From an uncultured Opitutia bacterium (GTDB taxonomy: Bacteria; Verrucomicrobiota; Verrucomicrobiia; Opitutales; Opitutaceae): a stretch of DNA of 64,000 nt. The first letter of the stretch is position 1. Each line of letters opens with the position of its first letter. The notes beneath the pieces were generated by a model that was not told the origin of the DNA, made no database searches, and saw only the letters and a program-made list of their open reading frames with translations. Made by a program: the position numbers and the translations under genes. This document shows positions 1-64,000 of the stretch, one piece after another. The stretch is taken from NCBI GenBank assembly GCA_903862955.1, contig CAIPAH010000024.1:1-64000 (forward strand), written 5' to 3'.

Positions 1-10
1 CATCCCGAAA

Positions 11-34
11 GAGCAGGCGGGACGCCTGCGCTAC
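11..34 (-). repeat. REP-like palindromic repeat (GCAGGCG type)
   Basis: A short inverted repeat, with arms GCAGGCG (13-19) and CGCCTGC (23-29), is followed by GCTAC. Read on the minus strand it begins GTAGCGCAGGCG, the same sequence that occurs on the plus strand at 37298-37320. Two copies in opposite orientation 37 kb apart indicate a dispersed family. It lies just beyond the stop of the last gene of the glycosyltransferase operon and may end its transcript, but there is no T tract. Confidence 0.6.
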
Positions 35-81
35 ACGAGAATCCATCACGGGCCAGAGACCCGTGCCACGCCGGACCGCCC

Positions 82-1590
82 TCAGGCCGCGCCGGCCACC
101 ACGGCGGACAGCTCCGCCAGGTGACGCTGGGCAATCTTGCGACCCTCGGCCTGGCCGAGTCGGCCGGCGAGCTGCTCCGCGATGCCCAAAAGATAACGCG
201 CCCGGCCCGGATCCAGCGGCGCCAAACGCGGCGCGAGCGCCAGCAGCGCCTCGAGAATGACCGGAGGATTCTGGCTCGACTCCACGGCCTTCACCCCCGC
301 CAGCAGCTGCTTGGCCGCAGCGGCGTTCTGGCCCAGCTCCAGCAGCGCGTTGGCTGCCTCCAGCCGGGATTTCCACGCCAGCGTCAACTGGACCTGCAGT
401 GCGGCGTTGTGGCGAATGGTCTGGCAGCGTTGCTCCAGCTCGGCCGCCTGCTGGCGCAAATGGCCCACCTCAACCTGCAAGGCGCGGACATCGGACTGCT
501 CGAACTGCGGCTGACCCGGATAGAGATCCGCCAGCACAAAGCGCTTCTCCGCCGGCGCGCGCAGCGGCTCCGCCGTCGGCACCATGCGCTCGGGCAATAC
601 CAGCGGCCGGCGATCCCGCCGTGCCTGTTGGCCACACTGCACCATCTGCAACGCGAGTTGCTGCAGCCGCGGCGTCGCCGGCGTCGTGCACTCCAGCGCG
701 TCGTGCAACATCGTGTCCTGATAAAGCAGCTTTGGCGCCGGTGGACTCGCCAGTTCGGCCAGTGTGGACGCGAGGTGCGCCGCCGCGGTGATGCGCCAGG
801 CCGGCGGCACATAATGCGGCGTGTTGCAGTAATCGAGCACCGCCACCGGCAGCCCGAGCAGCATCGCTTCCAACATCGTCGTGGAGGGCGTCGTGATCAC
901 GGCATCCACCTGCTGTAGCACTTCCAAGAGGTCACGGCCCGTGAGCACGGATACGACTTTGTCCACGCCGATCTCGCGATCGAGTCCCTTGGTCAGCCGC
1001 CAGACCGGCTCGATCCGCGCACCATTCGCTGACGGGCGCCGGTCCAGAAACATTTTCAAGTCCACCAGGGACTGCTTCACCAGTGCGTGCTGTTCTGGGG
1101 TGAAATACGGCGTGAGCGCCGTCATGATCAGCACGCGAAACGGCTCACTGGGACTGCGGGTGCGCCGCGTGCGGCCGGCATAGGCGTCAAAGCGCGGCGA
1201 GCCCGTCACTTCACACCGGCTGCCGTTGTGCCACGACTCGAGGATCCGCGCCTGCGAGCGACCCAGGCAGGCGATCTTGTGGCCGAGCACGGGCTGGAAG
1301 AGCGACCCGGCCGGCAGCTGCGGATGCTCCCACGTGTTGCGATATTCCAAAATGCCGTCAGCCAGCACGAGCGTCGGGATGCCGCGCTCCACCGCGCGAC
1401 GCAGCAGGGTCACGCGGGGCTCATGGTAGCAATCGGCCGTCACGATCAGGCCGGTCTCGGGGGAAAATTCATGGTGCGTCGGCGCGTAGGCCAGTCCCTC
1501 CACCGGGTGGTCAATCGTGGCCAGCCAGCTGCGGAAGAGCGGGTGGTCCGGGTTGTCCGCGAGAACGATGATCGGATGGAGGGAGTTCAT
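82..1590 (-). CDS. GT-B-like glycosyl/glycerophosphotransferase-like protein
   Basis: A 502-residue protein with no signal peptide. Its N-terminal two-thirds look like a GT-B fold of the CDP-glycerol glycerophosphotransferase or UDP-sugar epimerase type: alternating hydrophobic strands and a nucleotide-sugar-like segment near residues 229-250 (VDAVITTPSTTMLEAMLLG). Residues about 370-440 are a charged helical, probably coiled-coil stretch, and the tail resembles TPR helices. The ATG at 1590 overlaps the stop of the upstream OGT/GT4 gene as ATGA, so the two are probably translationally coupled. The open frame extends further upstream but runs inside that neighbour. A role in building or transferring a surface or flagellin glycan is inferred from context only, and the exact substrate cannot be read from the sequence. 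Confidence 0.7.
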   Translation of the reverse strand: MNSLHPIIVLADNPDHPLFRSWLATIDHPVEGLAYAPTHHEFSPETGLIVTADCYHEPRVTLLRRAVERGIPTLVLADGILEYRNTWEHPQLPAGSLFQPVLGHKIACLGRSQARILESWHNGSRCEVTGSPRFDAYAGRTRRTRSPSEPFRVLIMTALTPYFTPEQHALVKQSLVDLKMFLDRRPSANGARIEPVWRLTKGLDREIGVDKVVSVLTGRDLLEVLQQVDAVITTPSTTMLEAMLLGLPVAVLDYCNTPHYVPPAWRITAAAHLASTLAELASPPAPKLLYQDTMLHDALECTTPATPRLQQLALQMVQCGQQARRDRRPLVLPERMVPTAEPLRAPAEKRFVLADLYPGQPQFEQSDVRALQVEVGHLRQQAAELEQRCQTIRHNAALQVQLTLAWKSRLEAANALLELGQNAAAAKQLLAGVKAVESSQNPPVILEALLALAPRLAPLDPGRARYLLGIAEQLAGRLGQAEGRKIAQRHLAELSAVVAGAA

Positions 1591-4500
1591 GAGCGGGCCG
1601 CGGGCAGATGGCGTTGCAGGAGCGAGAGGGAGCGATCGACCATCAGGGCCTCGCGAAACATTTCCACGGCGCGCTCGCGGCCGCGCCGGCCGGCCTCGAT
1701 GCGGCGCGCCGGGTCCGCCGCCCAGGCATCGATCGTCGTCACCAGACCCCGGACCACGCCCGCCGCGTCGGTGGCGGGATCGGGTAGCAGCTGGCCGGTA
1801 TCGCCCAATTCCTCGGGAATGCCGCTCACCGCCGTCGCCACCACGGGCAGGCCCTTGGCCATGGCTTCCATGATCGCCAGCGGCATGCCTTCGAGATGCG
1901 AGGGCAGCACAAAAATATCCGCCGCGTCGTGCCAGTCCGCCACGTCCCAGCGCTGACCCAGCAGGCGGACATCCGCCTGCAGGCCGAGCCGCGCGATTTC
2001 CGTTTCCAACTCCGCGCGCAACTCGCCCTCCCCGGCCCACACGAAGCAGATCCGCGGGTGGCCGGGCCGGCCACAAAGTTGGCGCGCAGCCTGCAGCTGG
2101 TGGCCAAAGCCCTTGATCGCTGTCAGGCGGGCGGCCGTGAAGCACACGACCGCGTCGTCGGGCAAATTCACCTCGGCCCGGAGCCGGGCGCGCACCGCCG
2201 GGTCGCGCGGCGCAAAGAACCGCTCCGGCCGGCCGTAGTGAATGACCTCGCCGCGATCCGGGCCGAGGCCGAAGTGACGATGCAACAATGCAAGATTCTC
2301 CTGCGAAACCGCGACCACGCCGCGCGCCGCCGCGTATTGCGCGGTCAACATCGGCAGGTGGGCGGCGAAATTCTTGGCGAGATACGCGCCGACGAAGCCG
2401 ACGATCACGACATATGGAATGCCCCGCGCCAGCGCGGCCTGGCGGGCGGCCAGGTTTGAGACGGGGCAGCAGTCGCTGAAGACGATCAAGTCCGGGTGTT
2501 CGGCGCGGAAGATGCGTTCCGCCTCGCTGGCGTCGCGGAGCGTGCGCGCAAAGTCGCGGCCCGTGTGGTGGTCGAGCCAGTGGTGCTGGACGCCGGCGGC
2601 CTGCTGTTCCCGGACCAGCGGGCTGTCGCTGCGGGACTGGACGCAGCTCACGCGGTAGCCGCAGCGCCGCAGGGCGAGAAGGAGGTTGTGGTTGTATTGG
2701 GCCACGCCGCCGAGCTCGGGATCATCGGTGTAGAGCAGCACGTGCGCGGGCCCTCCCGGGATGCGCGCGCCTTCCGCCCGCGCGGGCGGTTCCTCGGCCA
2801 CAGCGGCGGCGAGCAGCTTTTCCACGCGCGGGTCGGACGGAGCGAGTTCGAGCAGCGTTGCCTTGGCCTCGTCGAAGAATTCCCGGTGGCCCGCCTCGCG
2901 CGCGAGTTCCGCCACCAGCAACCAGCCGTCCACGCTGGCGCCATCGAGCCGCAGGCAAGCCTCGGCCGCCTGCAGGGCTTGCGGGAGCTGTTTCACCGAT
3001 TGAAAAGCCCGCGCCAAGTCGTGCCACAGCCCGGCGTCGTTGTCGGTGTGCTGCACCGCGGCGAGCAGGTAAGCCAGGGCGCGGTCCGCGCGTCCCAGCG
3101 TCAGCAGCTGCCGACCCAGTTGGTGACGCAAGATCGGCGAGGCCGGTTCGTCCGCCTGCGCCAGGATCGGGGTGCGGGAGCGGCGAAAAGCCACCCGTCC
3201 CACCGCCGCCAGTTCATCGTAAGCCGTTTCCAGCAGCGCGCCGAAGGCATCGCTCGCCGCCAGCGGATCGAGGAAAATCGGCATGCGTTCCATGCGACCC
3301 TGCAGTCGCGCGCCCAATTCGCGCCGGCGCGCAGCATCGCCCGCGAGGCTCGTGGCCGTGGTCAGATACGCGGACTCATCGGCCGCCACCAGCTCCGGCG
3401 CCTGGAGGCTGCGCAGCAGCGCCGCGCCCATGCGCGAACGGAAGCTGTCGCCTTCCCACGCCACCACGGGCACGCCGATTTCCAGCGGGTCGATCAGCGA
3501 GTTCACGCCGCCGAACGGAAACGTGTCGAGATACACATCGCCCAGCCGGAGCAGCTCCTTCACGTCGCTCCGCGAGGGAAACTTCACGCTCGAAACCGAC
3601 AGGCGGGACCCGGCCACGCCGTGCTCCGCGAGGACGCGCTCGAAGTCCGCACAAAACCGCTTGATCGGATAGGCGGACGACCAGTTCGGGTTGAACGGGT
3701 GCAACAGCAGGCGGGAGCCCGGCACCGCGGCGAGCAGCCGCGCCCAGGTGTGCTGCATCTCGGGCGTGATCTTGAAATAATTCGCCGCGCTCACGAACAC
3801 CGTCACGCCGTCGGGCAGGCCCAACGCCGCGCGGCTCCAGGTGCGGGCGGGGTCCTGGCGGTCGGCCTCGTAGTTGAACGCATGCGCCGGGCCCGGCAGC
3901 AGCGCGAGCCGCTCCGTGTATTGCGTCGGCGCAGCAGGCGTTTCCGCCAGCGAACCGGACACATACAGGTCGATCGTCGAGAAGCCCGAGGTGATGCAGG
4001 AGGAGTTGTTGACCACCTGCAGCGGGGCCACGCGGTGGAGCGCGAGCCAGGTGATCTCATTCGTCACGGCGGTCACGTTGGTGCCGAAGACCGCCACATC
4101 GAGGCCGGCGGCACGCAGCGTGGCGAGCTGGCCGGTGAGATCGCGGGGCAGGACGTGGAATTCCTGGGCGCGCGAACGGCAGTAATCCTCGAGCGGCGAG
4201 CCGTTCTTGTGGCACGTGAACAGCAACACCTCGAAGCGCTCCGGATCGAGCTGCTCGAAGGATGGCAGCGTCGTGTAAGTCTCGGTCTGCGAGCCGAAGT
4301 GGCGGTTGATGAACCCAACCCGCAGCCGCTGGCCCGACCGGGCCGGAGCTGGCAGGTCAACGCCGCGCGCCTCGCGCTCGAGCATCAGGGCGAGCAGCTG
4401 GCCGCGCAGTTCGGCATGTCGGCGAAGATTGCCGGCATGAAAATAGAGCGGAATCCCGGACGCGTGGCGGACATACGCCTCGAGCGCGGCGCGCGAGGCC

Positions 4501-5021
4501 GGCGCGCGGGCGTTGCGCTCGAGGGCGGCGTGCAATTCCTCGAGGCGGGCGAGAATGTGCGCGGCATAGCTGTCCGCGTCACCCACCTCACTGAAGCCCT
4601 GCGGCGCAGCAAACAGCCACGCGGTGTAATCGCCCCACAGCCCGTGTGGCACTGCGGCCAGGGCCGGCGCGCCGGGCCATTGCCAGGCGGGCACGAGCAG
4701 CATGGCGGCGAGAATGCCGGGGCCGCCCCGCGCGGCGTGGGCTTCGGCTTGTTGAAGATCAGCGGGAACCGCGGCCCGGTCGTGCGCGCCCGAGGCGGAC
4801 ACGGCCAGCACGAGTTCGCGTCCGGCCAGTACGGCGGGCGATTGCAGGTCAGTGCGCGGCAGGCTGGCGAGCTCGGCGCTGGCGGCGCGCAGTGCGGCGC
4901 CCAGTTGCGCCTCAACGTGTTCGTCAGCCGGGTGCTCCTGGTAGGCGGACAGCGCGGCGCGCACCCCGGCAAAGGCCGGGGACTGGCGGGCATTCGGCTC
5001 GGTCAGGACGTCAGCCGGCAT
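1587..5021 (-). CDS. OGT-like / TPR / GT4 fusion glycosyltransferase
   Basis: An 1144-residue multidomain protein. Residues about 1-225 are helical. Residues about 231-590 resemble the catalytic part of O-GlcNAc transferase (SPINDLY, GT41): RLRVGFINRHFG, a conserved NYFKITPEMQHTWARLL segment, and DVYLDTFPFGGVNSLIDPLE. TPR-like helices follow at about 620-740. Residues about 765-1140 are a complete GT4 glycosyltransferase, with GGVAQYNHN at its start, VCFTAARLTAIKG, and the EX7E motif in EGMPLAIMEAMAKG near residue 1050. One polypeptide could therefore attach a first sugar to a protein and extend it. This is inferred from the domains; no substrate is known. A 215-bp gap separates it from the HDOD gene upstream, and a sigma-28-like promoter lies at 5196-5223. 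Confidence 0.85.
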   Translation of the reverse strand: MPADVLTEPNARQSPAFAGVRAALSAYQEHPADEHVEAQLGAALRAASAELASLPRTDLQSPAVLAGRELVLAVSASGAHDRAAVPADLQQAEAHAARGGPGILAAMLLVPAWQWPGAPALAAVPHGLWGDYTAWLFAAPQGFSEVGDADSYAAHILARLEELHAALERNARAPASRAALEAYVRHASGIPLYFHAGNLRRHAELRGQLLALMLEREARGVDLPAPARSGQRLRVGFINRHFGSQTETYTTLPSFEQLDPERFEVLLFTCHKNGSPLEDYCRSRAQEFHVLPRDLTGQLATLRAAGLDVAVFGTNVTAVTNEITWLALHRVAPLQVVNNSSCITSGFSTIDLYVSGSLAETPAAPTQYTERLALLPGPAHAFNYEADRQDPARTWSRAALGLPDGVTVFVSAANYFKITPEMQHTWARLLAAVPGSRLLLHPFNPNWSSAYPIKRFCADFERVLAEHGVAGSRLSVSSVKFPSRSDVKELLRLGDVYLDTFPFGGVNSLIDPLEIGVPVVAWEGDSFRSRMGAALLRSLQAPELVAADESAYLTTATSLAGDAARRRELGARLQGRMERMPIFLDPLAASDAFGALLETAYDELAAVGRVAFRRSRTPILAQADEPASPILRHQLGRQLLTLGRADRALAYLLAAVQHTDNDAGLWHDLARAFQSVKQLPQALQAAEACLRLDGASVDGWLLVAELAREAGHREFFDEAKATLLELAPSDPRVEKLLAAAVAEEPPARAEGARIPGGPAHVLLYTDDPELGGVAQYNHNLLLALRRCGYRVSCVQSRSDSPLVREQQAAGVQHHWLDHHTGRDFARTLRDASEAERIFRAEHPDLIVFSDCCPVSNLAARQAALARGIPYVVIVGFVGAYLAKNFAAHLPMLTAQYAAARGVVAVSQENLALLHRHFGLGPDRGEVIHYGRPERFFAPRDPAVRARLRAEVNLPDDAVVCFTAARLTAIKGFGHQLQAARQLCGRPGHPRICFVWAGEGELRAELETEIARLGLQADVRLLGQRWDVADWHDAADIFVLPSHLEGMPLAIMEAMAKGLPVVATAVSGIPEELGDTGQLLPDPATDAAGVVRGLVTTIDAWAADPARRIEAGRRGRERAVEMFREALMVDRSLSLLQRHLPAARS

Positions 5022-5195
5022 GAGCGGCCTTGAGCTCGCTCGGTCCGTCGAAAGTGGATTTGCCCGCTGCCGGAATGACAGCGGTGGCTTGCGAAGCGCG
5101 GAGTCCGTCGCGCATCCGCCGACGACCGGATTCCACTCGGGTCAGAGCGGCTCGGCCGGGTTCAGAAAAGAGGGGGAAAACTGGCACCGCTGCCT

Positions 5196-5223
5196 TCATC
5201 GGCGCGGTCCCCGGCGGACTTTA
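5196..5223 (-). promoter_or_regulatory. Putative sigma-28 (FliA) promoter P1
   Basis: On the minus strand TAAAGTCC (5223-5216), a 12-bp spacer and GCCGATGA (5203-5196) match the FliA consensus TAAAGTTT-N11-GCCGATAA, apart from one extra spacer base. The promoter would give an unusually long leader of about 165 nt before the ATG at 5021. Apart from this site I see no convincing gene in the 5022-5236 gap. Confidence 0.5.
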
Positions 5224-5236
5224 GCCCAAAAGCGAC

Positions 5237-6076
5237 TCAACCCACCACATGACGCAGCGCCTCGAACGACGCGCGCGCCCGCGCAGTGGCGGCCTGCAAT
5301 TCGCCTTCGCTGATGCCTGCCCCGGCGAGCTTGGCCGAGCTCAGTTCCCAATAGCCCGTTTCGCCCGGCAGCCCATGGCCGGCGCGTTCCGTTTCACCCG
5401 CGGCCAGGTTGAGCAACTGGGCGAGCGGGGTGGCCGTTTCGTCGATGAGATAGTGATCCCGGATCGCGGCGATCATCGCCTCGGGAAAGTGCCATTCACC
5501 CAAAATGATCGCCGCCGCCATGCCGTTGTGCAGGCCGGCGACCTGCACTTCGCGCTCGGCCAACGGGGGCGATGCCTGATCCAGGCCCGCGCTAGCGGCT
5601 TCGCCACGCAGCATCCGGTCCAGCGCGATCTTGCCCGTCGAACGGAGCAACCCGGCAGTGTAGGCGAGGCGCGGATCGACGCCCGCCGGTTCGGCGAGCG
5701 TCTCCATCATGAGCGCGGTCAGCAGGGAATTCTCGCGCAGTTGCGCGCCCGACACGCCGTAGAGAGCCAAGCGTTGATCCGAAATCTGCGCCACGGCGGC
5801 GAAGCCGGTCAGGCGGTAGACTTCCTTGAACCCCACGCGCGCCAGCGCCTCGACGAGGGACGCGGCCGGCGTGGCCTGGTTGTAAAACGAACTGTTGGCG
5901 ACCCGGATGATCCGCGTCGTGAGCCCGGCGTCGCGGCGCAGCAGCTCGGTGATTTCGTTCAGGCCCGAATTCAGATCCAGCAACAACTCACCCAGCTGCG
6001 CGAGAATCTGCGGCGCCGCCGGCATCACCTTGACGACGTTCAACAGCATTTCGCGGGTTACCGGGGTGGCGATCAT
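5237..6076 (-). CDS. HDOD domain signalling protein (1 of 3)
   Basis: A 279-residue soluble protein. Nearly its whole length (about 10-210) is an HDOD domain, the degenerate HD-family fold found in bacterial signalling. It opens with the typical LPAAP-like segment (here MPAAPQILAQLGELL) and has the LLRRDAGLTTRIIRVANSS helix pair and the VEALARVGFKEVYRL segment. The catalytic HD pair of HD-GYP enzymes is absent: where HDIGK is expected the sequence reads RSTGK. It is therefore probably a regulatory or scaffold protein, not a phosphodiesterase. It lies 46 bp after an OGT gene and has its own sigma-28-like promoter. Two paralogues occur at 10140 and 15481. Confidence 0.9.
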   Translation of the reverse strand: MIATPVTREMLLNVVKVMPAAPQILAQLGELLLDLNSGLNEITELLRRDAGLTTRIIRVANSSFYNQATPAASLVEALARVGFKEVYRLTGFAAVAQISDQRLALYGVSGAQLRENSLLTALMMETLAEPAGVDPRLAYTAGLLRSTGKIALDRMLRGEAASAGLDQASPPLAEREVQVAGLHNGMAAAIILGEWHFPEAMIAAIRDHYLIDETATPLAQLLNLAAGETERAGHGLPGETGYWELSSAKLAGAGISEGELQAATARARASFEALRHVVG

Positions 6077-6094
6077 GGAGGGTGGGCTGGGAGG

Positions 6095-6121
6095 TTATCG
6101 GCGCGAAATCGCCCAAATTCA
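6095..6121 (-). promoter_or_regulatory. Putative sigma-28 (FliA) promoter P2
   Basis: On the minus strand TGAATTTG (6121-6114), an 11-bp spacer and a perfect GCCGATAA (6102-6095) lie 18 bp upstream of the HDOD start codon at 6076. The -35 half overlaps the junction with the preceding gene. The expected start point leaves a leader of only about 10-12 nt. Confidence 0.65.
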
Positions 6122-6122
6122 G

Positions 6123-8120
6123 TCAAATCGCCGCTTCGGTCGCAGGTAACGCCTGCCGCGCACACCACGCGGACCAACAGACTCGGACGGCGTCGCCGAA
6201 GCGCTGGCCTTGTCCGGCGTGGTCCATCAGCGGTGAGGCGCGCATCGCGTCCCGCAGCCCGGCTCGTTCCCGCGCCAGCCGCGGCCGGTCCTGCGCCAGC
6301 TCCGCCGCGATGCGCACGTAATCCTGCCAGTCGCGGCCAATCCATTCCTGCCGCCCGATCGCGTTCAGGAGGCTTGCCCCCACCCTGGCCACGTGCCGGT
6401 CACCGGGCAGTGTCACCACCGGACAACCCATCCACAGCGCCTCGCAGGTGGTGGTGGTGCCGTGATACGGAAACGTGTCGAGGGCGACATCGACGCGCCC
6501 GTAGAGCGCCAGGTGCGCGGCAAGGCCCGAGGTGCGGCCGAGCAGCTCCACGCGCAATGGGTCGAGCCCGCACGCGACGAAGCGCGCCTGCAGGCTGGCG
6601 GCACGGGCCGGGTCCGCGAGTCCGAGGCCCTTGAGTAGTAGGCGGGAACCCGGCACTGTCGCCAGCAAACGCGACCAGGCCTTGAGTGTAGTGTCGTTCA
6701 CCTTGGAGAAATTGTTGAAACAACCGAACGTCACCGCTGCTCCCGCGAAGCTGGGCGGCTCGGCCACCGCAGGCGCCTCGGCCGGCGGAGCGTAGCTCCA
6801 GGCGGTCGGTGCAAAACGCACGAGCTGCTCCGTGTGGAACGCATCGGCGTCACCCGTCGGGTCCGTGATCCCGTCTACAAAGCGGTAGTCCATTGCCCGC
6901 AAGCCGGTCGTGTTGGGGTAACCCAGATAGCTCAGCTGAACCGGCGCCAGCCGGCGCGCAAACAGCGGCAGGCGGTTGAGCCCGGTATGCCCGGCAAGGT
7001 CGACGAGCACGTCGGGCGCATCCGCCCGGATCGCCGCCTCGACCGCCGCGTGGGACTGGCCCGTGAAATGCCGCCACTGCGCCGCCCGGGCCTGCAGCCG
7101 CCGCGACATCCCGTCCACCTGCGGATGATCGTGATACAGGAAGATTTCGAAGCGCGCGGGGTCGAGGTGCGCAAGCAGCGGTTCCAGGAAATAGGCCACC
7201 GAATGCGCCCGCAGGTCGGGCGAGAGGAAGGCGAGACGCAGCCGGCGCTCCTCGTCGGGCGGGTTGGTCAGCGGCGCGGACGGCAGTTGCGCGGCCACGG
7301 TCCCGTAGGCGGTGTGGTCGGCAAACAGGTCCTCGCGGCTCATTTCGTCGAGGTAATGTCGCGCGAGCAGCCGGCCACTGTGCGCCTCGAGGTTGCGCGG
7401 ATTGCGCTCGAGGGCGGCCGTGTAATCGGCAATCGCCTCGGCGACGCGGCCCTGTTCCTGCCGCACGAGCGCCCGTCCCGTCAGCGCCAGAGCGTGGCCC
7501 GGCTCGACCGCGAGCACGCGGTCAAAATACGGCAGCGCTTCCGCCGCAGCGCCCGCCTGGGCGAGGGCGACGCCGAGGTTGGCGCAGCCGGAAAGGTTAC
7601 CCGGCTGCAATTCCACCGCGCGGCGAAAGTGCGGCACCGCCGCGGCAAATCCCGCGACCTCGCTGATCAGCGCGCCGAGGCGATCATGGGCTTCGCCATA
7701 GTCGGGCTTCAGTGCGATCGCTTGCGCATAGGCCACCTGGGCTTCCTGCGGGTGATTGAGCGCGCGCAGTGCGGCCCCGAGGTGGCACCACGCCTCGGCG
7801 AGCCCCGGCTCGCGCTCCACGGCCGTGCGCAGGTGTTTCTCCGCCAGGCCCGCTTCTCCCGAAGCAAGGCAGACCAGACCCAGGCGCATCGCGCACAGCC
7901 CTGAGCGGGGATTCAGCTCGAGCGCGCGCCGCAACAGCGCCCCGGCTTCCGGCAGTCGACCCTGCTGGTAGGCGAGCAGGCCGGACAAATGGAAGGCATC
8001 GAAATTTCCCGGCACCCTGGCGCGCACGCGCGCATAGAATTTTTCCGCGTCGGCGAGACGCCCTCCGCGGTGGTGACCCACGGCAGTCTGCAACAGCCCC
8101 TGGAATTTATCCGCGCTCAT
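6123..8120 (-). CDS. TPR O-GlcNAc-transferase (SPINDLY/GT41) family protein
   Basis: A 665-residue cytoplasmic glycosyltransferase. Residues about 1-285 are TPR repeats, with periodic A-Y-x-A-I-A-L-x-P-type motifs. Residues about 300-660 are the GT41 catalytic domain with the family hallmarks RLAFLSPDLRAHSVAYFLEP, DVLVDLAGHTGLNRLPLFARR and LSYLGYPNTTG. Also present are the conserved lysine region NFSKVNDTTLKAWSRLL, DTFPYHGTTTTCEALWMG and RVGASLLNAIG. The family transfers GlcNAc or another sugar from a nucleotide donor to Ser/Thr. The gene starts 3 bp after the stop of a close paralogue, so the pair probably arose by tandem duplication and is co-transcribed. Flagellin or another surface protein is a plausible target (inference). 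Confidence 0.93.
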   Translation of the reverse strand: MSADKFQGLLQTAVGHHRGGRLADAEKFYARVRARVPGNFDAFHLSGLLAYQQGRLPEAGALLRRALELNPRSGLCAMRLGLVCLASGEAGLAEKHLRTAVEREPGLAEAWCHLGAALRALNHPQEAQVAYAQAIALKPDYGEAHDRLGALISEVAGFAAAVPHFRRAVELQPGNLSGCANLGVALAQAGAAAEALPYFDRVLAVEPGHALALTGRALVRQEQGRVAEAIADYTAALERNPRNLEAHSGRLLARHYLDEMSREDLFADHTAYGTVAAQLPSAPLTNPPDEERRLRLAFLSPDLRAHSVAYFLEPLLAHLDPARFEIFLYHDHPQVDGMSRRLQARAAQWRHFTGQSHAAVEAAIRADAPDVLVDLAGHTGLNRLPLFARRLAPVQLSYLGYPNTTGLRAMDYRFVDGITDPTGDADAFHTEQLVRFAPTAWSYAPPAEAPAVAEPPSFAGAAVTFGCFNNFSKVNDTTLKAWSRLLATVPGSRLLLKGLGLADPARAASLQARFVACGLDPLRVELLGRTSGLAAHLALYGRVDVALDTFPYHGTTTTCEALWMGCPVVTLPGDRHVARVGASLLNAIGRQEWIGRDWQDYVRIAAELAQDRPRLARERAGLRDAMRASPLMDHAGQGQRFGDAVRVCWSAWCARQALPATEAAI

Positions 8121-8123
8121 CGA

Positions 8124-10004
8124 TCAGGTTGCCTGCCCTGCCCGCCCGCTTCGCAGCCAGCATTCGCGCACCGCGGCGCCGAACCGCGCCGCCTGGCCCG
8201 CATGGTCCATCAGCGCCGACGCCTGCAGCTCGCCGCGCAACGCGCGGCTCACGGTCTCCAGCCGCGCAGGTTCGGCGACGAGTCCCGCCGCAATCCCAAC
8301 ATACTCGTCCCAGTTTTCAGCGATCCACTCTCGATGCCCCACCGCGGACAACAAACTCCCACCCACGCGCGCCGCATGGCGGTCGCCCAGCTGGGTCACC
8401 ACCGGCACGCCCATCCAGAGCGCCTCACAGGTGGTGGTCGTGCCGTGATACGGAAACGTGTCCAACGCGACGTCGATACCGTGATACAACGCGAGGTGAC
8501 TGGTGACGTCCGCCGTGCGTTCCATCAATTCGACGCGAGTCAGGTCCAGCCCGGCCTTGGCCAGCCGGTCGCGGACTTGCTGGGCCACGGCGGATTCGCC
8601 CAGCCCGCCGGCCTTCAGTCGCAGCCGCGATCCCGGCACCTTCGCCAGCAAGCGGCTCCACGCGCCCAGCGCAGCGTCGGTGAGCTTCGCGAGATTATTG
8701 AAGCAGCCGAAGGTGACGGGCGCTCCACCGGCACTCGGCCGTGACGCCGGCGCGGGCGCCGCGTCCGGGGGGCGATAGGACCAGGCGGTGGACGCAAACC
8801 GCACGAGTTTCTCCGTGTGCCAGGCATCCGCCGTTCCGATCGGATCGGTGAAGTCGTCCACGAAGCGATAATCCATCGCGGTGAGTCCCGTGGTGTTCGG
8901 ATAGCCGAGATAGCTGATTTGCACCGGCGCCAGCCGGCGGGCGAAGAGCGGCAGTCGGTTCAGTCCCGTGTGCCCGGCGAGATCCACCAGCACGTCGGGC
9001 GCGTCGGCGCGGATGGTTTCCTCGACCGCGGCGGCGGGCTGGCCGACGAAATTCCGCCACACTGCGGCGCGGGCGCGCAGCCGCTCGCTCATCCCGTCGG
9101 TGACGAAATGATCGTGATACAAAATCACTTCGAACTGCGCCGGCGGCAGGTGCGCGAGCAGCGGCTCAAGGAAATACGCGACGGAATGCTCCCGCAGATC
9201 AGGGGAAAGAAACGCCAGCTTCAGCCTCCGTTCCAGCGCCGCCGGCATTGCCGTGATCCGACTCGCCGGCGGTGCTGCAAACCGCCGCCCGAACTCGAGG
9301 TGCTCGGCGTAGAGCTGCTCGCGACTCCAATCATCGAGATAATTGAGCGCCATCAGCCGGTAGCTTCGCGCCGCGTGATTCTCCGGCTCGGCGCGAAGAG
9401 CGGCGTCGAACGCCACGAGCGCCTCCGGCAGGCGATGGGCCTGCTGCAGCGCCAGCGCGCGGCCGAACTGTGCCTTGGCAAAACCGGGATCCGCGGCCAA
9501 GGCCTTGTCCTGGCATTCCAGCGCCTCCCCGGCGCGTCCGGCAAACAGCAGCGCCTGGCCCAAATTATACCAGCTGTTGGCGCGGCCGGGCTTCAACTCC
9601 ACCGCGCAGCGGTGCGCCTTGATCGCCTCCTCGAGCTGCCCGCGTGCCTTCAGCACGAAGCCGAGCGTGTCCCAGACTTCGGCGTCGCCGGGCGTGAGCC
9701 CGAGCGCCGTCCGCAGCGCCGGCTCGGCCTCGTCGTAGCGCGCCAGCTTGGCCAGCGCGAACCCGAGCCGCAGCCAGCCCGCCGCGCCGCGCGGCTGGAG
9801 TTTTGTGACGCGTCCCAGCCAGCCGACGGCGTCGGCGTAGAATTCCTGCTGCAGCGCCGTCAGCGCGGACAAGTTGAGCACGGAGGAGTCGCCGGGCGCC
9901 ACGGCGCGGGCCTGCGCGCAGAGCCGCGCCGCCCGCTCAGGCCGGCCGGCCCGCAGCTGGACGGCCGCCTCTTCCAAAAGACGCTGAATTTTTACGGGCT
10001 GCAC
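8124..10004 (-). CDS. TPR O-GlcNAc-transferase (SPINDLY/GT41) family protein, first gene of operon
   Basis: A 626-residue paralogue of the next gene. TPR repeats span about 1-240 and the GT41 domain about 255-620, with RLKLAFLSPDLREHSVAYFLEP, DVLVDLAGHTGLNRLP, ISYLGYPNTTG, NNLAKLTDAALGAWSRLL and DTFPYHGTTTTCEALWMG. The frame stays open to 10877, but that part is antisense to the divergent HDOD gene. I place the start at the GTG at 10004 (VQPVKIQRLLEEA), because a good sigma-28-like promoter sits just upstream at 10025-10051 and a purine-rich AGAAGGGA lies about 11 bp before the GTG. No ATG is available between the promoter and the TPR region. The start is the uncertain part; the function call is firm. 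Confidence 0.9.
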   Translation of the reverse strand: MQPVKIQRLLEEAAVQLRAGRPERAARLCAQARAVAPGDSSVLNLSALTALQQEFYADAVGWLGRVTKLQPRGAAGWLRLGFALAKLARYDEAEPALRTALGLTPGDAEVWDTLGFVLKARGQLEEAIKAHRCAVELKPGRANSWYNLGQALLFAGRAGEALECQDKALAADPGFAKAQFGRALALQQAHRLPEALVAFDAALRAEPENHAARSYRLMALNYLDDWSREQLYAEHLEFGRRFAAPPASRITAMPAALERRLKLAFLSPDLREHSVAYFLEPLLAHLPPAQFEVILYHDHFVTDGMSERLRARAAVWRNFVGQPAAAVEETIRADAPDVLVDLAGHTGLNRLPLFARRLAPVQISYLGYPNTTGLTAMDYRFVDDFTDPIGTADAWHTEKLVRFASTAWSYRPPDAAPAPASRPSAGGAPVTFGCFNNLAKLTDAALGAWSRLLAKVPGSRLRLKAGGLGESAVAQQVRDRLAKAGLDLTRVELMERTADVTSHLALYHGIDVALDTFPYHGTTTTCEALWMGVPVVTQLGDRHAARVGGSLLSAVGHREWIAENWDEYVGIAAGLVAEPARLETVSRALRGELQASALMDHAGQAARFGAAVRECWLRSGRAGQAT

Positions 10005-10024
10005 ACGATGATGGGTCCCTTCTG

Positions 10025-10051
10025 TTGTCGGCGCACCCGTCCGCCGCTTTA
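10025..10051 (-). promoter_or_regulatory. Putative sigma-28 (FliA) promoter P3
   Basis: On the minus strand TAAAGCGG (10051-10044), an 11-bp spacer and GCCGACAA (10032-10025) form a near-consensus FliA promoter for the glycosyltransferase operon. The start codon is 20 bp downstream. It is divergent with P4, and the two -35 boxes are 12 bp apart. Confidence 0.65.
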
Positions 10052-10063
10052 GTGGATTCGTCC

Positions 10064-10090
10064 TCAAGCGCACCCAAACCGCGCCGATTA
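10064..10090 (+). promoter_or_regulatory. Putative sigma-28 (FliA) promoter P4
   Basis: TCAAGCGC (10064-10071), an 11-bp spacer and GCCGATTA (10083-10090) precede the HDOD gene at 10140 by about 50 bp. The -10 box matches at 7 of 8 positions and the -35 box is weaker. It is paired back-to-back with P3. Confidence 0.5.
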
Positions 10091-10139
10091 GGCAGGCATC
10101 CCGGACCGAGCCAACCTCCGCCGGGATTCCACTTTTCGC

Positions 10140-11051
10140 ATGCCTGTCATTCATCCCTCCGCGACCTACTCCGATGCCGAAATCATGCGGCGCATCGAGG
10201 CGTGTCCCAAGCTCGCCTCGCTCCAAAGCATCAACCGGGCCCTCAGCGACCTGGTCCGTTCCGAAAGCAGCGTCACCTCGCAGATCGCCGAGATCATCCG
10301 GCGCGACCCGTCCCTCTCCGCGCGGCTCCTGCGCCTCGTCAATTCCGTCTACTTCGGCCTCTCCGCGCGCGTGAACAACATCGAGGAAGCCGTGTTCTTC
10401 CTCGGCTTGCGCCAGATCCGCGAACTCTCGCTCGCCACGCCGGTGCTCGAGGACCTCGCGCAATTCCAGTCCAGCTCGTCCCTCGTGCTGCCGTGGAAGG
10501 AACTCTGGACGCACAGCATCGGCACCGCCGTGCTCACCCGCGAGATCCTCGCGTCCACCGCGCTGCACATCGACGACGACACCGATTATCTCGTCGGCCT
10601 GCTCCACAACATCGGCAAGGTCGTGATGGCCTATGCGTTCCCCGAGGAACTGACCATCCTGATGGCGACCCCAGCCGCGACGCCCGCGGACATCTGCCAG
10701 CTCGAGCGCAACCTGATCGGTTGGGACCACGCGCACATCGGCGCGCACTACCTCGAGCGGCACCACCTGGCCGAGGAAATCACGTTGGCCGTTCGGCACC
10801 ACAACGACCCCGACCGCGCGCCCCGCCACCGGTTGTTTGCCTCCTGTGTCCAGGTTGCCGACTACCTCGTGCGTCACCGCGGCATCAGTGGCGGCTTCGA
10901 GCAGGTCGCCCCGATCGCCGAGGGCGCGTGGACGGAACTCGACGGCTGGAAAATCCTCTTCGGCGCCGATGGCCCCGAGACCATGCTGGCGCGCGCCTCC
11001 ATCGCGAACTCGCTCCAGCGGCTGCCCAGCGTGCTGCAGGGACTGCTTTGA
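10140..11051 (+). CDS. HDOD domain signalling protein (2 of 3)
   Basis: A 303-residue soluble protein with an HDOD domain over residues about 15-225. Features are CPKLASLQSINRALSDL, IIRRDPSLSARLLRLVNSVYF and VNNIEEAVFFLGLRQIREL. It keeps more HD-like histidines than the other two copies: the LLHNIGKVVMAY helix, WDHAHIGAHYLERHHL and VRHHNDP. The canonical HD aspartate is replaced by Asn (HNIGK), so phosphodiesterase activity is doubtful but less clearly excluded. It is divergent from the glycosyltransferase operon and is followed after 51 bp by a PAS histidine kinase on the same strand. A TTGAGCG/CGCTCAA inverted repeat spans its stop codon and the gap (11048-11071). Confidence 0.9.
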   Translation: MPVIHPSATYSDAEIMRRIEACPKLASLQSINRALSDLVRSESSVTSQIAEIIRRDPSLSARLLRLVNSVYFGLSARVNNIEEAVFFLGLRQIRELSLATPVLEDLAQFQSSSSLVLPWKELWTHSIGTAVLTREILASTALHIDDDTDYLVGLLHNIGKVVMAYAFPEELTILMATPAATPADICQLERNLIGWDHAHIGAHYLERHHLAEEITLAVRHHNDPDRAPRHRLFASCVQVADYLVRHRGISGGFEQVAPIAEGAWTELDGWKILFGADGPETMLARASIANSLQRLPSVLQGLL

Positions 11052-11067
11052 GCGGGCCTTTTTTCGC

Positions 11068-11094
11068 TCAAGTTCCCCGAATTCAGGACGATGC
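11068..11094 (+). promoter_or_regulatory. Possible sigma-28 (FliA) promoter P5
   Basis: TCAAGTTC (11068-11075), an 11-bp spacer and GACGATGC (11087-11094). The -35 box matches at 6 of 8 positions but the -10 box at only 5 of 8, so this is the weakest of the seven sites. The ATG at 11091 lies inside the -10 box. If the promoter is real, the gene must start at the ATG at 11103. Confidence 0.35.
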
Positions 11095-11102
11095 CTTCGC
11101 CC

Positions 11103-13022
11103 ATGTCCGCTCGAGAGAGTGATTCAGGCACCAGCATTGTCGCATCGACGCCCACCAAAAGCTGGCTGGGAACCTGGGAAACCAGCACCGACCCGGCCTA
11201 TTGCCGCGACCTGGAGGGCTGCGTGCTCGCGGCCAATCCCGTCTTCGTCCGCAAATTCGGCCGTCCGCTCGAAACCCTGCTGGGCAGTCCCCTCGCGGCG
11301 CTCCTGCACAGCGACGACGCCGCCAGCGTGTCCGCCACGCACGCCGCCCTCAGCCGCCCGCCGCACCGCGCGACGAGCGAACATCGCTGGCTGACGCCCG
11401 GCGGCACCCGCTGGTTTGCCTGGGATGAAATCGCCTTGCGTGACACCACCGGGCAGATCGTCGCCGTGCGCGCGTCCGGCCGCGACATCACCCGCCAGCG
11501 TCTCGCCGAAGAACAGTTTCACCGCCTCTCCAGCGCCATCGAACAATCCCCCGTGGCCATCGTGATCACCGACCTCGACGGCTGGCCGCAATACGTGAAC
11601 CCGAAGTTCACCGCCGTGAGCGGCCGCACGCTGGAGGACCTGCTCGACCAGAAGATCGAGGTCCTGCGCGACGGGCACCCCGACGCGGCGTCCTACGAAA
11701 AATTCTGGCAGACCCTGCGCGCCGGCGGCGAATGGCGCGGCGAGTTCGCAACGCGGCGCGGCGAAGGCGGCACGGTCTGGGAGTCGGTCAAGGTTTCCTG
11801 CCTGCGCAATCCCCACGGCGAAATCACCAACTTCCTCTGCCTCCGTGAAGACGTGACCGAGCGCAAGAAACTGGAGCACGACCTGCGTCAGGCCCACAAG
11901 ATGGAGAGCCTCGGCACGCTCGCCGGCGGCATCGCGCACGATTTCAACAACCTGCTCGCCATCATCAACGGCTATGCCGAGTTCTGCCTGCAGGGCGGCG
12001 CCGAGCCCGCCGTGCTGCAAAAAAGTCTCCGCGAAATCCGCACGGCCGCCCAGCGCGCCGGCGGCTTGGTGAAGCAGATTCTGACCTTCAGCCGGAAGAC
12101 GGAGGTGCGCTTCGCCCCGATGGATCTCAACCAGCTCGTGCAGGATCTGGTGAAGCTGCTGGCCGAAACATTTCCCCGCACGGTCACGTTCAACCTCGAG
12201 TTGCAACCGCGGCTGCCGGCGTTGCTCGCCGACCAGAACCAGCTCCAGCAGATCATCCTCAATCTCTGCGTGAACGCCCGCGATGCCATGCCGACGGGCG
12301 GCGTCATCACCCTCGCCACCAGCGTCCACGCCGGCGCCCCGCCCATCCGCAACGCCGCTCCCGATCGCAGTTACGCCTGCCTCCGCGTCGGCGACACCGG
12401 CACCGGCATGAGCCCGGAGGTCCGCGCGCGGCTGTTCGAGCCGTTCTTCACCACCAAGCAGGTCAACCAAGGCACTGGTCTCGGCCTCGCCGTGGTGCAC
12501 GGCGTCGTCGAGTCCCATCAGGGCGGCATCGAGGTCGAGAGCACCGTCGGCACCGGCAGCGTGTTCAGCATCTACCTGCCGCTCGCCAACACCGCCGTGC
12601 CCGCGGCCATCGCGTCGAACAGCGATTTCCCCAGCGGCGGCGAATCGCTGCTCATCGTCGATGACGAGGACTCCCTGCGGGAACTCCTCACCGAGGCCTT
12701 CCACCGCAAGGGCTACAAGATCTCCACCGCCTCCAACGGTCATGAGGCCATTGACCTCATCAGCGACGAATCGCGTCACTACGACCTGGTTCTCCTCGAT
12801 CTCAACCTCCCCAACGCCAGCGGGTTGCAGGTCATGAAGGTCATCCGGCTCTGCCGTCCGGGCACCTGCGTGCTCGTGGTCAGCGGCCACATCACGCCCG
12901 AAATCCGGGCGGATTTTCAGCAGATCGGCCAGCGGGACTTCATGATGAAGCCCTACACGCTGGACGAAATGGGTCGCCGCATCCGCACCCTGCTCGACGC
13001 CCGCGCCGCCACGCGGCCCTGA
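11103..13022 (+). CDS. PAS-PAS hybrid histidine kinase with C-terminal receiver
   Basis: A 639-residue soluble sensor kinase. Two PAS domains (about 30-135 and 140-255) are followed by a HisKA dimerisation domain with the phospho-accepting His in GGIAHDFNNLLA, an HATPase_c domain (N box NLCVNARDAM; GDTGTGMS; TGLGLAVVHG), and a receiver domain from about 515. The receiver has acidic residues in LLIVDDED and a phospho-accepting Asp in LVLLDLNLP. The GIAHDFNN type of H-box is common in NtrB-like and aerotaxis-like kinases. It has no transmembrane segment, so it senses a cytoplasmic signal. An upstream ATG at 11091 is possible, but it lies inside the putative promoter P5. It probably forms a signalling module with the adjacent HDOD protein. 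Confidence 0.9.
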   Translation: MSARESDSGTSIVASTPTKSWLGTWETSTDPAYCRDLEGCVLAANPVFVRKFGRPLETLLGSPLAALLHSDDAASVSATHAALSRPPHRATSEHRWLTPGGTRWFAWDEIALRDTTGQIVAVRASGRDITRQRLAEEQFHRLSSAIEQSPVAIVITDLDGWPQYVNPKFTAVSGRTLEDLLDQKIEVLRDGHPDAASYEKFWQTLRAGGEWRGEFATRRGEGGTVWESVKVSCLRNPHGEITNFLCLREDVTERKKLEHDLRQAHKMESLGTLAGGIAHDFNNLLAIINGYAEFCLQGGAEPAVLQKSLREIRTAAQRAGGLVKQILTFSRKTEVRFAPMDLNQLVQDLVKLLAETFPRTVTFNLELQPRLPALLADQNQLQQIILNLCVNARDAMPTGGVITLATSVHAGAPPIRNAAPDRSYACLRVGDTGTGMSPEVRARLFEPFFTTKQVNQGTGLGLAVVHGVVESHQGGIEVESTVGTGSVFSIYLPLANTAVPAAIASNSDFPSGGESLLIVDDEDSLRELLTEAFHRKGYKISTASNGHEAIDLISDESRHYDLVLLDLNLPNASGLQVMKVIRLCRPGTCVLVVSGHITPEIRADFQQIGQRDFMMKPYTLDEMGRRIRTLLDARAATRP

Positions 13023-13125
13023 GACCGCCTTCGGAGGAATTTTTCCTTCAGAAGTGCGGCGTCCGGTCCGATGAAAAGACCGGGCAGAATCACGACCGTC
13101 CATCACATGGAATGTCTTTCACTCA

Positions 13126-13635
13126 ATGAATCACCGCGAACCATCGCAGGTGCCGACTGGCGTTCGCCGCATCGGCGTGTGCATGGCGTTGCTTTTTTTC
13201 TTCGCCCCGGCGGGGAGGATGCTCGCCATGGGACACCCGCGTCCTGTCGCCAGCCGTTCCCAGGGCAAGTCGCCGGTGCCCGCCGACGGCTACCTGCCCT
13301 TGCTGGGCGCTCCCGCCCTCCGCTTTGTCGAGGATCTGCCACCGGTCCCGCCGGCGCCGCGCCTCGAAACCACCACGCAACTGAAGGCACCCGCGGTCAT
13401 GACGGGGCCCGACATCGTCGGGGGCAAAGCCGCGACATCGAACAGCGCCCGGCCCATCACCCGCACGGAAGCCCGCGTCGAGCCCATCGTCGCGGAGAAA
13501 ACCGCCCCGCTTTCCATCCTGCCGGATGAAAACCGTCCCCAGGTGAAACCCGAGGACTTCCTGCCCTACTTCCAAATTCCCAACGCCGCGCCGCTCCCCA
13601 AGAGCACCGCCACCTACACCGAGACCACGAAATGA
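13126..13635 (+). CDS. Exported Pro-rich protein of unknown function
   Basis: A 169-residue protein that I do not recognise. A basic N-terminus (VRRIGV) followed by the hydrophobic run CMALLFFFAPAG, with an AMG cleavage-like site near residue 36, suggests Sec export. The mature part is rich in Pro, Ala and Thr and looks unstructured, with no domain motif. Its last codons overlap the ATG of the next gene (ATGA at 13632), so it is the first gene of a tight three-gene operon with a TPR protein and a small helical protein. A periplasmic or envelope role is inferred. Confidence 0.7.
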   Translation: MNHREPSQVPTGVRRIGVCMALLFFFAPAGRMLAMGHPRPVASRSQGKSPVPADGYLPLLGAPALRFVEDLPPVPPAPRLETTTQLKAPAVMTGPDIVGGKAATSNSARPITRTEARVEPIVAEKTAPLSILPDENRPQVKPEDFLPYFQIPNAAPLPKSTATYTETTK

Positions 13636-14867
13636 TCCGACTTCCCCTTCCGTCGCGCCGCCTGTGCCAACTCGCCGCGGGCTTCCTGCTCGTCGGTGGA
13701 GCCTCGGCCAGCCGCGCCGGGACGGACGTGACCAAACCGGCAGCGACGCATGTTCGCGCCACGGACGAAATCCACGGCCTGCTCAACCTGGGCAACAGCA
13801 TGACGGACCGGCGCGATTTCGAGTCCGCCGAGATCGCGTTCCGGCAAGTGCTGGATGTGCCCGGCGGGCCCGGACCCGAGGAAACCAAGTCGGCGCTGCT
13901 CGGGCTGGCGCGGATGTATCGCAAGCAGGGCGCCTCCGTGAAGGCCGTGGCGATTTACGAAAAATTCCTCGCCGATTACCCGGGTGACCCGCGCACTCCC
14001 GAAGTCCTGCTCGAGTCGGGCCGCACCATGCGCGCGATGGGCTCCCATCGCCTCGCCCTGGCGCGGTTCTACAGCGTGATCAACTCCACGCTGAAGCTGC
14101 CCGACAAGGGCTTCGACCATTACCAGCAACTCGCCAAAACCGCGCAGTTTGAGATCGCCGAGACGCACTTCCAGTCCGGCGAATACGCGGAGGCCGCCAA
14201 GTATTTCTCGCGCCTGCGCCTGCTGGACCTCGCTCCCGCCGATCGGGCCCGTGCGCATTTCAAGGCCGCCTATGCGCTCAACCTGCAGGGCGACAACGAA
14301 GGGGCGGTCAACATGCTGAACTCGTTCCTCGAGCAGTGGCCCGACGACGAAAACGTCCCGGAGGCGCGCTACCTGCTCGCCACGACGCTGCACACGCTCG
14401 GACGCACCCAGGACGCCCTCGTCGCAACGCTGGACCTCCTGCGCACGCAACAAGCCCACCCCGGCATCGATGCCAAGCGCTGGGCCTACTGGCAGCGACG
14501 CACCGGCAACCAGTTGGCGAACAATTTCTTCGAGCAGGGCGACATCCTCAACGCCCAGTTGATCTACACCAGTCTCGCGGCGCTCACCGATGATCCGACC
14601 TGGCGCTTGCCCGTGCTTTACCAGATCGGCCTGTGCCACGAGCGGCTCGGCAGCATGGACCGCGCCCGGCTGGCGTATCAGGACATCATCGAGGCGGGGA
14701 AAAAGAATCCCACCGCGGAAACCGCCGAACTCAGCCGCATGGCGGAATGGCGGCTGGGGCACCTGGATTGGAATGATTCGACCCGCCATGAGGTGGCCGC
14801 CATTTTCGAAACCACCACCGGCCGGGCGCCCCGGGCTCCCGCCAAACCCACGACCCCGGCTCCCTGA
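13632..14867 (+). CDS. Exported TPR-repeat protein
   Basis: A 411-residue protein with an N-terminal signal peptide (SRRLCQLAAGFLLVGGASASRAG). From residue 45 to 385 it consists of TPR or TPR-like helical pairs: DFESAEIAFRQVLD, SVKAVAIYEKFLADYPGD, EYAEAAKYFSRLR, DNEGAVNMLNSFLEQWPDD and SMDRARLAYQDIIEAG. The C-terminus is Ala/Pro rich. It resembles periplasmic TPR scaffolds such as YbgF-like or outer-membrane assembly partners. It overlaps its neighbours by 4 bp upstream and 1 bp downstream (TGATG), so translation is coupled across the operon. Its partner proteins are unknown. Confidence 0.85.
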   Translation: MIRLPLPSRRLCQLAAGFLLVGGASASRAGTDVTKPAATHVRATDEIHGLLNLGNSMTDRRDFESAEIAFRQVLDVPGGPGPEETKSALLGLARMYRKQGASVKAVAIYEKFLADYPGDPRTPEVLLESGRTMRAMGSHRLALARFYSVINSTLKLPDKGFDHYQQLAKTAQFEIAETHFQSGEYAEAAKYFSRLRLLDLAPADRARAHFKAAYALNLQGDNEGAVNMLNSFLEQWPDDENVPEARYLLATTLHTLGRTQDALVATLDLLRTQQAHPGIDAKRWAYWQRRTGNQLANNFFEQGDILNAQLIYTSLAALTDDPTWRLPVLYQIGLCHERLGSMDRARLAYQDIIEAGKKNPTAETAELSRMAEWRLGHLDWNDSTRHEVAAIFETTTGRAPRAPAKPTTPAP

Positions 14868-15247
14868 TGAATCCGCTTCCGCCCCTCCAGCAGCACCAGC
14901 AGCTCTGCGACGACATCTATCAATGTGTCCTCGCTGAGAACCGCTTCCTCCGCCAGCACCAGCAGGTGCCGGACGCGGCCATGCTGGCCCGCAAGCGGAT
15001 CCTGCTCGGGCAGCTCGACGATTCCCTCACCGCGTTGCGCGCCGTGCCGGCCGCATCGGCCCGTGAGCCCTCGCTGCAAGCGGGCCTGGAAAAGAACCGG
15101 GCGCGCATCCTGCAGATTCTCCAGATGGAAAAGGAAAACGAACAGCTGCTGCTGCGCTGCAGCCTGGCCAGCACGACCGGCGGCGCGGCCGTCGCGCCGG
15201 CGCCGGCGAGTTCGCTTCTCCAAAAGATCTACGCCCGCTGCAAGTAA
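14867..15247 (+). CDS. Small helical protein, FlgN-like
   Basis: A 126-residue protein predicted to be almost entirely helical with heptad character (LCDDIYQCVLAENRFLRQ, ARKRILLGQLDDSLTALRAV, KNRARILQILQMEKENEQLLLR). Length, the N-terminal Leu/Glu-rich helices and a C-terminal amphipathic segment are like FlgN-type flagellar export chaperones. There is no diagnostic motif, so this is a suggestion and not an identification. It is the last gene of a coupled three-gene operon. A FlgN role would fit the cluster of FliA-like promoters around it. Confidence 0.55.
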   Translation: MNPLPPLQQHQQLCDDIYQCVLAENRFLRQHQQVPDAAMLARKRILLGQLDDSLTALRAVPAASAREPSLQAGLEKNRARILQILQMEKENEQLLLRCSLASTTGGAAVAPAPASSLLQKIYARCK

Positions 15248-15278
15248 CGCGGCGCGCTGGTATTGGTACGGTTTGAAT

Positions 15279-15337
15279 GTAGGAGCGGGTTTATCCCGCG
15301 AATGGAGCTAAGGATCGCGGCGTAAAGCCGCTCTCAC
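15279..15337 (+). repeat. REP/BIME-like double hairpin
   Basis: Two small hairpins, GCGGG-TTTAT-CCCGC (15285-15299) and GCGGC-GTAAA-GCCGC (15317-15331), are framed by GTAGGAGCGGG at the left and CTCTCAC at the right. The left unit closely resembles the classic REP unit of Pseudomonas. TTTGAATGT (15272-15280) and ACATTCGAAA (15349-15358) form imperfect flanking arms. It sits between convergent transcription units, with no gene in 15248-15480. Confidence 0.65.
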
Positions 15338-15480
15338 AGTGGGGATCAACATTCGAAATGCACCACCACCAGTCCGTTTGGGTCTGATCCGCAGGCTGGC
15401 TCCCTAGCCGGGCATTGGCGTCGCATTGCGTGGCACTGGCGACGCAGCCGACTGAAATGCCGCGCCGAGGCGGCCGGGCC

Positions 15481-16410
15481 TCAGACCCGATCAAAATTAG
15501 CGGCGGGAAAATGCATCCGGCCGATCTGGTCTTCCGTGTCGACGCTGAGCAGCGAACTCACCGCGGCGAGCTGCTGTTCCACCTCGAAGCTCATCTCGTA
15601 GAGGCTCGCCGGGCTGAGCCGCAGGGGCTGCAGCTGCGCCTCGTCCGGCAAGGCCGGGCGTTGCCGCGCATCGCTGCAAGCCGAGCTGCGCAGCCATTTC
15701 GCCGCGAGGAGGAGGCTCGCCATCGGGGTCTGCCCGCCCGACGCAAGCGGGGTGTATTGCCACCGCACGGGCTCGGACATGGCCAGGGGGAAATTCCAAT
15801 GCCGCAGCAGCGTCGCCCCGACCTCCGCCTGCGTGAAGCCCAGCGCCGCGCGTTCCGCCTCCGTCGCCTCGCGCGCCCAGCCGGTGGACTTGAGCTTGAG
15901 CCCCGACGCATGGCGCAGCGCCCATTCGTCGATCGCCACCATGCCCACGCGGTGCAGCAGGCCGATCGTGTAGGCGATGTCGGGATCCTGGCCGGTCCGG
16001 TGCGCGAGCACCTCCGCGGAAATCGCGCAGGCCACCGAGCTGCGCCAGAGGGCATCGGACTCGAGGCTGTAAACTTCCAACGGACGCACCAGCACCTGCG
16101 ACGCGACCGCATAGGACACGAGCTGGTAGACCTGGTCGTAACCCACGCGCTGCACGGCCTCGTCGACGGTCAGGCAACGCACGGCGTGGGAGTTGAAATA
16201 CGCGCTGTTCGCCATCTGCAGCACCCGGGCGGCGATGCCGGGGTCGAGGCGGATCAGCGTCACGATCTCGGCCATGCCGGAGTTGGCATCGGAGAGCAGC
16301 TTCTTGAGGCGCGGGAGCACCTTCGGCGCCGACGGGAGGTGCTTCACCTCACGAATGATATCATCAGGGGAAAACGCAGTCGGGGGGACAATCGTCAGTT
16401 CGGCGATCAT
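15481..16410 (-). CDS. HDOD domain signalling protein (3 of 3)
   Basis: A 309-residue soluble protein. Its HDOD domain covers about 15-235, with VKHLPSAPKVLPRLKKLL, LIRLDPGIAARVLQMANSAYF and VDEAVQRVGYDQVYQLVSYA. As in the copy at 5237, the catalytic HD dyad is missing (LLHRVGMVAIDEW). I chose the ATG at 16408-16410, because a sigma-28-like promoter with a perfect -10 box lies 18 bp upstream. The frame stays open far upstream, but that part is antisense to the divergent hybrid kinase. The shared promoter type and position suggest that it acts with that kinase. Confidence 0.9.
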   Translation of the reverse strand: MIAELTIVPPTAFSPDDIIREVKHLPSAPKVLPRLKKLLSDANSGMAEIVTLIRLDPGIAARVLQMANSAYFNSHAVRCLTVDEAVQRVGYDQVYQLVSYAVASQVLVRPLEVYSLESDALWRSSVACAISAEVLAHRTGQDPDIAYTIGLLHRVGMVAIDEWALRHASGLKLKSTGWAREATEAERAALGFTQAEVGATLLRHWNFPLAMSEPVRWQYTPLASGGQTPMASLLLAAKWLRSSACSDARQRPALPDEAQLQPLRLSPASLYEMSFEVEQQLAAVSSLLSVDTEDQIGRMHFPAANFDRV

Positions 16411-16427
16411 GGTGGGGGATGCCCCTT

Positions 16428-16454
16428 TTATCGGCCCAAACGCGACGGACTTTT
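16428..16454 (-). promoter_or_regulatory. Putative sigma-28 (FliA) promoter P6
   Basis: On the minus strand AAAAGTCC (16454-16447), an 11-bp spacer and a perfect GCCGATAA (16435-16428) lie 18 bp before the HDOD start. This is the same geometry as P2 in front of the paralogous HDOD gene at 6076. Confidence 0.68.
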
Positions 16455-16499
16455 GAATTTTTGGTGAACTTTTAACGGCCGCGTCGGGCATATCTCGCC

Positions 16500-16526
16500 T
16501 AAAGTGCTGGCTGCGCGGGCCGATAT
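16500..16526 (+). promoter_or_regulatory. Putative sigma-28 (FliA) promoter P7
   Basis: TAAAGTGC (16500-16507), an 11-bp spacer and GCCGATAT (16519-16526) form a near-perfect FliA site. Only 10 bp separate the -10 box from the ATG at 16537, so the transcript would be almost leaderless. It is divergent with P6. Confidence 0.65.
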
Positions 16527-16536
16527 ATCCCCGGTC

Positions 16537-19500
16537 ATGCCGAAACTCCCGACCCCGAACTCGCTCGTGCGCCTGTTTTTCCGGGGACTGCTGGGAGTGC
16601 TGCTCGCCGAGACGCTGATCGGTTTCATTCTCGTGCAGTTGCCGGCCATGGGCCAGCGCACCGCCTTGCTCATCCATGCCGTCGCAATGGTGGTCCTGGT
16701 GACGCCCCTGCTCTGGCACTGGCTGCTCATCGGCGACCGCGACCGCCACGCCGCCGAGCAGCAGCTCGAGGCCGCGCTCGCGCGGCTCAAGGGCCAGAAA
16801 CAGGTGCTCGACCAGCACGCGTTGGTCTCGGAAACCGACGCCAACGGCTGCATCGTCTACGTCAACCCGGCGTTTTGCCGCGTGAGCGGCTACACCGCCG
16901 AGGAGCTGCTGGGCGAACACCACCGGCTCCTCAACTCGGGCGCCCACCCCACTTCGTTTTGGAACGACATGTATGCGACCGTCGCCCGCGTGGGCTCGTG
17001 GTCCGGCGAAATCTGCAACCGCGCCAAGGACGGGTCCCATTTCTGGGTGCAGTGCACCATCGCCGAGCTGCGCAACGAGCACGGCCACATCACCGGCTTC
17101 CGCCGTGCCCACACCGACATCACCGCCCAGAAACGTCACCTCGAGCACCTGCGGGAAAGCGAGGAGCGTTTCCGCGAGCTCTTTGACGACGCACCGACCG
17201 GTTACCACGAGCTGGACGCCGAGGGCCGCATTTGCCGCGTGAATCGCACCGAGCTCAGCATGCTCGGCTACTCCGAGGAGGAGATGCTCGGCCACCTCGC
17301 CTCCGAGTTCGTGGAAAACTCCGCGCAAGCCGCCGAAGCCGTGCGGGCCAAGCTCGCCGGCGAAATTCCGCCGGGACACTTCTTCGAGCGGCAATTCCGC
17401 CGCAAAGACGGCACCGCGCTGCCCGTGCTCCTCAGCGACAAGCTCATCCGCGACAAGTCCGGACGCATCGTCGGCCTCCGCAGCTCGATCCAGGACAATT
17501 CGGTCCGCAAGCAGCAGGAGATTCACCTGCAAACCCTCACGGAGCGGCTCCAACTCGCGGCCTACTCCGGCCAGATTGGCATCTGGGATTACGATGTCGC
17601 CCAGCGCCGCGTGCTGTGGGATGAGCGCATGCTCGCACTCTACGGGCTGGACGCCGCGTCGTTCGACGGCACGCGCACGGCCTGGCTCAAGCTCGTGCAT
17701 CCCGACGACCGCGAGCGACTGACCAGCAAGTTTCGCAGCGTCATCGCGGGGCAGGACGTGTTCGACATTTCCTTCCGCATCGTCCGCCCCGACGGCGTGG
17801 AGTGCGAACTCCAGGCCCGGGCGCGCGTGCGCCGCGACGCCGCAGGCCGCGCTGCACGGGTGGTCGGGGTCAACTGGGACGTCACCAAGGAACGCCACGC
17901 CCAAGCCGAGATCGCCCGCGCCCGCGATGAGGCCGAGAAGCTTAATCTCCAGCTCAAGGCCGCCGTCAGTCGTGCGGAACTGCTCGCCAAGGCCGCCTCC
18001 GCCGCCACGCGGGCCAAGTCGGAGTTCCTCGCCAACATGAGCCACGAGATCCGCACACCGCTGAACGCCATCATCGGCATGAGCGGCCTGCTCCTCGACT
18101 CCAAGCCCACCGGCGACGCCAAGGAATTCGCCGAGACCATCCGCACGAGCGGCGACGCCCTGCTCGGCCTCATCAACGACATTCTCGACTACTCCAAGAT
18201 CGAGTCCGGCCATCTCGAGCTGGAACGCGCGCCGTTCGACCTGCGCGAGTGCATCGAGTCTTCGATCGACGTGCTCGCCAACCGCGCGACGGAGAAGAAA
18301 ATTGACCTGCTCTACTGGATCGACGTCGACGCGCCGCCATCGATCCTCGGCGACGTCACCCGCCTGCGCCAGGTCGTGGTCAACCTACTGAGCAACGCCG
18401 TGAAATTCACGGCCCGCGGCGAGGTGTTCGTGAACGTCGGCGTCGCCGCGTATCTCCCGGACGGCAGCGTGCGTTTGACTGTCGCCGTGCGCGACTCGGG
18501 CATCGGCATCCCCGCGGACCGCATGGACCGCCTCTTCAAATCGTTCAGCCAGGTCGACGCCTCCACGACGAAGAACTACGGCGGCACCGGCCTGGGCCTC
18601 GCGATCTGCAAGCGCCTCGTGGAATTGATGGGCGGCCGGATCTGGGTCGAGAGCGTGCCGGGCAACGGCAGCACCTTCGCCTTCGAGATCACCGTCGAAC
18701 CCGCCGCACTGGCGGAGCCGATGCCGACCGGCGATGACACTTCACTCAGCATCGACAACCGTCGCGTGCTGATCGTGGACGACAACGCCACGAACCGCCG
18801 CATCCTCTGCCTGCAACTCGGCTCGTGGGGCCTCCTGCCCACCAGCGTGGCCTCCGGCGCCGAGGCGCTGGCGCGTCTGTCGCGCGGCGAAAACTACGAC
18901 GTCGCGATCCTCGATCTCCAGATGCCCGGGATGGACGGCCACCAGCTGGCCGCGCAGATGCGCCGGCAGCGGACCCCGGTACAGTTGCCCATCATCATGC
19001 TGACATCGCTCGGCCACGCGACTCCTCCCGCGGAGCTCAACATCGTCGCCAGCGTGAGCAAGCCGGTGAAGCCCTCCACGCTCTTCGACCTGCTCGTGGG
19101 CATCTTCCACGGCCGCAAGGTCAGCCGCACGGCCAGCGTCGATCCAGGTTCGGCCGGCGAGCCCTTGGGCCAGTCTCACCCACTCACGATCCTCATCGCC
19201 GAGGACAACGCGGTGAACCAGCGCGTCGCCAAACTCATGCTGCAGCGCCTCGGCTACGAAGCCGATTTCGCCGCCAATGGCCGCGAGGCCGTCGACGCCG
19301 TGGCGAACAAGACCTACGACCTCGTCCTGATGGACATGCAAATGCCCGAGCTGGATGGCCCCGGCGCCGCGCGGGAAATCTGCGCGAGTCTTCCCGCCTC
19401 GGCCCGTCCGCGCATCGTGGCGATGACCGCCAGCGCGTCGTCCGCCGATCGCGACACGTGCCTCGCCGCCGGCATGGACGAATTTGTCACGAAGCCGGTG

Positions 19501-19575
19501 CGCCTGCAGGACCTCCGCCGTACGCTGCTGTCCACTCCCGCGGGATCCCAGGCCGCGGCTCTCCCGGGCGCCTGA
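16537..19575 (+). CDS. Membrane hybrid histidine kinase, three PAS and two receiver domains
   Basis: A 1012-residue sensor kinase. Two transmembrane segments (about 14-33 and 42-62) have almost no periplasmic loop between them. Three PAS domains follow (about 95-205, 215-330, 340-460), then HisKA with the phospho-accepting His in [20 protein letters not shown] and HATPase_c ([32 protein letters not shown]). Two receivers end the protein: one from about 745 with the Asp in [12 protein letters not shown], and one from about 885 with the Asp in [13 protein letters not shown]. There is no HPt domain, so phosphorelay would need a separate HPt protein. The GTG at 16504 lies inside the putative FliA promoter, so I take the ATG at 16537. 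Confidence 0.92.
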
Positions 19576-19663
19576 CGGATTGTGACACCCCACCGCGCCT
19601 TGGTCGCATCGACGTCGGGCACCGGTGACCAGCCCAGAAATGAGTCCGCCGGGCAAGCCTCGC

Positions 19664-19678
19664 ATACTTCGCAAGTAT
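19664..19678 (-). repeat. Palindrome just downstream of tRNA-Val
   Basis: ATACTT-GCG-AAGTAT on the minus strand begins 6 bp after the tRNA CCA end. It is followed by a TTGCCCGGCGG segment. The layout resembles the hairpins that follow tRNA-Phe and the tRNA-Ser end copies. There is no T tract. Confidence 0.5.
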
Positions 19679-19684
19679 CTCAGA

Positions 19685-19761
19685 TGGTGGACCTTACTGG
19701 ACTCGAACCAGTGACCTTTTCCATGTCAAGGAAACGCTCTAACCAACTGAGCTAAAGGTCC
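19685..19761 (-). tRNA. tRNA-Val (anticodon GAC)
   Basis: A 77-nt cloverleaf on the minus strand. The acceptor arms are GGACCTT and AAGGTCC, the discriminator is A and the CCA is encoded. The D arm contains TAGCTCAGTTGGTTAGAGC, the anticodon loop is TTGACAT (anticodon GAC) between TTTCC and GGAAA, and the T arm contains GGTTCGAGTCC. Confidence 0.97.
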
Positions 19762-19829
19762 AAAACTGAGGTCGGCGAGTAACGCCAGCCCCGCGCCCCA
19801 GCGCAAGGAAAAATCCGCGGCTGTCTTGT

Positions 19830-19916
19830 CCACGGAACACTCGGAAAACACGGAAGGAACCGCCTTTGACCCGGCCCGTTTCGTAATCGATTCCGTGTCT
19901 TCCGTGTAGCCCGTGG
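19830..19916. repeat. Inverted intergenic repeat with ACGGAA/TTCCGT arms
   Basis: The left arm (19830-19860) carries three degenerate ACGGAA or CGGAA units. The right arm (19891-19916) carries the matching TTCCGTG units and ends in CCGTGG. It fills most of the gap between tRNA-Val and ribF. I see no gene here. Confidence 0.5.
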
Positions 19917-19922
19917 GTCAAA

Positions 19923-20870
19923 TCAACCTAGGACTTTGAAACTCTGCTCCGCTGCGGACCGGTCCTTGGCGATCTGCGCCTTTAGTTCGTCCAAGCCGGA
20001 AAACTTCATCTCGGGGCGCAGGAAGCGCAGCCATTTCACCGTGACTTGGTCGCCGGGGCCGAACGGGCTGTCGCTGAGCAGGTGCACCTCGAGGCGCGGC
20101 TCAACCGCTTGCTCCACGGTGGGCCGCAGCCCGTAGTTCGCCACGCCGGGCAGCGTCTCGACGGTCTTCGCTCCGCCCACGCGCACGACATACACGCCAT
20201 AGCGCGGCCGCAGGTCGGGCGCCCAGGCAAGATTGAGTGTGGGAAAACCGATGGTGCGCCCGAGATGCTTGCCGTGCACCACGGGACCCTCGGCAAAATA
20301 CGTGTAGCCGAGGAGCCCGTTGGCGGCAGCGACGTCACCCGTCTCCAGCAATCCCCGGATGCGCGTGCTGCTGATCGGCTCGCCGTCGAGGCTCACGCGC
20401 GGCGCGCTGAACACCGTCAGGCCGTGCTTCCGGCCCTCGGCCACGAGCAGCGCGATGTCGCCCTGCCGGCCGCGACCGAAACGGAAATTTTCGCCCACGT
20501 AAACGGCCGCCAGCTGCGGCGCGCCCTGCTTGAGCCAGGGCAGGAAATCGGCCGCAAGGATGCGCGCGAACTCCAAGTTGAAGGGCTGCGTGATCATCAC
20601 CTTCACGCCCAACCGATGCAGCATCCGGGCCTTCATGCCGCTGTCCATGATCAGCCGCGTGGGCTGTTCCGGACGGAAAAGCGTGCTCGGGTGCGGCGAA
20701 AACGTCAGCACCGCGGCCGTCCCGCCGCTGCGCCGCGCCGATTGCACCGCTGCCTCGATCACCGCGCGATGCCCGAGGTGCACGCCGTCGAACATGCCGA
20801 TGGCCAGGTGCAACGGCGCCGGCGGCAGCGCCGCGATTTCCAGCCCGTTGAACTGGAGGATCGGGTTCAC
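19923..20870 (-). CDS. ribF: Bifunctional riboflavin kinase / FMN adenylyltransferase RibF
   Basis: A 315-residue RibF of usual length. The N-terminal FAD synthetase domain has the nucleotidyltransferase motif [17 protein letters not shown] and [14 protein letters not shown]. The C-terminal flavokinase domain (about 185-310) has [21 protein letters not shown] and [11 protein letters not shown]. It makes FMN and then FAD from riboflavin in the cytoplasm. The start is a GTG at 20870 that overlaps the truB stop (GTGA), so it is coupled as the last gene of the nusA operon. Confidence 0.97.
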
Positions 20871-21592
20871 AGCGCCACGCTGGGGGCCGCCTCGTAGATC
20901 GGGATCAGGCGGCGGGCGATTTCGGGAATCGGCAGGGCCTCAATCGCATCGAGCGTCAGGGCCTGCGAAACATTGAACCGGTCCGACGCCGTGCGCCGGA
21001 GCGCCGAGAGATGCGCGCCGCAACCCAGTTTCTGTCCCAGGTCGTGGGCAATCGTGCGCACATACGTGCCCTTGCTGCTGCGCAGCCGGAAATCGAGCTG
21101 CGGCAGGGCGAAGCGCGTCAGCTCAAAACTCATCACGCGAATGAAGCGTGGCTCCCGCTCCACTTCCTCGCCTTTCCGCGCCCTTTTGTAGAGCGGCACG
21201 CCGCCGATCTTGATGGCCGAATACATCGGCGGCATCTGGTATTGGTCGCCGAGAAACCCGTTCATCGCCGTGCGCACCTCGGCCTCCGTGAGCGGCGGGA
21301 CCGGCTGCGTCGTCATCACCTGGCCATCCGCATCCTGCGAGTCCGTCGTCGTGCCGAGCGTGATCGTCCCTTCGTATTCCTTGTCGAGGCTGATAAGATA
21401 CTGCGAAATCCGCGTGGCCTTGCCGATCAGCATGATCAGCAGCCCCGTCGCCATCGGGTCCAGCGTGCCAGCGTGGCCGATCTTCTTCATGTTCAGCTTC
21501 CGCCGCAACCGCGCCACCACGTCGTGCGACGTATGTTCGGTGGGCTTGTCCACGAGGAGGACACCCTCGAGTTCCTTGACCTGACCGATCAT
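20867..21592 (-). CDS. truB: tRNA pseudouridine(55) synthase TruB
   Basis: A 241-residue enzyme that makes pseudouridine 55 in the T loop of tRNAs. Visible motifs are [33 protein letters not shown] with the catalytic Asp, [41 protein letters not shown] and [18 protein letters not shown]. It lacks the long C-terminal PUA extension of the E. coli enzyme and is of the shorter type. The ATG at 21592 overlaps the nrnA stop (ATGA). The open frame continues upstream, but only inside nrnA. Confidence 0.97.
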
Positions 21593-22611
21593 GGCGTGGC
21601 CTTCCGCTGGGCGTCCACCAGCGCGATCTGCTTCGCGAGCGCGGCGACGAGTCGCGCGTAAAAATCCTCCGCCCCCGCCTTGAGGTTCAGTCCGGCCGCA
21701 CTCGCGTGGCCGCCGCCGTTGAACTGGGCCGCGATCTGGTCGAGGCGGTAGATCGCCTCCTTGCCCCGCAAACTCGCTTTCACTGCGCCGCCGGGACGCT
21801 CCTCGATCAGCACGCCCACGTCGACGCCGTCGACGGCCCGCGCGTAATCCACCAAGCCCTCCGTGTCCTCGGCCGTCGTGCCGGTGGCCTCGAACACACC
21901 TTCCGGCAGAACGCCGATGCAAACGCGCCCGCCGCACTCCATGCGCAGCGACGCCAGGTATTTCTGGAGCAGCTCCAGCTTGCCGATCGATTCCCGCTCG
22001 TAGAGTTCCAAGCCGACCTGCGGCGGACGCGCGCCGCACACCATCAGCTGCGCCGCGATGAGAAACGTGCGCTGCGACGTCGAGGCGTAGCGGAACTGGC
22101 CCGTGTCCGTCAGGATGCCCGTGTAGAGCGCCTGCGCCGCCTGCGCGTCCACCTGCTGGCCGGCGTCAAACGCGAGTCCGGCGAGGATCTCGCACGTCGC
22201 CGCGGAGCCACTGTCGACGAGGTTCAGCTCGGCATACCCGGCGTTGGAAAGATGATGGTCGATGTTCCCGAGCGGTTTGGAGAACCGGGTCTTCAGCCGG
22301 TCGCCGACGCGCGCCTGGTCCGCGCAATCGACGAAGATCGCCGCATACTCGCGCGGATCCGCCAGCGCCTCGGTGGAGTGCACGAACTTCATGCCCGGCA
22401 CGAGGAACTCGAGCCGACGCGGCACGGTGTCGCCGTTGAAGCACGTCACGTCGTGGCCCGCCGCCGCGAGGACGCGCGCCAGCGCAACCTGCGAGCCAAT
22501 GCAATCGCCGTCCGGGCGCGCATGCCCCACCACGGCCACTTTGCGTCCCTGCAGCTGCGCGAGCAACCGGGCGTAATCCGCCGCAAACGCGGGATAGAAT
22601 TTATTCACCAC
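21589..22611 (-). CDS. nrnA: DHH-DHHA1 phosphoesterase, NrnA-type oligoribonuclease / pAp phosphatase
   Basis: A 340-residue DHH-family enzyme. Metal-binding motifs are [40 protein letters not shown] and [14 protein letters not shown]. The C-terminal DHHA1 domain ends with [14 protein letters not shown]. The family degrades nanoRNAs and dephosphorylates pAp. A GTG at 22611 or 22608 can serve as the start; both lie inside the end of rbfA. It sits between rbfA and truB, a frequent arrangement outside the enterobacteria that ties RNA turnover to the translation-factor operon. Confidence 0.93.
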
Positions 22612-22957
22612 GCACCTTTTTCGGGTGCTCGACCGCGTCGAGCAAGTTCAAGATGCGCGAGCCGCGAATGGCGGAGTCGTCGAGGACGTAGCTGAAGCGG
22701 GGCAGGTATTTCAGGACAATACGCGCGCCGAGCTCGTCGCGAATGTGCCGCGACCGCGCGCGGAGCCAGCGGAGCTTTTCCTCGATGAAGTCGTCGCTGC
22801 CGACAATGGAGACAAACACACGGGCGTCCCGCAGGTCGGGGGCGACGCGCACCTCCGTGATCGTGATTGCCACCGCCTCACTCTGGTAGTCGTGCCGGAG
22901 GATCGCGCTGAGTTCGCGCTGGATCAGCTCATTGACGCGGAGAGTGCGGGTGGACAT
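22601..22957 (-). CDS. rbfA: 30S ribosome-binding factor RbfA
   Basis: A 118-residue RbfA with the single KH-like domain of the family: RVNELIQRELSAIL, VAITITEVRVAPDLRDARVFVSI, KLRWLRARSRHIRDELGARIVLKYLPRFSYVLDDS. The protein helps late 30S maturation and cold adaptation. It follows infB after a 177-bp gap in which I see no other gene and no clear terminator. No Shine-Dalgarno sequence precedes the ATG. Confidence 0.96.
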   Translation of the reverse strand: MSTRTLRVNELIQRELSAILRHDYQSEAVAITITEVRVAPDLRDARVFVSIVGSDDFIEEKLRWLRARSRHIRDELGARIVLKYLPRFSYVLDDSAIRGSRILNLLDAVEHPKKVRGE

Positions 22958-23134
22958 GGGACGGAGACGGAAGAGTAAAGATGGGAGTTGGGGATCGGAC
23001 GGACGAAGCCGGAAAATGCGTAGAAGAACGTGCCGCCCTCTGCCGCCCAGCTCAACGCTGTTCGGCTGGAAGGTCCGGCCCCCTCTCCCGGCGGCAAACT
23101 ACCCTCGCGGCGAGCCGCGCAACGCGCGACCGGC

Positions 23135-25564
23135 TTAGAGTGAAGCGCGGACCTTCTGGACCTCGTAGCACTCGATGAGGTCGCCGGCCTGGTAGCCGTT
23201 GAAGTCGTCGAGCTTGATGCCGCACTCGAGGCCGGCGCGCACCTCGTTGGCGTCGTCCTTGAAGCGCTTGAGCGTGGCGATCTTGCCCTCGTGCACAGTT
23301 TCCTTGCCGCGGCGCAGGCGGGCCTGCGCGTTGCGATTGATCTTGCCCTCGGTGACGAGGCAGCCGGCGACGAAGCCCTTGGCGAGCGGGAACACCTGGC
23401 GGACTTCCGCCACGCCGGTCTTCGTTTCCTTGAGATCGGGGTCGAGCAGGTCGGCCATCATCTCGCGGACCTTGTCGCCCAGCTCGTAGATGATGTCGTA
23501 GGTCTCGATGCGCACGCCGTGGTGCTTGGCGAGCGGCGTGACGCCGTTCTCCAGCTTCGTGTTGAAGCCGATGATGACGGAGCCCGCGGTGCCAGCCATG
23601 AGCACGTCGTTCTTGGTGATCAGCCCCACCTCGGTGGACACGATCTCGAGCGAAACCTTGGTGCTCTTGATGCCCTCGAGGATGTTGCGCACGGCCTCGG
23701 CCGAGCCGAACACGTCGGTCTTGATGATGACCTTGAGCACCTTGGCCTGCGTGGCCGCGATGTTGGCGAAGAGCTGCTCGACGGAAACTTCCTTGGGCGT
23801 GGCGTCGGACGTCGTCGTCGCCTTGCGAATGAGGTGCTGCGCCTCCTCGGCCAGCTTTTCCGCCTCGCGGGCGTTCTTGACGGCCTTGAACGTGGCGCCG
23901 CTCTCGGGCGTGCCGGACCAGCCGATCACGCGCACGGGCGTAGACGGCGGGGCTTCCTTCAAATTCTCGCCCTTGTCGTCAAACATCGCGCGGACCTTCG
24001 CCCAGTGCGGGCCGCAGACGAGTGCATCGCCGACCCGGAGCGTTCCGCGTTGCACGATGAGCGTGGCCAGCGGGCCGCGGCCCACGTCGACCTGCGACTC
24101 GATCACGACGCCGCTGGCTTCCGCCTTGGCGTTGGCCTTGAGCTCGAGCACGTCGGCCTGGAGGAGGATCATCTCGAGCAGGCTGTCGATGCCTTGGTTC
24201 TTGATGGCTGCAACCGGCACGGTGATGGTCTCGCCACCCCAGTCCTCGGGGGCGATGTTGCGCTGCTGCATTTGCGCCTTCACCTGGTCGAGGTTGGCGC
24301 CCTTCACGTCCATCTTGTTGACGGCGACGATGAGGGCGACCTTGGCGTTCAACGCGTGCTGCAGGGCTTCGTCGGTCTGCGGCATGAAGCCGTCGTCCGC
24401 CGCCACCACGAGCACCGCGATGTCGGTGACGTTCGCCCCGCGGGCGCGCATCTTGGAAAACGCGGCGTGGCCGGGCGTGTCGAGGAAGGTGATCTTGCGG
24501 CCGTTGCGCTCGACCTGGTAGGCGCCGATGTGCTGCGTGATGCCGCCGGCCTCGCCTTCGGCGACGTGCGCCTTGCGGATCGCGTCGAGCAGCGACGTCT
24601 TGCCATGGTCAACGTGGCCGAGAATGACGACGACGGGCGGACGCGGCACGAGGAACTTCGACTCATCCTCCTCGGGTTTCGCCTCCTTCTTGCCCTTCGG
24701 CAGCTGGGCGCTGGGTTCGCCGCGGTGCTTGATCTCGAGGGCGAAGCCGTGCTTCGCCGCCACTTTCACGGCGACGGCTTCCTCGATGTTGGAATTCATC
24801 GAGGCGAAACCGCCGGCCTGGTTGAGCTCCGAAATGAGCTTGAACGGCTTGAGTCCGAGCGCCGTCGCGAAATCGCGCACCACGATCGGGGGCTTGAGAT
24901 GGATCGTCTTGAGGTCGCCCGTCACCACGACTTCCGGGGCGGCGGCGACCTGCGCCGGCAACGGGGCCGGCGAAGAGGACGCGGGCACTGGCGGCGCGCT
25001 CGGCGACGCGGGCGAGGCCGCCACGATGCGGGGCGGCGCCGGCGGGACATGAGCCGGGGACTTGGCCACGGGGGCCGGCACCGGCAGCGGCGCAGGCGAA
25101 GAGGGGCGCGGCGCGGCGGGCGCCGGGGACGACGACGCAGGGGCGGCGGGACGCGGCGGCGCGGCGATAATCGCGGGGCGGGACGGCGGGAGGGGCGCGA
25201 TGCGCGGCGGCGGCGCGGGCGCTGCACTCACGGGCTTCAGCGCGGCGGCCTTGGCTTCCTTTTCGCGCACGATGTCTTGCGCGGATTTCACGAACACGCC
25301 GGCGGGCATCTTTACCTTCGGGTGTTCGGCGACGAGGCTCTCCACCGTGGGATGAGCCGGGACCACCACGTGCTTCGGCTCAACGGGCTTCGGCGTTTGC
25401 TTGGCCGCGAACTCCTTGTCGATTTCCTGCTCGTAGATTTTGCTGACGGTGCTCGAGACCGACTTCGTATCCGCCGACACATAGCCACGTTCCTTGAGCA
25501 GGGACAGCATGTCCTTGCCCTCCATGTTGTGACGCTTGGCTAGTTCGTGGATACGGATGCTCAT
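23135..25564 (-). CDS. infB: Translation initiation factor IF-2
   Basis: An 809-residue IF-2. The N-terminus ([27 protein letters not shown]) is the IF2N domain. Residues about 115-215 are a Pro/Ala/Ser-rich low-complexity linker. A second IF2N-like region is at about 225-260. The GTPase domain starts near residue 310 with [20 protein letters not shown] (G1), [12 protein letters not shown] (G2), DTPGHAAF (G3) and NKMDV (G4). Domains II to IV follow. It brings initiator tRNA to the 30S subunit. It starts 27 bp after nusA and belongs to the same operon. Confidence 0.98.
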
Positions 25565-25591
25565 CAGTGATTCAGCGGGGAATACGTCGGT

Positions 25592-26818
25592 TTATTTCTG
25601 CGTGACGCGCGCAATGATGGCGGCCGCTTCCTCGGCGGTGAAGCCGGCGCTCACGAGGTCGTCGGTCTCGACGCCCTCGAACGCGGCCGGCGAATTGATG
25701 CCCATGTCCACGAGGCGGCCCGCCAGCGCGGCGTCGAACTCGTAGGTCTTGAACAGCAGGGCCACGGCGTTGCCGCGCGGGTCGTCACCCACGGCGTGGA
25801 ACTCCTCGATGTCGAGGCGCCAGCCGATGAGACGCGACGTGAGCCGCGCGTTTTGGCCCTTGCGCCCGATCGCGATGGCGAGGTCGTCCGTCGCCACCTT
25901 CAGGACGATGCGGTGGTTCTTGTCGTCGATGGTGATCTCGCGCGGCACGGCCGGCTTGAACGCCTCGATGATCATTTCCTTCGGGTCGGCAAAGTAGCGG
26001 ATGATGTCGATCTTCTCGCCGCCGAGCTCGCGGACGATGGTCTTCACGCGGGCGCCCCGGGCACCGACGCACGCACCGACCGGATCCACCTTCGGATCAG
26101 TGCTGGTGACGGCGATCTTGGTGCGGTAGCCGGGCTCGCGGGCAAAAGCCTCGATCTTGACCGTGCCGTCGGCGATCTCGGTGACTTCAAGCTCGAAAAG
26201 GCGGCGGACAAATTTCGGGCTGGCGCGGGTGAGGATGATCTCGGGACCGCGGGGCGTGGAGTCGATGGACAGCAGCAGGCAGCGGATGCGTTCGCCCGGC
26301 TGATATTCCTCGCCGGGAACCTGTTCCTTGCCCGGCATGACGGCCTCGGCCTTGCCGAGGTCGACGTAGAGATCGTTGCGCTCACGACGGCGAACCGTGC
26401 CGGTGACGATGTTGCCCACCTGGTCCTTGAAGTCGTCGTAGATGCGGTCCTTCTCGAACTGGCGCAGGCGCTGCATCACGGCCTGGCGCGCGGTCTGCGC
26501 GGCAATGCGGCCGAGCGTGGAGGGATCGATTTCCTTCTCGAGCATTTCACCGATCACGGCGCCAGCCTTCAGCAGCTGGGCCTTTTCGATATGGATCTCG
26601 GTCTTGGGATTGCTGACCGAATCAACCACCTTGAGCAGCGACCACGCGTGGAGCTGGCCATTCTTCGGGTTGATGTCTATCTTCAACTCCTGTCCGGAGT
26701 TAACTCCCTTTTGCGCCGCGGTTTTAAGCGCGTTCGCAATCGTGGCGATCATGTCGGCACGGGGAATCCCTTTTTCCTTCTCCATGTATTCGAGGACGGA
26801 GAGAATTTCGCTGCTCAT
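25592..26818 (-). CDS. nusA: Transcription termination/antitermination factor NusA
   Basis: A 408-residue NusA with the N-terminal RNA-polymerase-binding domain (1-125), S1 domain (about 130-200, [21 protein letters not shown]) and two KH domains ([26 protein letters not shown] and [18 protein letters not shown]). A short C-terminal helical repeat follows ([19 protein letters not shown]). It binds polymerase, modulates pausing and promotes intrinsic termination. The gene begins an operon without rimP in front. It has its own promoter at 26894-26923, and an intrinsic terminator ends 17 bp before its ATG. Confidence 0.97.
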
Positions 26819-26835
26819 AGGGTTGGTGTTATGGG

Positions 26836-26867
26836 AAAAAAAAAGCGGGCCACAGGGCCCACTTTTT
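26836..26867 (-). terminator. Intrinsic terminator in the nusA leader
   Basis: On the minus strand GTGGGCC-CTGT-GGCCCGC is followed by nine T residues (26844-26836). It ends 17 bp before the nusA ATG. Because the nusA promoter lies upstream, every transcript from it must read through this hairpin, so it can act as an attenuator. It also ends transcripts of the DUF2851 gene. Confidence 0.8.
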
Positions 26868-26893
26868 GAAGAGTGAGTGTTATCGAGTTGGTA

Positions 26894-26923
26894 AATCTAC
26901 CCTTCGAGGCCAAAATTTGTCAA
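26894..26923 (-). promoter_or_regulatory. Sigma-70-type promoter of nusA
   Basis: On the minus strand a perfect -35 box TTGACA (26923-26918), an 18-bp spacer and the -10 box TAGATT (26899-26894). The -35 box overlaps the stop codon of the upstream DUF2851 gene. The predicted leader is about 70 nt long and contains the intrinsic terminator. Confidence 0.75.
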
Positions 26924-28191
26924 GCCCCCCGCCCACCGCTGGTTGCTTCGGCTCGTTCCCGCTCCAAAAGCCAGCCCAAGAGGCCCTGTCCCAGCCCATG
27001 ACTCGCCGGCTGACCCCGCCCGCCGATCGCCCCCAGCCCGCGCAGCGCCCGCCCCAACTGCGGCGGCAGGTCGCCCGGGAACCAGTGGAACCACCAGCCG
27101 CCCAGCTCCGCGCCTGTTTCCGCCGCCAGCAGCGGGAAGAATCCATCGCAGGCGAGGTTGTCGAGCCGCGTTCCGCCCACCGCCTCGGCGCAAATGGCCG
27201 TCGCGATTTCCTCGCGTCGCGCCGCGAACCGAAATTCGCGACGCACCTCCCCGCTGGACCGGTCGATGGCCAACGGGGCAAATCCGTCCGCCAGCGCGCG
27301 CAGCCGCGTCGGCCAATCCGGTTTCGCCCCGGCCCACTGGGCATACTGGCGGAGGCGAAGCCGGGGGTGATTCGCGGGCCGCACTCCCTGCAGGCTCCAT
27401 GCGCCCGCCTCCGCGTCGAAGGCCGCTTCGGCTGTGTCCGCTGTTCGCGCCCATTGCGACAAGGGCCGGGCGGCAGCAATGCGCAACATCGGGGCGCGAT
27501 TGAACCGGTAGCCGAGAATTTCCAAGGCCGCGTGGTGACACGCTGCGTCCCAGCCCAGGCGCCGGATTCTCAGCCGCGCGAAGTGCACCTTCTGCCGCCA
27601 ACGGCGCTCGGCGGTGCGGTGCAATAGCTTCGCCAACTCCTCAGATCCGAGTTGCCCGAGTTCCTCCTGCACGCGCGATAGTGGCCGATTGGCCAGCGCT
27701 TCCACCGCTTCGTCTGCGGCGTATTCCTCGAGGTCATGCAGCAGCAGCGGCAGCAGGACGAGAATCGGGATTTCCCGTCCGCCGATGCCCGCCGTCGGCG
27801 CGGTCGACTCGGGCGGAAACAGCACGACATGCAATGCCACGGCGTCGTAGGCGGGATCGCGCGCGTGGCCGTGCGCCGTCCAGTCGGCCGCGTCCAGATG
27901 CAGTTCCACGTCGCCGTTCACCATCGGACCTCCGGCGAAGCGAAGCCGCGCGCCCTTGAAATCCGGCCCGCCCAGCAGGTTCCATTTTCCCGGGTGCAGC
28001 ACCTGCACACGCTGCCCGCCCGTGGTCGTGGCCGCCGCCCGGTCAAATTCACCGCCGAGCCAGATCTTCTGCAGCAGTTTCTCCGTAAACGTGAACGGAC
28101 CGTAGAGCCCCTGGATTTCCGCGACCGTGCCTCGTTGTGCCGTTAACGCCATGCCATCGGCTGACGTTGCGGATGCGTCACGCGCTTCCAC
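26920..28191 (-). CDS. DUF2851 family protein
   Basis: A 423-residue protein of the DUF2851 family, common in Bacteroidota and Verrucomicrobiota and of unknown function. Typical features are EKLLQKIWLGGEF near the start, VQVLHPGKWNLLGGPDFKGA, GDVELHLDAADW, the HGHARDPAYDAVALHVVL segment and a final WFHWFPGDL region. The DVELH and HVVLF pattern recalls a nuclease-like or metal-binding fold, but this is only a suggestion. An alternative ATG at 28152 would shorten it by 13 residues and still keep the conserved part. It lies just upstream of nusA, from which it is separated by the leader terminator. Confidence 0.85.
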   Translation of the reverse strand: MEARDASATSADGMALTAQRGTVAEIQGLYGPFTFTEKLLQKIWLGGEFDRAAATTTGGQRVQVLHPGKWNLLGGPDFKGARLRFAGGPMVNGDVELHLDAADWTAHGHARDPAYDAVALHVVLFPPESTAPTAGIGGREIPILVLLPLLLHDLEEYAADEAVEALANRPLSRVQEELGQLGSEELAKLLHRTAERRWRQKVHFARLRIRRLGWDAACHHAALEILGYRFNRAPMLRIAAARPLSQWARTADTAEAAFDAEAGAWSLQGVRPANHPRLRLRQYAQWAGAKPDWPTRLRALADGFAPLAIDRSSGEVRREFRFAARREEIATAICAEAVGGTRLDNLACDGFFPLLAAETGAELGGWWFHWFPGDLPPQLGRALRGLGAIGGRGQPASHGLGQGLLGWLLERERAEATSGGRGA

Positions 28192-28264
28192 TGCGCCAAC
28201 GCAACATGAGCGTAAACGACCGCGCCATCACCCGTGCCCCACCGTCAAATCGACCGAGCCGACT

Positions 28265-28555
28265 TCAAGTCAGCGCCGCCCAATCCAGGTGCCGGTCCAA
28301 AAACTCCGCGAGTTCGCGCAGGTCGCGGTCCGCATGCTGGCGCGCGTCCGCATTTCGCGGCATCGCCACCGCCACCAGCTGGGCCTTGGCAAAATCCGTC
28401 AGGCCGACTTCGGTGAACAGCACTTTTTCGACCAGCTTCTGCCGCTGCTCCCGGATGGCGAAATCGTCGTGGGCCCCGTTCCGCCGCGCCGCCTGCTCGA
28501 AGGCGCGCGTTCGCGAGAGCAAGGTCCGGGCCAAAGCAAGGGCGCGAGGCGTCAT
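28265..28555 (-). CDS. Small hypothetical protein
   Basis: A 96-residue, highly charged and probably all-helical protein. It has no motif that I recognise (TEVGLTDFAKAQLVAVAMPRN is its most distinctive segment). It has the same orientation as the DUF2851 gene, 73 bp downstream of it, and its codon usage looks coding (third-position GC). Confidence 0.5.
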   Translation of the reverse strand: MTPRALALARTLLSRTRAFEQAARRNGAHDDFAIREQRQKLVEKVLFTEVGLTDFAKAQLVAVAMPRNADARQHADRDLRELAEFLDRHLDWAALT

Positions 28556-28586
28556 CCCCGAAAAATGCTACGCCACTCCAAAAAAT

Positions 28587-29681
28587 TCAACTGCCGTGGC
28601 CTGCCGGCGTCAAAGTGGACGCAGTCGGGCGGGTTCGGACTTCCCTCCGATTTTCGTCATACATCGCGAGGATGTTATCGAGCGGGATGTCTTCGATGAA
28701 CTCCTGGCTCCCGCACAGGATGTAGCCGCCCTTCGCCTTGGTGAGTTCGAGATACGCCCGGACTTCCGCCCGCACATCCGCCGCGGAGCCGAAAGGCAGC
28801 GTGCGCTGCGTATCGACGCCACCGTGAAAGCTCACCGCATCGCCGAAGTCCCGCACCAGCCCGGCCAGGTCCATGCCATTTGCGGCGACTTGGATCGGAT
28901 CGAGAATGTCCACGCCGTCGGCAATCAGGCTCGGGATGATGTCGCGGATGGCTCCGCAGGAATGATTCATGACCTTGCAGCCGTAGTCGTGGGACACGTC
29001 AAAATAGCGCTTCAGCGGTTGCCGGATAAAGTCGTTCCACATCCGCGGTGAGATGAACATCCCGCGCTGGGTCCCGAAGTCGTTGCCGAAGTAGGCAATG
29101 TCCAGCAGGCCGTCCGTGGCCTGGAAAAACCGCCGTGTCGCCTCCACCTCGTAGTCCACGACATGATCGATGATGGCGCGGATGACTTCCGGCTTGGTGT
29201 GCATCCACATCATGAACTCTTCCTGGCCGACCAGCCATCCGACCTCGTGGAAGAACGGGCTCCACGGCGCGCCGAAGGTGGCGTATTCCCCGTGATGCCT
29301 CCGGCAAAGCTCCCGCACCCCGGAATAGTCGAGCCGCCCGGCGTGCGGCCAGGCGTGGGCGTGGACTTCCTCGACTGTGGTGTCCTCGTTGAACGGCGAA
29401 ATGAAATTGGGCCGCCCGTCGCCGGGATCGACTCGACGGTGCCTCGCCCCCCACATCGTTTGCACGTAGCCCTCCGCATCCGGGCCGGTGTCGGGCTGGC
29501 CGTAATTAAACCAGATCCGCCGCATGTCGACGCCCAGCGCGACCAGCAATTCCTCGGAGTCGGTCAGCCCCAATTTTCGCATGAGCGCATCGGTCACGGC
29601 CGGGATCGCCCCGAAATCGGCGGGGGTCCGATCGGTTGGTTGGTGGGCAAGGGCTTGAAGGACCCGCTCGCGTGATGTCAT
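28587..29681 (-). CDS. Uroporphyrinogen decarboxylase (URO-D) family protein
   Basis: A 364-residue TIM-barrel protein of the URO-D/methyltransferase superfamily: MTSRERVLQALAHQPTDRTP at the start, VMNHSCGAIRDIIPSLIADGVDILDPIQ in the middle and FHGGVDTQRTLPFG plus GGYILCGSQ towards the end. True HemE enzymes have different substrate-binding N-terminal residues. Members of this type in Verrucomicrobiota usually occur in sugar-catabolic settings and are thought to act as methyltransferases or of unknown function, so haem synthesis should not be assumed. It stands alone, divergent from tRNA-Ser. Nothing was seen in the 211-bp gap between them. Confidence 0.85.
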   Translation of the reverse strand: MTSRERVLQALAHQPTDRTPADFGAIPAVTDALMRKLGLTDSEELLVALGVDMRRIWFNYGQPDTGPDAEGYVQTMWGARHRRVDPGDGRPNFISPFNEDTTVEEVHAHAWPHAGRLDYSGVRELCRRHHGEYATFGAPWSPFFHEVGWLVGQEEFMMWMHTKPEVIRAIIDHVVDYEVEATRRFFQATDGLLDIAYFGNDFGTQRGMFISPRMWNDFIRQPLKRYFDVSHDYGCKVMNHSCGAIRDIIPSLIADGVDILDPIQVAANGMDLAGLVRDFGDAVSFHGGVDTQRTLPFGSAADVRAEVRAYLELTKAKGGYILCGSQEFIEDIPLDNILAMYDENRREVRTRPTASTLTPAGHGS

Positions 29682-29892
29682 CGGCTTGTTTCCTTGCTAC
29701 CGGGATTAGCCGGACCGGTCAGAGCTGCAAGGGCCATCCAGCGGATTAGTCCAAGTCAGCAATTTCTGCGCAGCCTCGCCCGCGATACGCATCGCCAAGC
29801 TGGTCGACTTCCCGAGTTCAGCCACGGTGGCGTGCCAGCGGCCAAGAAAGCTCGACAAGCGCGGTCTTTCGCGGCGGGTTTAGGCCGGTTCT

Positions 29893-29980
29893 GGAGAGGT
29901 GGCAGAGTGGTCTATCGCGGCGGTCTTGAAAACCGCTGAGCCGCAAGGCTCCGGGGGTTCGAATCCCTCCCTCTCCGCCA
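29893..29980 (+). tRNA. tRNA-Ser (anticodon TGA)
   Basis: An 88-nt class II tRNA. Acceptor arms are GGAGAGG and CCTCTCC with discriminator G and an encoded CCA. The anticodon loop CTTGAAA (anticodon TGA) lies between GCGGT and ACCGC, the variable arm is long (GAGCCGCAAGGCTC), and the T arm contains GGTTCGAATCC. Its 3' end is the attachment site of the element that follows. Confidence 0.97.
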
Positions 29981-29983
29981 TTT
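29956..29983 (+). repeat. att site copy 1 (tRNA-Ser 3' end)
   Basis: The last 25 bases of tRNA-Ser plus TTT form a 28-bp sequence repeated exactly at 32276-32303. This is the expected left junction of an element integrated at a tRNA 3' end. Confidence 0.85.
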
Positions 29984-30042
29984 TTCTCCTCTGAGGAGAG
30001 AAGCCCAACACCAGATTTGCCAGTTGACGTGGCAAATCAGGC

Positions 30043-30546
30043 ATGAATCCAAATAGTTCGTTCGTCGTCTCACAGTTCACGAATCCCTCCGGGGAGATCG
30101 TTTTCCGCGTTTCCGGCTGGTTAGACGGCAAACGCGTCCGCAAGAACTTCTCAACCCGTCCCGAGGCCGAAGCCGAGCGGCAGGTCCTCGAAGTCCAGCA
30201 ACTCCAGGGTGAGACCGGCGTCCGCACTGCCGTCACTCGACTGGTGGATGACCAGCTCCATGAAGCCGAGGCGGTCTTTCGTCGGCTGGCTGGCCGGCCG
30301 CACTCGCTGTCCTTCTACGTCGATTTTGCGCTCGCGAACTATCGCGAGCCCGTAACCCAGAAATTCCTGACAGAGGCCGTCACGGAATTCCTCGTGATCA
30401 AGGATCACGAGCGCGAACAGGACCTGCTGTCCGAGCCGTACTTGACGCGCGTGAAACGCGACCTCAAGCGCCTGCAACTGCACTTCCCCGCAGCGACCGT
30501 TGCCGATCTGACCGGGACAAGGCGTCGGCCGCAACAGCCAGCTTGA
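30043..30546 (+). pseudogene. Truncated tyrosine-recombinase integrase (N-terminal part)
   Basis: A 167-residue open frame beginning 63 bp after tRNA-Ser. It starts with an arm-binding-like beta segment ([30 protein letters not shown]) and continues with helices like the SAM-like core-binding domain (FLTEAVTEFLVIKDHEREQDLL, LTRVKRDLKRLQLHFPAATVADL). The frame then ends in an unrelated tail (GTRRRPQQPA). The catalytic R...HxxR...Y domain is absent, and the next gene on the other strand ends 26 bp later. It is best read as an integrase truncated by deletion. Position and orientation beside the attachment site fit. Confidence 0.75.
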
Positions 30547-30571
30547 GCCTGACCGCGTTTTTCCGGTTAGG

Positions 30572-31423
30572 CTAGTCATCGTCTCCGGCCAGCCGACCGG
30601 CAAAGGCCGCGAATCCTCCTAAGATGTAGAGAATCGTGCTCGCGAGAGTCGTAAAGCCGTAGCGGCGTTGAGCAGTAGATATCTCCTTCGACCAAATTGC
30701 AGAATAGACCTCAATCTGCTCACGCAATTGATCAATGCCGGATCGCATCCAGTCTTCATTCATTTCTATCCGCGCATAATTGTTAACAACCCCAATCACC
30801 CAATTTGGAAACGAATTTGGACCAGGCTTTTGAAGGCCGTCCTCGCCGTGCTTCGAATAAACAGAAATACGCACCATTCCGCCCTTCACGTACGAAGCAA
30901 TCTCGTGAACTTTGGGAGGCAATTCGTCGTAGGCGGCGTCTGCTGAGTCCCCTGTAGATCGCATGTCATCTCGGACTGTTTCCAGAAGGCCATTGGCCTG
31001 CCGAAATTCCCATTTGGCAAGGCGGTCTACTTCGTCCTTTGCGGAATGGTATCTAAATACGAAATTTATCACTTCCAAGTCTGTGTGGATATGGCCGGGC
31101 GATTGCAGTGTTTCGTAATCGGGATGGTTTTGCCTCCAGTCCGCTAAGAACCTCCTGCGAGAATCACTGTTCTGACTCCATTGGATATCGAATAGCGATA
31201 GACGCATTGCGAGTTGACTGCGGGCTTCGGTAAGGCTGGCGATCTCTTCCCGCAATTGTTCCTTTAAAAAATTATCGACGAAGAACGTCGCCGCGAGAAT
31301 CAAGCCACCAAAAATTGTAAACGCCGTCTTGTGAGAGCGCGAAAAACGAACGAAGCGGCGCCACCAAGCGCTATAGAATCGGAGCGGTCGTTTGTGCCGC
31401 GCGCCTTGCGTTTTTCCGTCCAT
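30572..31423 (-). CDS. Putative membrane protein carried by the island
   Basis: A 283-residue protein that I do not recognise. A basic N-terminus is followed by one transmembrane segment at about 32-50 (KTAFTIFGGLILAATFFVDNF), a long charged domain (50-250) with coiled-coil character near EEIASLTEARSQLAMRL, and a second hydrophobic segment at the C-terminus (TLASTILYILGGFAAFAG). Base composition is clearly more AT-rich than in neighbouring chromosomal genes. I prefer the ATG at 31423, because the longer upstream frame covers degraded sequence. It is the only apparently intact cargo gene of the element; a defence or anchoring role would be a guess. Confidence 0.65.
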   Translation of the reverse strand: MDGKTQGARHKRPLRFYSAWWRRFVRFSRSHKTAFTIFGGLILAATFFVDNFLKEQLREEIASLTEARSQLAMRLSLFDIQWSQNSDSRRRFLADWRQNHPDYETLQSPGHIHTDLEVINFVFRYHSAKDEVDRLAKWEFRQANGLLETVRDDMRSTGDSADAAYDELPPKVHEIASYVKGGMVRISVYSKHGEDGLQKPGPNSFPNWVIGVVNNYARIEMNEDWMRSGIDQLREQIEVYSAIWSKEISTAQRRYGFTTLASTILYILGGFAAFAGRLAGDDD

Positions 31424-31683
31424 CACACTCGCGAATCTAGAACACGAAATGACCGATACAATTGAATTTCTTTTAGACCCGGACAACAACAGGTGACGTT
31501 GACCGCAACCCGGCCTGTGCCTGGTCGCGGAGCTTCTTGAACACAAAGAAATGCCTTCCGCTGACTCGGTTCGTTGAGGTTCCGAGGTAGCCGGGAAGCC
31601 AAAGTCGCACCGAGCCCATTGAGGGCGAGAAACCCCTGAGAGGCGTTCGGGAACCGGGCTCTGATTTCGGCATCGCTCTTCAC
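31423..31683 (-). pseudogene. Possible remnant of a phage/plasmid-type gene
   Basis: The open frame begins with GTGAAGAGC at 31683 and encodes KSDAEIRARFPNASQGFLALN, which looks like a real protein N-terminus. The remainder loses protein-like character. Adjacent frames are open too, so a frameshifted remnant is likely. I cannot assign a family. Confidence 0.3.
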
Positions 31684-31862
31684 CGTACAATGCCGCTTCG
31701 GAGGTTTGCATGGATGGTTCCAATGCTTTCGGCGGTTCTGGTGGGGTGTTCGTCGTCACCACCGCCACCGCCACACCTAAAGGGCGGGTGTCGGGGGGTT
31801 GCCGCCAGAATCAATTATAGCGGTTTTGGTGGTGCACGCCTTCACGCTGCCTTCCTCCGGTA

Positions 31863-32069
31863 TTGGTTGCCGCATTGGAGACGCTTTGCGGGCTCAACGG
31901 GACCGCGCTGCATATCTCGCATCACTTCGCCAAGGGGGATGGCTCGATGAAGAACGCCATTGACCGCGCATCGGGTGGCGGCGTGTTCGCCCGTTGGGGC
32001 GACGTAATGCTGACCTTTACGCCGCACGAGGAAGATGAAGCCAGAAAATGCCTCGGCTTGATGTGCTGA
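31863..32069 (+). pseudogene. Fragment of RepA-like / AAA_25 helicase ATPase
   Basis: The 68-residue frame encodes ALETLCGLNGTALHISHHFAKGD, followed by a conserved DRASGGGVFARWGD segment. This is the strand-helix region after Walker B in RecA-like RepA/AAA_25 replication ATPases (HHF-KG and SG-GVFAR-D patterns). The Walker A and N-terminal regions are missing, and the frame has no proper start codon, only TTG. It is a broken piece of a plasmid- or phage-type replication gene. Confidence 0.6.
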
Positions 32070-32275
32070 TAGGAATGCTGGGCACTGCGCCATGCACTAT
32101 GCGTCGTTATCGCGCGTCGCTCGCAAATTCGGCCGGAATATTTGTCACGGATTTGCCAGCGACGTGTATTTAGATTGAATTCGTTATCTCTGGTTATATT
32201 TTGTTGCCTGTTCTAAGTCACTCGTAACAACACAAAAGCACGATCAATGAAGCTTTTCGGTTGTTGGGCCTGAGA

Positions 32276-32303
32276 GGTTCGAATCCCTCCCTCTCCGCCA
32301 TTT
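32276..32303 (+). repeat. att site copy 2 (right junction)
   Basis: An exact 28-bp copy of the tRNA-Ser 3' end, from the T-arm GGTTC to CCA plus TTT. It directly abuts a perfect palindrome. Confidence 0.85.
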
Positions 32304-32488
32304 GGCGAAGCCAAATGGCGTTACCGCGGCGAGCGGTAAGTTGACGCGAAGCGGCAACAGAGGAGGGATAAGGGCGCGCGGAGCGCGAGTGCTTGCACCT
32401 GCCAACGGCAGCCAATCCCTCCCTCTCCGCCAATTTTCTTTCGGAAGCCGAAAGAAAATTGCCCGCCGTAGCTTCAGCGAAGGAGGGC
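32300..32488 (+). repeat. Train of hairpins around a third tRNA-Ser end copy
   Basis: Five palindromes follow one another. They are 32300-32316 (ATTTGGC-GAA-GCCAAAT), 32321-32339 (TTACCGC/GCGGTAA), 32340-32358 (GTTGACGC-GAA-GCGGCAAC, imperfect), 32375-32387 (CGCGC-GGA-GCGCG) and 32432-32460 (perfect 13-bp arms around AAG). A 19-bp third copy of the tRNA-Ser end lies at 32414-32432. The last hairpin is followed at 32461-32488 by a GCCCGCC...GGAGGGC unit that also occurs after tRNA-Phe. No gene is visible here. Confidence 0.7.
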
Positions 32489-32518
32489 CTCCGCGCCGCA
32501 CGCTCCCCGAGACGCCCC

Positions 32519-32542
32519 AAAAAGCCGGCCCGACGGGCCGGC
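32519..32542 (-). terminator. Intrinsic terminator of the zinc peptidase gene
   Basis: On the minus strand GCCGGCCCG-T-CGGGCCGGC is followed by TTTTT (32523-32519). It lies 25 bp after the stop codon at 32568. Confidence 0.85.
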
Positions 32543-32567
32543 TCGAAATCAAGGAATCCTTCGGCGC

Positions 32568-33296
32568 TCAGTTCCGCCGCGAAGACAGCAGATACAGCAG
32601 ATAAAGTAGCGAGCTGACGAAGGCCGCGACGTAGGTGAGCGCCGCTGCGTCCAAGGTCTCATTCACGCCGGGCATCTCATCGCGGTCGAGGATGCCAAGC
32701 TCAACCAGCTGCACCTTCGCGCGGCGGGTCGCATCGAACTCGACCGGCAGGGTCACCAGCTGGAACACCGTGATCACCGCGTAGCAGATGATCGCCGCGT
32801 CGAGGAACATGCCGGTCAACCCGCGCGCGAGGAAGAAACCCGCCAGCATCAGGATGGGAACCACGCGCGAGACGAAATTCGTCGCCGGCACCAGGGCCAT
32901 GCGGAAATGCAGCATCGAGTAGCCCACCTTGTGCTGGATGGCATGGCCTGCTTCGTGCGCGGCCACGCCCACGGCAGCCAGGCTCGAACCGCGGTAATTC
33001 TCCGACGACAGCACCAAGCGCTTGTTGATCGGGTCGTAATGGTCGGTCAGGTGGCCCTCCGTCTCCGTGATTTCCACGTCGGTGATGCCGGCGTGGTCCA
33101 TCACGGCCTGCGCCGCCTCGCGGCCCGTGATGCCGCCGCGCGACTGGATCTGCGCATTCTTGTTGTAGGCGCTGGAGACCCGGAACTGCGCATAGAGCGC
33201 GACCGGGATCATCACGATGATGAGGATCATGAGCACACCCGGGGAGAGGAAACTCCCGCCGAGCGTGGTGGCAGCGAAGAAACTGGAGGTGATCAT
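32568..33296 (-). CDS. Membrane zinc metallopeptidase (YugP-like, Zn_peptidase_2)
   Basis: A 242-residue inner-membrane protein of the YugP/DUF2268-like neutral zinc peptidase family. Transmembrane segments are at about 18-38, 135-180 and near the C-terminus. The zinc site is AAHEAGHAIQHK (HExxH with Ala-Gly), preceded by DHYDPINKRLVLSSENYRGSSLAAVGV, which is typical of the family. It probably takes part in membrane-protein quality control, but substrates are not known. It is a single gene with its own terminator. Confidence 0.9.
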   Translation of the reverse strand: MITSSFFAATTLGGSFLSPGVLMILIIVMIPVALYAQFRVSSAYNKNAQIQSRGGITGREAAQAVMDHAGITDVEITETEGHLTDHYDPINKRLVLSSENYRGSSLAAVGVAAHEAGHAIQHKVGYSMLHFRMALVPATNFVSRVVPILMLAGFFLARGLTGMFLDAAIICYAVITVFQLVTLPVEFDATRRAKVQLVELGILDRDEMPGVNETLDAAALTYVAAFVSSLLYLLYLLSSRRN

Positions 33297-33448
33297 GGCG
33301 TTGAAGAGTGGGATGAGAGGTTATCGGTGACTTGTGGAGTCCCGGCTGAGCGGGAGACTCCACCCAACTTATCCAAGATCCTTAATTTGCCACTGTAAAT
33401 CTCGCGTTTGGAATCGCCGCGGCGGTTTCCATGCGGCCCAAGGCCCGA

Positions 33449-33478
33449 CGTAGGGCGGGTCGAAGACCCTGCCCTACG
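33449..33478. repeat. REP-like hairpin (GTAGGGC type)
   Basis: CGTAGGGC and GCCCTACG arms enclose GGGTC-GAA-GACCCT. It lies 5 bp after the stop of the Gfo/Idh/MocA gene and may stabilise or end that mRNA. There is no T tract. Confidence 0.55.
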
Positions 33479-33482
33479 GCCG

Positions 33483-34631
33483 TCAGTCCAGCTTCGGCAC
33501 ATCCACCCAGCGGCGGTCGGCCCAGGACTTGAGGCCCAGCTCGGCGAGCTGCACACCCTTCGCGCCCTGAAGCAGGTTCCACGGGAAAGGGTCGCCCTTC
33601 ACCACGTGCTTGAGGAAGAGCTCCCACTGCACCTTGAACGCGTTGTCGAAGGTGTCGTTGGTGGGCTGCGTCACCCAGCCGTCGAAGAACTTGATCGGGC
33701 TGTCGATGTCGGGATTCCACACGGCACGCGGCGTCATCGAGCCGTGCTGCACCACGCAGTTGCGCAGGCCGGCGACCGCTGAGCCCTCGGTGCCGTCGAC
33801 CTGCAACGTGAGCAGGTCGTCGCGGCGGACACGCACGGACCACGAGGAATTGAAGTGACAGATCACGCCGTTCTTCAGCTCGAAGGTCGCGTAGGCGGAG
33901 TCATCCGCCGTGCACTTGTAGGGCTTGCCGGCCTCATCCCAGCGCTGCGGGATGTGCGTGGCGCCGAGACAGGACACGGACTTCGGTTCGCCGAAGAGGT
34001 TCTGGATCACATACTGCCAGTGGCAGAGCATGTCGACGATGATGCCGCCATCGTCCTCCTTGCGATAGTTCCACGACGGCCGCTGGAGCTTTTCATGCTC
34101 GCCGGTGAACACCCAGTAGCCGAACTCGCCGCGCACCGAGAGGATTTTCCCGAAGAAGCCGGTATCGATCAGATACTTGAGCTTGAGCAGGCCGGGCAGC
34201 CAGAGCTTGTCCTGCACCACGCCGTTCTTGAGGCCGGCGGCGGTCACCTCGCGGTAGAGCGCGAGCGCCTCGGCCGACGTCGTGGCGGTGGGTTTTTCGC
34301 AGTAAATGTGTTTCTTCGCGGCGATGGCCTTGCGCACGCCGACGGGACGCTGGCCGGTGAGGGTCGCGTCGAAGTAGATCTGATTCGCCGGGTCGGCGAG
34401 CGCGCTGTCGAGGTTGGTCGTGTAACGCTTCACGCCGGCCCGCGCGGCGAGGGCGGCGAGCTTGGGCTCGCTGCGACCCACGAGGATCGGGTCGGGCATG
34501 ATCACCTCGGCGTCGCCCAGCTTGATGCCGCCTTGGTCAATGATCGCCTTGATCGAACGCAGGAGGTGCTGGTTGGTGCCCATGCGTCCCGTGACGCCGT
34601 TCATGATAATGCCGACTTTGTGCGTGGTCAT
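33483..34631 (-). CDS. Gfo/Idh/MocA family NAD(P)-dependent oxidoreductase
   Basis: A 382-residue sugar or cyclitol dehydrogenase. The Rossmann start is KVGIIMNGVTGRMGTNQHLL, a somewhat altered dinucleotide motif with GVTGRMG in place of GxGxxG. The family motif AAKKHIYCEKPTATTSAEAL supplies the conserved EKP lysine, and the C-terminal domain contains GGIIVDMLCHWQYVIQNLFG. There is no secretion signal. The cupin gene lies 62 bp upstream in the same orientation, so the two may act together on a carbohydrate. The substrate cannot be predicted. Confidence 0.9.
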   Translation of the reverse strand: MTTHKVGIIMNGVTGRMGTNQHLLRSIKAIIDQGGIKLGDAEVIMPDPILVGRSEPKLAALAARAGVKRYTTNLDSALADPANQIYFDATLTGQRPVGVRKAIAAKKHIYCEKPTATTSAEALALYREVTAAGLKNGVVQDKLWLPGLLKLKYLIDTGFFGKILSVRGEFGYWVFTGEHEKLQRPSWNYRKEDDGGIIVDMLCHWQYVIQNLFGEPKSVSCLGATHIPQRWDEAGKPYKCTADDSAYATFELKNGVICHFNSSWSVRVRRDDLLTLQVDGTEGSAVAGLRNCVVQHGSMTPRAVWNPDIDSPIKFFDGWVTQPTNDTFDNAFKVQWELFLKHVVKGDPFPWNLLQGAKGVQLAELGLKSWADRRWVDVPKLD

Positions 34632-34693
34632 GTGAGGAGGGGAAAGTTGCAGGGAGCGGTTGCCGGGTAGCGAGTAGAAAACCTAGCGCACCC

Positions 34694-35140
34694 TCATTTT
34701 GCGAGGTGCTGCGGCTGGGCGCCGGCGGGCAGCGGCGGGATGGCGCCGACGCCGGCGGGGGGCAACGTGCCTTCCAGTTCCTGCCGCCAATGGGCAACGT
34801 CGCCGCCAGGGCAATAGATGTAGATCATGTGCATCGGTTCGCTGCCGGTATTGGTGAGTTGGTGAAACTGCGTCGGCGGCATGTAAACCGCCTGGCCCGC
34901 CTTGATCGGGCTGCGCTCGGTGCCCACGCAGATCTCCCCCTCGCCCTGCACGATGTAATAAATTTCCTCCTGTGTCTGGTTGTGCCACGGCACCTGGCCA
35001 CCATGCGGTTCGAGCACCGAATAGCCCATGGTGAACCCCTTCGCGGGAATGACCTGTCCGGCCTGGCCGGCGAGGCCGCGGCCCATGCGGCGCGCGGGGA
35101 AGGTGCGTCCCGGAATCTTGGCAAGGTCGGCGATAATCAT
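34694..35140 (-). CDS. Cupin domain protein
   Basis: A 148-residue protein with one cupin_2 barrel. Metal-binding motif 1 is PWHNQTQEEIYYIVQGEGEI (His, His-equivalent Gln/Glu, Glu) and motif 2 is AGQAVYMPPTQFHQLTNTG. Such proteins act as isomerases, dioxygenases or sugar-binding regulators; neither motif tells which. It lies between an M3 peptidase gene and the oxidoreductase gene, all on the minus strand. Confidence 0.85.
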   Translation of the reverse strand: MIIADLAKIPGRTFPARRMGRGLAGQAGQVIPAKGFTMGYSVLEPHGGQVPWHNQTQEEIYYIVQGEGEICVGTERSPIKAGQAVYMPPTQFHQLTNTGSEPMHMIYIYCPGGDVAHWRQELEGTLPPAGVGAIPPLPAGAQPQHLAK

Positions 35141-35193
35141 AGCCCGTTAGTTGATGGCCCGGGAGGTGCGCGGGGCGAACTTTTTTTGTGGCA

Positions 35194-37242
35194 TCACGCC
35201 GCCGCCAGGCCGGCCCGCACCAGCAGCGCGTTCAGGTCCGGTTCGCGCCCCATGAACGCCCGATACAACTCCATCGGGTCCGCCGAGTTGCCCCGGCTGA
35301 GGATCTTCGCCACGAACTCCGCCCCCACCGTCGCGCTGAACAGCCCCTCGCGCCGGAAGCGCGTGAACGCGTCCGCGTCGAGCACCTCCGCCCACTTGTA
35401 GGAGTAATAGCCCGCCGCGTAGCCCACCGGGTCGCCGAAGATGTGCGTGAACCGTTTCACCACCGTCGGCGCCGGCGGCTCCGTCGGCACGAGGCAGTCG
35501 GCCACGAACGCACGGGCAACCGGCTCGACGTCGGCCACCTTCGGCAGCTCCGCCGTGCGGATGTGCAGGAGCAGGTCCATCTTGCCCAGCGCCACCTGCC
35601 GCATCGTCGCGCAGGCCGAGCGGAAATTCTTTGCCGCCGTCATCTTCTGGAAAATCTCCTCGGGAATCGCCGCGCCCGTCGCATGGTGACGCGCAAACAG
35701 GTCGAGGCTCGCGCGTTCCCAGCACCAGTTTTCCATGATCTGCGACGGCAGCTCGACGAAGTCCCAGGCAACGTTGATGCCGTTGAGCGACTTGATCTCC
35801 ACCTCGCCCAGCAGATGGTGCAGCAGGTGGCCAAACTCGTGGAAGATTGTCTCGACCTCGCGGTGTTTGAGCAACGCTGGCTGCCCGTCCGCGGGCGGCG
35901 TCAAGTTGCCGCAGATCACGCCGAGGTGCGGCACGCGCGTGCCGTCCGCGAGAGGCCCGCCGGTCAGAATGTAATTCATCCACGCCCCGCCCCGCTTCGA
36001 TTCGCGCGGATACCAATCGGCGTAGAACGATCCCAGCGTCCGCCCGCGGGCATCGATCACATCGTAGAATTTCACGTCGGGATGCCACACCTCGACCTCC
36101 GGCCGCTCGGTGATCCGCAGCCCGAAGATGCGCCCTGCCAGCTCGAACATGCCGGCGATCACGCGATCCATCGGGAAATACGGCCGCAGCACTTCCTCGT
36201 CGAAGGCGTAGCACGACTGACGCAGCTTCTCGGCCCAGTAGCCGACTTCCCACGGCGCCAGCCGCCCGGGCGTGCCGCCGGTCTGCGCGGCCTTGAACTC
36301 CTCCAACTCGCGGCACTCGCGCCCGAAAGCCGGCCCCGCCCGCCGCTGGAAATCCTCGACGAAGGCCAGCGCCCGCGCCCCGTCCTTCGCCATGCGCCGC
36401 TCCAGCACGAGGTCGGCGAAGTGAACCTTGCCCAGCAGCGCCGCTTTCTCGGCCCGCAGCGCCAGGATGCGCGCGATGAGCGCCGTGTTGTCGTTCGCGC
36501 CTTCCGCGCCCACCGCGCTCGCCGCGGTCCACATTTCCCGCCGCAGCGCCGCGTCGTCGAGATACGTCATGAACGGCTCCTGCGACGGCATGTGGAGCGT
36601 GAAGCGCCACCCGGCCAGTTCCTTGCTTTCCGCGTTGCGGCGCGCCGCGGCCTTGGCGTGCGGCGGCAGGCCCACGAGCCGCGACTCGTCCGTCACGACC
36701 AGCTGCCACGCGTTGGTCGCATCCAGCACGTTCTCGGAATATTTCTGCGTCACCTGCGCCAACTCGCTCTGCAGCGCCTCGATTCGCGCGCGTTTTTCCG
36801 GCGGCAAATCGGCGCCTGCCAGGCGGAAGTCCGCGACGGTCTCGTCCACGAACCGCCGGTGAATGCCCGTCAGCGCGCGCCCCGCGGGCGACTCGGCGAC
36901 GGCGCGCAACCGCTGCCACAATTCGGCGTTGAGGGGAATCTTGGCAAAGAATGCCGACACCTTCGGCAGCATCTGGTTGTGGGCCTCGCGCAAGGCCGGC
37001 GCATCCAGCACCGACTGCAGGTGATTCACTTTCTGCCACGCCACCGCCAGCTCCTCCGTCGCTCGCTCCAGTGCGAGGAAGGTGCTGGCGTAGGTCAGCT
37101 CCGCGGGCGCCTGCGTGACGATGCGCGCGAGGGCCGCATCGGCGTTGCCCAGCGCGGCGTCGATGTCGGGGCCGACCTGATCGGGAGTCAGCTGCGACCA
37201 GCGGACATGAAACGAGGCATCAAGAAAGGGATGGTTGGCCAT
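35194..37242 (-). CDS. M3 family oligopeptidase (oligopeptidase A-like)
   Basis: A 682-residue cytoplasmic zinc metallopeptidase of full family length. The active site HEFGHLLHHLLG (HExxH) lies near residue 450 and the third ligand in the downstream DFVELPSQIMENW segment. The family motif FYADWYPRESKRGGAW is just before it, and YSYKWAEVLDADAF is near the end. It degrades short peptides, including cleaved signal peptides. I start it at the ATG at 37242 (MANHPFLDASFHVRW); the longer open frame upstream runs through a repeat. Confidence 0.95.
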   Translation of the reverse strand: MANHPFLDASFHVRWSQLTPDQVGPDIDAALGNADAALARIVTQAPAELTYASTFLALERATEELAVAWQKVNHLQSVLDAPALREAHNQMLPKVSAFFAKIPLNAELWQRLRAVAESPAGRALTGIHRRFVDETVADFRLAGADLPPEKRARIEALQSELAQVTQKYSENVLDATNAWQLVVTDESRLVGLPPHAKAAARRNAESKELAGWRFTLHMPSQEPFMTYLDDAALRREMWTAASAVGAEGANDNTALIARILALRAEKAALLGKVHFADLVLERRMAKDGARALAFVEDFQRRAGPAFGRECRELEEFKAAQTGGTPGRLAPWEVGYWAEKLRQSCYAFDEEVLRPYFPMDRVIAGMFELAGRIFGLRITERPEVEVWHPDVKFYDVIDARGRTLGSFYADWYPRESKRGGAWMNYILTGGPLADGTRVPHLGVICGNLTPPADGQPALLKHREVETIFHEFGHLLHHLLGEVEIKSLNGINVAWDFVELPSQIMENWCWERASLDLFARHHATGAAIPEEIFQKMTAAKNFRSACATMRQVALGKMDLLLHIRTAELPKVADVEPVARAFVADCLVPTEPPAPTVVKRFTHIFGDPVGYAAGYYSYKWAEVLDADAFTRFRREGLFSATVGAEFVAKILSRGNSADPMELYRAFMGREPDLNALLVRAGLAAA

Positions 37243-37297
37243 GGCAGGACGCACACGAGAACCCGACCCGCGACCCGGTGCAAGCGCGAGGTCAAGA

Positions 37298-37320
37298 GTA
37301 GCGCAGGCGTCCTCGCCTGC
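37298..37320 (+). repeat. REP-like palindromic repeat (GCAGGCG type)
   Basis: GTAGC is followed by GCAGGCG-TCCT-CGCCTGC. It is the same family as 11-34, in the opposite orientation. A degenerate GGGACGCCGGCACTAC follows at 37338-37353. The element fills the gap between the TonB receptor and the oligopeptidase gene. Confidence 0.65.
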
Positions 37321-37353
37321 ATCGCAACGGGGCCAACGGGACGCCGGCACTAC

Positions 37354-39186
37354 TCACCATGCGTAAGTCACGCCGCCCGAAATCTGCCGGCGGGCCGCGG
37401 GGACAGCGGGCACTTCCTGGAAGCTCGAGTTCCAGAGATTGTCTGCCTGCACCGTGAAAGTCGCCCGGCGCCAGGCCGCCGGCCGGTAGGTCAGGCCGAG
37501 CGAGCTGATGATCGCGTCGTTGCCGCCCACCGTGCGCAGCAGGTTCGCCGCCTGCACGCGCGCGGCGTTGTCCATCCGCACCTCAAACTCGCTGCCCAGC
37601 CGCACGATGATCGCCGCCGTGAGCCGCTGCCGGGCGTAGTTGAGCGCGTAGAAACTGGCGTCCACCGCGGCGCCATGATAATCGGGATTCTTCGTCAACA
37701 CTGTGTAGCCGAACACCAAATCGCACGCCGCCCAGGAGCGCCGGGCGATGAACTCGGCGCCGGTCGTCGAGACATCCACCGCGTTGGCCGAGCGCGCTAT
37801 CACGCCCTGCTTAAACGTCCAGTCCACCAGGTTGTCGTCCTGGCGATAAAACACCGCCGCCGAACTGGTCCACCCGTCGAGATTTCCGGACGCGCCCAGT
37901 TCGAGATTATGGCTGGTCTCCCGGCCGAGGTGGGGATTGCCGCGGAACAGCCCCGCCGAGGGATTCGAACTGAGGGCCGTGTAACTCGGGAGCTGCGTCG
38001 TCGTGGCGTAGCTGAAATACACGCGCTGCAGCGGCGCCGAGGCCTGCTCGCGGGCCAGCTCGACCACGGGTGAAACTGTCGAGCCATCATGGTTGGAGCT
38101 GTCCACGCTGGCGCCGGCCTTGGCCACGAAGTTCGCGCCGTCACCGAGCGCCCAGCTCTTCTCCGGCACGAGGGAAAACTTGGTCTGCGTGCGCGTGTTG
38201 AATGGCCCGAACGTCAGCGACGTCGAACGCAGCTCGTCCGCGATCAGTTCGCCGCGATAGTTGAGCGTGAAATCTCCCACGTCCTGCCGGCCGGCGACCG
38301 CCCCACCCTGCACCCACGTCGTGTGCTGGAACGGATGGACGGCCCCGAGCGGCGCGAAGCGGTTGAAGGCGTAGTCGTCCTTGTTGCGACGCGAGTAGGC
38401 GCCCGCCTCGATGAAATTGCCCCCGCCGAGGTCGACGTGGTGATTCACCGTAAACAACAGGGCCTGGAGATTCTCCGATTCGTTCGAGTTGAACGGCGTG
38501 TAGAGGTTGGGCCACCCGAAGAACTTCGCCTGGTAACCGGCAAAGAGGTCAGTCTGCGAGCGCGCGCCCGCCAACTGCACCCGCCCGGCGACGCGGTCGA
38601 AGTAATTGTCGCCATGGGGGATCGTGCCGTCCGCCGCCGAATGCGCCCAAGCCACGTCGGCCGCGACGTGCTGGCCGAAGAGCTGCTGGTCGCTGACATA
38701 GCCCTGGTAAAATTCCTCGCGGTCGAGCCCGTCCGTCCCCGCCGCCACCGACGCAAACCCGCCCGTCTGCACCGGCCGCCAGCCATAGGCCACCGCACCC
38801 ACGGTGGACGCCGACGTGCCCATCGCCTGGTCCGCGCCAGTCAGGATGCGGGGCGCGCCCAGCATCGCCGGCGCAATCGGGATATCCGCATAATAATGCC
38901 CGGTTTGCGGATCGATCACCGACACCGCGCCGATCCGAAAGCCCGTGTTCTCAAAGATGCCGCCGCGGATGGTAACGTCCGCCTGCGCTTCGGTGAGGTT
39001 TCTCGCCTCGACGTCCACCTGCGGCTCGTAGCGCAGCGACGACACCGGCGTCGCAAAAGTGCCCGTGGGCGACTGGTTCGCCACGCGTTCCGAGTAGACC
39101 GTGACCTCCGGCAGGCTGACCGGCGTGACTTGGCCGCACAGCGGCGCGGCCAGAAGGAGTCCGAGGAGCAAAACCCGTGAATGCAT
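37354..39186 (-). CDS. TonB-dependent outer-membrane receptor
   Basis: A 610-residue receptor. The signal peptide is about 1-19 (SRVLLLGLLLAAPLCGQ). A TonB-box-like LPEVTVYSERVANQSP and a plug domain follow, with DVTIRGGIFENTGFRIGAVSV and DQAMGTSASTVGAVAYGW. The remainder is a beta-barrel of alternating amphipathic strands that ends ISGGVTYAW, close to the expected aromatic C-terminus. At about 600 residues it is BtuB-sized, so a small ligand such as cobalamin is possible. However, I saw no cobalamin riboswitch in the leader, so the ligand remains open. GCTAGCGCTAGC, a 12-bp palindrome, lies just before the start (39190-39201). Confidence 0.93.
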   Translation of the reverse strand: MHSRVLLLGLLLAAPLCGQVTPVSLPEVTVYSERVANQSPTGTFATPVSSLRYEPQVDVEARNLTEAQADVTIRGGIFENTGFRIGAVSVIDPQTGHYYADIPIAPAMLGAPRILTGADQAMGTSASTVGAVAYGWRPVQTGGFASVAAGTDGLDREEFYQGYVSDQQLFGQHVAADVAWAHSAADGTIPHGDNYFDRVAGRVQLAGARSQTDLFAGYQAKFFGWPNLYTPFNSNESENLQALLFTVNHHVDLGGGNFIEAGAYSRRNKDDYAFNRFAPLGAVHPFQHTTWVQGGAVAGRQDVGDFTLNYRGELIADELRSTSLTFGPFNTRTQTKFSLVPEKSWALGDGANFVAKAGASVDSSNHDGSTVSPVVELAREQASAPLQRVYFSYATTTQLPSYTALSSNPSAGLFRGNPHLGRETSHNLELGASGNLDGWTSSAAVFYRQDDNLVDWTFKQGVIARSANAVDVSTTGAEFIARRSWAACDLVFGYTVLTKNPDYHGAAVDASFYALNYARQRLTAAIIVRLGSEFEVRMDNAARVQAANLLRTVGGNDAIISSLGLTYRPAAWRRATFTVQADNLWNSSFQEVPAVPAARRQISGGVTYAW

Positions 39187-39189
39187 CGG

Positions 39190-39201
39190 GCTAGCGCTAG
39201 C
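39190..39201. promoter_or_regulatory. Palindrome GCTAGCGCTAGC before the TonB receptor
   Basis: A perfect 12-bp palindrome 3 bp upstream of the receptor ATG. It could be an operator, but this is unsupported by other copies in the window. Confidence 0.25.
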
Positions 39202-39333
39202 AGGCCAAATCTGGAAAACAAGCCTGAGTTAGCCATATTCAGGTCTTACCTTAACAAGGCCTTGCCAAGCGTTGCAGGGCGGAAAATTAATCGGCGAGCG
39301 GCGGGGGCTCGCGACGAACGGGCGGCCGGGAAC

Positions 39334-39570
39334 TCAGGCGTCGCCGTCGTTGCCGATGGCCTCGACCGGGCAGCCCTCGAGGGCTTCCATGCAGAGGGAG
39401 ACTTCCTCCTCCGTGGTCGGCTGCTTGAACACATACGAGTAGCCACCCTCGTCATGGCGCGTAAAGAAACCCGGAGCGGTTTCGCGGCAAAGGTCGCAGT
39501 CGATGCATTGCTGGTCGACGTAGAATTTGCCCCCGATGTTCTGTGCCCACTTGTCAGCTTTGTTGGCCAT
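39334..39570 (-). CDS. Ferredoxin, single 4Fe-4S cluster
   Basis: A 78-residue small electron carrier. The cluster ligands are CIDCDLC (C-x2-C-x2-C) and the Cys of GCPVEAIG. An additional Cys occurs in EEEVSLCMEALEG. The second cluster motif of 2[4Fe-4S] ferredoxins is absent, as in the monocluster Thermotoga/Bacillus type. The open frame extends upstream, but the ATG at 39570 fits the family start (MANKADKWAQNI). It is divergent from the rhomboid gene. Confidence 0.93.
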   Translation of the reverse strand: MANKADKWAQNIGGKFYVDQQCIDCDLCRETAPGFFTRHDEGGYSYVFKQPTTEEEVSLCMEALEGCPVEAIGNDGDA

Positions 39571-39712
39571 GGCTCGTGCGACCAAAGCGGAATTGAAACC
39601 ACTGTCAAGCGGCGGGACAGGCCGGAGATTTACGCCCTCTTCACGCTTTCCGCCCGGGAAAATGCGGGTGGCGGCTTGTGTTTGGCCGGCATCCTTCCCA
39701 CCTTCGAAGGAG

Positions 39713-40597
39713 ATGCTCTCGGATCGCACCTACATGCGCGACAACTATCCCCGCGAACGGGCCTCGGTGCTCGCGTGGCTGATTTCCGCCATCGTCGCCG
39801 CGTTCGTGCTGCAGCTGGTTTTTGAGCGGATCCTGGAGATGCCGGGCGCGCTGGAGCATTACTTCGGCCTCTCCCCCAGCGCTTTGCGGGGCGGACGGGT
39901 TTGGTCGCTGGCCACCTACAGCCTGCTCCACGACACCCGCAACCTGCTCCACATCGTGGGCAACCTGCTGGGCTTGTATTTTCTGGGTCGCGTCCTCCTG
40001 CCGGTCCTCGGCGCCAAGCGTTTTCTCGGCGTGTATGCCGCGATGGTGGTAACCGGTGGCGCGGTGTGGGCCGCGGTCAACTGGCACCTGGGCGGAACCG
40101 TGGTCGGCGCCTCCGCGGGCGTCGCGGGACTTTTCATCATCTTTGCCTGCTTCTACCCGGACCAGCCCGTGACGTTCCTCCTGTTCTTCATCCTGCCCGT
40201 CACGTTGAAGCCCAAGCACGTCGCGATCGCCGCGGTCCTCATCGACCTCGCGGGCTGCGTCTTCTACGAGGTCATGGGCGTCCCCTCCCCGTTCGGCTTC
40301 GCGCATTCCGCCCATCTCGGCGGCATGGCGGCGGGCTGGATTTACTATCGCTTCGTGCACGAGGCCAACTGGAGCCTCCCGCTGCGGCGCGCCGACATCG
40401 AGCTGCCGCGTTGGATGAAAAAGGGCGCCAAATCCGCCGCACCCGCCGCCTATCAGGTCAATGTCGGCAGCCCCGGCGACCTGCGCGCCGAGGTGGATCG
40501 CATTCTCGACAAGATCAACAGCCAGGGTTTCGGCGCCCTCACCGCCGAGGAAAAGCGCATGCTGGACGAGGCCAAGGATCTCCTCAGCCGCCGCTGA
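39713..40597 (+). CDS. Rhomboid family intramembrane serine protease
   Basis: A 294-residue polytopic membrane protein with six or so transmembrane segments (20-40, 75-95, 100-120, 125-140, 155-180, 190-210). Rhomboid hallmarks are LLHDTRNLLHIVGNLLGLYFLG (HxxxN region), the catalytic Ser in GASAG and the catalytic His in AHLGGMAAGW. The C-terminus is a cytoplasmic tail with a short helical hairpin (EVDRILDKINSQGFGALTAEEKRMLDEAKDLLSRR), found in many bacterial rhomboids. An AAGGAG sequence abuts the ATG at 39713 without spacing, so the ATG at 39734 is an alternative start. Confidence 0.92.
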   Translation: MLSDRTYMRDNYPRERASVLAWLISAIVAAFVLQLVFERILEMPGALEHYFGLSPSALRGGRVWSLATYSLLHDTRNLLHIVGNLLGLYFLGRVLLPVLGAKRFLGVYAAMVVTGGAVWAAVNWHLGGTVVGASAGVAGLFIIFACFYPDQPVTFLLFFILPVTLKPKHVAIAAVLIDLAGCVFYEVMGVPSPFGFAHSAHLGGMAAGWIYYRFVHEANWSLPLRRADIELPRWMKKGAKSAAPAAYQVNVGSPGDLRAEVDRILDKINSQGFGALTAEEKRMLDEAKDLLSRR

Positions 40598-40675
40598 TCC
40601 CCCGTCCGGCCCGCCCATCCCTTTCCGCGCGCACCCGGGCGCGGCCGGCCTAAATTCCACTTCCGTCACTTTGCC

Positions 40676-42934
40676 ATGAAACTTTTCCGCCTGCGCGACC
40701 TCTCACCTACGATGATTCGTTTCTCCGCTCTCCGGCGCCTCGGCCTTGGTGCCCTTCTCCTCACGTCCCTCGTCACCGCGGCGTCCGCGCGCGTCGACCA
40801 GAAGTTTTCCACCTCCGCCACGCTCAGCGCCGAGGCGCGCACACTCGTCCAGCTCCTCGAGCAGGCCCACTACAACCGCGAGTCGGTCCACAGCGGCGAC
40901 TATGCCGAGGTGGTGCCGAATTACATGAGCGACCTCGACGGCCAGCATCTCTTCTTCCTCGCCGGCGACAAGGGCGCGTTCGCCACCCAATACGGCAAGA
41001 ACGTCTACTGGAACCTCAGCGCGCTCGGGAATATTGACGCCGCCTACGAAATCTTCTCCGTCTACGAGACGCGCGCCACGGCCCGCATCAACTGGATCTT
41101 CGACGAGCTGAAGAAGGACATCGACCTCACCGCTAACGAAAACTACCTCGCCGACCGCACCAAGGCCGAGTGGCCCGCCACCGCCGCCGGCGCGGACGCC
41201 ATCTGGCACCAGCGCCTCAAGTCCGAGCTCATCGCCGAGCTGATGAACAAGAAGACCCCGGACGAGGCCAAGGCGGTGCTCCGCAAGCGCTATGAGCGCA
41301 TGCTCAAGAATCTCGGCGAAATCGACGGCAGCGACCTCGCGGAGCTCTTCCTCTCCAACGTCGCGCGGCTCTACGACCCCCATTCCACCTATTTCAGCGC
41401 CAGCTCCTTCGAGGACTTCGGCATCCAGATGAAGCTGCAGCTCGTCGGCATCGGCGCCGTCCTCGGCGTCGAGGACGACTATTGCGTCGTGAAGGAAATC
41501 GTTCCCGGCGGCCCGGCTGATCTCAGTAAGCAGATCAAGCCCAACGACAAGATCATCTCCGTCGCCCAGGCCCACTCGGAGCCCGTGGAGATCATCGGCA
41601 TGAAGCTCCGCAAAATCGTCGCGCAGATCCGCGGCAGCAAGGGCACGACCGTCACGCTGACCATCCAGCCCGCCGACGCCACCGATCCGTCCACGCGCAA
41701 GGTCGTCACCATCACCCGCGACCTGGTGAAGATTAATTCCTCCCGCGCCCACGCCGCCCTTTTCCAGGTGCCCGGCAACGACGGCCAGCAGGTCCCCCTC
41801 GGCGTGATCACGCTGCCCGCTTTCTACGGCCCGGGCGACGCCAACGAACCCGATGCCGAAAAGACCAGCGCAACGAAGGATGTCGCCCGCCTGATCGCCC
41901 AGCTGAAGACCGCCGGCATCAAGGGCCTCGTCCTCGATCTCCGCCATAACGGTGGCGGCTTCCTCTCCGAGGCGATCGACCTGACCGGCTTGTTCGTCCG
42001 GCAGGGTCCCGTCGTGCAGGTCAAGAGCTCCTCCGGTGAAATCCAGGTCGACCGCGACACCAACGACCTCGTCGCCTATGACGGTCCCCTCGCCGTCCTC
42101 GTCGATCGCTTCAGCGCGTCAGCGTCGGAGATCGTCACCGGCGCCCTCCAGAATTACGGCCGCGCCATCGTCATCGGCGACACGTCCACCCACGGCAAGG
42201 GCAGCGTGCAGACGATCCTCGAGATGAAAAACATGCTGCCCCAACTCTCCCTGTCGCCGGTGAAGACCGGCGCCGCAAAGATCACGGTGCAGAAATATTA
42301 CCTCCCGAACGGCTCATCCACCCAACTCAAGGGCGTCGTGCCCGACATCGTGCTGCCCTCCATCGACGACTACCTGCCCATCGGCGAGGCCTCGCTGCCC
42401 CACGCGCTGGTGTGGGACGAGATTCCGTCCAGCCGCTTCGAGGGCCATCCGCTCGATCCCAAGATCGCCCAGCCCTTGCGCGAGGCCAGCCTGACCCGCC
42501 AGGCCAAGCTCGATGAATTCATTTACCTCCGCAAGAATGTGGACTGGTTCAAGGCGCGCCAGAACCAGAAGCTCATTTCGCTCAACCTCGAAGCCCGCCG
42601 CCAGCAGAAGGTCGCGGACGACGCCTTCCGCAAGACGATCGAGGCCGAGAAGGCCGAGCTCGCGAAGAAGGATTACGTTTACAAGGAATTCCGCCTCGGC
42701 CCGCCGCTCCCGCCCCGCATCAAGGCCGTTAAGAAGCCTGACGCCAAGGCGGCGGACGGCGAGGACGAGGATGCGGAGAGCCTCCTCGATGACAACGACG
42801 CCTACGCCAAGGTGGACGTGGCCCTGCGGGAGAGCCTGCGGGTGGTGAACGACGCCGTGGCCATGGGCAAGGACCACCAATACTGGGCCAGCAATCACGC
42901 GCCCCTCACGGCCCAGCTCGGACCCGAGAGCTGA
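40676..42934 (+). CDS. prc: Tail-specific (C-terminal processing) protease, S41A
   Basis: A 752-residue periplasmic serine protease of the Prc/Tsp type. It has a signal peptide (LGLGALLLTSLVTAASA), an N-terminal helical domain, a PDZ domain (about 240-330, GIGAVLGVEDDYCVVKEIVPGGPADLS) and an S41 catalytic core (about 355-570). The catalytic Ser is in VDRFSASASEIVTGAL and the Lys in THGKGSVQT. The C-terminal DUF3340-like helical tail is rich in Lys and Glu. It degrades or trims periplasmic proteins by their C-termini. It follows the rhomboid gene by 78 bp on the same strand. Confidence 0.95.
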   Translation: MKLFRLRDLSPTMIRFSALRRLGLGALLLTSLVTAASARVDQKFSTSATLSAEARTLVQLLEQAHYNRESVHSGDYAEVVPNYMSDLDGQHLFFLAGDKGAFATQYGKNVYWNLSALGNIDAAYEIFSVYETRATARINWIFDELKKDIDLTANENYLADRTKAEWPATAAGADAIWHQRLKSELIAELMNKKTPDEAKAVLRKRYERMLKNLGEIDGSDLAELFLSNVARLYDPHSTYFSASSFEDFGIQMKLQLVGIGAVLGVEDDYCVVKEIVPGGPADLSKQIKPNDKIISVAQAHSEPVEIIGMKLRKIVAQIRGSKGTTVTLTIQPADATDPSTRKVVTITRDLVKINSSRAHAALFQVPGNDGQQVPLGVITLPAFYGPGDANEPDAEKTSATKDVARLIAQLKTAGIKGLVLDLRHNGGGFLSEAIDLTGLFVRQGPVVQVKSSSGEIQVDRDTNDLVAYDGPLAVLVDRFSASASEIVTGALQNYGRAIVIGDTSTHGKGSVQTILEMKNMLPQLSLSPVKTGAAKITVQKYYLPNGSSTQLKGVVPDIVLPSIDDYLPIGEASLPHALVWDEIPSSRFEGHPLDPKIAQPLREASLTRQAKLDEFIYLRKNVDWFKARQNQKLISLNLEARRQQKVADDAFRKTIEAEKAELAKKDYVYKEFRLGPPLPPRIKAVKKPDAKAADGEDEDAESLLDDNDAYAKVDVALRESLRVVNDAVAMGKDHQYWASNHAPLTAQLGPES

Positions 42935-42941
42935 GCCGCGC

Positions 42942-43808
42942 TCAGTCGCGCCACGCCAGCAGGAAGCGGTCGCGGCCCGTCAAATCGGGCAGCGACTCCG
43001 TCCGCTTGAATCCCGCCTCCGTCGCCAGCCGGCCGAGTTGCGCGTGCTGGGCAATGCCCGTCTCCAGTGCCAGCCAGCCGTCCGGCGCGAGGTAACGCGG
43101 CGCGGCGTTCAGGATCGCCCGCAAGTCCGCCAGGCCGTCTTCCGCGGCCGCGAGCGCCGCCGGCGGCTCGTGACCCTGCACTTCCGGCTCCGTCTGCGCG
43201 ACTTCCTCCGCCGAGAGGTAAGGCGGATTCGCCACGATCAAATCGAAGCGCGCCTCCGGTGAGACTTCAGTAAACCAGTCCGAGCGCAGGAACGTCACCC
43301 GCTCCGCCAGGCCGCTCGCCGTGGCGTTCTCCCGCGCCAAGGTCAGCGCCTCCTCGCTCAAATCCACCGCCATGACCGACGCGTCCGGGAAAAACCGCGC
43401 CAGCCCGAGCGCGATCGCGCCGCTACCCGTGCCGAGATCCAGGATCGCCGACGGGTTCGACTTCGCGCGCGTGGTCACCAACTCCAGCAGCAGCTCCGTC
43501 TCGGGCCGCGGGATCAGCGCCCGCCGGTCTACCTTGAGTTTCAGCGCGAAGAAATCCGTCTCGCCGATGATGTATTGCATCGGCTCGCGCTGGCCCCGCC
43601 GCCGCACCAGCCCACGAATCGTCTCGAGTTCCAGGGGCGTGAGCGTGCGCTCGAACTGCAAGTAGAGCTGCATGCGCTGCAGCCCGAGTGCGTGGCCGAC
43701 CAGCTGTTCCGCGTTGAGCCGCGGCGACTCGATGCCCTTGCCCGCGAAGAACTCGGTCGTGCGCTTGATGACCTCGAGGACCGTGAGCGTGTCACTCATC
43801 GGCGTCAT
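42942..43808 (-). CDS. prmC: Release factor glutamine methyltransferase PrmC
   Basis: A 288-residue SAM-dependent methyltransferase that modifies the Gln of the GGQ motif in release factors. The PrmC N-terminal domain is present, followed by [30 protein letters not shown], the SAM motif [16 protein letters not shown] and the catalytic NPPY ([13 protein letters not shown]). It overlaps the end of its substrate gene prfA. The ATG at 43808 and the ATG at 43799 are both possible starts. Confidence 0.97.
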
Positions 43809-44913
43809 TCGCCACGCGCGCCGGCAGGTAAACCTGCCCGGTCAGCGCGGCGAGTTTCTCCTCGTAGGCGGCCTTTTGCAGCGCCGCGATCACCGGCCCG
43901 ATCGCGCCTTCCATCACCTGCGGCAGGTTGTAGAGCGTCAGCCCGATGCGATGGTCCGTCACCCGGTTCTGGGGAAAGCTGTAAGTGCGAATGCGCTCGC
44001 TGCGGTCGCCGGAACCGATCTGGTTGCGTCGCTCCGCCGCGTATTTCGCCCGTTCCTCGTCCTCGCGCCGCTGCAACAACCGCGACCGCAACACGGTCAG
44101 TGCCTTGGCCTTGTTCTTCAGCTGCGACCGCTCGTCGGCGCACGTCACCAGCAGGCCCGTCGGTTTGTGGAGGATCTGCACCGCGGAGTCCGTGGTGTTG
44201 ACGCCCTGCCCGCCGGGTCCGCTCGCGCGCGTGACGGTGATTTCCAGATCCTGCGGGTCGATCTGCACGTCGACCTCCTCCGCCTCCGGTAACACCGCCA
44301 CGGTGACGGTCGACGTGTGGATGCGGCCGTTGGCCTCGGTCACCGGCACGCGCTGGACGCGGTGGACGCCACTCTCGAACTTGAGCTGCTTGTAGACATC
44401 GGTGCCGGTGATGAGAAAGATGACCTCCTTGAATCCGCCCCGCTCGCTCGGGCTGCTGCTCATCAACTGGACCTTCCAGCCCTGCGCATCGGCATACTTG
44501 GAATAGACGCGAAACAGCTCCGCGGCGAACAAGCCCGCCTCGTCGCCGCCGGTGCCCGCGCGGATTTCCATGACCGTGTTGCGCGAGTCGGTCGGCTCCG
44601 GCGGGATCATCGCGAGCAGCACCGCCTGCCGCAGTTGGTCGCGGCGACGCTGCAGCTCGGGCAGCTCGGCCTGCGCCAGCTCCTTGAGTTCGGGATCGCC
44701 CGCGGGGTCCTTCAACAGCGCGGCGCCCTCGGCGATTTCGCGCTCGAGCCGCGAATGCTCCCGGTGGTCGGCCACGAGCTGCCGCAGCTTCTGCTGCTCG
44801 CGCGACACCTCCGCGGCCCGGCGGGGGTTCGCGTAAAACGACGGCGCCGCCATCTGCGCGTCGAGTTCGTCGCAGCGGCGTTCGAAGGGGGCGAGATCGG
44901 GAAGTTGATCCAT
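43792..44913 (-). CDS. prfA: Peptide chain release factor 1
   Basis: A 373-residue RF1. It has the stop-codon-reading PxT motif (PVT in [16 protein letters not shown]) and the catalytic GGQ ([12 protein letters not shown]). The conserved [16 protein letters not shown] and [12 protein letters not shown] segments are present. The PxT identifies RF1 and not RF2. It recognises UAA and UAG. It forms an operon with prmC, the usual arrangement. Confidence 0.98.
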
Positions 44914-45028
44914 GAAAACGGGAAACAGGCGTCAGGGCGGTGATTTGCGAATTGCGTGGGCCGCCGGGAGCGGCTTCGCTGCCGGCACGCTTTCGCGAGG
45001 CTAGGCAGCCTGGCGGGGTTGTTCAGCA

Positions 45029-46054
45029 ATGGCCTCAACGCTCTTCACTCAAAACATCATCGCCTGCATCTGGGATTTCGACAAGACTCTTATCCCGGGC
45101 TACATGCAGGCCCCCGTGTTCCGGCGCTACGGCGTCGACGAGGCGAATTTCTGGGCGGAGACCAACAAGCTGGTCGAAACGTATCGCAAGCGCGGCTACC
45201 ACCTCTCGCCGGAGATCAGTTACCTCAACCACCTGCTGACCTACGTCCTGGCCGGCCCGATGCGCGGCCTGAACAACAAGATCCTGCAGGAGTGCGGCGC
45301 CGAGATCGCGTTCTACCCGGGCCTGCCCCACTTCTTCGACCGCGCCAAGGGCTTCGTCCGCGAGAAGGCCGAATATGTGAAGCACGAGATCACGCTCGAG
45401 CACTACATCGTCAGCACCGGCATCGCCGCCATGGTCCGCGGCAGCGCCATCGCCGAGCACGTTGACGGCATCTGGGCCTGCGAATTCATTGAGAACCCCC
45501 TCCAGCCGGGCTTCCTCAAGCAAAACGAGCTCAGCATCAGCGCCGAGGCCGAGATCGCGCAGATCGGGCTCGTCATCGACAACACGACCAAGACGCGCGC
45601 CATCTTCGAGATCAACAAGGGCACCAACAAGAACCCGGCGATCGACGTGAACGCGATGATGGCCGCGGGTGACCGGCGCATCCCGTTCCAGAACATGATC
45701 TATATCGCGGACGGCCCGAGCGACGTGCCGAGCTTCTCCGTCGTCAAGGGCGCCGGCGGCCGCGCCTTCGGCGTCTACAATCCGGACGATCCCGCCGAGT
45801 TCGCCCAGAATGACCGGCTCCGCCAAACGGGGCGCATCGATCACTACGGCCCCGCCGATTACACCGACACGAGCAACACCACGCAGTGGCTGCGCATGCA
45901 CATCCACCAGATGTGCGATCGCATCGTCGCCGACCGCGAGGCTTCCGTGGCGCTCAAGGCCGCGCGTCCGCCCCGCCACCTGACTGCGACACCCGAGGAA
46001 GAGGCTGCCAAGCTCGCCGCCAAGGCGCCGAAACAGGCGTCGTTCCTCGAGTGA
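45029..46054 (+). CDS. HAD-superfamily hydrolase
   Basis: A 341-residue cytoplasmic HAD phosphatase-like protein. The nucleophile motif is WDFDKTL (DxDxT). A helical cap follows, with motif II-like IVSTGIAAMVRGS, the motif III region lysine in NKGTNKN, and motif IV IYIADGPSDVPSFSVVKGAGG with the metal-binding acids. The C-terminus is a charged Ala-rich helix. The substrate is unknown. The motif IADGPSDVP is like that of the phosphoserine-phosphatase-type HAD group. Confidence 0.88.
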   Translation: MASTLFTQNIIACIWDFDKTLIPGYMQAPVFRRYGVDEANFWAETNKLVETYRKRGYHLSPEISYLNHLLTYVLAGPMRGLNNKILQECGAEIAFYPGLPHFFDRAKGFVREKAEYVKHEITLEHYIVSTGIAAMVRGSAIAEHVDGIWACEFIENPLQPGFLKQNELSISAEAEIAQIGLVIDNTTKTRAIFEINKGTNKNPAIDVNAMMAAGDRRIPFQNMIYIADGPSDVPSFSVVKGAGGRAFGVYNPDDPAEFAQNDRLRQTGRIDHYGPADYTDTSNTTQWLRMHIHQMCDRIVADREASVALKAARPPRHLTATPEEEAAKLAAKAPKQASFLE

Positions 46055-46139
46055 TCGTCCGGAGGCGGGCCGTGCGCTCCGCGCGCGGCAACTGAGCCAG
46101 GGGTGCGATTGCCGCGCGCAGAGCGCATGGCCCACCTCG

Positions 46140-46631
46140 TCACCGGTTGCTCGCCACCTGCGTGTGGTGCAGGCTCTCGGCGATGTTTGTCACGCGCTCG
46201 GCGTAGTCCCGCGTCGCCGCCCGCACCGAGCCGCGCACCGCGGCGGACAGGCCGGCGTTCCACGCGAGGGCGATGTTGTAGGGGCTGGGCGCGAGCCCAT
46301 GCTGCACGAGACCCTGCTTCAGCCATTCGTAATGCCGGATCGCCACGTCATCGGACACGGGACGCTCCACGGCCCGCGCAAAGGGCAGCGTCGTATACTT
46401 GTGCCAGGTCGCTTCGCGGAACTGGTAGGCGCCCAATTCGCCGCACGGGCCGGGCAGCGCGGAGTCGCGGGGATTTTCGATCCAATGGATGGCCTCAAGG
46501 GTTTCCCAACGTTCGGACGCGCGCAGGGCGGGCGAAGCCAGGAGACTCAACGCGATCACGGCCCCGGCGAGGAGCAGTCCGCGGCAGGATGAGAAACTCT
46601 GGTGGGAGGTGGTTGTGTTCACGCCCGCCAA
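46140..46631 (-). CDS. Exported lysozyme-like / transglycosylase-like protein
   Basis: A 163-residue protein with a signal peptide (GLLLAGAVIALSLLASPALRAS). The mature part resembles the lysozyme-like SLT fold: an early Glu-containing helix (LEAIHWIENPRDSALPGPCGELGAYQF), HYEWLKQGLVQHG and SPYNIALAWNAGLSAAVRGSVRAATRDYAERV. Similar proteins in Opitutaceae are annotated as hypothetical, so activity is unproven, although the E-N and ALAWNAG pattern fits a peptidoglycan-binding fold. Confidence 0.65.
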   Translation of the reverse strand: MAGVNTTTSHQSFSSCRGLLLAGAVIALSLLASPALRASERWETLEAIHWIENPRDSALPGPCGELGAYQFREATWHKYTTLPFARAVERPVSDDVAIRHYEWLKQGLVQHGLAPSPYNIALAWNAGLSAAVRGSVRAATRDYAERVTNIAESLHHTQVASNR

Positions 46632-46715
46632 GACCGAAGCCCCCCGCCACTGTTCATCCCGCGGGAAAACTAATCCGCCGATTTAACGGGAACCCTGGGT
46701 GGGTTGCAAAACGCA

Positions 46716-49436
<2,721 letters not shown>

Positions 49437-49497
49437 GGGATGCGGACAGCCGCCAAGCAAAAGCGTGCCGTCGCCCGGCGCGAGCTTTTGCTCCAGC

Positions 49498-50229
49498 TCA
49501 GAGCAGCTGCTTGATCGCGCCAAGGCCGCCTTCGCTCACCAGCGTGAAGTGATAGGTCGAGTCCGACCACGAGGCACACCCGAGCTGCGCGAGCTGCTTG
49601 AACACTGCCGGCGCGCTGGTCGGCAGCGCCGGGAAATCCTCGCACCGCGCGATGTAGCAGTGGAACCACGTCCCGTTCCGCTGGAAGCAAAGCTCCAGCA
49701 CGTCGTGGCCCGCAAAGCTCAGCGTCCGGCAGCCCGTGGCGCGCAGCGCCGCAAAATCGACCGGCAACCCCGCCGCCATGTGCGTTGAGGGTTGGCTCAG
49801 CAGCACCTGCAGCGCGCCCGCCGGAGCCCCGTGGCCGCCATGCTTGCCATGCTCGGTGTCTTCCATCGCGAAGTTCGCAAACCGCGTCGTCGCCGCTGCC
49901 GCGCGGTTCGGCCACAGCGCCACCCCCGCCGTCAGCAGCACCGCCACGCTCGCCGCGAGCGCCAGCCACATCGGCAAACGCCGCGCCACCCTCGGCGCCC
50001 GGCTCGCCCGCGCCCCCGCCAGGATGGCTTCGCGCAGCCCCGCCGGCGGGGCCACTTCCCGCAGCCGCGCCGCGATGGCGGCGTCATGCGCCTGTGCGCG
50101 GGCCAGCCAGGCGCCCAGCGCCGGGTCGCTCTTCGCCTGCGCCAGGGCGGCCCCGAACGCCGCGTCCCCGGCATCACTGCCGTTCGCGCGGTAGGCCCCC
50201 AGGATGAATTTCGCCTCGTTGTTGCTCAT
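49498..50229 (-). CDS. Membrane anti-sigma-factor-like protein
   Basis: A 243-residue protein encoded right after an ECF sigma factor and overlapping its stop. Residues 1-80 form an N-terminal cytoplasmic helical domain, a transmembrane segment follows at about 86-108 (LPMWLALAASVAVLLTAGVAL), and the remainder is periplasmic. A His-rich HGKHGGHG linker lies at about 127-134. The periplasmic part has Cys residues in GCRTLSF, ELCFQRN, HCYIARCED and GCASW. The classical zinc HX3CX2C motif of ZAS anti-sigma factors is absent from the N-terminus, so the assignment rests mainly on gene order and topology. The His/Cys content suggests a metal or redox signal (inference). Confidence 0.7.
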   Translation of the reverse strand: MSNNEAKFILGAYRANGSDAGDAAFGAALAQAKSDPALGAWLARAQAHDAAIAARLREVAPPAGLREAILAGARASRAPRVARRLPMWLALAASVAVLLTAGVALWPNRAAAATTRFANFAMEDTEHGKHGGHGAPAGALQVLLSQPSTHMAAGLPVDFAALRATGCRTLSFAGHDVLELCFQRNGTWFHCYIARCEDFPALPTSAPAVFKQLAQLGCASWSDSTYHFTLVSEGGLGAIKQLL

Positions 50230-50780
50230 GATTGCTTCCTCCCCGCGGCGCCCGTGAAGGGCACCACCTTGGCTTTCGCCGCCGTTTCCTCCTGCGCCAA
50301 CGCGGCGCGGAGCTGCGCCTTGCCCCGCGACAGCCGCGACATGACCGTGCCGATCGGCACCTCGAGCGTCTCGGCAATTTCCACGTAGGACAGGTCCTCG
50401 AGATAAAACAGCGTCAGCGGCGCGCGAAAAACCTCGTCCACCGTCTGCAGCGCCGCGACCACCGACGCGGCATCCATCCGCGTCGCCCGGTCCACATCCT
50501 CCGCCGCCACGTCCGCCTCGCCCGGCGGCAGGTCCTCCAGCGACGTCGCCCGCGCCTCACGCCGGCGGCCATGCAAAAACTCGCGATACAGCGTGGTGAA
50601 GAGCCAGGATTTCGCCTTCGATGCCTCGCGCAGTCCATGGCCCTTCGTGGCCCAGATGAAGAAAGTCTGCTGCACGAGGTCCCCCGCATCAGCCGGGCGC
50701 TTGGCCAGGCTGAGCGCAAAACGGTAGAGCGCCGCATAATGCGCGTCGACCAGTTGCGTGAAGACTTCGGAGCTCATCAT
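50226..50780 (-). CDS. ECF-type RNA polymerase sigma factor
   Basis: A 184-residue sigma-70 family ECF factor. The sigma-2 domain (about 8-75) contains YALYRFALSLAKRPADAGDLVQQTFFIWATKG-like residues, and the sigma-4 domain (about 110-165) contains LTLFYLEDLSYVEIAETLEVPIGTVMSRLSRGKAQLR. It directs polymerase to its own regulon and is probably held by the downstream membrane protein, with which it overlaps by 4 bp. Its start lies 54 bp from that of the divergent SNF2 helicase. Confidence 0.93.
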   Translation of the reverse strand: MMSSEVFTQLVDAHYAALYRFALSLAKRPADAGDLVQQTFFIWATKGHGLREASKAKSWLFTTLYREFLHGRRREARATSLEDLPPGEADVAAEDVDRATRMDAASVVAALQTVDEVFRAPLTLFYLEDLSYVEIAETLEVPIGTVMSRLSRGKAQLRAALAQEETAAKAKVVPFTGAAGRKQS

Positions 50781-50834
50781 GTTTCAGAGTTGCGTCGGGC
50801 CGGGTTTATTCCCGGAAACTTCCCGCTCCGCAAC

Positions 50835-53243
50835 ATGCTTCGCCTGCTCCTGCCCCCCAATCTGGCCGCCGCCGCCCCGCGCGACGCCATCGCAGTGAAG
50901 GTCGAGCTCAACCCCGCCGTCCCGCCGACGCCCGATCTGCTCCCCGCGCTGGCCCTGCTCCAGCGCTGGTGCGGCACGCCCACCCCACCCGCCTTCCTGC
51001 AGCTCACCCGCGCCCAGTTGCGCGAACTCATCACCGCGCTGCACCGCCAGCCGGTCTTCTTCGCCCTCAACGCTCCCGGCACGTCTTTGCTCTGGCTGGG
51101 CCCCCTCCTGATCGGTGTCTCGGAACATCTCCGCGAGTCCGCGGCGGCCACGGCCCCCGCGCCTGCAACGCCGCCCACGTCTATCCGGCCACGCCCGGCC
51201 GCTACGTCGGCCGCCACGCCCATGACGGTCGACGGCACCGAGCACTTTCTCGCCATCACGCTGCCTTCGCGGGAACACCCGGCCTACACTCCCGCGCTCG
51301 AACTCCTCAAGGCCCACGGCTTCATCCTCGAGCCATCCAACCGCAAGTGGTGGCTCCGTGACCGCCACAAGACCCTCAATTTCCTCGCCGCCCACGCCGC
51401 ACGCCTGCGCGACGGTCTCGACGCGCAGTTCACGTCCAGCTTTGAGAAGGCCACGGCCCATCTCCGGCCCGCGGAACTCACCTGCACCGCCACCGCCGAG
51501 GGCGATGGGTTCGCGGTGACGCTCGGTGTCCAGGCGGGCACCGCCGACGACGCCGCGATCCGCACCGCCGTCGCCTCCAACCGCGGCTATGTCGAGAGCG
51601 AGGGCCAGATTTTCCTGCTCGATGCCGCGCGCTTGAAACAACTCGCCGATGCCCAACGCGCCCTCGCCGGCGAGCCGGGCGCCACCCTCGCCACGCGCCG
51701 CACCCAGCGCGTGAGCGCCGCCCACACCGCCGAGACGGAGGAAATTCTCGAGGCGCTCGTTCCCGGGTTCCAACCTCCCGCCGCCTGGCGCGAGCGCAGC
51801 GAGGCGTTGCGCCGCATCTCAACCCTCAGCGCCGCACCTCTTCCCGCCGCGCTCGAGAGCCAGCTCCGCCCCTACCAGCGCCTCGGCACCGCCTGGCTCT
51901 GGCACCTCCACCGGCACCAGCTGGGCGGAATTCTCGCCGACGAAATGGGCCTCGGCAAAACCCTCCAGGCGCTGGCGCTGCTGAGTGCGCTCCAAGAGCA
52001 GGCGCTCAACTCCACCCGCGTCTCGCTGGTGGTCTGCCCGGCTTCGCTCGTGGAGAACTGGCGACGCGAGTCGGCGCGGTTTGCGCCGCAACTGCGCGTG
52101 TTCGTGCATCACGGCGCCTCCCGCCTCACCGCGCCGGCCGACGCCGCGGCCTTCGACCTCGTCATCACGTCCTACGGCACCCTCGCCCGCGACCGCGAGC
52201 TGCTGGGTGGCGTCGACTTCACCTGCGTCATCGCCGACGAGGCGCAGCACATCAAAAACCGCCGCTCGCAAAACGCCACGGCGCTCCGCTCGTTGCGCGC
52301 CACCAGCCGGTTCCTGCTCACCGGCACGCCGCTCGAAAACTCGCTCGACGATCTTCGCTCGCTCTTCGAGTTCCTGCTCCCCGGTTACCTCGAGCGCGTC
52401 CCGACGGGCTTGCGCGGCGACGAACGCGTGTGGTTTGACCAGCGGCTCCGCGCCCAGGCCGCACCCTACATTCTCCGCCGCACCAAGGCCGCCGTCGCCC
52501 CCGAGCTGCCCCCGAAGCTCGAACAGGTGATCTGGTGCGAGCCCACGGTCGCGCAGACCGCGCGCTACCGGGCGCAACAGCAGGCGGGCGAACGCGAATT
52601 GCTCGCCATGGCCGCCGACGGCGCGGCCGAGTCCCGCCTGCAGTTCGCCGCGCTGACGCAGCTGCTGCGGCTGCGCCAGATCTGCTGCGACCCGCGGCTC
52701 GTTGCGCCCGACGCTCCCGCCGACGACTCCGCCAAGCTCGAGGCGTTCCGCGAGCTGCTGGCCGAGTCCATCGACGACGGCCACCGCATGCTCGTGTTCT
52801 CGCAGTTCACGTCGCTGCTCGCGCTGCTCGGCGCCGAGCTCGACGCCGCCGGCACCGCCTACTGCTACCTCGACGGCTCGATGCCCGTCCGCGCCCGCCA
52901 AGCCGAAGTGGACCGCTTCCAAAACTCTCCTGATGTGCCGGTGTTCCTCATCTCGCTCAAGGCCGGCGGCACTGGTCTCAACCTCACGGGCGCGGACGTC
53001 GTCGTTCACTTCGATCCGTGGTGGAACCCCGCCGCCGAGGCCCAGGCCACGGACCGCGCCCACCGCATCGGCCAGACGCGCCTCGTGACCAGCTACAAGC
53101 TCATCGCCGCCGGCACGGTCGAGGAAAAGGTCCTCGCCCTCCAGGACACCAAGCGCGCGCTTCTCGCCGACGTATTCGAGGCCAGCGATGCCGCCGCGGC
53201 CAAACTCTCCCTCGGCGAGCTGAAAACGCTGCTGTCCTCCTAA
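50835..53243 (+). CDS. SNF2/RapA-type DEAD-box helicase-like ATPase
   Basis: An 802-residue protein. An N-terminal region of about 300 residues has no clear domain. It is followed by a complete SNF2 ATPase with motif I GILADEMGLGKTLQALALL, motif Ia VVCPASLVENW, motif II DEAQHIKN (DEAQ box), motif III LTGTPLENSL, motif IV region VFSQFTSLLALLG, motif V LISLKAGGTGLNLTGAD and motif VI QATDRAHRIGQ. Bacterial SNF2 proteins act on DNA-protein complexes or RNA polymerase recycling. It is a chromosomal single gene, and I see no partner such as a methyltransferase or defence gene next to it. I start it at the ATG at 50835. Confidence 0.93.
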   Translation: MLRLLLPPNLAAAAPRDAIAVKVELNPAVPPTPDLLPALALLQRWCGTPTPPAFLQLTRAQLRELITALHRQPVFFALNAPGTSLLWLGPLLIGVSEHLRESAAATAPAPATPPTSIRPRPAATSAATPMTVDGTEHFLAITLPSREHPAYTPALELLKAHGFILEPSNRKWWLRDRHKTLNFLAAHAARLRDGLDAQFTSSFEKATAHLRPAELTCTATAEGDGFAVTLGVQAGTADDAAIRTAVASNRGYVESEGQIFLLDAARLKQLADAQRALAGEPGATLATRRTQRVSAAHTAETEEILEALVPGFQPPAAWRERSEALRRISTLSAAPLPAALESQLRPYQRLGTAWLWHLHRHQLGGILADEMGLGKTLQALALLSALQEQALNSTRVSLVVCPASLVENWRRESARFAPQLRVFVHHGASRLTAPADAAAFDLVITSYGTLARDRELLGGVDFTCVIADEAQHIKNRRSQNATALRSLRATSRFLLTGTPLENSLDDLRSLFEFLLPGYLERVPTGLRGDERVWFDQRLRAQAAPYILRRTKAAVAPELPPKLEQVIWCEPTVAQTARYRAQQQAGERELLAMAADGAAESRLQFAALTQLLRLRQICCDPRLVAPDAPADDSAKLEAFRELLAESIDDGHRMLVFSQFTSLLALLGAELDAAGTAYCYLDGSMPVRARQAEVDRFQNSPDVPVFLISLKAGGTGLNLTGADVVVHFDPWWNPAAEAQATDRAHRIGQTRLVTSYKLIAAGTVEEKVLALQDTKRALLADVFEASDAAAAKLSLGELKTLLSS

Positions 53244-53305
53244 TTTTCGCGTTATCAAGAATTGGGATCGCCCGCGGGCCGGCCCGCCGGCAAGTTCACG
53301 TCCCG

Positions 53306-54148
53306 ATGACCGTACCCCGCCTGCTGCCCGTCATCGTGGCTTGCGCCCTGCCTTGGACTGCGAGCCGTGGAGCCGGCGAGGCGCCGTCGCCACTTCACGC
53401 CGGTTGGCAGGACCTCGCACTCGTCAATGCTAGCGATGCCCAGGTCGTTTTCGCCACGGCTCAGGAAACCAACCCCGCCGGCCGCGAGGCCCGCCTCGGC
53501 GCCGCCCTCACGCTGCTCCAGTTGCGGTCGCGCACACCCGGCCACGTTGCCGACGCAGCCGAGCTGCTCGAGAACCTGCGCCAGGAAAATCCCAACGACG
53601 ACATCGGCATCGGCGCCGCCTACTACCTCGCGCGGATCCAGCAGCTCCACAGCTTCAACCCCGACCGCACCGCGGCGGTCGCCAGTTATCGCGCGCTGAT
53701 CGCGGCCCACCCCGGCCACCCGTATGCCCAGCTCGCCGCACCCAAGCTTGCGCTGCTCCTGCTCTACGACGACGTGCCCCCCGACGAGTGGGAGAAACGC
53801 GTGGCCGAGATCGAGGCCCTCATTCCCCAACTGACCGCACCGGAGGCGGTACGTGACACCCGGCTCACGCTCGGCACGGCTCTCATCCGGCTGCGGCATG
53901 ACCATGTGCGGGCGTATCCGCTCTTCGCGGCCTGCCTCGACTCCGGCTCCGTCACCCGGATGCCCCGCCTCAACACCGTCCTCGTCCAGGCAGCGGAATC
54001 CGCGGAACGACTGGGCAAGCGCTCCGAAGCCGCTGGCTACTACGCCGAGTTTCTCCGCGTGTTTCCGAATGACTCCAAGTCCGACGAGATCCGCCGCCGC
54101 CTCGCCACCCTGCCCGTGCCGAAGCCGGCCAACGCGGCCCGCCCATGA
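53306..54148 (+). CDS. Exported TPR-like protein
   Basis: A 280-residue protein with an N-terminal signal peptide (LLPVIVACALPWTASRGAGEA) and helical repeats of TPR type (AAELLENLRQENPNDDIGIGAAYYLARIQQLHSF, ASYRALIAAHPGHPYAQLAAPK, AAGYYAEFLRVFPNDSKSDEIRRRL). Its stop overlaps the ATG of the next gene (ATGA at 54145), so the two are translationally coupled. It may serve the periplasmic binding protein that follows. The earlier part of the open frame belongs to the end of the helicase. Confidence 0.75.
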   Translation: MTVPRLLPVIVACALPWTASRGAGEAPSPLHAGWQDLALVNASDAQVVFATAQETNPAGREARLGAALTLLQLRSRTPGHVADAAELLENLRQENPNDDIGIGAAYYLARIQQLHSFNPDRTAAVASYRALIAAHPGHPYAQLAAPKLALLLLYDDVPPDEWEKRVAEIEALIPQLTAPEAVRDTRLTLGTALIRLRHDHVRAYPLFAACLDSGSVTRMPRLNTVLVQAAESAERLGKRSEAAGYYAEFLRVFPNDSKSDEIRRRLATLPVPKPANAARP

Positions 54149-55773
54149 TCCGCTCTCCCCGCTATCGCCGTCTCGGTTTCACCCTGCTCGCGGTGGCCTT
54201 CGCCTTGGCCGCGTGGCGGGTGCTCACCCACAGCGGCCGCGAGAATGATCCTCGCCACGTCACGCTGCGTCTCGCGCACTGGCAACTCGAGGGCGGGATT
54301 CGCGAGGCGTTCGACGCCATCGCGCATGACTACGAGGCGCTGCACCCGGACGTCCACGTCGAGCAGATCCCCGTCCCCGTCGGCATCTACACGAGCTGGG
54401 GCACGTCGCAGATCATCGGTGGCGCCGCGCCGGACCTGGTCGAGATCAAGGGCGGAATGGGCGGGCCGGAGATCTGGAGCTATTTCCTGCCCATCACCGA
54501 GGAGGTTTCCCGGCCCAATCCGTATAACGCCGGCACGCCGCTTGCGAATGTGGCGTGGCGCAACACCTACGCCGACGGCATGGACAACGCCTACAACGGC
54601 GGGATGTTCGAGACCTACGGGGCGTCGGTTTTCGCCTCGACCATCCGGATTTTCTACAACGTGAAGTTGATGCGCGAGGTCACCGGCCGGGCCGAGCCGC
54701 CGCATTCGTTCGAAGAGCTGATGGCGCTATGCCAGAAGGTGCGCGACCACGCCGACCGCACCGGCCGGCCGCTGCTGCCCATCGTGTGTTCCTACGGCAC
54801 GATGATGATGGATGACCTGTTCCGCAGCCAGCTGCAGCGGTTGGCGAGCGAGGTAAATCCGGGCGTGCGTTTCCCCGCGGGCCCGACGGACACGACGGAT
54901 CTTTTTCTCAGTTACCTCAACCACCAGTGGACGCTCGACCATCCCGGCTTCCACGGCGGCGCCGAACTGATGCGCCGCGTCGGCCGCGAGATGCCGCCGG
55001 GCTTCATGCAGCTGAATCGCGAGCAGGCGCTGTTCTATTTCGCCCAGAGCCGCGCGTTGATGTTCATGGCGTTCAGCTCCGATGCCACCGGCATCATCCG
55101 CCAGGCGAATTTTCCCGTGCGCGCGTTCCGCAATCCCACGCCGGGACCCGGCACGCCGGAATTTGGCGCCAACCTGCTCGGGCCCAACTCGGAGGGCGCG
55201 CTCTTCACCTACGGGCTGCTCGGCATCCCGCGGTCGTCGCCTCACCCCGCGGCCGCGCTCGATTTTCTGCGCTTCCTCACCAGCCAGCCCGAGGACCGGA
55301 AATTCGCGCGCCTCAGCGGCTCGCTGCCCGTGATCGTCGGCATCGAGCCAGAGGGATTCGCCAAGGACCTCGCCCCCGACAGCCACGGGTTCCCGCCCGG
55401 GCCCACCCTCACGCTCGGCGAGACCGGCCGCGTGGTTTCCAACCAGCTCCACCTGCTCTTCGGTCCCGACGGCAGCAGCGCGGCCTTCCTCGCCGCGCTG
55501 AGCCCGCTGCTGCCCGACAGCATGCGGACCGACCTCACGAACGGCCTGAATGGGGCGCGACGCAGCGCCGCGTTGAACGACATCACGATCGAGGCCACGC
55601 GCCAGCTGCTGCGCGAAGGGACTCCCTCCGCCACCCTCCGGCGCAAATACCAGGGTCTCGTCGAAACCCAGAACGAACAGGAGGCCAATGCCTACTACAT
55701 CGAGCTGCGCCTGGCGCAGTCGACCAAACCCCAGATGTATGCCGACAAGCCTGACTCGACCGCCTCGCGATAA
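54145..55773 (+). CDS. Extracellular sugar-binding protein (ABC type), orphan
   Basis: A 542-residue solute-binding protein of the bacterial extracellular family 1. An uncleaved or cleaved N-terminal transmembrane/signal segment (YRRLGFTLLAVAFALAAWRVL) is followed by VTLRLAHWQLEGGIREAFDAIAHDYEALHPDVHVEQIPV, PDLVEIKGG, and LPVIVGIEPEGFA. No lipobox Cys is seen. The C-terminal 100 residues (after about 440) go beyond the usual length. No permease or ATPase gene is near, so it is an orphan binding protein or part of a transporter encoded elsewhere. It is coupled to the TPR gene upstream, and a heparinase-family gene follows on the same strand. Confidence 0.88.
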   Translation: MIRSPRYRRLGFTLLAVAFALAAWRVLTHSGRENDPRHVTLRLAHWQLEGGIREAFDAIAHDYEALHPDVHVEQIPVPVGIYTSWGTSQIIGGAAPDLVEIKGGMGGPEIWSYFLPITEEVSRPNPYNAGTPLANVAWRNTYADGMDNAYNGGMFETYGASVFASTIRIFYNVKLMREVTGRAEPPHSFEELMALCQKVRDHADRTGRPLLPIVCSYGTMMMDDLFRSQLQRLASEVNPGVRFPAGPTDTTDLFLSYLNHQWTLDHPGFHGGAELMRRVGREMPPGFMQLNREQALFYFAQSRALMFMAFSSDATGIIRQANFPVRAFRNPTPGPGTPEFGANLLGPNSEGALFTYGLLGIPRSSPHPAAALDFLRFLTSQPEDRKFARLSGSLPVIVGIEPEGFAKDLAPDSHGFPPGPTLTLGETGRVVSNQLHLLFGPDGSSAAFLAALSPLLPDSMRTDLTNGLNGARRSAALNDITIEATRQLLREGTPSATLRRKYQGLVETQNEQEANAYYIELRLAQSTKPQMYADKPDSTASR

Positions 55774-55831
55774 ATAACCCAAGATTCAGCGGCTGGAAGC
55801 CGCGCCACTTTTTAGCCAGCCAACACGCCCC

Positions 55832-57739
55832 ATGTTCAACGACCCCGTCACGCCCCGCTCTCTCCTCACCCGCGCCCTCGACGGCACCACGCTGCGTCCG
55901 CTGCTCGTGGCCACGGAGGATTTTCGCCCCTACCCGTCCATCGCGGATCGCGCGGCTTGGGATGGATTGCCCGCCGCGGTGCGCTCGGCGTTGGTGGCCG
56001 CGGGCGCCGCGCGCCTTGGCGAGCCGTGGGAAATCCTCAAGGCCTCCGTGCAGCTCGGCTTCGTGCGCACGGGCAATCGCGCGGACTTCGAGGCGCCCCA
56101 TGCCGCCCGCCGGTATCGGCTCAGCGAACTCGTTCTCGCCGAGTGTGCGGAGAACCAGGGACGCTTCCTCGATGCCATCGCCGATGGCGTGTGGTTGATC
56201 TGCGAGGAAACCTTCTGGGGCGGCGCCGCGCATCTGTTCATGCAGCGACGCGGGATCGGGCTGCCTGATGTGGAGGAACCGACCTACGATCTCGGCGTGG
56301 GCGAAACCGCCGGCTTGCTGGCGTGGACGCATTACCTGCTGGGCGCGCGGCTCGACGCCGTGCATCCGATGGTGCGTGAGCGGATCCGGTTGGAGATCGA
56401 GCGGCGCGTGCTCACGCCGTGCCTCGACCGCGACGACTTCTGGTGGATGGGCTGGCACCGCGACAACCGCCCCGTCAACAACTGGAATCCGTGGTGCTGC
56501 TCCAACTGGCTCGCGTGCGTCCTGCTGCTTGAGACGGACCCGGACCGCCGCACGCGCGCCGTGCACAAAATCCTGCGCATCCTCGACATCTTCCTCGACC
56601 ACCAGCCCGCCGATGGCGGATGCGACGAGGGCCCGAATTACTGGGCGCGGGCCGCCGGCAGCCTGTTCGAATGCCTGGACCTGTTGCACACGGCCACGCG
56701 GGGCAAAATTGACCTCTTCCGCGAGCCGCTCATCCGCGAAATGGGGCTGTTCGTGCCGCGCATGCACGCCGCCGGGTTGTGGTTCGTGAACTTCGCCGAC
56801 GCGCCCGTCCGCGCCGGCACCGAGGCGGCAACGTTGTATCTTTACGGCCGCGCCCTCGGCGACCCCGCGATGATGGCCTTCGCCGCGTGGCTTTTCCAGG
56901 AACGCCGGCATCCGCAGCTGGGCGGCTCGATGAGCCGCGCGTTGCCGCGGCTGTGGCTCGACGCCGAGCTCAACGACCCGCGCGCGCGCCCGCCGCTGGC
57001 CCGTGATGTCTGGCTGCCCGAGCTGCAGGTCATGGTCGCCCGTGACCACGCCGGACGCAGCGACGGTTTCTTCGTCGCCGCCAAGGGCGGGCACAACGAG
57101 GAGAGCCACAATCACAACGATGTCGGCACCCCGACCGTCTACCTCGACGGCTGGCCGCTGCTAATCGACATCGGCGTCGAGACCTACACGGCCAAGACCT
57201 TCGACGCCAAATACCGCTACGACATTTGGACGATGCAGTCCCAGTGGCACAATCTGCCGACGGTCAACGGCGAGCTGCAGCAGAACGGCCGCGCGTTCGC
57301 CGCCCGCGACGTCCGCTACGCCTGCACCGACACTGACGCCACCCTCCAGCTCGATCTTGCCGCCGCCTGGCCCAAGTCCGCCGGCATCACGGCTTGGAAC
57401 CGCACCGTTCGCCTCCAGCGCAGCCAAGCCGTGATCGTCACGGACGACTACCAGCTCGCGGCGGCCAAGCTGCCCACGGCGTTCAATTTCATCACCGCCC
57501 GGCCCGTCGACGTGGCCACGCCCGGCGTCGTCCGCTTCGGCGCCTTTCCCGAGGCGCCGACAAGCCGGGGCGCGGCGCTGGCCTACGATGCCACTGCATT
57601 GGTCGCCGCGGTGGACACCGTCGAGGTGACCGACCCGTGGTTGAAATCAAGCTGGGCGCGGGTCTACCGCGTCCGTCTCACCGAACGAACCGCGACGCCG
57701 CGCGCGCGCCGCGAGTTCCGTCTCACGGCGGCAGTCTAG
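55832..57739 (+). CDS. Heparinase II/III family protein
   Basis: A 635-residue polysaccharide lyase-like protein with no signal peptide. The N-terminal alpha/alpha toroid has WWMGWHRDNRPVNNWNPWCCSNW and DGGCDEGPNYW. The C-terminal beta-sandwich contains GGHNEESHNHNDVGTPTVYLDGWPLLIDIGVETY, the conserved segment with the catalytic His cluster. Enzymes of this group cleave uronic-acid-containing polymers such as heparin, alginate or plant and algal glycans. Without a signal peptide it would act on oligosaccharides imported into the cell, which fits the nearby binding protein. Confidence 0.88.
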   Translation: MFNDPVTPRSLLTRALDGTTLRPLLVATEDFRPYPSIADRAAWDGLPAAVRSALVAAGAARLGEPWEILKASVQLGFVRTGNRADFEAPHAARRYRLSELVLAECAENQGRFLDAIADGVWLICEETFWGGAAHLFMQRRGIGLPDVEEPTYDLGVGETAGLLAWTHYLLGARLDAVHPMVRERIRLEIERRVLTPCLDRDDFWWMGWHRDNRPVNNWNPWCCSNWLACVLLLETDPDRRTRAVHKILRILDIFLDHQPADGGCDEGPNYWARAAGSLFECLDLLHTATRGKIDLFREPLIREMGLFVPRMHAAGLWFVNFADAPVRAGTEAATLYLYGRALGDPAMMAFAAWLFQERRHPQLGGSMSRALPRLWLDAELNDPRARPPLARDVWLPELQVMVARDHAGRSDGFFVAAKGGHNEESHNHNDVGTPTVYLDGWPLLIDIGVETYTAKTFDAKYRYDIWTMQSQWHNLPTVNGELQQNGRAFAARDVRYACTDTDATLQLDLAAAWPKSAGITAWNRTVRLQRSQAVIVTDDYQLAAAKLPTAFNFITARPVDVATPGVVRFGAFPEAPTSRGAALAYDATALVAAVDTVEVTDPWLKSSWARVYRVRLTERTATPRARREFRLTAAV

Positions 57740-57786
57740 CCGCGGCGCCAGGATGGCGCGCGCGGCCGGATCAGCGAAGGCTTGGG

Positions 57787-58638
57787 TCAGGACCGGTCCA
57801 GCTCAACCCGGGCCAGCCGGTGCACGATCAGCGAGGGTCCGCTGGCGTCGAACGCCTTCTGAAAATCCGCCTTCGCGGCGGCCTTGTTGCCGGCGATCAG
57901 CTTGGTCATGCCGATGAAATACTGCGCTTCGCACTGCTGGCGGTTCTGGACGTCCCCTTCGGCCTGATTGGCGAAACTCAGGAGCTGCCCCTCGGAGATC
58001 TTTCCGGCGATGAAGGAGGCCACCCTCTTGTTCCACACGTCGGATCCGCCGGCCGCGGGTTTGAGTGAGGCCGTGACGTCTCCTCCCGTGCGCTGGGCGA
58101 CCAGGGCCGCGTGCACCGCGATGCTGCTGCTCGCCTCGCTGTTGCCCGCAAGCAGCTCCTGGGCCTTGGCATAGTCGCCGGTGGCGCCGTCGTAGTTCGT
58201 CTCGCAGTCCCGCGCCAGTCCGCGGTGGAAATAGGCCAGACCGTGATCCGGTTTCAGCTCGATCACCTTCGAAAAGTCCGCAATCGCCATGTCCATGTTG
58301 CCCTGCAGCAACGCCGCGTTGCCGCGGTTGAAATAGGCCTCGGTGAACGCGGGCTTGAGCTTGATCGCGGCCGAAAAGTCGGCGATCGCGCCGTCGAAAT
58401 TGCCCTGATGACTCTTGGCCAGGCCGCGGCCGTTGTAGGCGCCCAGGTAACTGGAGTTGAGGTCCAGCGCCTTCGTGTAGTCCTCGATGGCGCTGTCAAA
58501 ATCGCCCATCCGGTATTTCTCCGACGCACTCGCGACATAAGTACTGGCGGATTGCGCAAAAGCCGCGGGCGTGACGACGAGCAGAAGGCCACCGAAGAGC
58601 GCGGGGCCGGCGAGACGAAGCAGGTTTCGGGGTTTCAT
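57787..58638 (-). CDS. Exported TPR-repeat protein
   Basis: A 283-residue protein with a signal peptide (LLRLAGPALFGGLLLVVTPAAFAQ) and four clear TPRs: MGDFDSAIEDYTKALDLNSSYLGAYNGRGLAK, GNFDGAIADFSAAIKLKPAFTEAYFNRGNAAL, GNMDMAIADFSKVIELKPDHGLAYFHRGLAR and a fourth weaker one. The C-terminal half is less regular. I start it at the ATG at 58638 (MKPRNLLR). A GTG at 58656 is possible. It is probably periplasmic, with unknown partner. Confidence 0.85.
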   Translation of the reverse strand: MKPRNLLRLAGPALFGGLLLVVTPAAFAQSASTYVASASEKYRMGDFDSAIEDYTKALDLNSSYLGAYNGRGLAKSHQGNFDGAIADFSAAIKLKPAFTEAYFNRGNAALLQGNMDMAIADFSKVIELKPDHGLAYFHRGLARDCETNYDGATGDYAKAQELLAGNSEASSSIAVHAALVAQRTGGDVTASLKPAAGGSDVWNKRVASFIAGKISEGQLLSFANQAEGDVQNRQQCEAQYFIGMTKLIAGNKAAAKADFQKAFDASGPSLIVHRLARVELDRS

Positions 58639-58991
58639 AGTTTGGAGACTGGACACAAGGTTGGAGGTCGAAAAGGCGGATCGGCGGCGCCGGGCGACGG
58701 GCGGCTCGGCCTAAAGACGATTAGATACCAGATTTGTTACGCACTCTTGTTTGGTTTTCAAGTAGCCAACCGGATTTACGGGTAGCCTTATTGCTTAATA
58801 TACAAGCTTTTGACAGGATAAATCTCACGTGGGTCGCGTTGCGTGTGCCGGCCGTGGCGTGGAAGGGGTTCGCAAAAAGGGACCTCCCGGCCTGCGGGAT
58901 GTTCCGGGAGTGCAAGGGGCTCGATTCGCGTCTTCAACGCTTGATGGCATTGACGCCGGGCGCCGAACCCCTGCCAAATCGGTCCACCCCC
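58639..58991. other. Intergenic region between divergent genes
   Basis: A 353-bp gap, distinctly AT-rich at 58725-58830. On the minus strand TTGAAA (58762-58757) and TAACAA (58740-58735), 16 bp apart, form a possible promoter for the TPR gene. A TTGACA at 58812-58817 on the plus strand may be the -35 box for the dioxygenase gene, but I see no matching -10 box. No further gene is visible. Confidence 0.35.
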
Positions 58992-59768
58992 ATGCCCTCC
59001 CCCGCAGACATCAAGGCGTTCTTCGACGAAAACGGCTACTACTTCGCGCGCGGCGTGTTCAATCGGACCGAGATCGCGGAAATGGAGCGAGAGGTGGACC
59101 GCATCGTTGCGCAGAACGTCCAGTTGAAGGAGGCCCACGACAAGAGCTGGAAGGGCGGCGCTGTGGAGGCCCTCAACGTCGGCGGCACGTCGTTCATCCA
59201 CACGCACCAGGTTCACTTCTACTCCGCGCGGTGGCTGCAGGCGCTGCAACAGGCGTCATTCCTCGACGTCGTCGAAGCGATCATCGGACCCAACATCGTG
59301 CTGCATCACACCAAGCTCCTGCAGAAACCCGCCGAAAAGGGCGCGCCGTTCCCGATGCACCAGGACTTCTCCTATTTCCCGACGGTCCACGACAGCATGA
59401 TCGGCGGCACGATCGCGGTCACGCGCGCGACTGACGAGATGGGTTGCCTCCGCGTGTATCCCGGCTCGCACAAGCTGGGCCGGTTGCCCCACTCGAGCGG
59501 CCAGGAGTATTCGGAGTTCATGGAAAAGAACTACCCGCTCGATGGCGCCACGATCATCGAGGCCGAGGCCGGCGACGTGCTGTTTTTCCACTACCTGACG
59601 CTCCACGGCTCCAAGCCCAACCGCTCGAACACCGTCCGGAAAAACGTCCTCGTGCAGCTCCACGCCGGCAACGACCGCGTCGAACCCGGCAACGGCCACG
59701 TCAATTCCAAGCTCGTCCTCCGCGGCTGGAGCAACGTCGCCTCCAGCAGCTACTGCGAGAGTCACTGA
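58992..59768 (+). CDS. Phytanoyl-CoA dioxygenase (PhyH) family protein
   Basis: A 258-residue non-haem Fe(II)/2-oxoglutarate-dependent oxygenase-like protein. The iron site is HQDFSYFPTVHDSMIGGTIAV (HxD), with the distal His in FHYLTLHGSKPNRS, followed by the 2-oxoglutarate-binding Arg in the NRS segment. Typical segments are FFDENGYYFARGVF at the start and GCLRVYPGSHKLG in the middle. The substrate is unknown. Its stop overlaps the ATG of the GH29-like gene by 1 bp, so both are expressed together, and they may modify and cleave the same glycan or glycoside. Confidence 0.9.
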   Translation: MPSPADIKAFFDENGYYFARGVFNRTEIAEMEREVDRIVAQNVQLKEAHDKSWKGGAVEALNVGGTSFIHTHQVHFYSARWLQALQQASFLDVVEAIIGPNIVLHHTKLLQKPAEKGAPFPMHQDFSYFPTVHDSMIGGTIAVTRATDEMGCLRVYPGSHKLGRLPHSSGQEYSEFMEKNYPLDGATIIEAEAGDVLFFHYLTLHGSKPNRSNTVRKNVLVQLHAGNDRVEPGNGHVNSKLVLRGWSNVASSSYCESH

Positions 59769-60751
59769 TGCCGCTCGCCCGCCAGGCCCCGTGGCAGCGG
59801 GCCAACACCGATTGGTTCCTCGCCTGCCGCTGGGGCGTGTTCTCCTGCTTCCTCGCCGACACCGCCAGCAACCTGCAGCCGGTCAGCGTCACCGCCGACG
59901 AGTGGAACCGGCGCGTTGACGCCTTCGACGTCGCCGGCCTGACCCGCCAGCTGGTCCAGGCCCGCGTCCCGTATTTCATCCTGACGATCGGCCAGAACTC
60001 CGGCCACTACCTCTCGCCCAACCGCGCCTACGACGAGATCACGGGCATCGCGCCCAGCAAATGCTCCCGCCGCGACCTCATCGCCGACCTCGCCGCTGCC
60101 TTCGCGCCGCACGGCATCCGCCTGCTCGTCTATCTGCCCGCCGGCGCGCCGGCGACGGATGCAGTTGCCAAAGCCAAACTCGAGGCGCCCGCCGATGAGC
60201 GCCTCACTTCGCTCCAGCGTCACTGGGAAGCCATCTGCCGCGAGTGGTCGCTGCGCTGGGGCAAGTCCGTCCACGGCTGGTGGATCGACGGGCCCTACCA
60301 TGCCGCCGCTTACCAGCATCCCGACGCGCCCAACTACCGCAGCTTCGCCGAGGCCCTGAAGGCCGGGAATCCCGACTCGATCGTCGCCTTCAACAACGGG
60401 CTGCGCCTGCCGCTCTACTCGATGACGGAGTTCGAGGATTTCACGCCCGGCGAGATCGAGCGCGACCTGCCCGTGGCGCCCGGCTGCCTGCCCGACTACT
60501 CGCGGCTGCAGAACTTCTCCCGCTTCCTCGACAGCGCGCAGCTCCACGTCCTCACGTTGATGGGCGAATGGTGGGGCAAGGGCCCGATCCGCTTCCCCGA
60601 CGAACTCACCCTCGCCTACACGAGCTACTTCAACCGCCAGGGCGGGGTCGTTTCCTGGGACGTCCCGCTCACCCCCACCGGCCTCCTCGACGAAAGCTTC
60701 CGGCCACAAGTGGAAGCCTTGGGCCGGGCGATCACACGGGCGGAAAGCTAA
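59768..60751 (+). CDS. GH29 alpha-L-fucosidase-like protein
   Basis: A 327-residue TIM-barrel protein. The N-terminal part is like alpha-L-fucosidases: DWFLACRWGVFSCFLAD, VPYFILTIGQNSGHYLSPN (catalytic-site region), and KSVHGWWIDGPYHAAAY where GH29 enzymes place the nucleophile Asp. It has no signal peptide and is shorter than canonical GH29 enzymes, lacking the C-terminal beta domain. Catalytic activity is plausible but unproven. It is coupled to the PhyH gene upstream. Confidence 0.75.
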   Translation: MPLARQAPWQRANTDWFLACRWGVFSCFLADTASNLQPVSVTADEWNRRVDAFDVAGLTRQLVQARVPYFILTIGQNSGHYLSPNRAYDEITGIAPSKCSRRDLIADLAAAFAPHGIRLLVYLPAGAPATDAVAKAKLEAPADERLTSLQRHWEAICREWSLRWGKSVHGWWIDGPYHAAAYQHPDAPNYRSFAEALKAGNPDSIVAFNNGLRLPLYSMTEFEDFTPGEIERDLPVAPGCLPDYSRLQNFSRFLDSAQLHVLTLMGEWWGKGPIRFPDELTLAYTSYFNRQGGVVSWDVPLTPTGLLDESFRPQVEALGRAITRAES

Positions 60752-60782
60752 CGGCGCGGGTATTCGCCGCCCGAATTTCCCG

Positions 60783-60811
60783 TTGACGCGCCCCCCGGGC
60801 CGCCCTTTGTT
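60783..60811 (+). promoter_or_regulatory. Possible tRNA-Phe promoter
   Basis: TTGACG (60783-60788), a 17-bp GC-rich spacer and TTTGTT (60806-60811) end 15 bp before tRNA-Phe. The -35 box is good and the -10 box weak. Confidence 0.45.
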
Positions 60812-60826
60812 CGCCCCTCCACTCTT

Positions 60827-60900
<74 letters not shown>

Positions 60901-60902
<2 letters not shown>

Positions 60903-60973
60903 CTTTTCACCGCCGCGACGCGGCGTGAAAAGTGCCCGCCATAAGTCCCGCGTCCAGCGGGACGACGGAGGGC
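60901..60973 (+). repeat. Hairpin pair just downstream of tRNA-Phe
   Basis: The first hairpin (60901-60934) has arms CACTTTTCAC(C)GCCG and CGGCGTGAAAAGTG with a 1-base bulge. It overlaps the tRNA end by 2 bases. The second (60934-60973) has outer arms GCCCGCC and GGAGGGC and a perfect inner stem GTCCCGC/GCGGGAC. The outer arms are the same as in the unit at 32461-32488. No gene lies in 60903-61104. Confidence 0.65.
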
Positions 60974-61104
60974 CTCCAGCCGGGAAAGCAGTTTCTGCCC
61001 GTCCCACCCCGCGGACTTTCCGCGTAACCGCGCGCTGAATAATACCCGCCGCCCCAGCGCGCCGCTTGACGCCAGGGCCTGCCAGGGAGTTATCTACTCT
61101 TTCC

Positions 61105-62211
61105 ATGGCGCGAAAAATTAACGTGGGCATCGTCGGCTGCGGTAACATCAGCGACGCATACTTCATCGGCTCGAAGAAATTCGACATTCTTAACGTGGTG
61201 GCCTGCGCGGATCTCGATCCGGCTCGCGCCAAGGCCAAGGCCGAGAAATACGGCCTCCGCGCCAGCCCCTCGGTCGAGGCGCTGATCAACGACCCGGAGG
61301 TCGAGATCGTCGTCAACCTCACTGTGCCCAAGGCCCACGCCACGGTGAACACCGCCGCGCTCAACGCCGGCAAGCACGCGTACTGCGAAAAGCCCTTCGC
61401 GCTCAATTCCGCCGATGGCGCCGCCGTCCTCGCCCTCGCGAAAAAGAAAAAGCTGCTCGTCGGCAGCGCCCCCGACACCTTCCTCGGCAGCGGCATCCAG
61501 ACCGCCCGCAAGGCCATCGACGAGGGCCTGATCGGCCGTCCCGTCGCCGCCCTCGCCTTCATGATGTGCCGCGGACACGAGAGCTGGCACCCCAGCCCGC
61601 AGTTTTACTACGAAAAGGGCGGCGGCCCGATGTTCGACATGGGTCCGTATTACCTCACCGCGCTCGTCAACCTCCTCGGACCCGCCAAGCGCGTCACCGG
61701 CTCGACCTCCGCCGCGTTCCCCGAGCGCCTCATCACCAGCCAGCCGCTCAACGGCACGCGCGTGCCCGTCGAGACGCCCACGCACCTCACCGGCGCCGTC
61801 GACTTCGCCAACGGCGCGACGGCCACCGTCGTCATGAGCTTCGACACCTGGCCCTACCCGCTCCCCTGCTTGGTCATCTTCGGCACGGAGAGCACGCTCG
61901 AGGTGCCCGACCCGAACAACTTCAGCGGCCCCGTCCGCCTGCGGAGCAAGGACGGCAAGACCTACGACGAACTGCCCGTCACCCACCTCACCGACCGCAG
62001 CCGCGGCGCCGGCGTCGCGGACATGGCCTACTCCATCCTCCGCCGCGAGCGCCCGCATCGCGCGAGCGGGGAACTCGCCGAGCACGTCGTCGAGATCATG
62101 GAGTCGTTTGAAAAAGCCTCCGTCACCGGCCGCCACGTCAAGCTCAAGACCACCTGCGCGCGCCCGGCGGCCCTGCCCACCGGCCTCGCCGGCAACGAAC
62201 TCGACGCCTGA
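61105..62211 (+). CDS. Gfo/Idh/MocA family NAD(P)-dependent oxidoreductase
   Basis: A 368-residue sugar dehydrogenase of usual length. It has the Rossmann motif INVGIVGCGNISDAYF (GxGxxx), the EKP motif AGKHAYCEKPFALNSADG and the C-terminal domain with GGGPMFDMGPYYLTALVNLLG. It is probably cytoplasmic. The start at 61105 follows a purine-rich AGGGAG at a distance of 15 bp. The ThuA-domain gene lies 92 bp downstream, a frequent pairing in Verrucomicrobiota and Planctomycetota that points to a common carbohydrate pathway. Confidence 0.93.
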   Translation: MARKINVGIVGCGNISDAYFIGSKKFDILNVVACADLDPARAKAKAEKYGLRASPSVEALINDPEVEIVVNLTVPKAHATVNTAALNAGKHAYCEKPFALNSADGAAVLALAKKKKLLVGSAPDTFLGSGIQTARKAIDEGLIGRPVAALAFMMCRGHESWHPSPQFYYEKGGGPMFDMGPYYLTALVNLLGPAKRVTGSTSAAFPERLITSQPLNGTRVPVETPTHLTGAVDFANGATATVVMSFDTWPYPLPCLVIFGTESTLEVPDPNNFSGPVRLRSKDGKTYDELPVTHLTDRSRGAGVADMAYSILRRERPHRASGELAEHVVEIMESFEKASVTGRHVKLKTTCARPAALPTGLAGNELDA

Positions 62212-62225
62212 TCGCCAAACCCGTC

Positions 62226-62280
62226 CGCGAATTGCGCTAATCGACACGAATCAAGCTCCGCCATTCGCGTCATTCGCGGG
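62226..62280. repeat. Short inverted repeat, CGCGAAT/ATTCGCG type
   Basis: CCGCGAAT-like left arm and ATTCGCGTCATTCGCGG right arm flank a central AATCGACACGAATCAAG. It lies between the oxidoreductase and ThuA genes. Short repeats of this kind are often dispersed. Confidence 0.45.
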
Positions 62281-62303
62281 CCAAACCTTCACCTGATTCT
62301 CCT

Positions 62304-62951
62304 ATGAAAAATGCCCTCATCGTCTGGGGTGGCTGGGATGGCCACGAACCGAAACAGTGCGCCGAGTTGTTCGCACCCAAACTCGCCGCCCGCGGCTTCC
62401 ACGTGGAGATTTCCAGCACGCTGGATGTGTTCACCGACGCGGCCAAAATGGCCAAGGTGGACCTGATCGTCCCGATCTGGACCTGCGGCACGATGACCCC
62501 CGAGCAGTCGAAGGGCGCCGTCGACGCCGTCCTGGCCGGCACGGGCATCGCGGGCTTCCACGGCGGCATGTGTGACGCCTTCCGTGGCAACACCGACTGG
62601 CAGTGGATGACCGGCGGCCAGTTCGTGGCCCACCCCGACAACATCAAGGAATACACGATCAACATCGTGAACAAAACCGACCCGATCATGGCCGGGATCT
62701 CCGACTTCAAGGTGAAGAGCGAGCAATACTACATGCTCGTCGACCCCCGCAACGAGTTGCTCGCGACGACGACCCACCTGTCGACCAGCGCCGCGTGGAC
62801 CAACGGCGTCGCCATGCCCTTCGTCTGGAAGAAAGTGCACGGCAAAGGCCGCGTGTTCTTCGCCGCGATGGGCCACGTCGCATCCGAGTTCACCGCCTAT
62901 CCCCAGCAGCTGGAGATCACCCTCCGCGGCATGGTCTGGGCGGCGCGCTGA
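62304..62951 (+). CDS. ThuA-domain protein (trehalose utilisation type)
   Basis: A 215-residue protein consisting of one ThuA domain, a glutamine-amidotransferase-like fold: NALIVWGGWDGHEPKQCAELFAPKL, TGIAGFHGGMCDAF, and DPIMAGISDFKVKSEQYYMLV, KKVHGKGRVFFAAMGHVASEF towards the end. In Rhizobium ThuA works with the dehydrogenase-like ThuB on disaccharide catabolism. The Gfo/Idh/MocA gene just upstream matches that partnership. No signal peptide is seen. Confidence 0.9.
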   Translation: MKNALIVWGGWDGHEPKQCAELFAPKLAARGFHVEISSTLDVFTDAAKMAKVDLIVPIWTCGTMTPEQSKGAVDAVLAGTGIAGFHGGMCDAFRGNTDWQWMTGGQFVAHPDNIKEYTINIVNKTDPIMAGISDFKVKSEQYYMLVDPRNELLATTTHLSTSAAWTNGVAMPFVWKKVHGKGRVFFAAMGHVASEFTAYPQQLEITLRGMVWAAR

Positions 62952-63261
62952 GCAGCGCGGAGATGGCAGATGGGAGCTAGGGTCGGAGCTGCCCGCAGCC
63001 CGGCCCCGGAGGAGCTTTTTTTATTGCGAAAGCGCAGAAGTGCGAAACCCCGGAAACGGATTCAGGGTTCGGGATGATCGTTCCCTAATTCCGCCCCTCC
63101 GCGCTTCCGCGATAAATTCCGGCTCCGTTCCCAATTTCGCCCTTTCGCGCTTTAGCGATAATCTCCGGGATCCTTCCGCCTCCGCGCTTCCGCGATTAAA
63201 CTCCGGGTCCGGCCTTGTCCGCCCTGCCCATTCGCGATTCGATCCCTGCGCTCCCTCCCGC
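62952..63261. repeat. Intergenic region with degenerate repeats
   Basis: A 310-bp gap before the GreA-like gene. Three related units, about 26-28 bp each (63097-63122, 63143-63168, 63179-63206), share the pattern CGCGCTTxxGCGAT-AA-CTCCGG. An inverted relative (GCGAAAGCGCAGAAGTGCGAAA) lies at 63026-63047, before them. I see no gene. Confidence 0.5.
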
Positions 63262-63876
63262 ATGCCCCTGCATCGAAAGAAGATCTTCCGCATCCCGGCT
63301 CCGGCTCCCACCACGATCTACGTGCGGCCGGGCTACAACCGCGTGCTGGCCGAGCAGTTTGAGGCACTCAAGCGCAAGCGGGTGGACTTGGTGAAGGACA
63401 AGGTTGAGGCGCACAGCCAGGGCGATCTGCGCGAGAACTTCGGGTTCAAGGCGGCCAAGGACGCCATCCGCGCGGTGGACCGCAAGATGACGGCGCTCGA
63501 CCGCTTTGTCGCCCGCAACACGTTCATCGAGGTTGATCCCGTGCTGTGGCTGACCAAACCGACGGACACCCTGCAGCTGGGCCACGTGGCCACGATCGAA
63601 AAGCTGGACGTGGCAACGAACCGGAAGCACACGTTCACCTTCCTCATCACCACGCACGGCGAAACCGCCAGCGACCTGGAGTCCGGGATCGAATGCCTGC
63701 CGCACAATTCCCCCCTGGCCGCCGCCTTGCTGGGCCTGACGCCCAATACCCCCGCCCAAGTCACCCTCCCCGCCGGCCCCGCCCTCCTGACCGTCCGCTC
63801 CCTTCGCAACCCCACCCAGTCCGAGCTAGACCGTCTCCTCACCGCCATCCAGCCGCCGGAAATCGAGGAGGACTGA
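63262..63876 (+). CDS. GreA/GreB-like protein
   Basis: A 204-residue protein similar to transcription elongation factors. Residues about 20-80 form a coiled-coil-like charged hairpin (EQFEALKRKRVDLVKDKVEAHSQGDLRENFGFKAAKDAIRAVDRKMTALDRFV). It retains the acidic tip-like stretch QGDLRENFGFKAAKDA. The C-terminal part resembles the GreA/GreB FKBP-like domain (LGHVATIEKLDVATNRKHTFTFL). True GreA has a shorter start, so this may be a paralogue. An N-terminal basic extension of about 20 residues is present. The ATG at 63262 has no clear Shine-Dalgarno sequence. Confidence 0.8.
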   Translation: MPLHRKKIFRIPAPAPTTIYVRPGYNRVLAEQFEALKRKRVDLVKDKVEAHSQGDLRENFGFKAAKDAIRAVDRKMTALDRFVARNTFIEVDPVLWLTKPTDTLQLGHVATIEKLDVATNRKHTFTFLITTHGETASDLESGIECLPHNSPLAAALLGLTPNTPAQVTLPAGPALLTVRSLRNPTQSELDRLLTAIQPPEIEED

Positions 63877-64000
63877 GAGCGGAAAGCGGTCAGCTTTCAG
63901 CGATCAGCGTTCAGCATTGCGTTCCACCTCCGGGAGGCGGGCGGTTTGACGATTGGGTGGAAGTGGATTCAGAGGACGGATCATGATGAACCCCTCCCCC

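What the first reader, a model, noticed from the sequence alone, without database searches (positions are those of the whole stretch)
5196..16526. Seven sigma-28 (FliA)-type promoters define a possible regulon of HDOD proteins, kinases and OGT glycosyltransferases
Seven sites on both strands match TAAAGTTT-N11-GCCGATAA closely: P1 5196-5223, P2 6095-6121, P3 10025-10051, P4 10064-10090, P5 11068-11094, P6 16428-16454, P7 16500-16526. P2 and P6 have perfect -10 boxes, P1 has a 12-bp spacer and P5 is weak. Every signalling or glycosylation unit between 1.6 and 19.6 kb except the 13126 operon has one. FliA normally serves late flagellar genes, so this points to a previously unlinked set (three HDOD proteins, two hybrid kinases, GT41 enzymes) under flagellar control. 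The motif matches are direct; the function is inferred.
Basis: partly seen in the sequence, partly recalled or inferred. Interest (0 to 1): 0.82.

Follow-up and report, generated by a model that had tools for sequence, protein, structure and literature searches.

The report
Sigma-28 promoters beside flagellin genes
A block of signalling and sugar-transfer genes next to the flagellin genes of an uncultured bacterium (family Opitutaceae) carries promoters for the flagellar sigma factor FliA, so these genes are probably switched on together with the flagellar filament, most likely to decorate flagellin and adjust motility.

Summary
A matrix trained on 11 flagellin, fliD and fliS-operon promoters (no window site) ranks P7, P6, P1, P3, P2, P4 as the window's six best sites, each correctly oriented upstream of a gene; 0 of 500 column-shuffled matrices put even four of their top six there. 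Genome-wide, the five one-mismatch matches are two sites in the flagellar cluster plus P3, P6, P7. P5 is weak here, but 16 of 51 orthologous kinases have a good site 5-12 nt before their start, against 2 of 483 other genes. The excepted 13126 operon has a very weak remnant, better kept in relatives.

FliA exists. The set is not unlinked: in G007 and G010 the block adjoins flagellin, fliD and fliS. Every GT41 match and three of five HDOD genes of the genome lie in it.

Best reading: a late-flagellar regulon combining SPINDLY-type flagellin glycosylation with HDOD/hybrid-kinase motility control. Regulation is strongly supported by sequence; functions are inferred. Components are known; the combination did not appear in my literature searches. 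The genome has no MCP or CheW match.

The parts
5196..5223 (-). P1, sigma-28-type promoter, 12-bp spacer, 175 nt before the GT41-GT4 gene
   Evidence: Best 12-bp-spacer match of the whole genome (only one-mismatch hit); matrix 22.3; 12-bp spacer kept in G010 (16.2, 174 nt) and G007 (14.5, 195 nt), but only 3 of 15 orthologs, window included, reach 13
6095..6121 (-). P2, promoter 19 nt before HDOD gene 5237-6076
   Evidence: Matrix 15.8; 12 of 19 orthologs reach 13; not in G007 (5.9)
10025..10051 (-). P3, promoter of the TPR-GT41 pair 8124-9977 and 6123-8120
   Evidence: One-mismatch genome hit; matrix 15.9; 7 of 28 orthologs reach 13; only 7.7 and 7.8 in G010 and G007
10064..10090 (+). P4, promoter 50 nt before HDOD gene 10140-11051
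   Evidence: Matrix 15.2; 41 of 62 orthologs reach 13 against 26 of 483 other genes
11068..11094 (+). P5, weak promoter 8 nt before the probable start (11103) of the hybrid kinase
   Evidence: Matrix 13.2, eighth in window; 16 of 51 orthologs have a site of 12 or more 5-12 nt before the start, 2 of 483 other genes; absent in G010 and G007
13047..13074 (+). P8, remnant promoter (TTCAGAAG-N12-TCCGATGA) before the 13126 operon
   Evidence: Matrix only 2.7, below the median of other genes, and the opposite strand there scores 13.0; in 33 loci the median is 9.3 against 1.6 on the opposite strand, 4 against 1 reach 13
16428..16454 (-). P6, promoter 18 nt before HDOD gene 15481-16410
   Evidence: One-mismatch genome hit; matrix 22.6; 14 of 20 orthologs reach 13; not in G007 (6.5)
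16500..16526 (+). P7, promoter 10-11 nt before the hybrid kinase gene 16537
   Evidence: One-mismatch genome hit; best site of the window, 23.0; 3 of 6 orthologs reach 13
82..1590 (-). putative glycosyltransferase
   Evidence: DUF6716 20.3 bits, below cut-off 27; stop codon about 330 bp from flagellin in the inferred contig join
1587..5021 (-). GT41-like plus GT4 fusion glycosyltransferase
   Evidence: Pfam
5237..6076 (-). HDOD protein
   Evidence: PF08668 110.5 bits
6123..8120 (-). TPR-GT41 glycosyltransferase
   Evidence: PF13844 135.9 bits
8124..9977 (-). TPR-GT41 glycosyltransferase, closest solved relative SPINDLY
10140..11051 (+). HDOD protein
   Evidence: PF08668 156 bits
11103..13022 (+). 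PAS hybrid histidine kinase
   Evidence: PAS, HisKA, HATPase_c, Response_reg; start codon from gene caller
13126..13635 (+). 169-aa protein of unknown family
   Evidence: no Pfam or NCBIfam match
13632..14867 (+). TPR protein
14867..15247 (+). 126-aa helical protein, possibly an export chaperone of FlgN type
   Evidence: no Pfam/NCBIfam match; model pLDDT 81.5; FlgN 2fup TM 0.67, probability 1.00 but E 0.16
15481..16410 (-). HDOD protein
   Evidence: PF08668 153.3 bits
16537..19575 (+). multi-PAS hybrid histidine kinase with two receiver domains

Best explanation
The sites are promoters for the genome's single FliA (sigma-28). They put a block that lies next to the flagellin genes into the late flagellar class: two SPINDLY-type TPR-GT41 enzymes, a GT41-GT4 fusion and a further glycosyltransferase most likely glycosylate flagellin in the cytosol before export, in the manner of FlmG; three HDOD proteins and two PAS hybrid kinases most likely feed environmental signals to flagellar output once the hook-basal body is complete. 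Shown by sequence: fliA, promoter motif, its place, its conservation, gene content and synteny. Inferred: binding by FliA, flagellin as the substrate, and the direction of the HDOD/kinase effect.
For: FliA over the family cut-off, the only such match in the genome. Same motif before fliD, flagellin and the fliS operon. Matrix without window sites ranks six of the seven as the window's top six, 0 of 500 shuffles reach four. Orthologs elsewhere keep the sites: HDOD 10140 41 of 62, HDOD 15481 14 of 20, HDOD 5237 12 of 19, against 26 of 483 other genes and 0 of 34 and 0 of 29 for two operon-internal genes. Among 38 genomes fliA and HDOD 10140 (over 190 bits) co-occur in 16, fliA alone 4, HDOD alone 1, neither 17 (p 3e-6); inside the genus 4 and 8 with no exception. 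The one HDOD genome without fliA, G012, scores 7.7 there, while 9 of 10 fliA-bearing family members score 12 or more. Block adjoins flagellin in G007 and G010. SPINDLY active-site residues kept in 8124-9977.
Against: No expression data. The training sites were themselves found with the E. coli-type consensus, so the matrix is independent of the window but not of that consensus. Pattern counts show no genome-wide excess. P3 is weak in G010 and G007, P2 and P6 are weak in G007, P5 is absent in both. G021, which has fliA, scores 5.4 at the HDOD gene, and G026, G036, G027 outside the family score 5.2, 1.0, -0.2; G033, G025, G035 gave no gene call. Loci are related and partly overlap with the G genomes, so p-values are descriptive. 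No donor-sugar pathway was sought.
Confidence: 0.85

Rival explanations
1. The seven sites are chance matches in a GC-rich genome, picked by eye.
For: 22 distinct places of the window have 11 matches to the consensus, among them P4 and P5; 24 of 37 genome hits with up to two mismatches are inside genes; reversed control has more hits.
Against: Top-six ranking with an outside matrix and all six upstream, 0 of 500 shuffles with four or more, conservation in relatives.
Confidence: 0.03
2. The motif is real but is read by another sigma factor or by an activator, and the flagellar link is only shared ancestry of the region.
For: Other sigma-70-family proteins match the FliA model weakly (115 and 105 bits). 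Block and flagellar genes are neighbours, so linkage alone could couple them.
Against: Motif equals the FliA consensus and stands before fliD, flagellin and fliS operon; one FliA only; the block without fliA (G012) lacks the motif, though this is a single genome.
Confidence: 0.08
3. The GT41/GT4 enzymes are late flagellar genes but act on something other than flagellin (hook-associated protein, cell-surface glycan or the signalling proteins).
For: SPINDLY and OGT modify intracellular regulatory proteins (PMC9715652, passages); no flagellin glycan is known here; two tandem enzymes and a fusion suggest several acceptors or steps.
Against: Flagellin genes are the immediate neighbours; GT41 SPINDLY-type enzymes sit in enterobacterial flagellin islands (PMC4875605, passages); FlmG binds flagellin by its TPR part (PMC7591256, passages).
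Confidence: 0.3

Closest known systems
FliA (sigma-28) class III flagellar regulon
   Same: Promoter consensus, FliA present, flagellin and fliD carry the motif
   Different: Adds HDOD proteins, PAS hybrid kinases and GT41 enzymes; no MCP or CheW match in the genome to serve as the usual chemotaxis part; several 12-bp spacers; kinase promoters end about 9 nt before the start codon
FlmG flagellin O-glycosyltransferase of Caulobacter (PMC7591256, passages)
   Same: N-terminal TPR part and C-terminal GT-B part, tied to flagellin
   Different: FlmG uses pseudaminic acid; here SPINDLY-like sequence, two tandem copies and a fusion, FliA-type promoter; donor unknown; FlmG was not compared by sequence
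Enterobacterial flagellin glycosylation islands with SPINDLY-type GT41 (PMC4875605, passages)
   Same: GT41 SPINDLY-type enzymes beside flagellin
   Different: There most GT41 enzymes also carry methyltransferase domains; no HDOD or kinase genes were mentioned in the passages I saw
HDOD motility regulators GsmR, Cj0248, SadB, PSPTO_4229 (PMC11004494, PMC6543031, PMC11813219, passages)
   Same: HDOD domain proteins that alter swimming
   Different: No FliA promoter is stated in the passages seen; here three HDOD genes share one regulon next to flagellin

Membership tests
FliA (sigma-28) regulon | fliA gene in the genome | tested here: met
   TIGR02479 232.1 bits over cut-off 189.6
FliA (sigma-28) regulon | consensus promoter shared with flagellin and other late genes | tested here: met
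   flagellin site itself only 12 of 16
FliA (sigma-28) regulon | promoters upstream and oriented to genes beyond chance | tested here: met
   for P1-P4, P6, P7; P5 and P8 inconclusive in this genome
FliA (sigma-28) regulon | conservation at orthologous genes | tested here: met
   partial for P1 and P3
FliA (sigma-28) regulon | transcription lost in a fliA mutant | not testable with these tools
   needs experiment
GT41 / SPINDLY-type transferase | TPR plus GT41 catalytic part with SPY active-site residues | tested here: met
   8124-9977: H495, S496, N661, K665, H728, Y744, T748 positions kept in the alignment (residue roles); 6123-8120: HS and PYxGTTTT motifs seen, others not checked; GT41 part of 1587-5021 lacks the HS motif
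Flagellin glycosyltransferase | modifies flagellin | not testable with these tools
   only adjacency and co-regulation
HDOD signalling protein | HDOD domain over cut-off | tested here: met
   110.5, 156 and 153.3 bits, cut-off 22.9
FlgM anti-sigma-28 (gene C3:4985-5269 before fliS) | FlgM family match | tested here: inconclusive
   no Pfam match at E up to 5, no PDB match for a 3-row profile; only position suggests it

The most novel reading that the evidence does not exclude
In this flagellate without any recognisable chemoreceptor or CheW/CheA, the FliA-driven HDOD and PAS hybrid-kinase block stands in for chemotaxis: FliA switches on, with the filament, a phospho-relay/HDOD circuit that tunes flagellar output, partly from leaderless messages that translate with no Shine-Dalgarno sequence, while SPINDLY-type enzymes mark flagellin.
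Probability: 0.17. Interest if true: 0.8.

Novelty: new variant of a known kind. Interest (0 to 1): 0.57.

Why it matters
HDOD proteins alter swimming in several bacteria by an unknown route; here three of them share promoters with flagellin, which makes the question of what they do to the flagellum directly testable. It also gives a promoter matrix and a regulon map for flagellates of the Opitutaceae, links SPINDLY-type GT41 enzymes to flagellin outside the Enterobacteriaceae, and points to a flagellated genome with no recognisable chemotaxis genes.

Tried and rejected
Raw genome-wide pattern counts as a test were rejected: TAAAG-N14-GCCGATAA up to 2 mismatches 37 against 81 for the reversed control; the 12-bp-spacer pattern up to 3 mismatches 83 against 139; AAG-N13..15-GCCGATNW 93 against 29. 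The last set was not sorted into coding and upstream, so I draw nothing from its excess. In one search the locus L050 could not be placed (cut by a contig end), and the first gene caller missed HDOD 15481-16410; one search repeats the sorting of the 37 hits with a better caller.

FlgM: the 94-aa gene before fliS looks placed like flgM, but no match was found, so I do not name it so; my scripts and notes use the label flgM for it. FliT is only a weak match below its cut-off.

Co-occurrence of the GT41 ortholog (over 500 bits) with fliA in 25 family members is weak: 7, 6, 1, 11, p 0.03. The idea that the block replaces chemotaxis is not backed by the wider set: 3 of 20 fliA genomes (G000, G025, G035) lack a CheW match, and the 4 fliA genomes without the HDOD ortholog over 190 bits all have one; MCPs were searched in the own genome only. 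In counting HDOD orthologs I dropped matches under 190 bits (G019, G023, G024 have weaker ones, all with fliA).

Other two-mismatch sites upstream of genes, at C6:14542, C13:109969 and C24:277252 (S30AE protein, weak glycosidase match, response regulator), were not followed further. Structure search of the 14867 protein gave no match at E 0.001 or better.

Full report
Where it is. The window is the first 64 kb of contig C24 (444,260 bp) of a 3.61-Mb, 31-contig genome rated 100% complete (41-style loci listing).

The sites. By matching to the consensus P1, P2, P6 and P7 (13 of 16) are the best of the window and P3 has 12, a score shared by one other place (3559, inside a gene); P4 and P5 share 11 with 20 other places. 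To avoid circularity I built a matrix from 11 sites before flagellin, fliD and the fliS operon in G000, G007, G010, G014, G016 and G017, with no site of this block. It ranks P7, P6, P1, P3, P2 and P4 first to sixth in the window; all six are intergenic, point to a gene and lie 11-175 nt before its start; P5 is eighth at noise level. Column-shuffled matrices never put more than 3 of 6 in such places (500 shuffles). The training sites had been found with the E. coli-type consensus, so the matrix is independent of the window but not of that consensus.

Whole genome. Allowing one mismatch to TAAAG-N14-GCCGATAA there are five sites: one before the fliS operon, one before a 148-aa gene beside it, and P3, P6, P7, all upstream of genes. 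With two mismatches there are 32 more: 6 upstream (fliD, P2, P4 and three others), 24 inside genes, 2 elsewhere. P1 is the only one-mismatch match of the 12-bp-spacer form. Raw counts do not exceed those of the reversed pattern, so the evidence is place and conservation, not number.

FliA and flagellar genes. One gene passes the FliA cut-off. Two flagellins, FliD and FliS were identified by Pfam at C3:250-5702, with the motif at 2216-2242 (flagellin), 2381-2407 (fliD) and 4914-4940 (fliS operon).

Not unlinked. In G007 the order is: kinase, HDOD, 13126-type operon, kinase, HDOD, two GT41, HDOD, GT41-GT4, GT, then both flagellins, fliD and the fliS operon; the GT-flagellin gap is 327 bp there, and the contig ends of the window and C3 leave 81 + 249 = 330 bp. 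So C24:1 and C3:1 almost certainly abut. G010 has the same block next to the flagellins, which there lie in the other orientation.

Conservation. In 62 loci of relatives plus the window, the best site within 250 nt before orthologs reaches 13 for HDOD 10140 in 41 of 62, HDOD 15481 in 14 of 20, HDOD 5237 in 12 of 19, kinase 11103 in 20 of 51, GT41 8124 in 7 of 28, kinase 16537 in 3 of 6, GT41-GT4 in 3 of 15; genes inside operons give 4 of 27 (6123), 0 of 34 (13632) and 0 of 29 (14867); other genes 26 of 483 (the window is one member of each set, loci are related, so these are descriptive). Some of the 26 may be true targets.

P5 and leaderless starts. Of 47 kinase orthologs directly behind the HDOD gene, 16 have a site scoring 12.4 or more; in 15 of these it ends 6-18 nt before the start, in one 69 nt; 2 more have weak sites at 8 and 15 nt; 29 have none over 6. 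Over all orthologs, 16 of 51 (11103) and 3 of 6 (16537) have a site of 12 or more ending 5-12 nt before the start, against 2 of 483 other genes. With a start of transcription about 7 nt behind the -10 box (recalled from E. coli) these messages would be nearly leaderless. P5 of this window is a weak member of that group.

P8. In 33 loci (window included) the stretch behind the kinase holds sites with median 9.3 against 1.6 on the opposite strand (4 against 1 reach 13; Wilcoxon p 0.0024), often TTCAG-...-N12-GCCGATAG. The window's own copy scores only 2.7, and the opposite strand there 13.0. So the operon probably belongs to the set in relatives; in this genome it is doubtful.

Phylogenetic pattern. 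fliA and HDOD 10140 (over 190 bits) among 38 genomes: both 16, fliA only 4, HDOD only 1, neither 17; within the genus 4 both, 8 neither. G012, the HDOD genome without fliA, scores 7.7 before the HDOD gene and -0.9, 7.4, 6.5 before its GT41 genes; fliA-bearing family members score 15.2, 15.7, 13.9, 13.3, 12.1, 14.9, 15.9, 18.5, 17.4 and, in G021, 5.4; three genomes outside the family score 5.2, 1.0 and -0.2, and three gave no gene call.

What the genes do. Every GT41 match of the genome (5 stretches, 3 genes) and 3 of its 5 HDOD genes are in the block; the other two HDOD genes score 9.3 and 1.7 upstream. The closest solved relative of 8124-9977 is plant SPINDLY (E 6e-106), and the residues reported as key in SPINDLY (H495, S496, N661, K665, H728, Y744, T748; PMC9715652, passages) are kept. 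FlmG is a TPR plus GT-B flagellin glycosyltransferase (PMC7591256, passages), and SPINDLY-type GT41 enzymes occur in enterobacterial flagellin islands (PMC4875605, passages). HDOD proteins change swimming in Xanthomonas, Campylobacter and Pseudomonas (PMC11004494, PMC6543031, PMC11813219, passages). The 14867 protein models as a helical bundle whose most credible structural match is FlgN (TM 0.67, E 0.16), a hint of an export chaperone only.

No chemotaxis genes found. The genome gives no MCP match at E 1e-6 and no CheW-domain match at E 1e-5. G010 has CheW, MCP, CheA and HDOD genes between the orthologs of C3:6768 and C3:8299, which in this genome are 104 bp apart.

Literature. Searches for HDOD with sigma-28 or FliA, GT41/SPINDLY with flagellin, FlmG, and Opitutaceae or Verrucomicrobia with flagellar terms listed no paper with this combination; several of these lists were cut to the best 8-25 rows, and most subscription papers are not held.

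Noticed in passing
whole genome G000; C3:8195-8299: A flagellate genome with FliA but no MCP (PF00015) or CheW (PF01584) match; same-genus G010 has a che cluster at the matching place.
   Followed up: partly
window:1 and C3:1: Two contig ends almost certainly abut between the glycosyltransferase 82-1590 and flagellin; the gap agrees with G007 within a few bases (330 against 327 bp).
   Followed up: yes
L038:6119-6565 (C3): 148-aa gene of unknown family beside the fliS operon with a one-mismatch sigma-28 site; orthologs with sites in G010.
   Followed up: partly
window:11068-11103 and 16500-16537: Kinase promoters whose -10 box ends about 9 nt before the start codon, conserved in relatives: likely leaderless messages.
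   Followed up: partly
window:14867-15247: Conserved 126-aa helical protein, weak structural likeness to FlgN, in an operon with a TPR protein.
   Followed up: partly
window:1587-5021: Fusion of a diverged GT41-like part and a GT4 part in one 1144-aa protein.
   Followed up: no
L038:250-2113: The flagellin pair lies inverted relative to fliD in this genome and G007 compared with G010.
   Followed up: no
L139:4606-5496 (G010 C14:264606-265496): A further HDOD gene directly behind cheA in G010.
   Followed up: no
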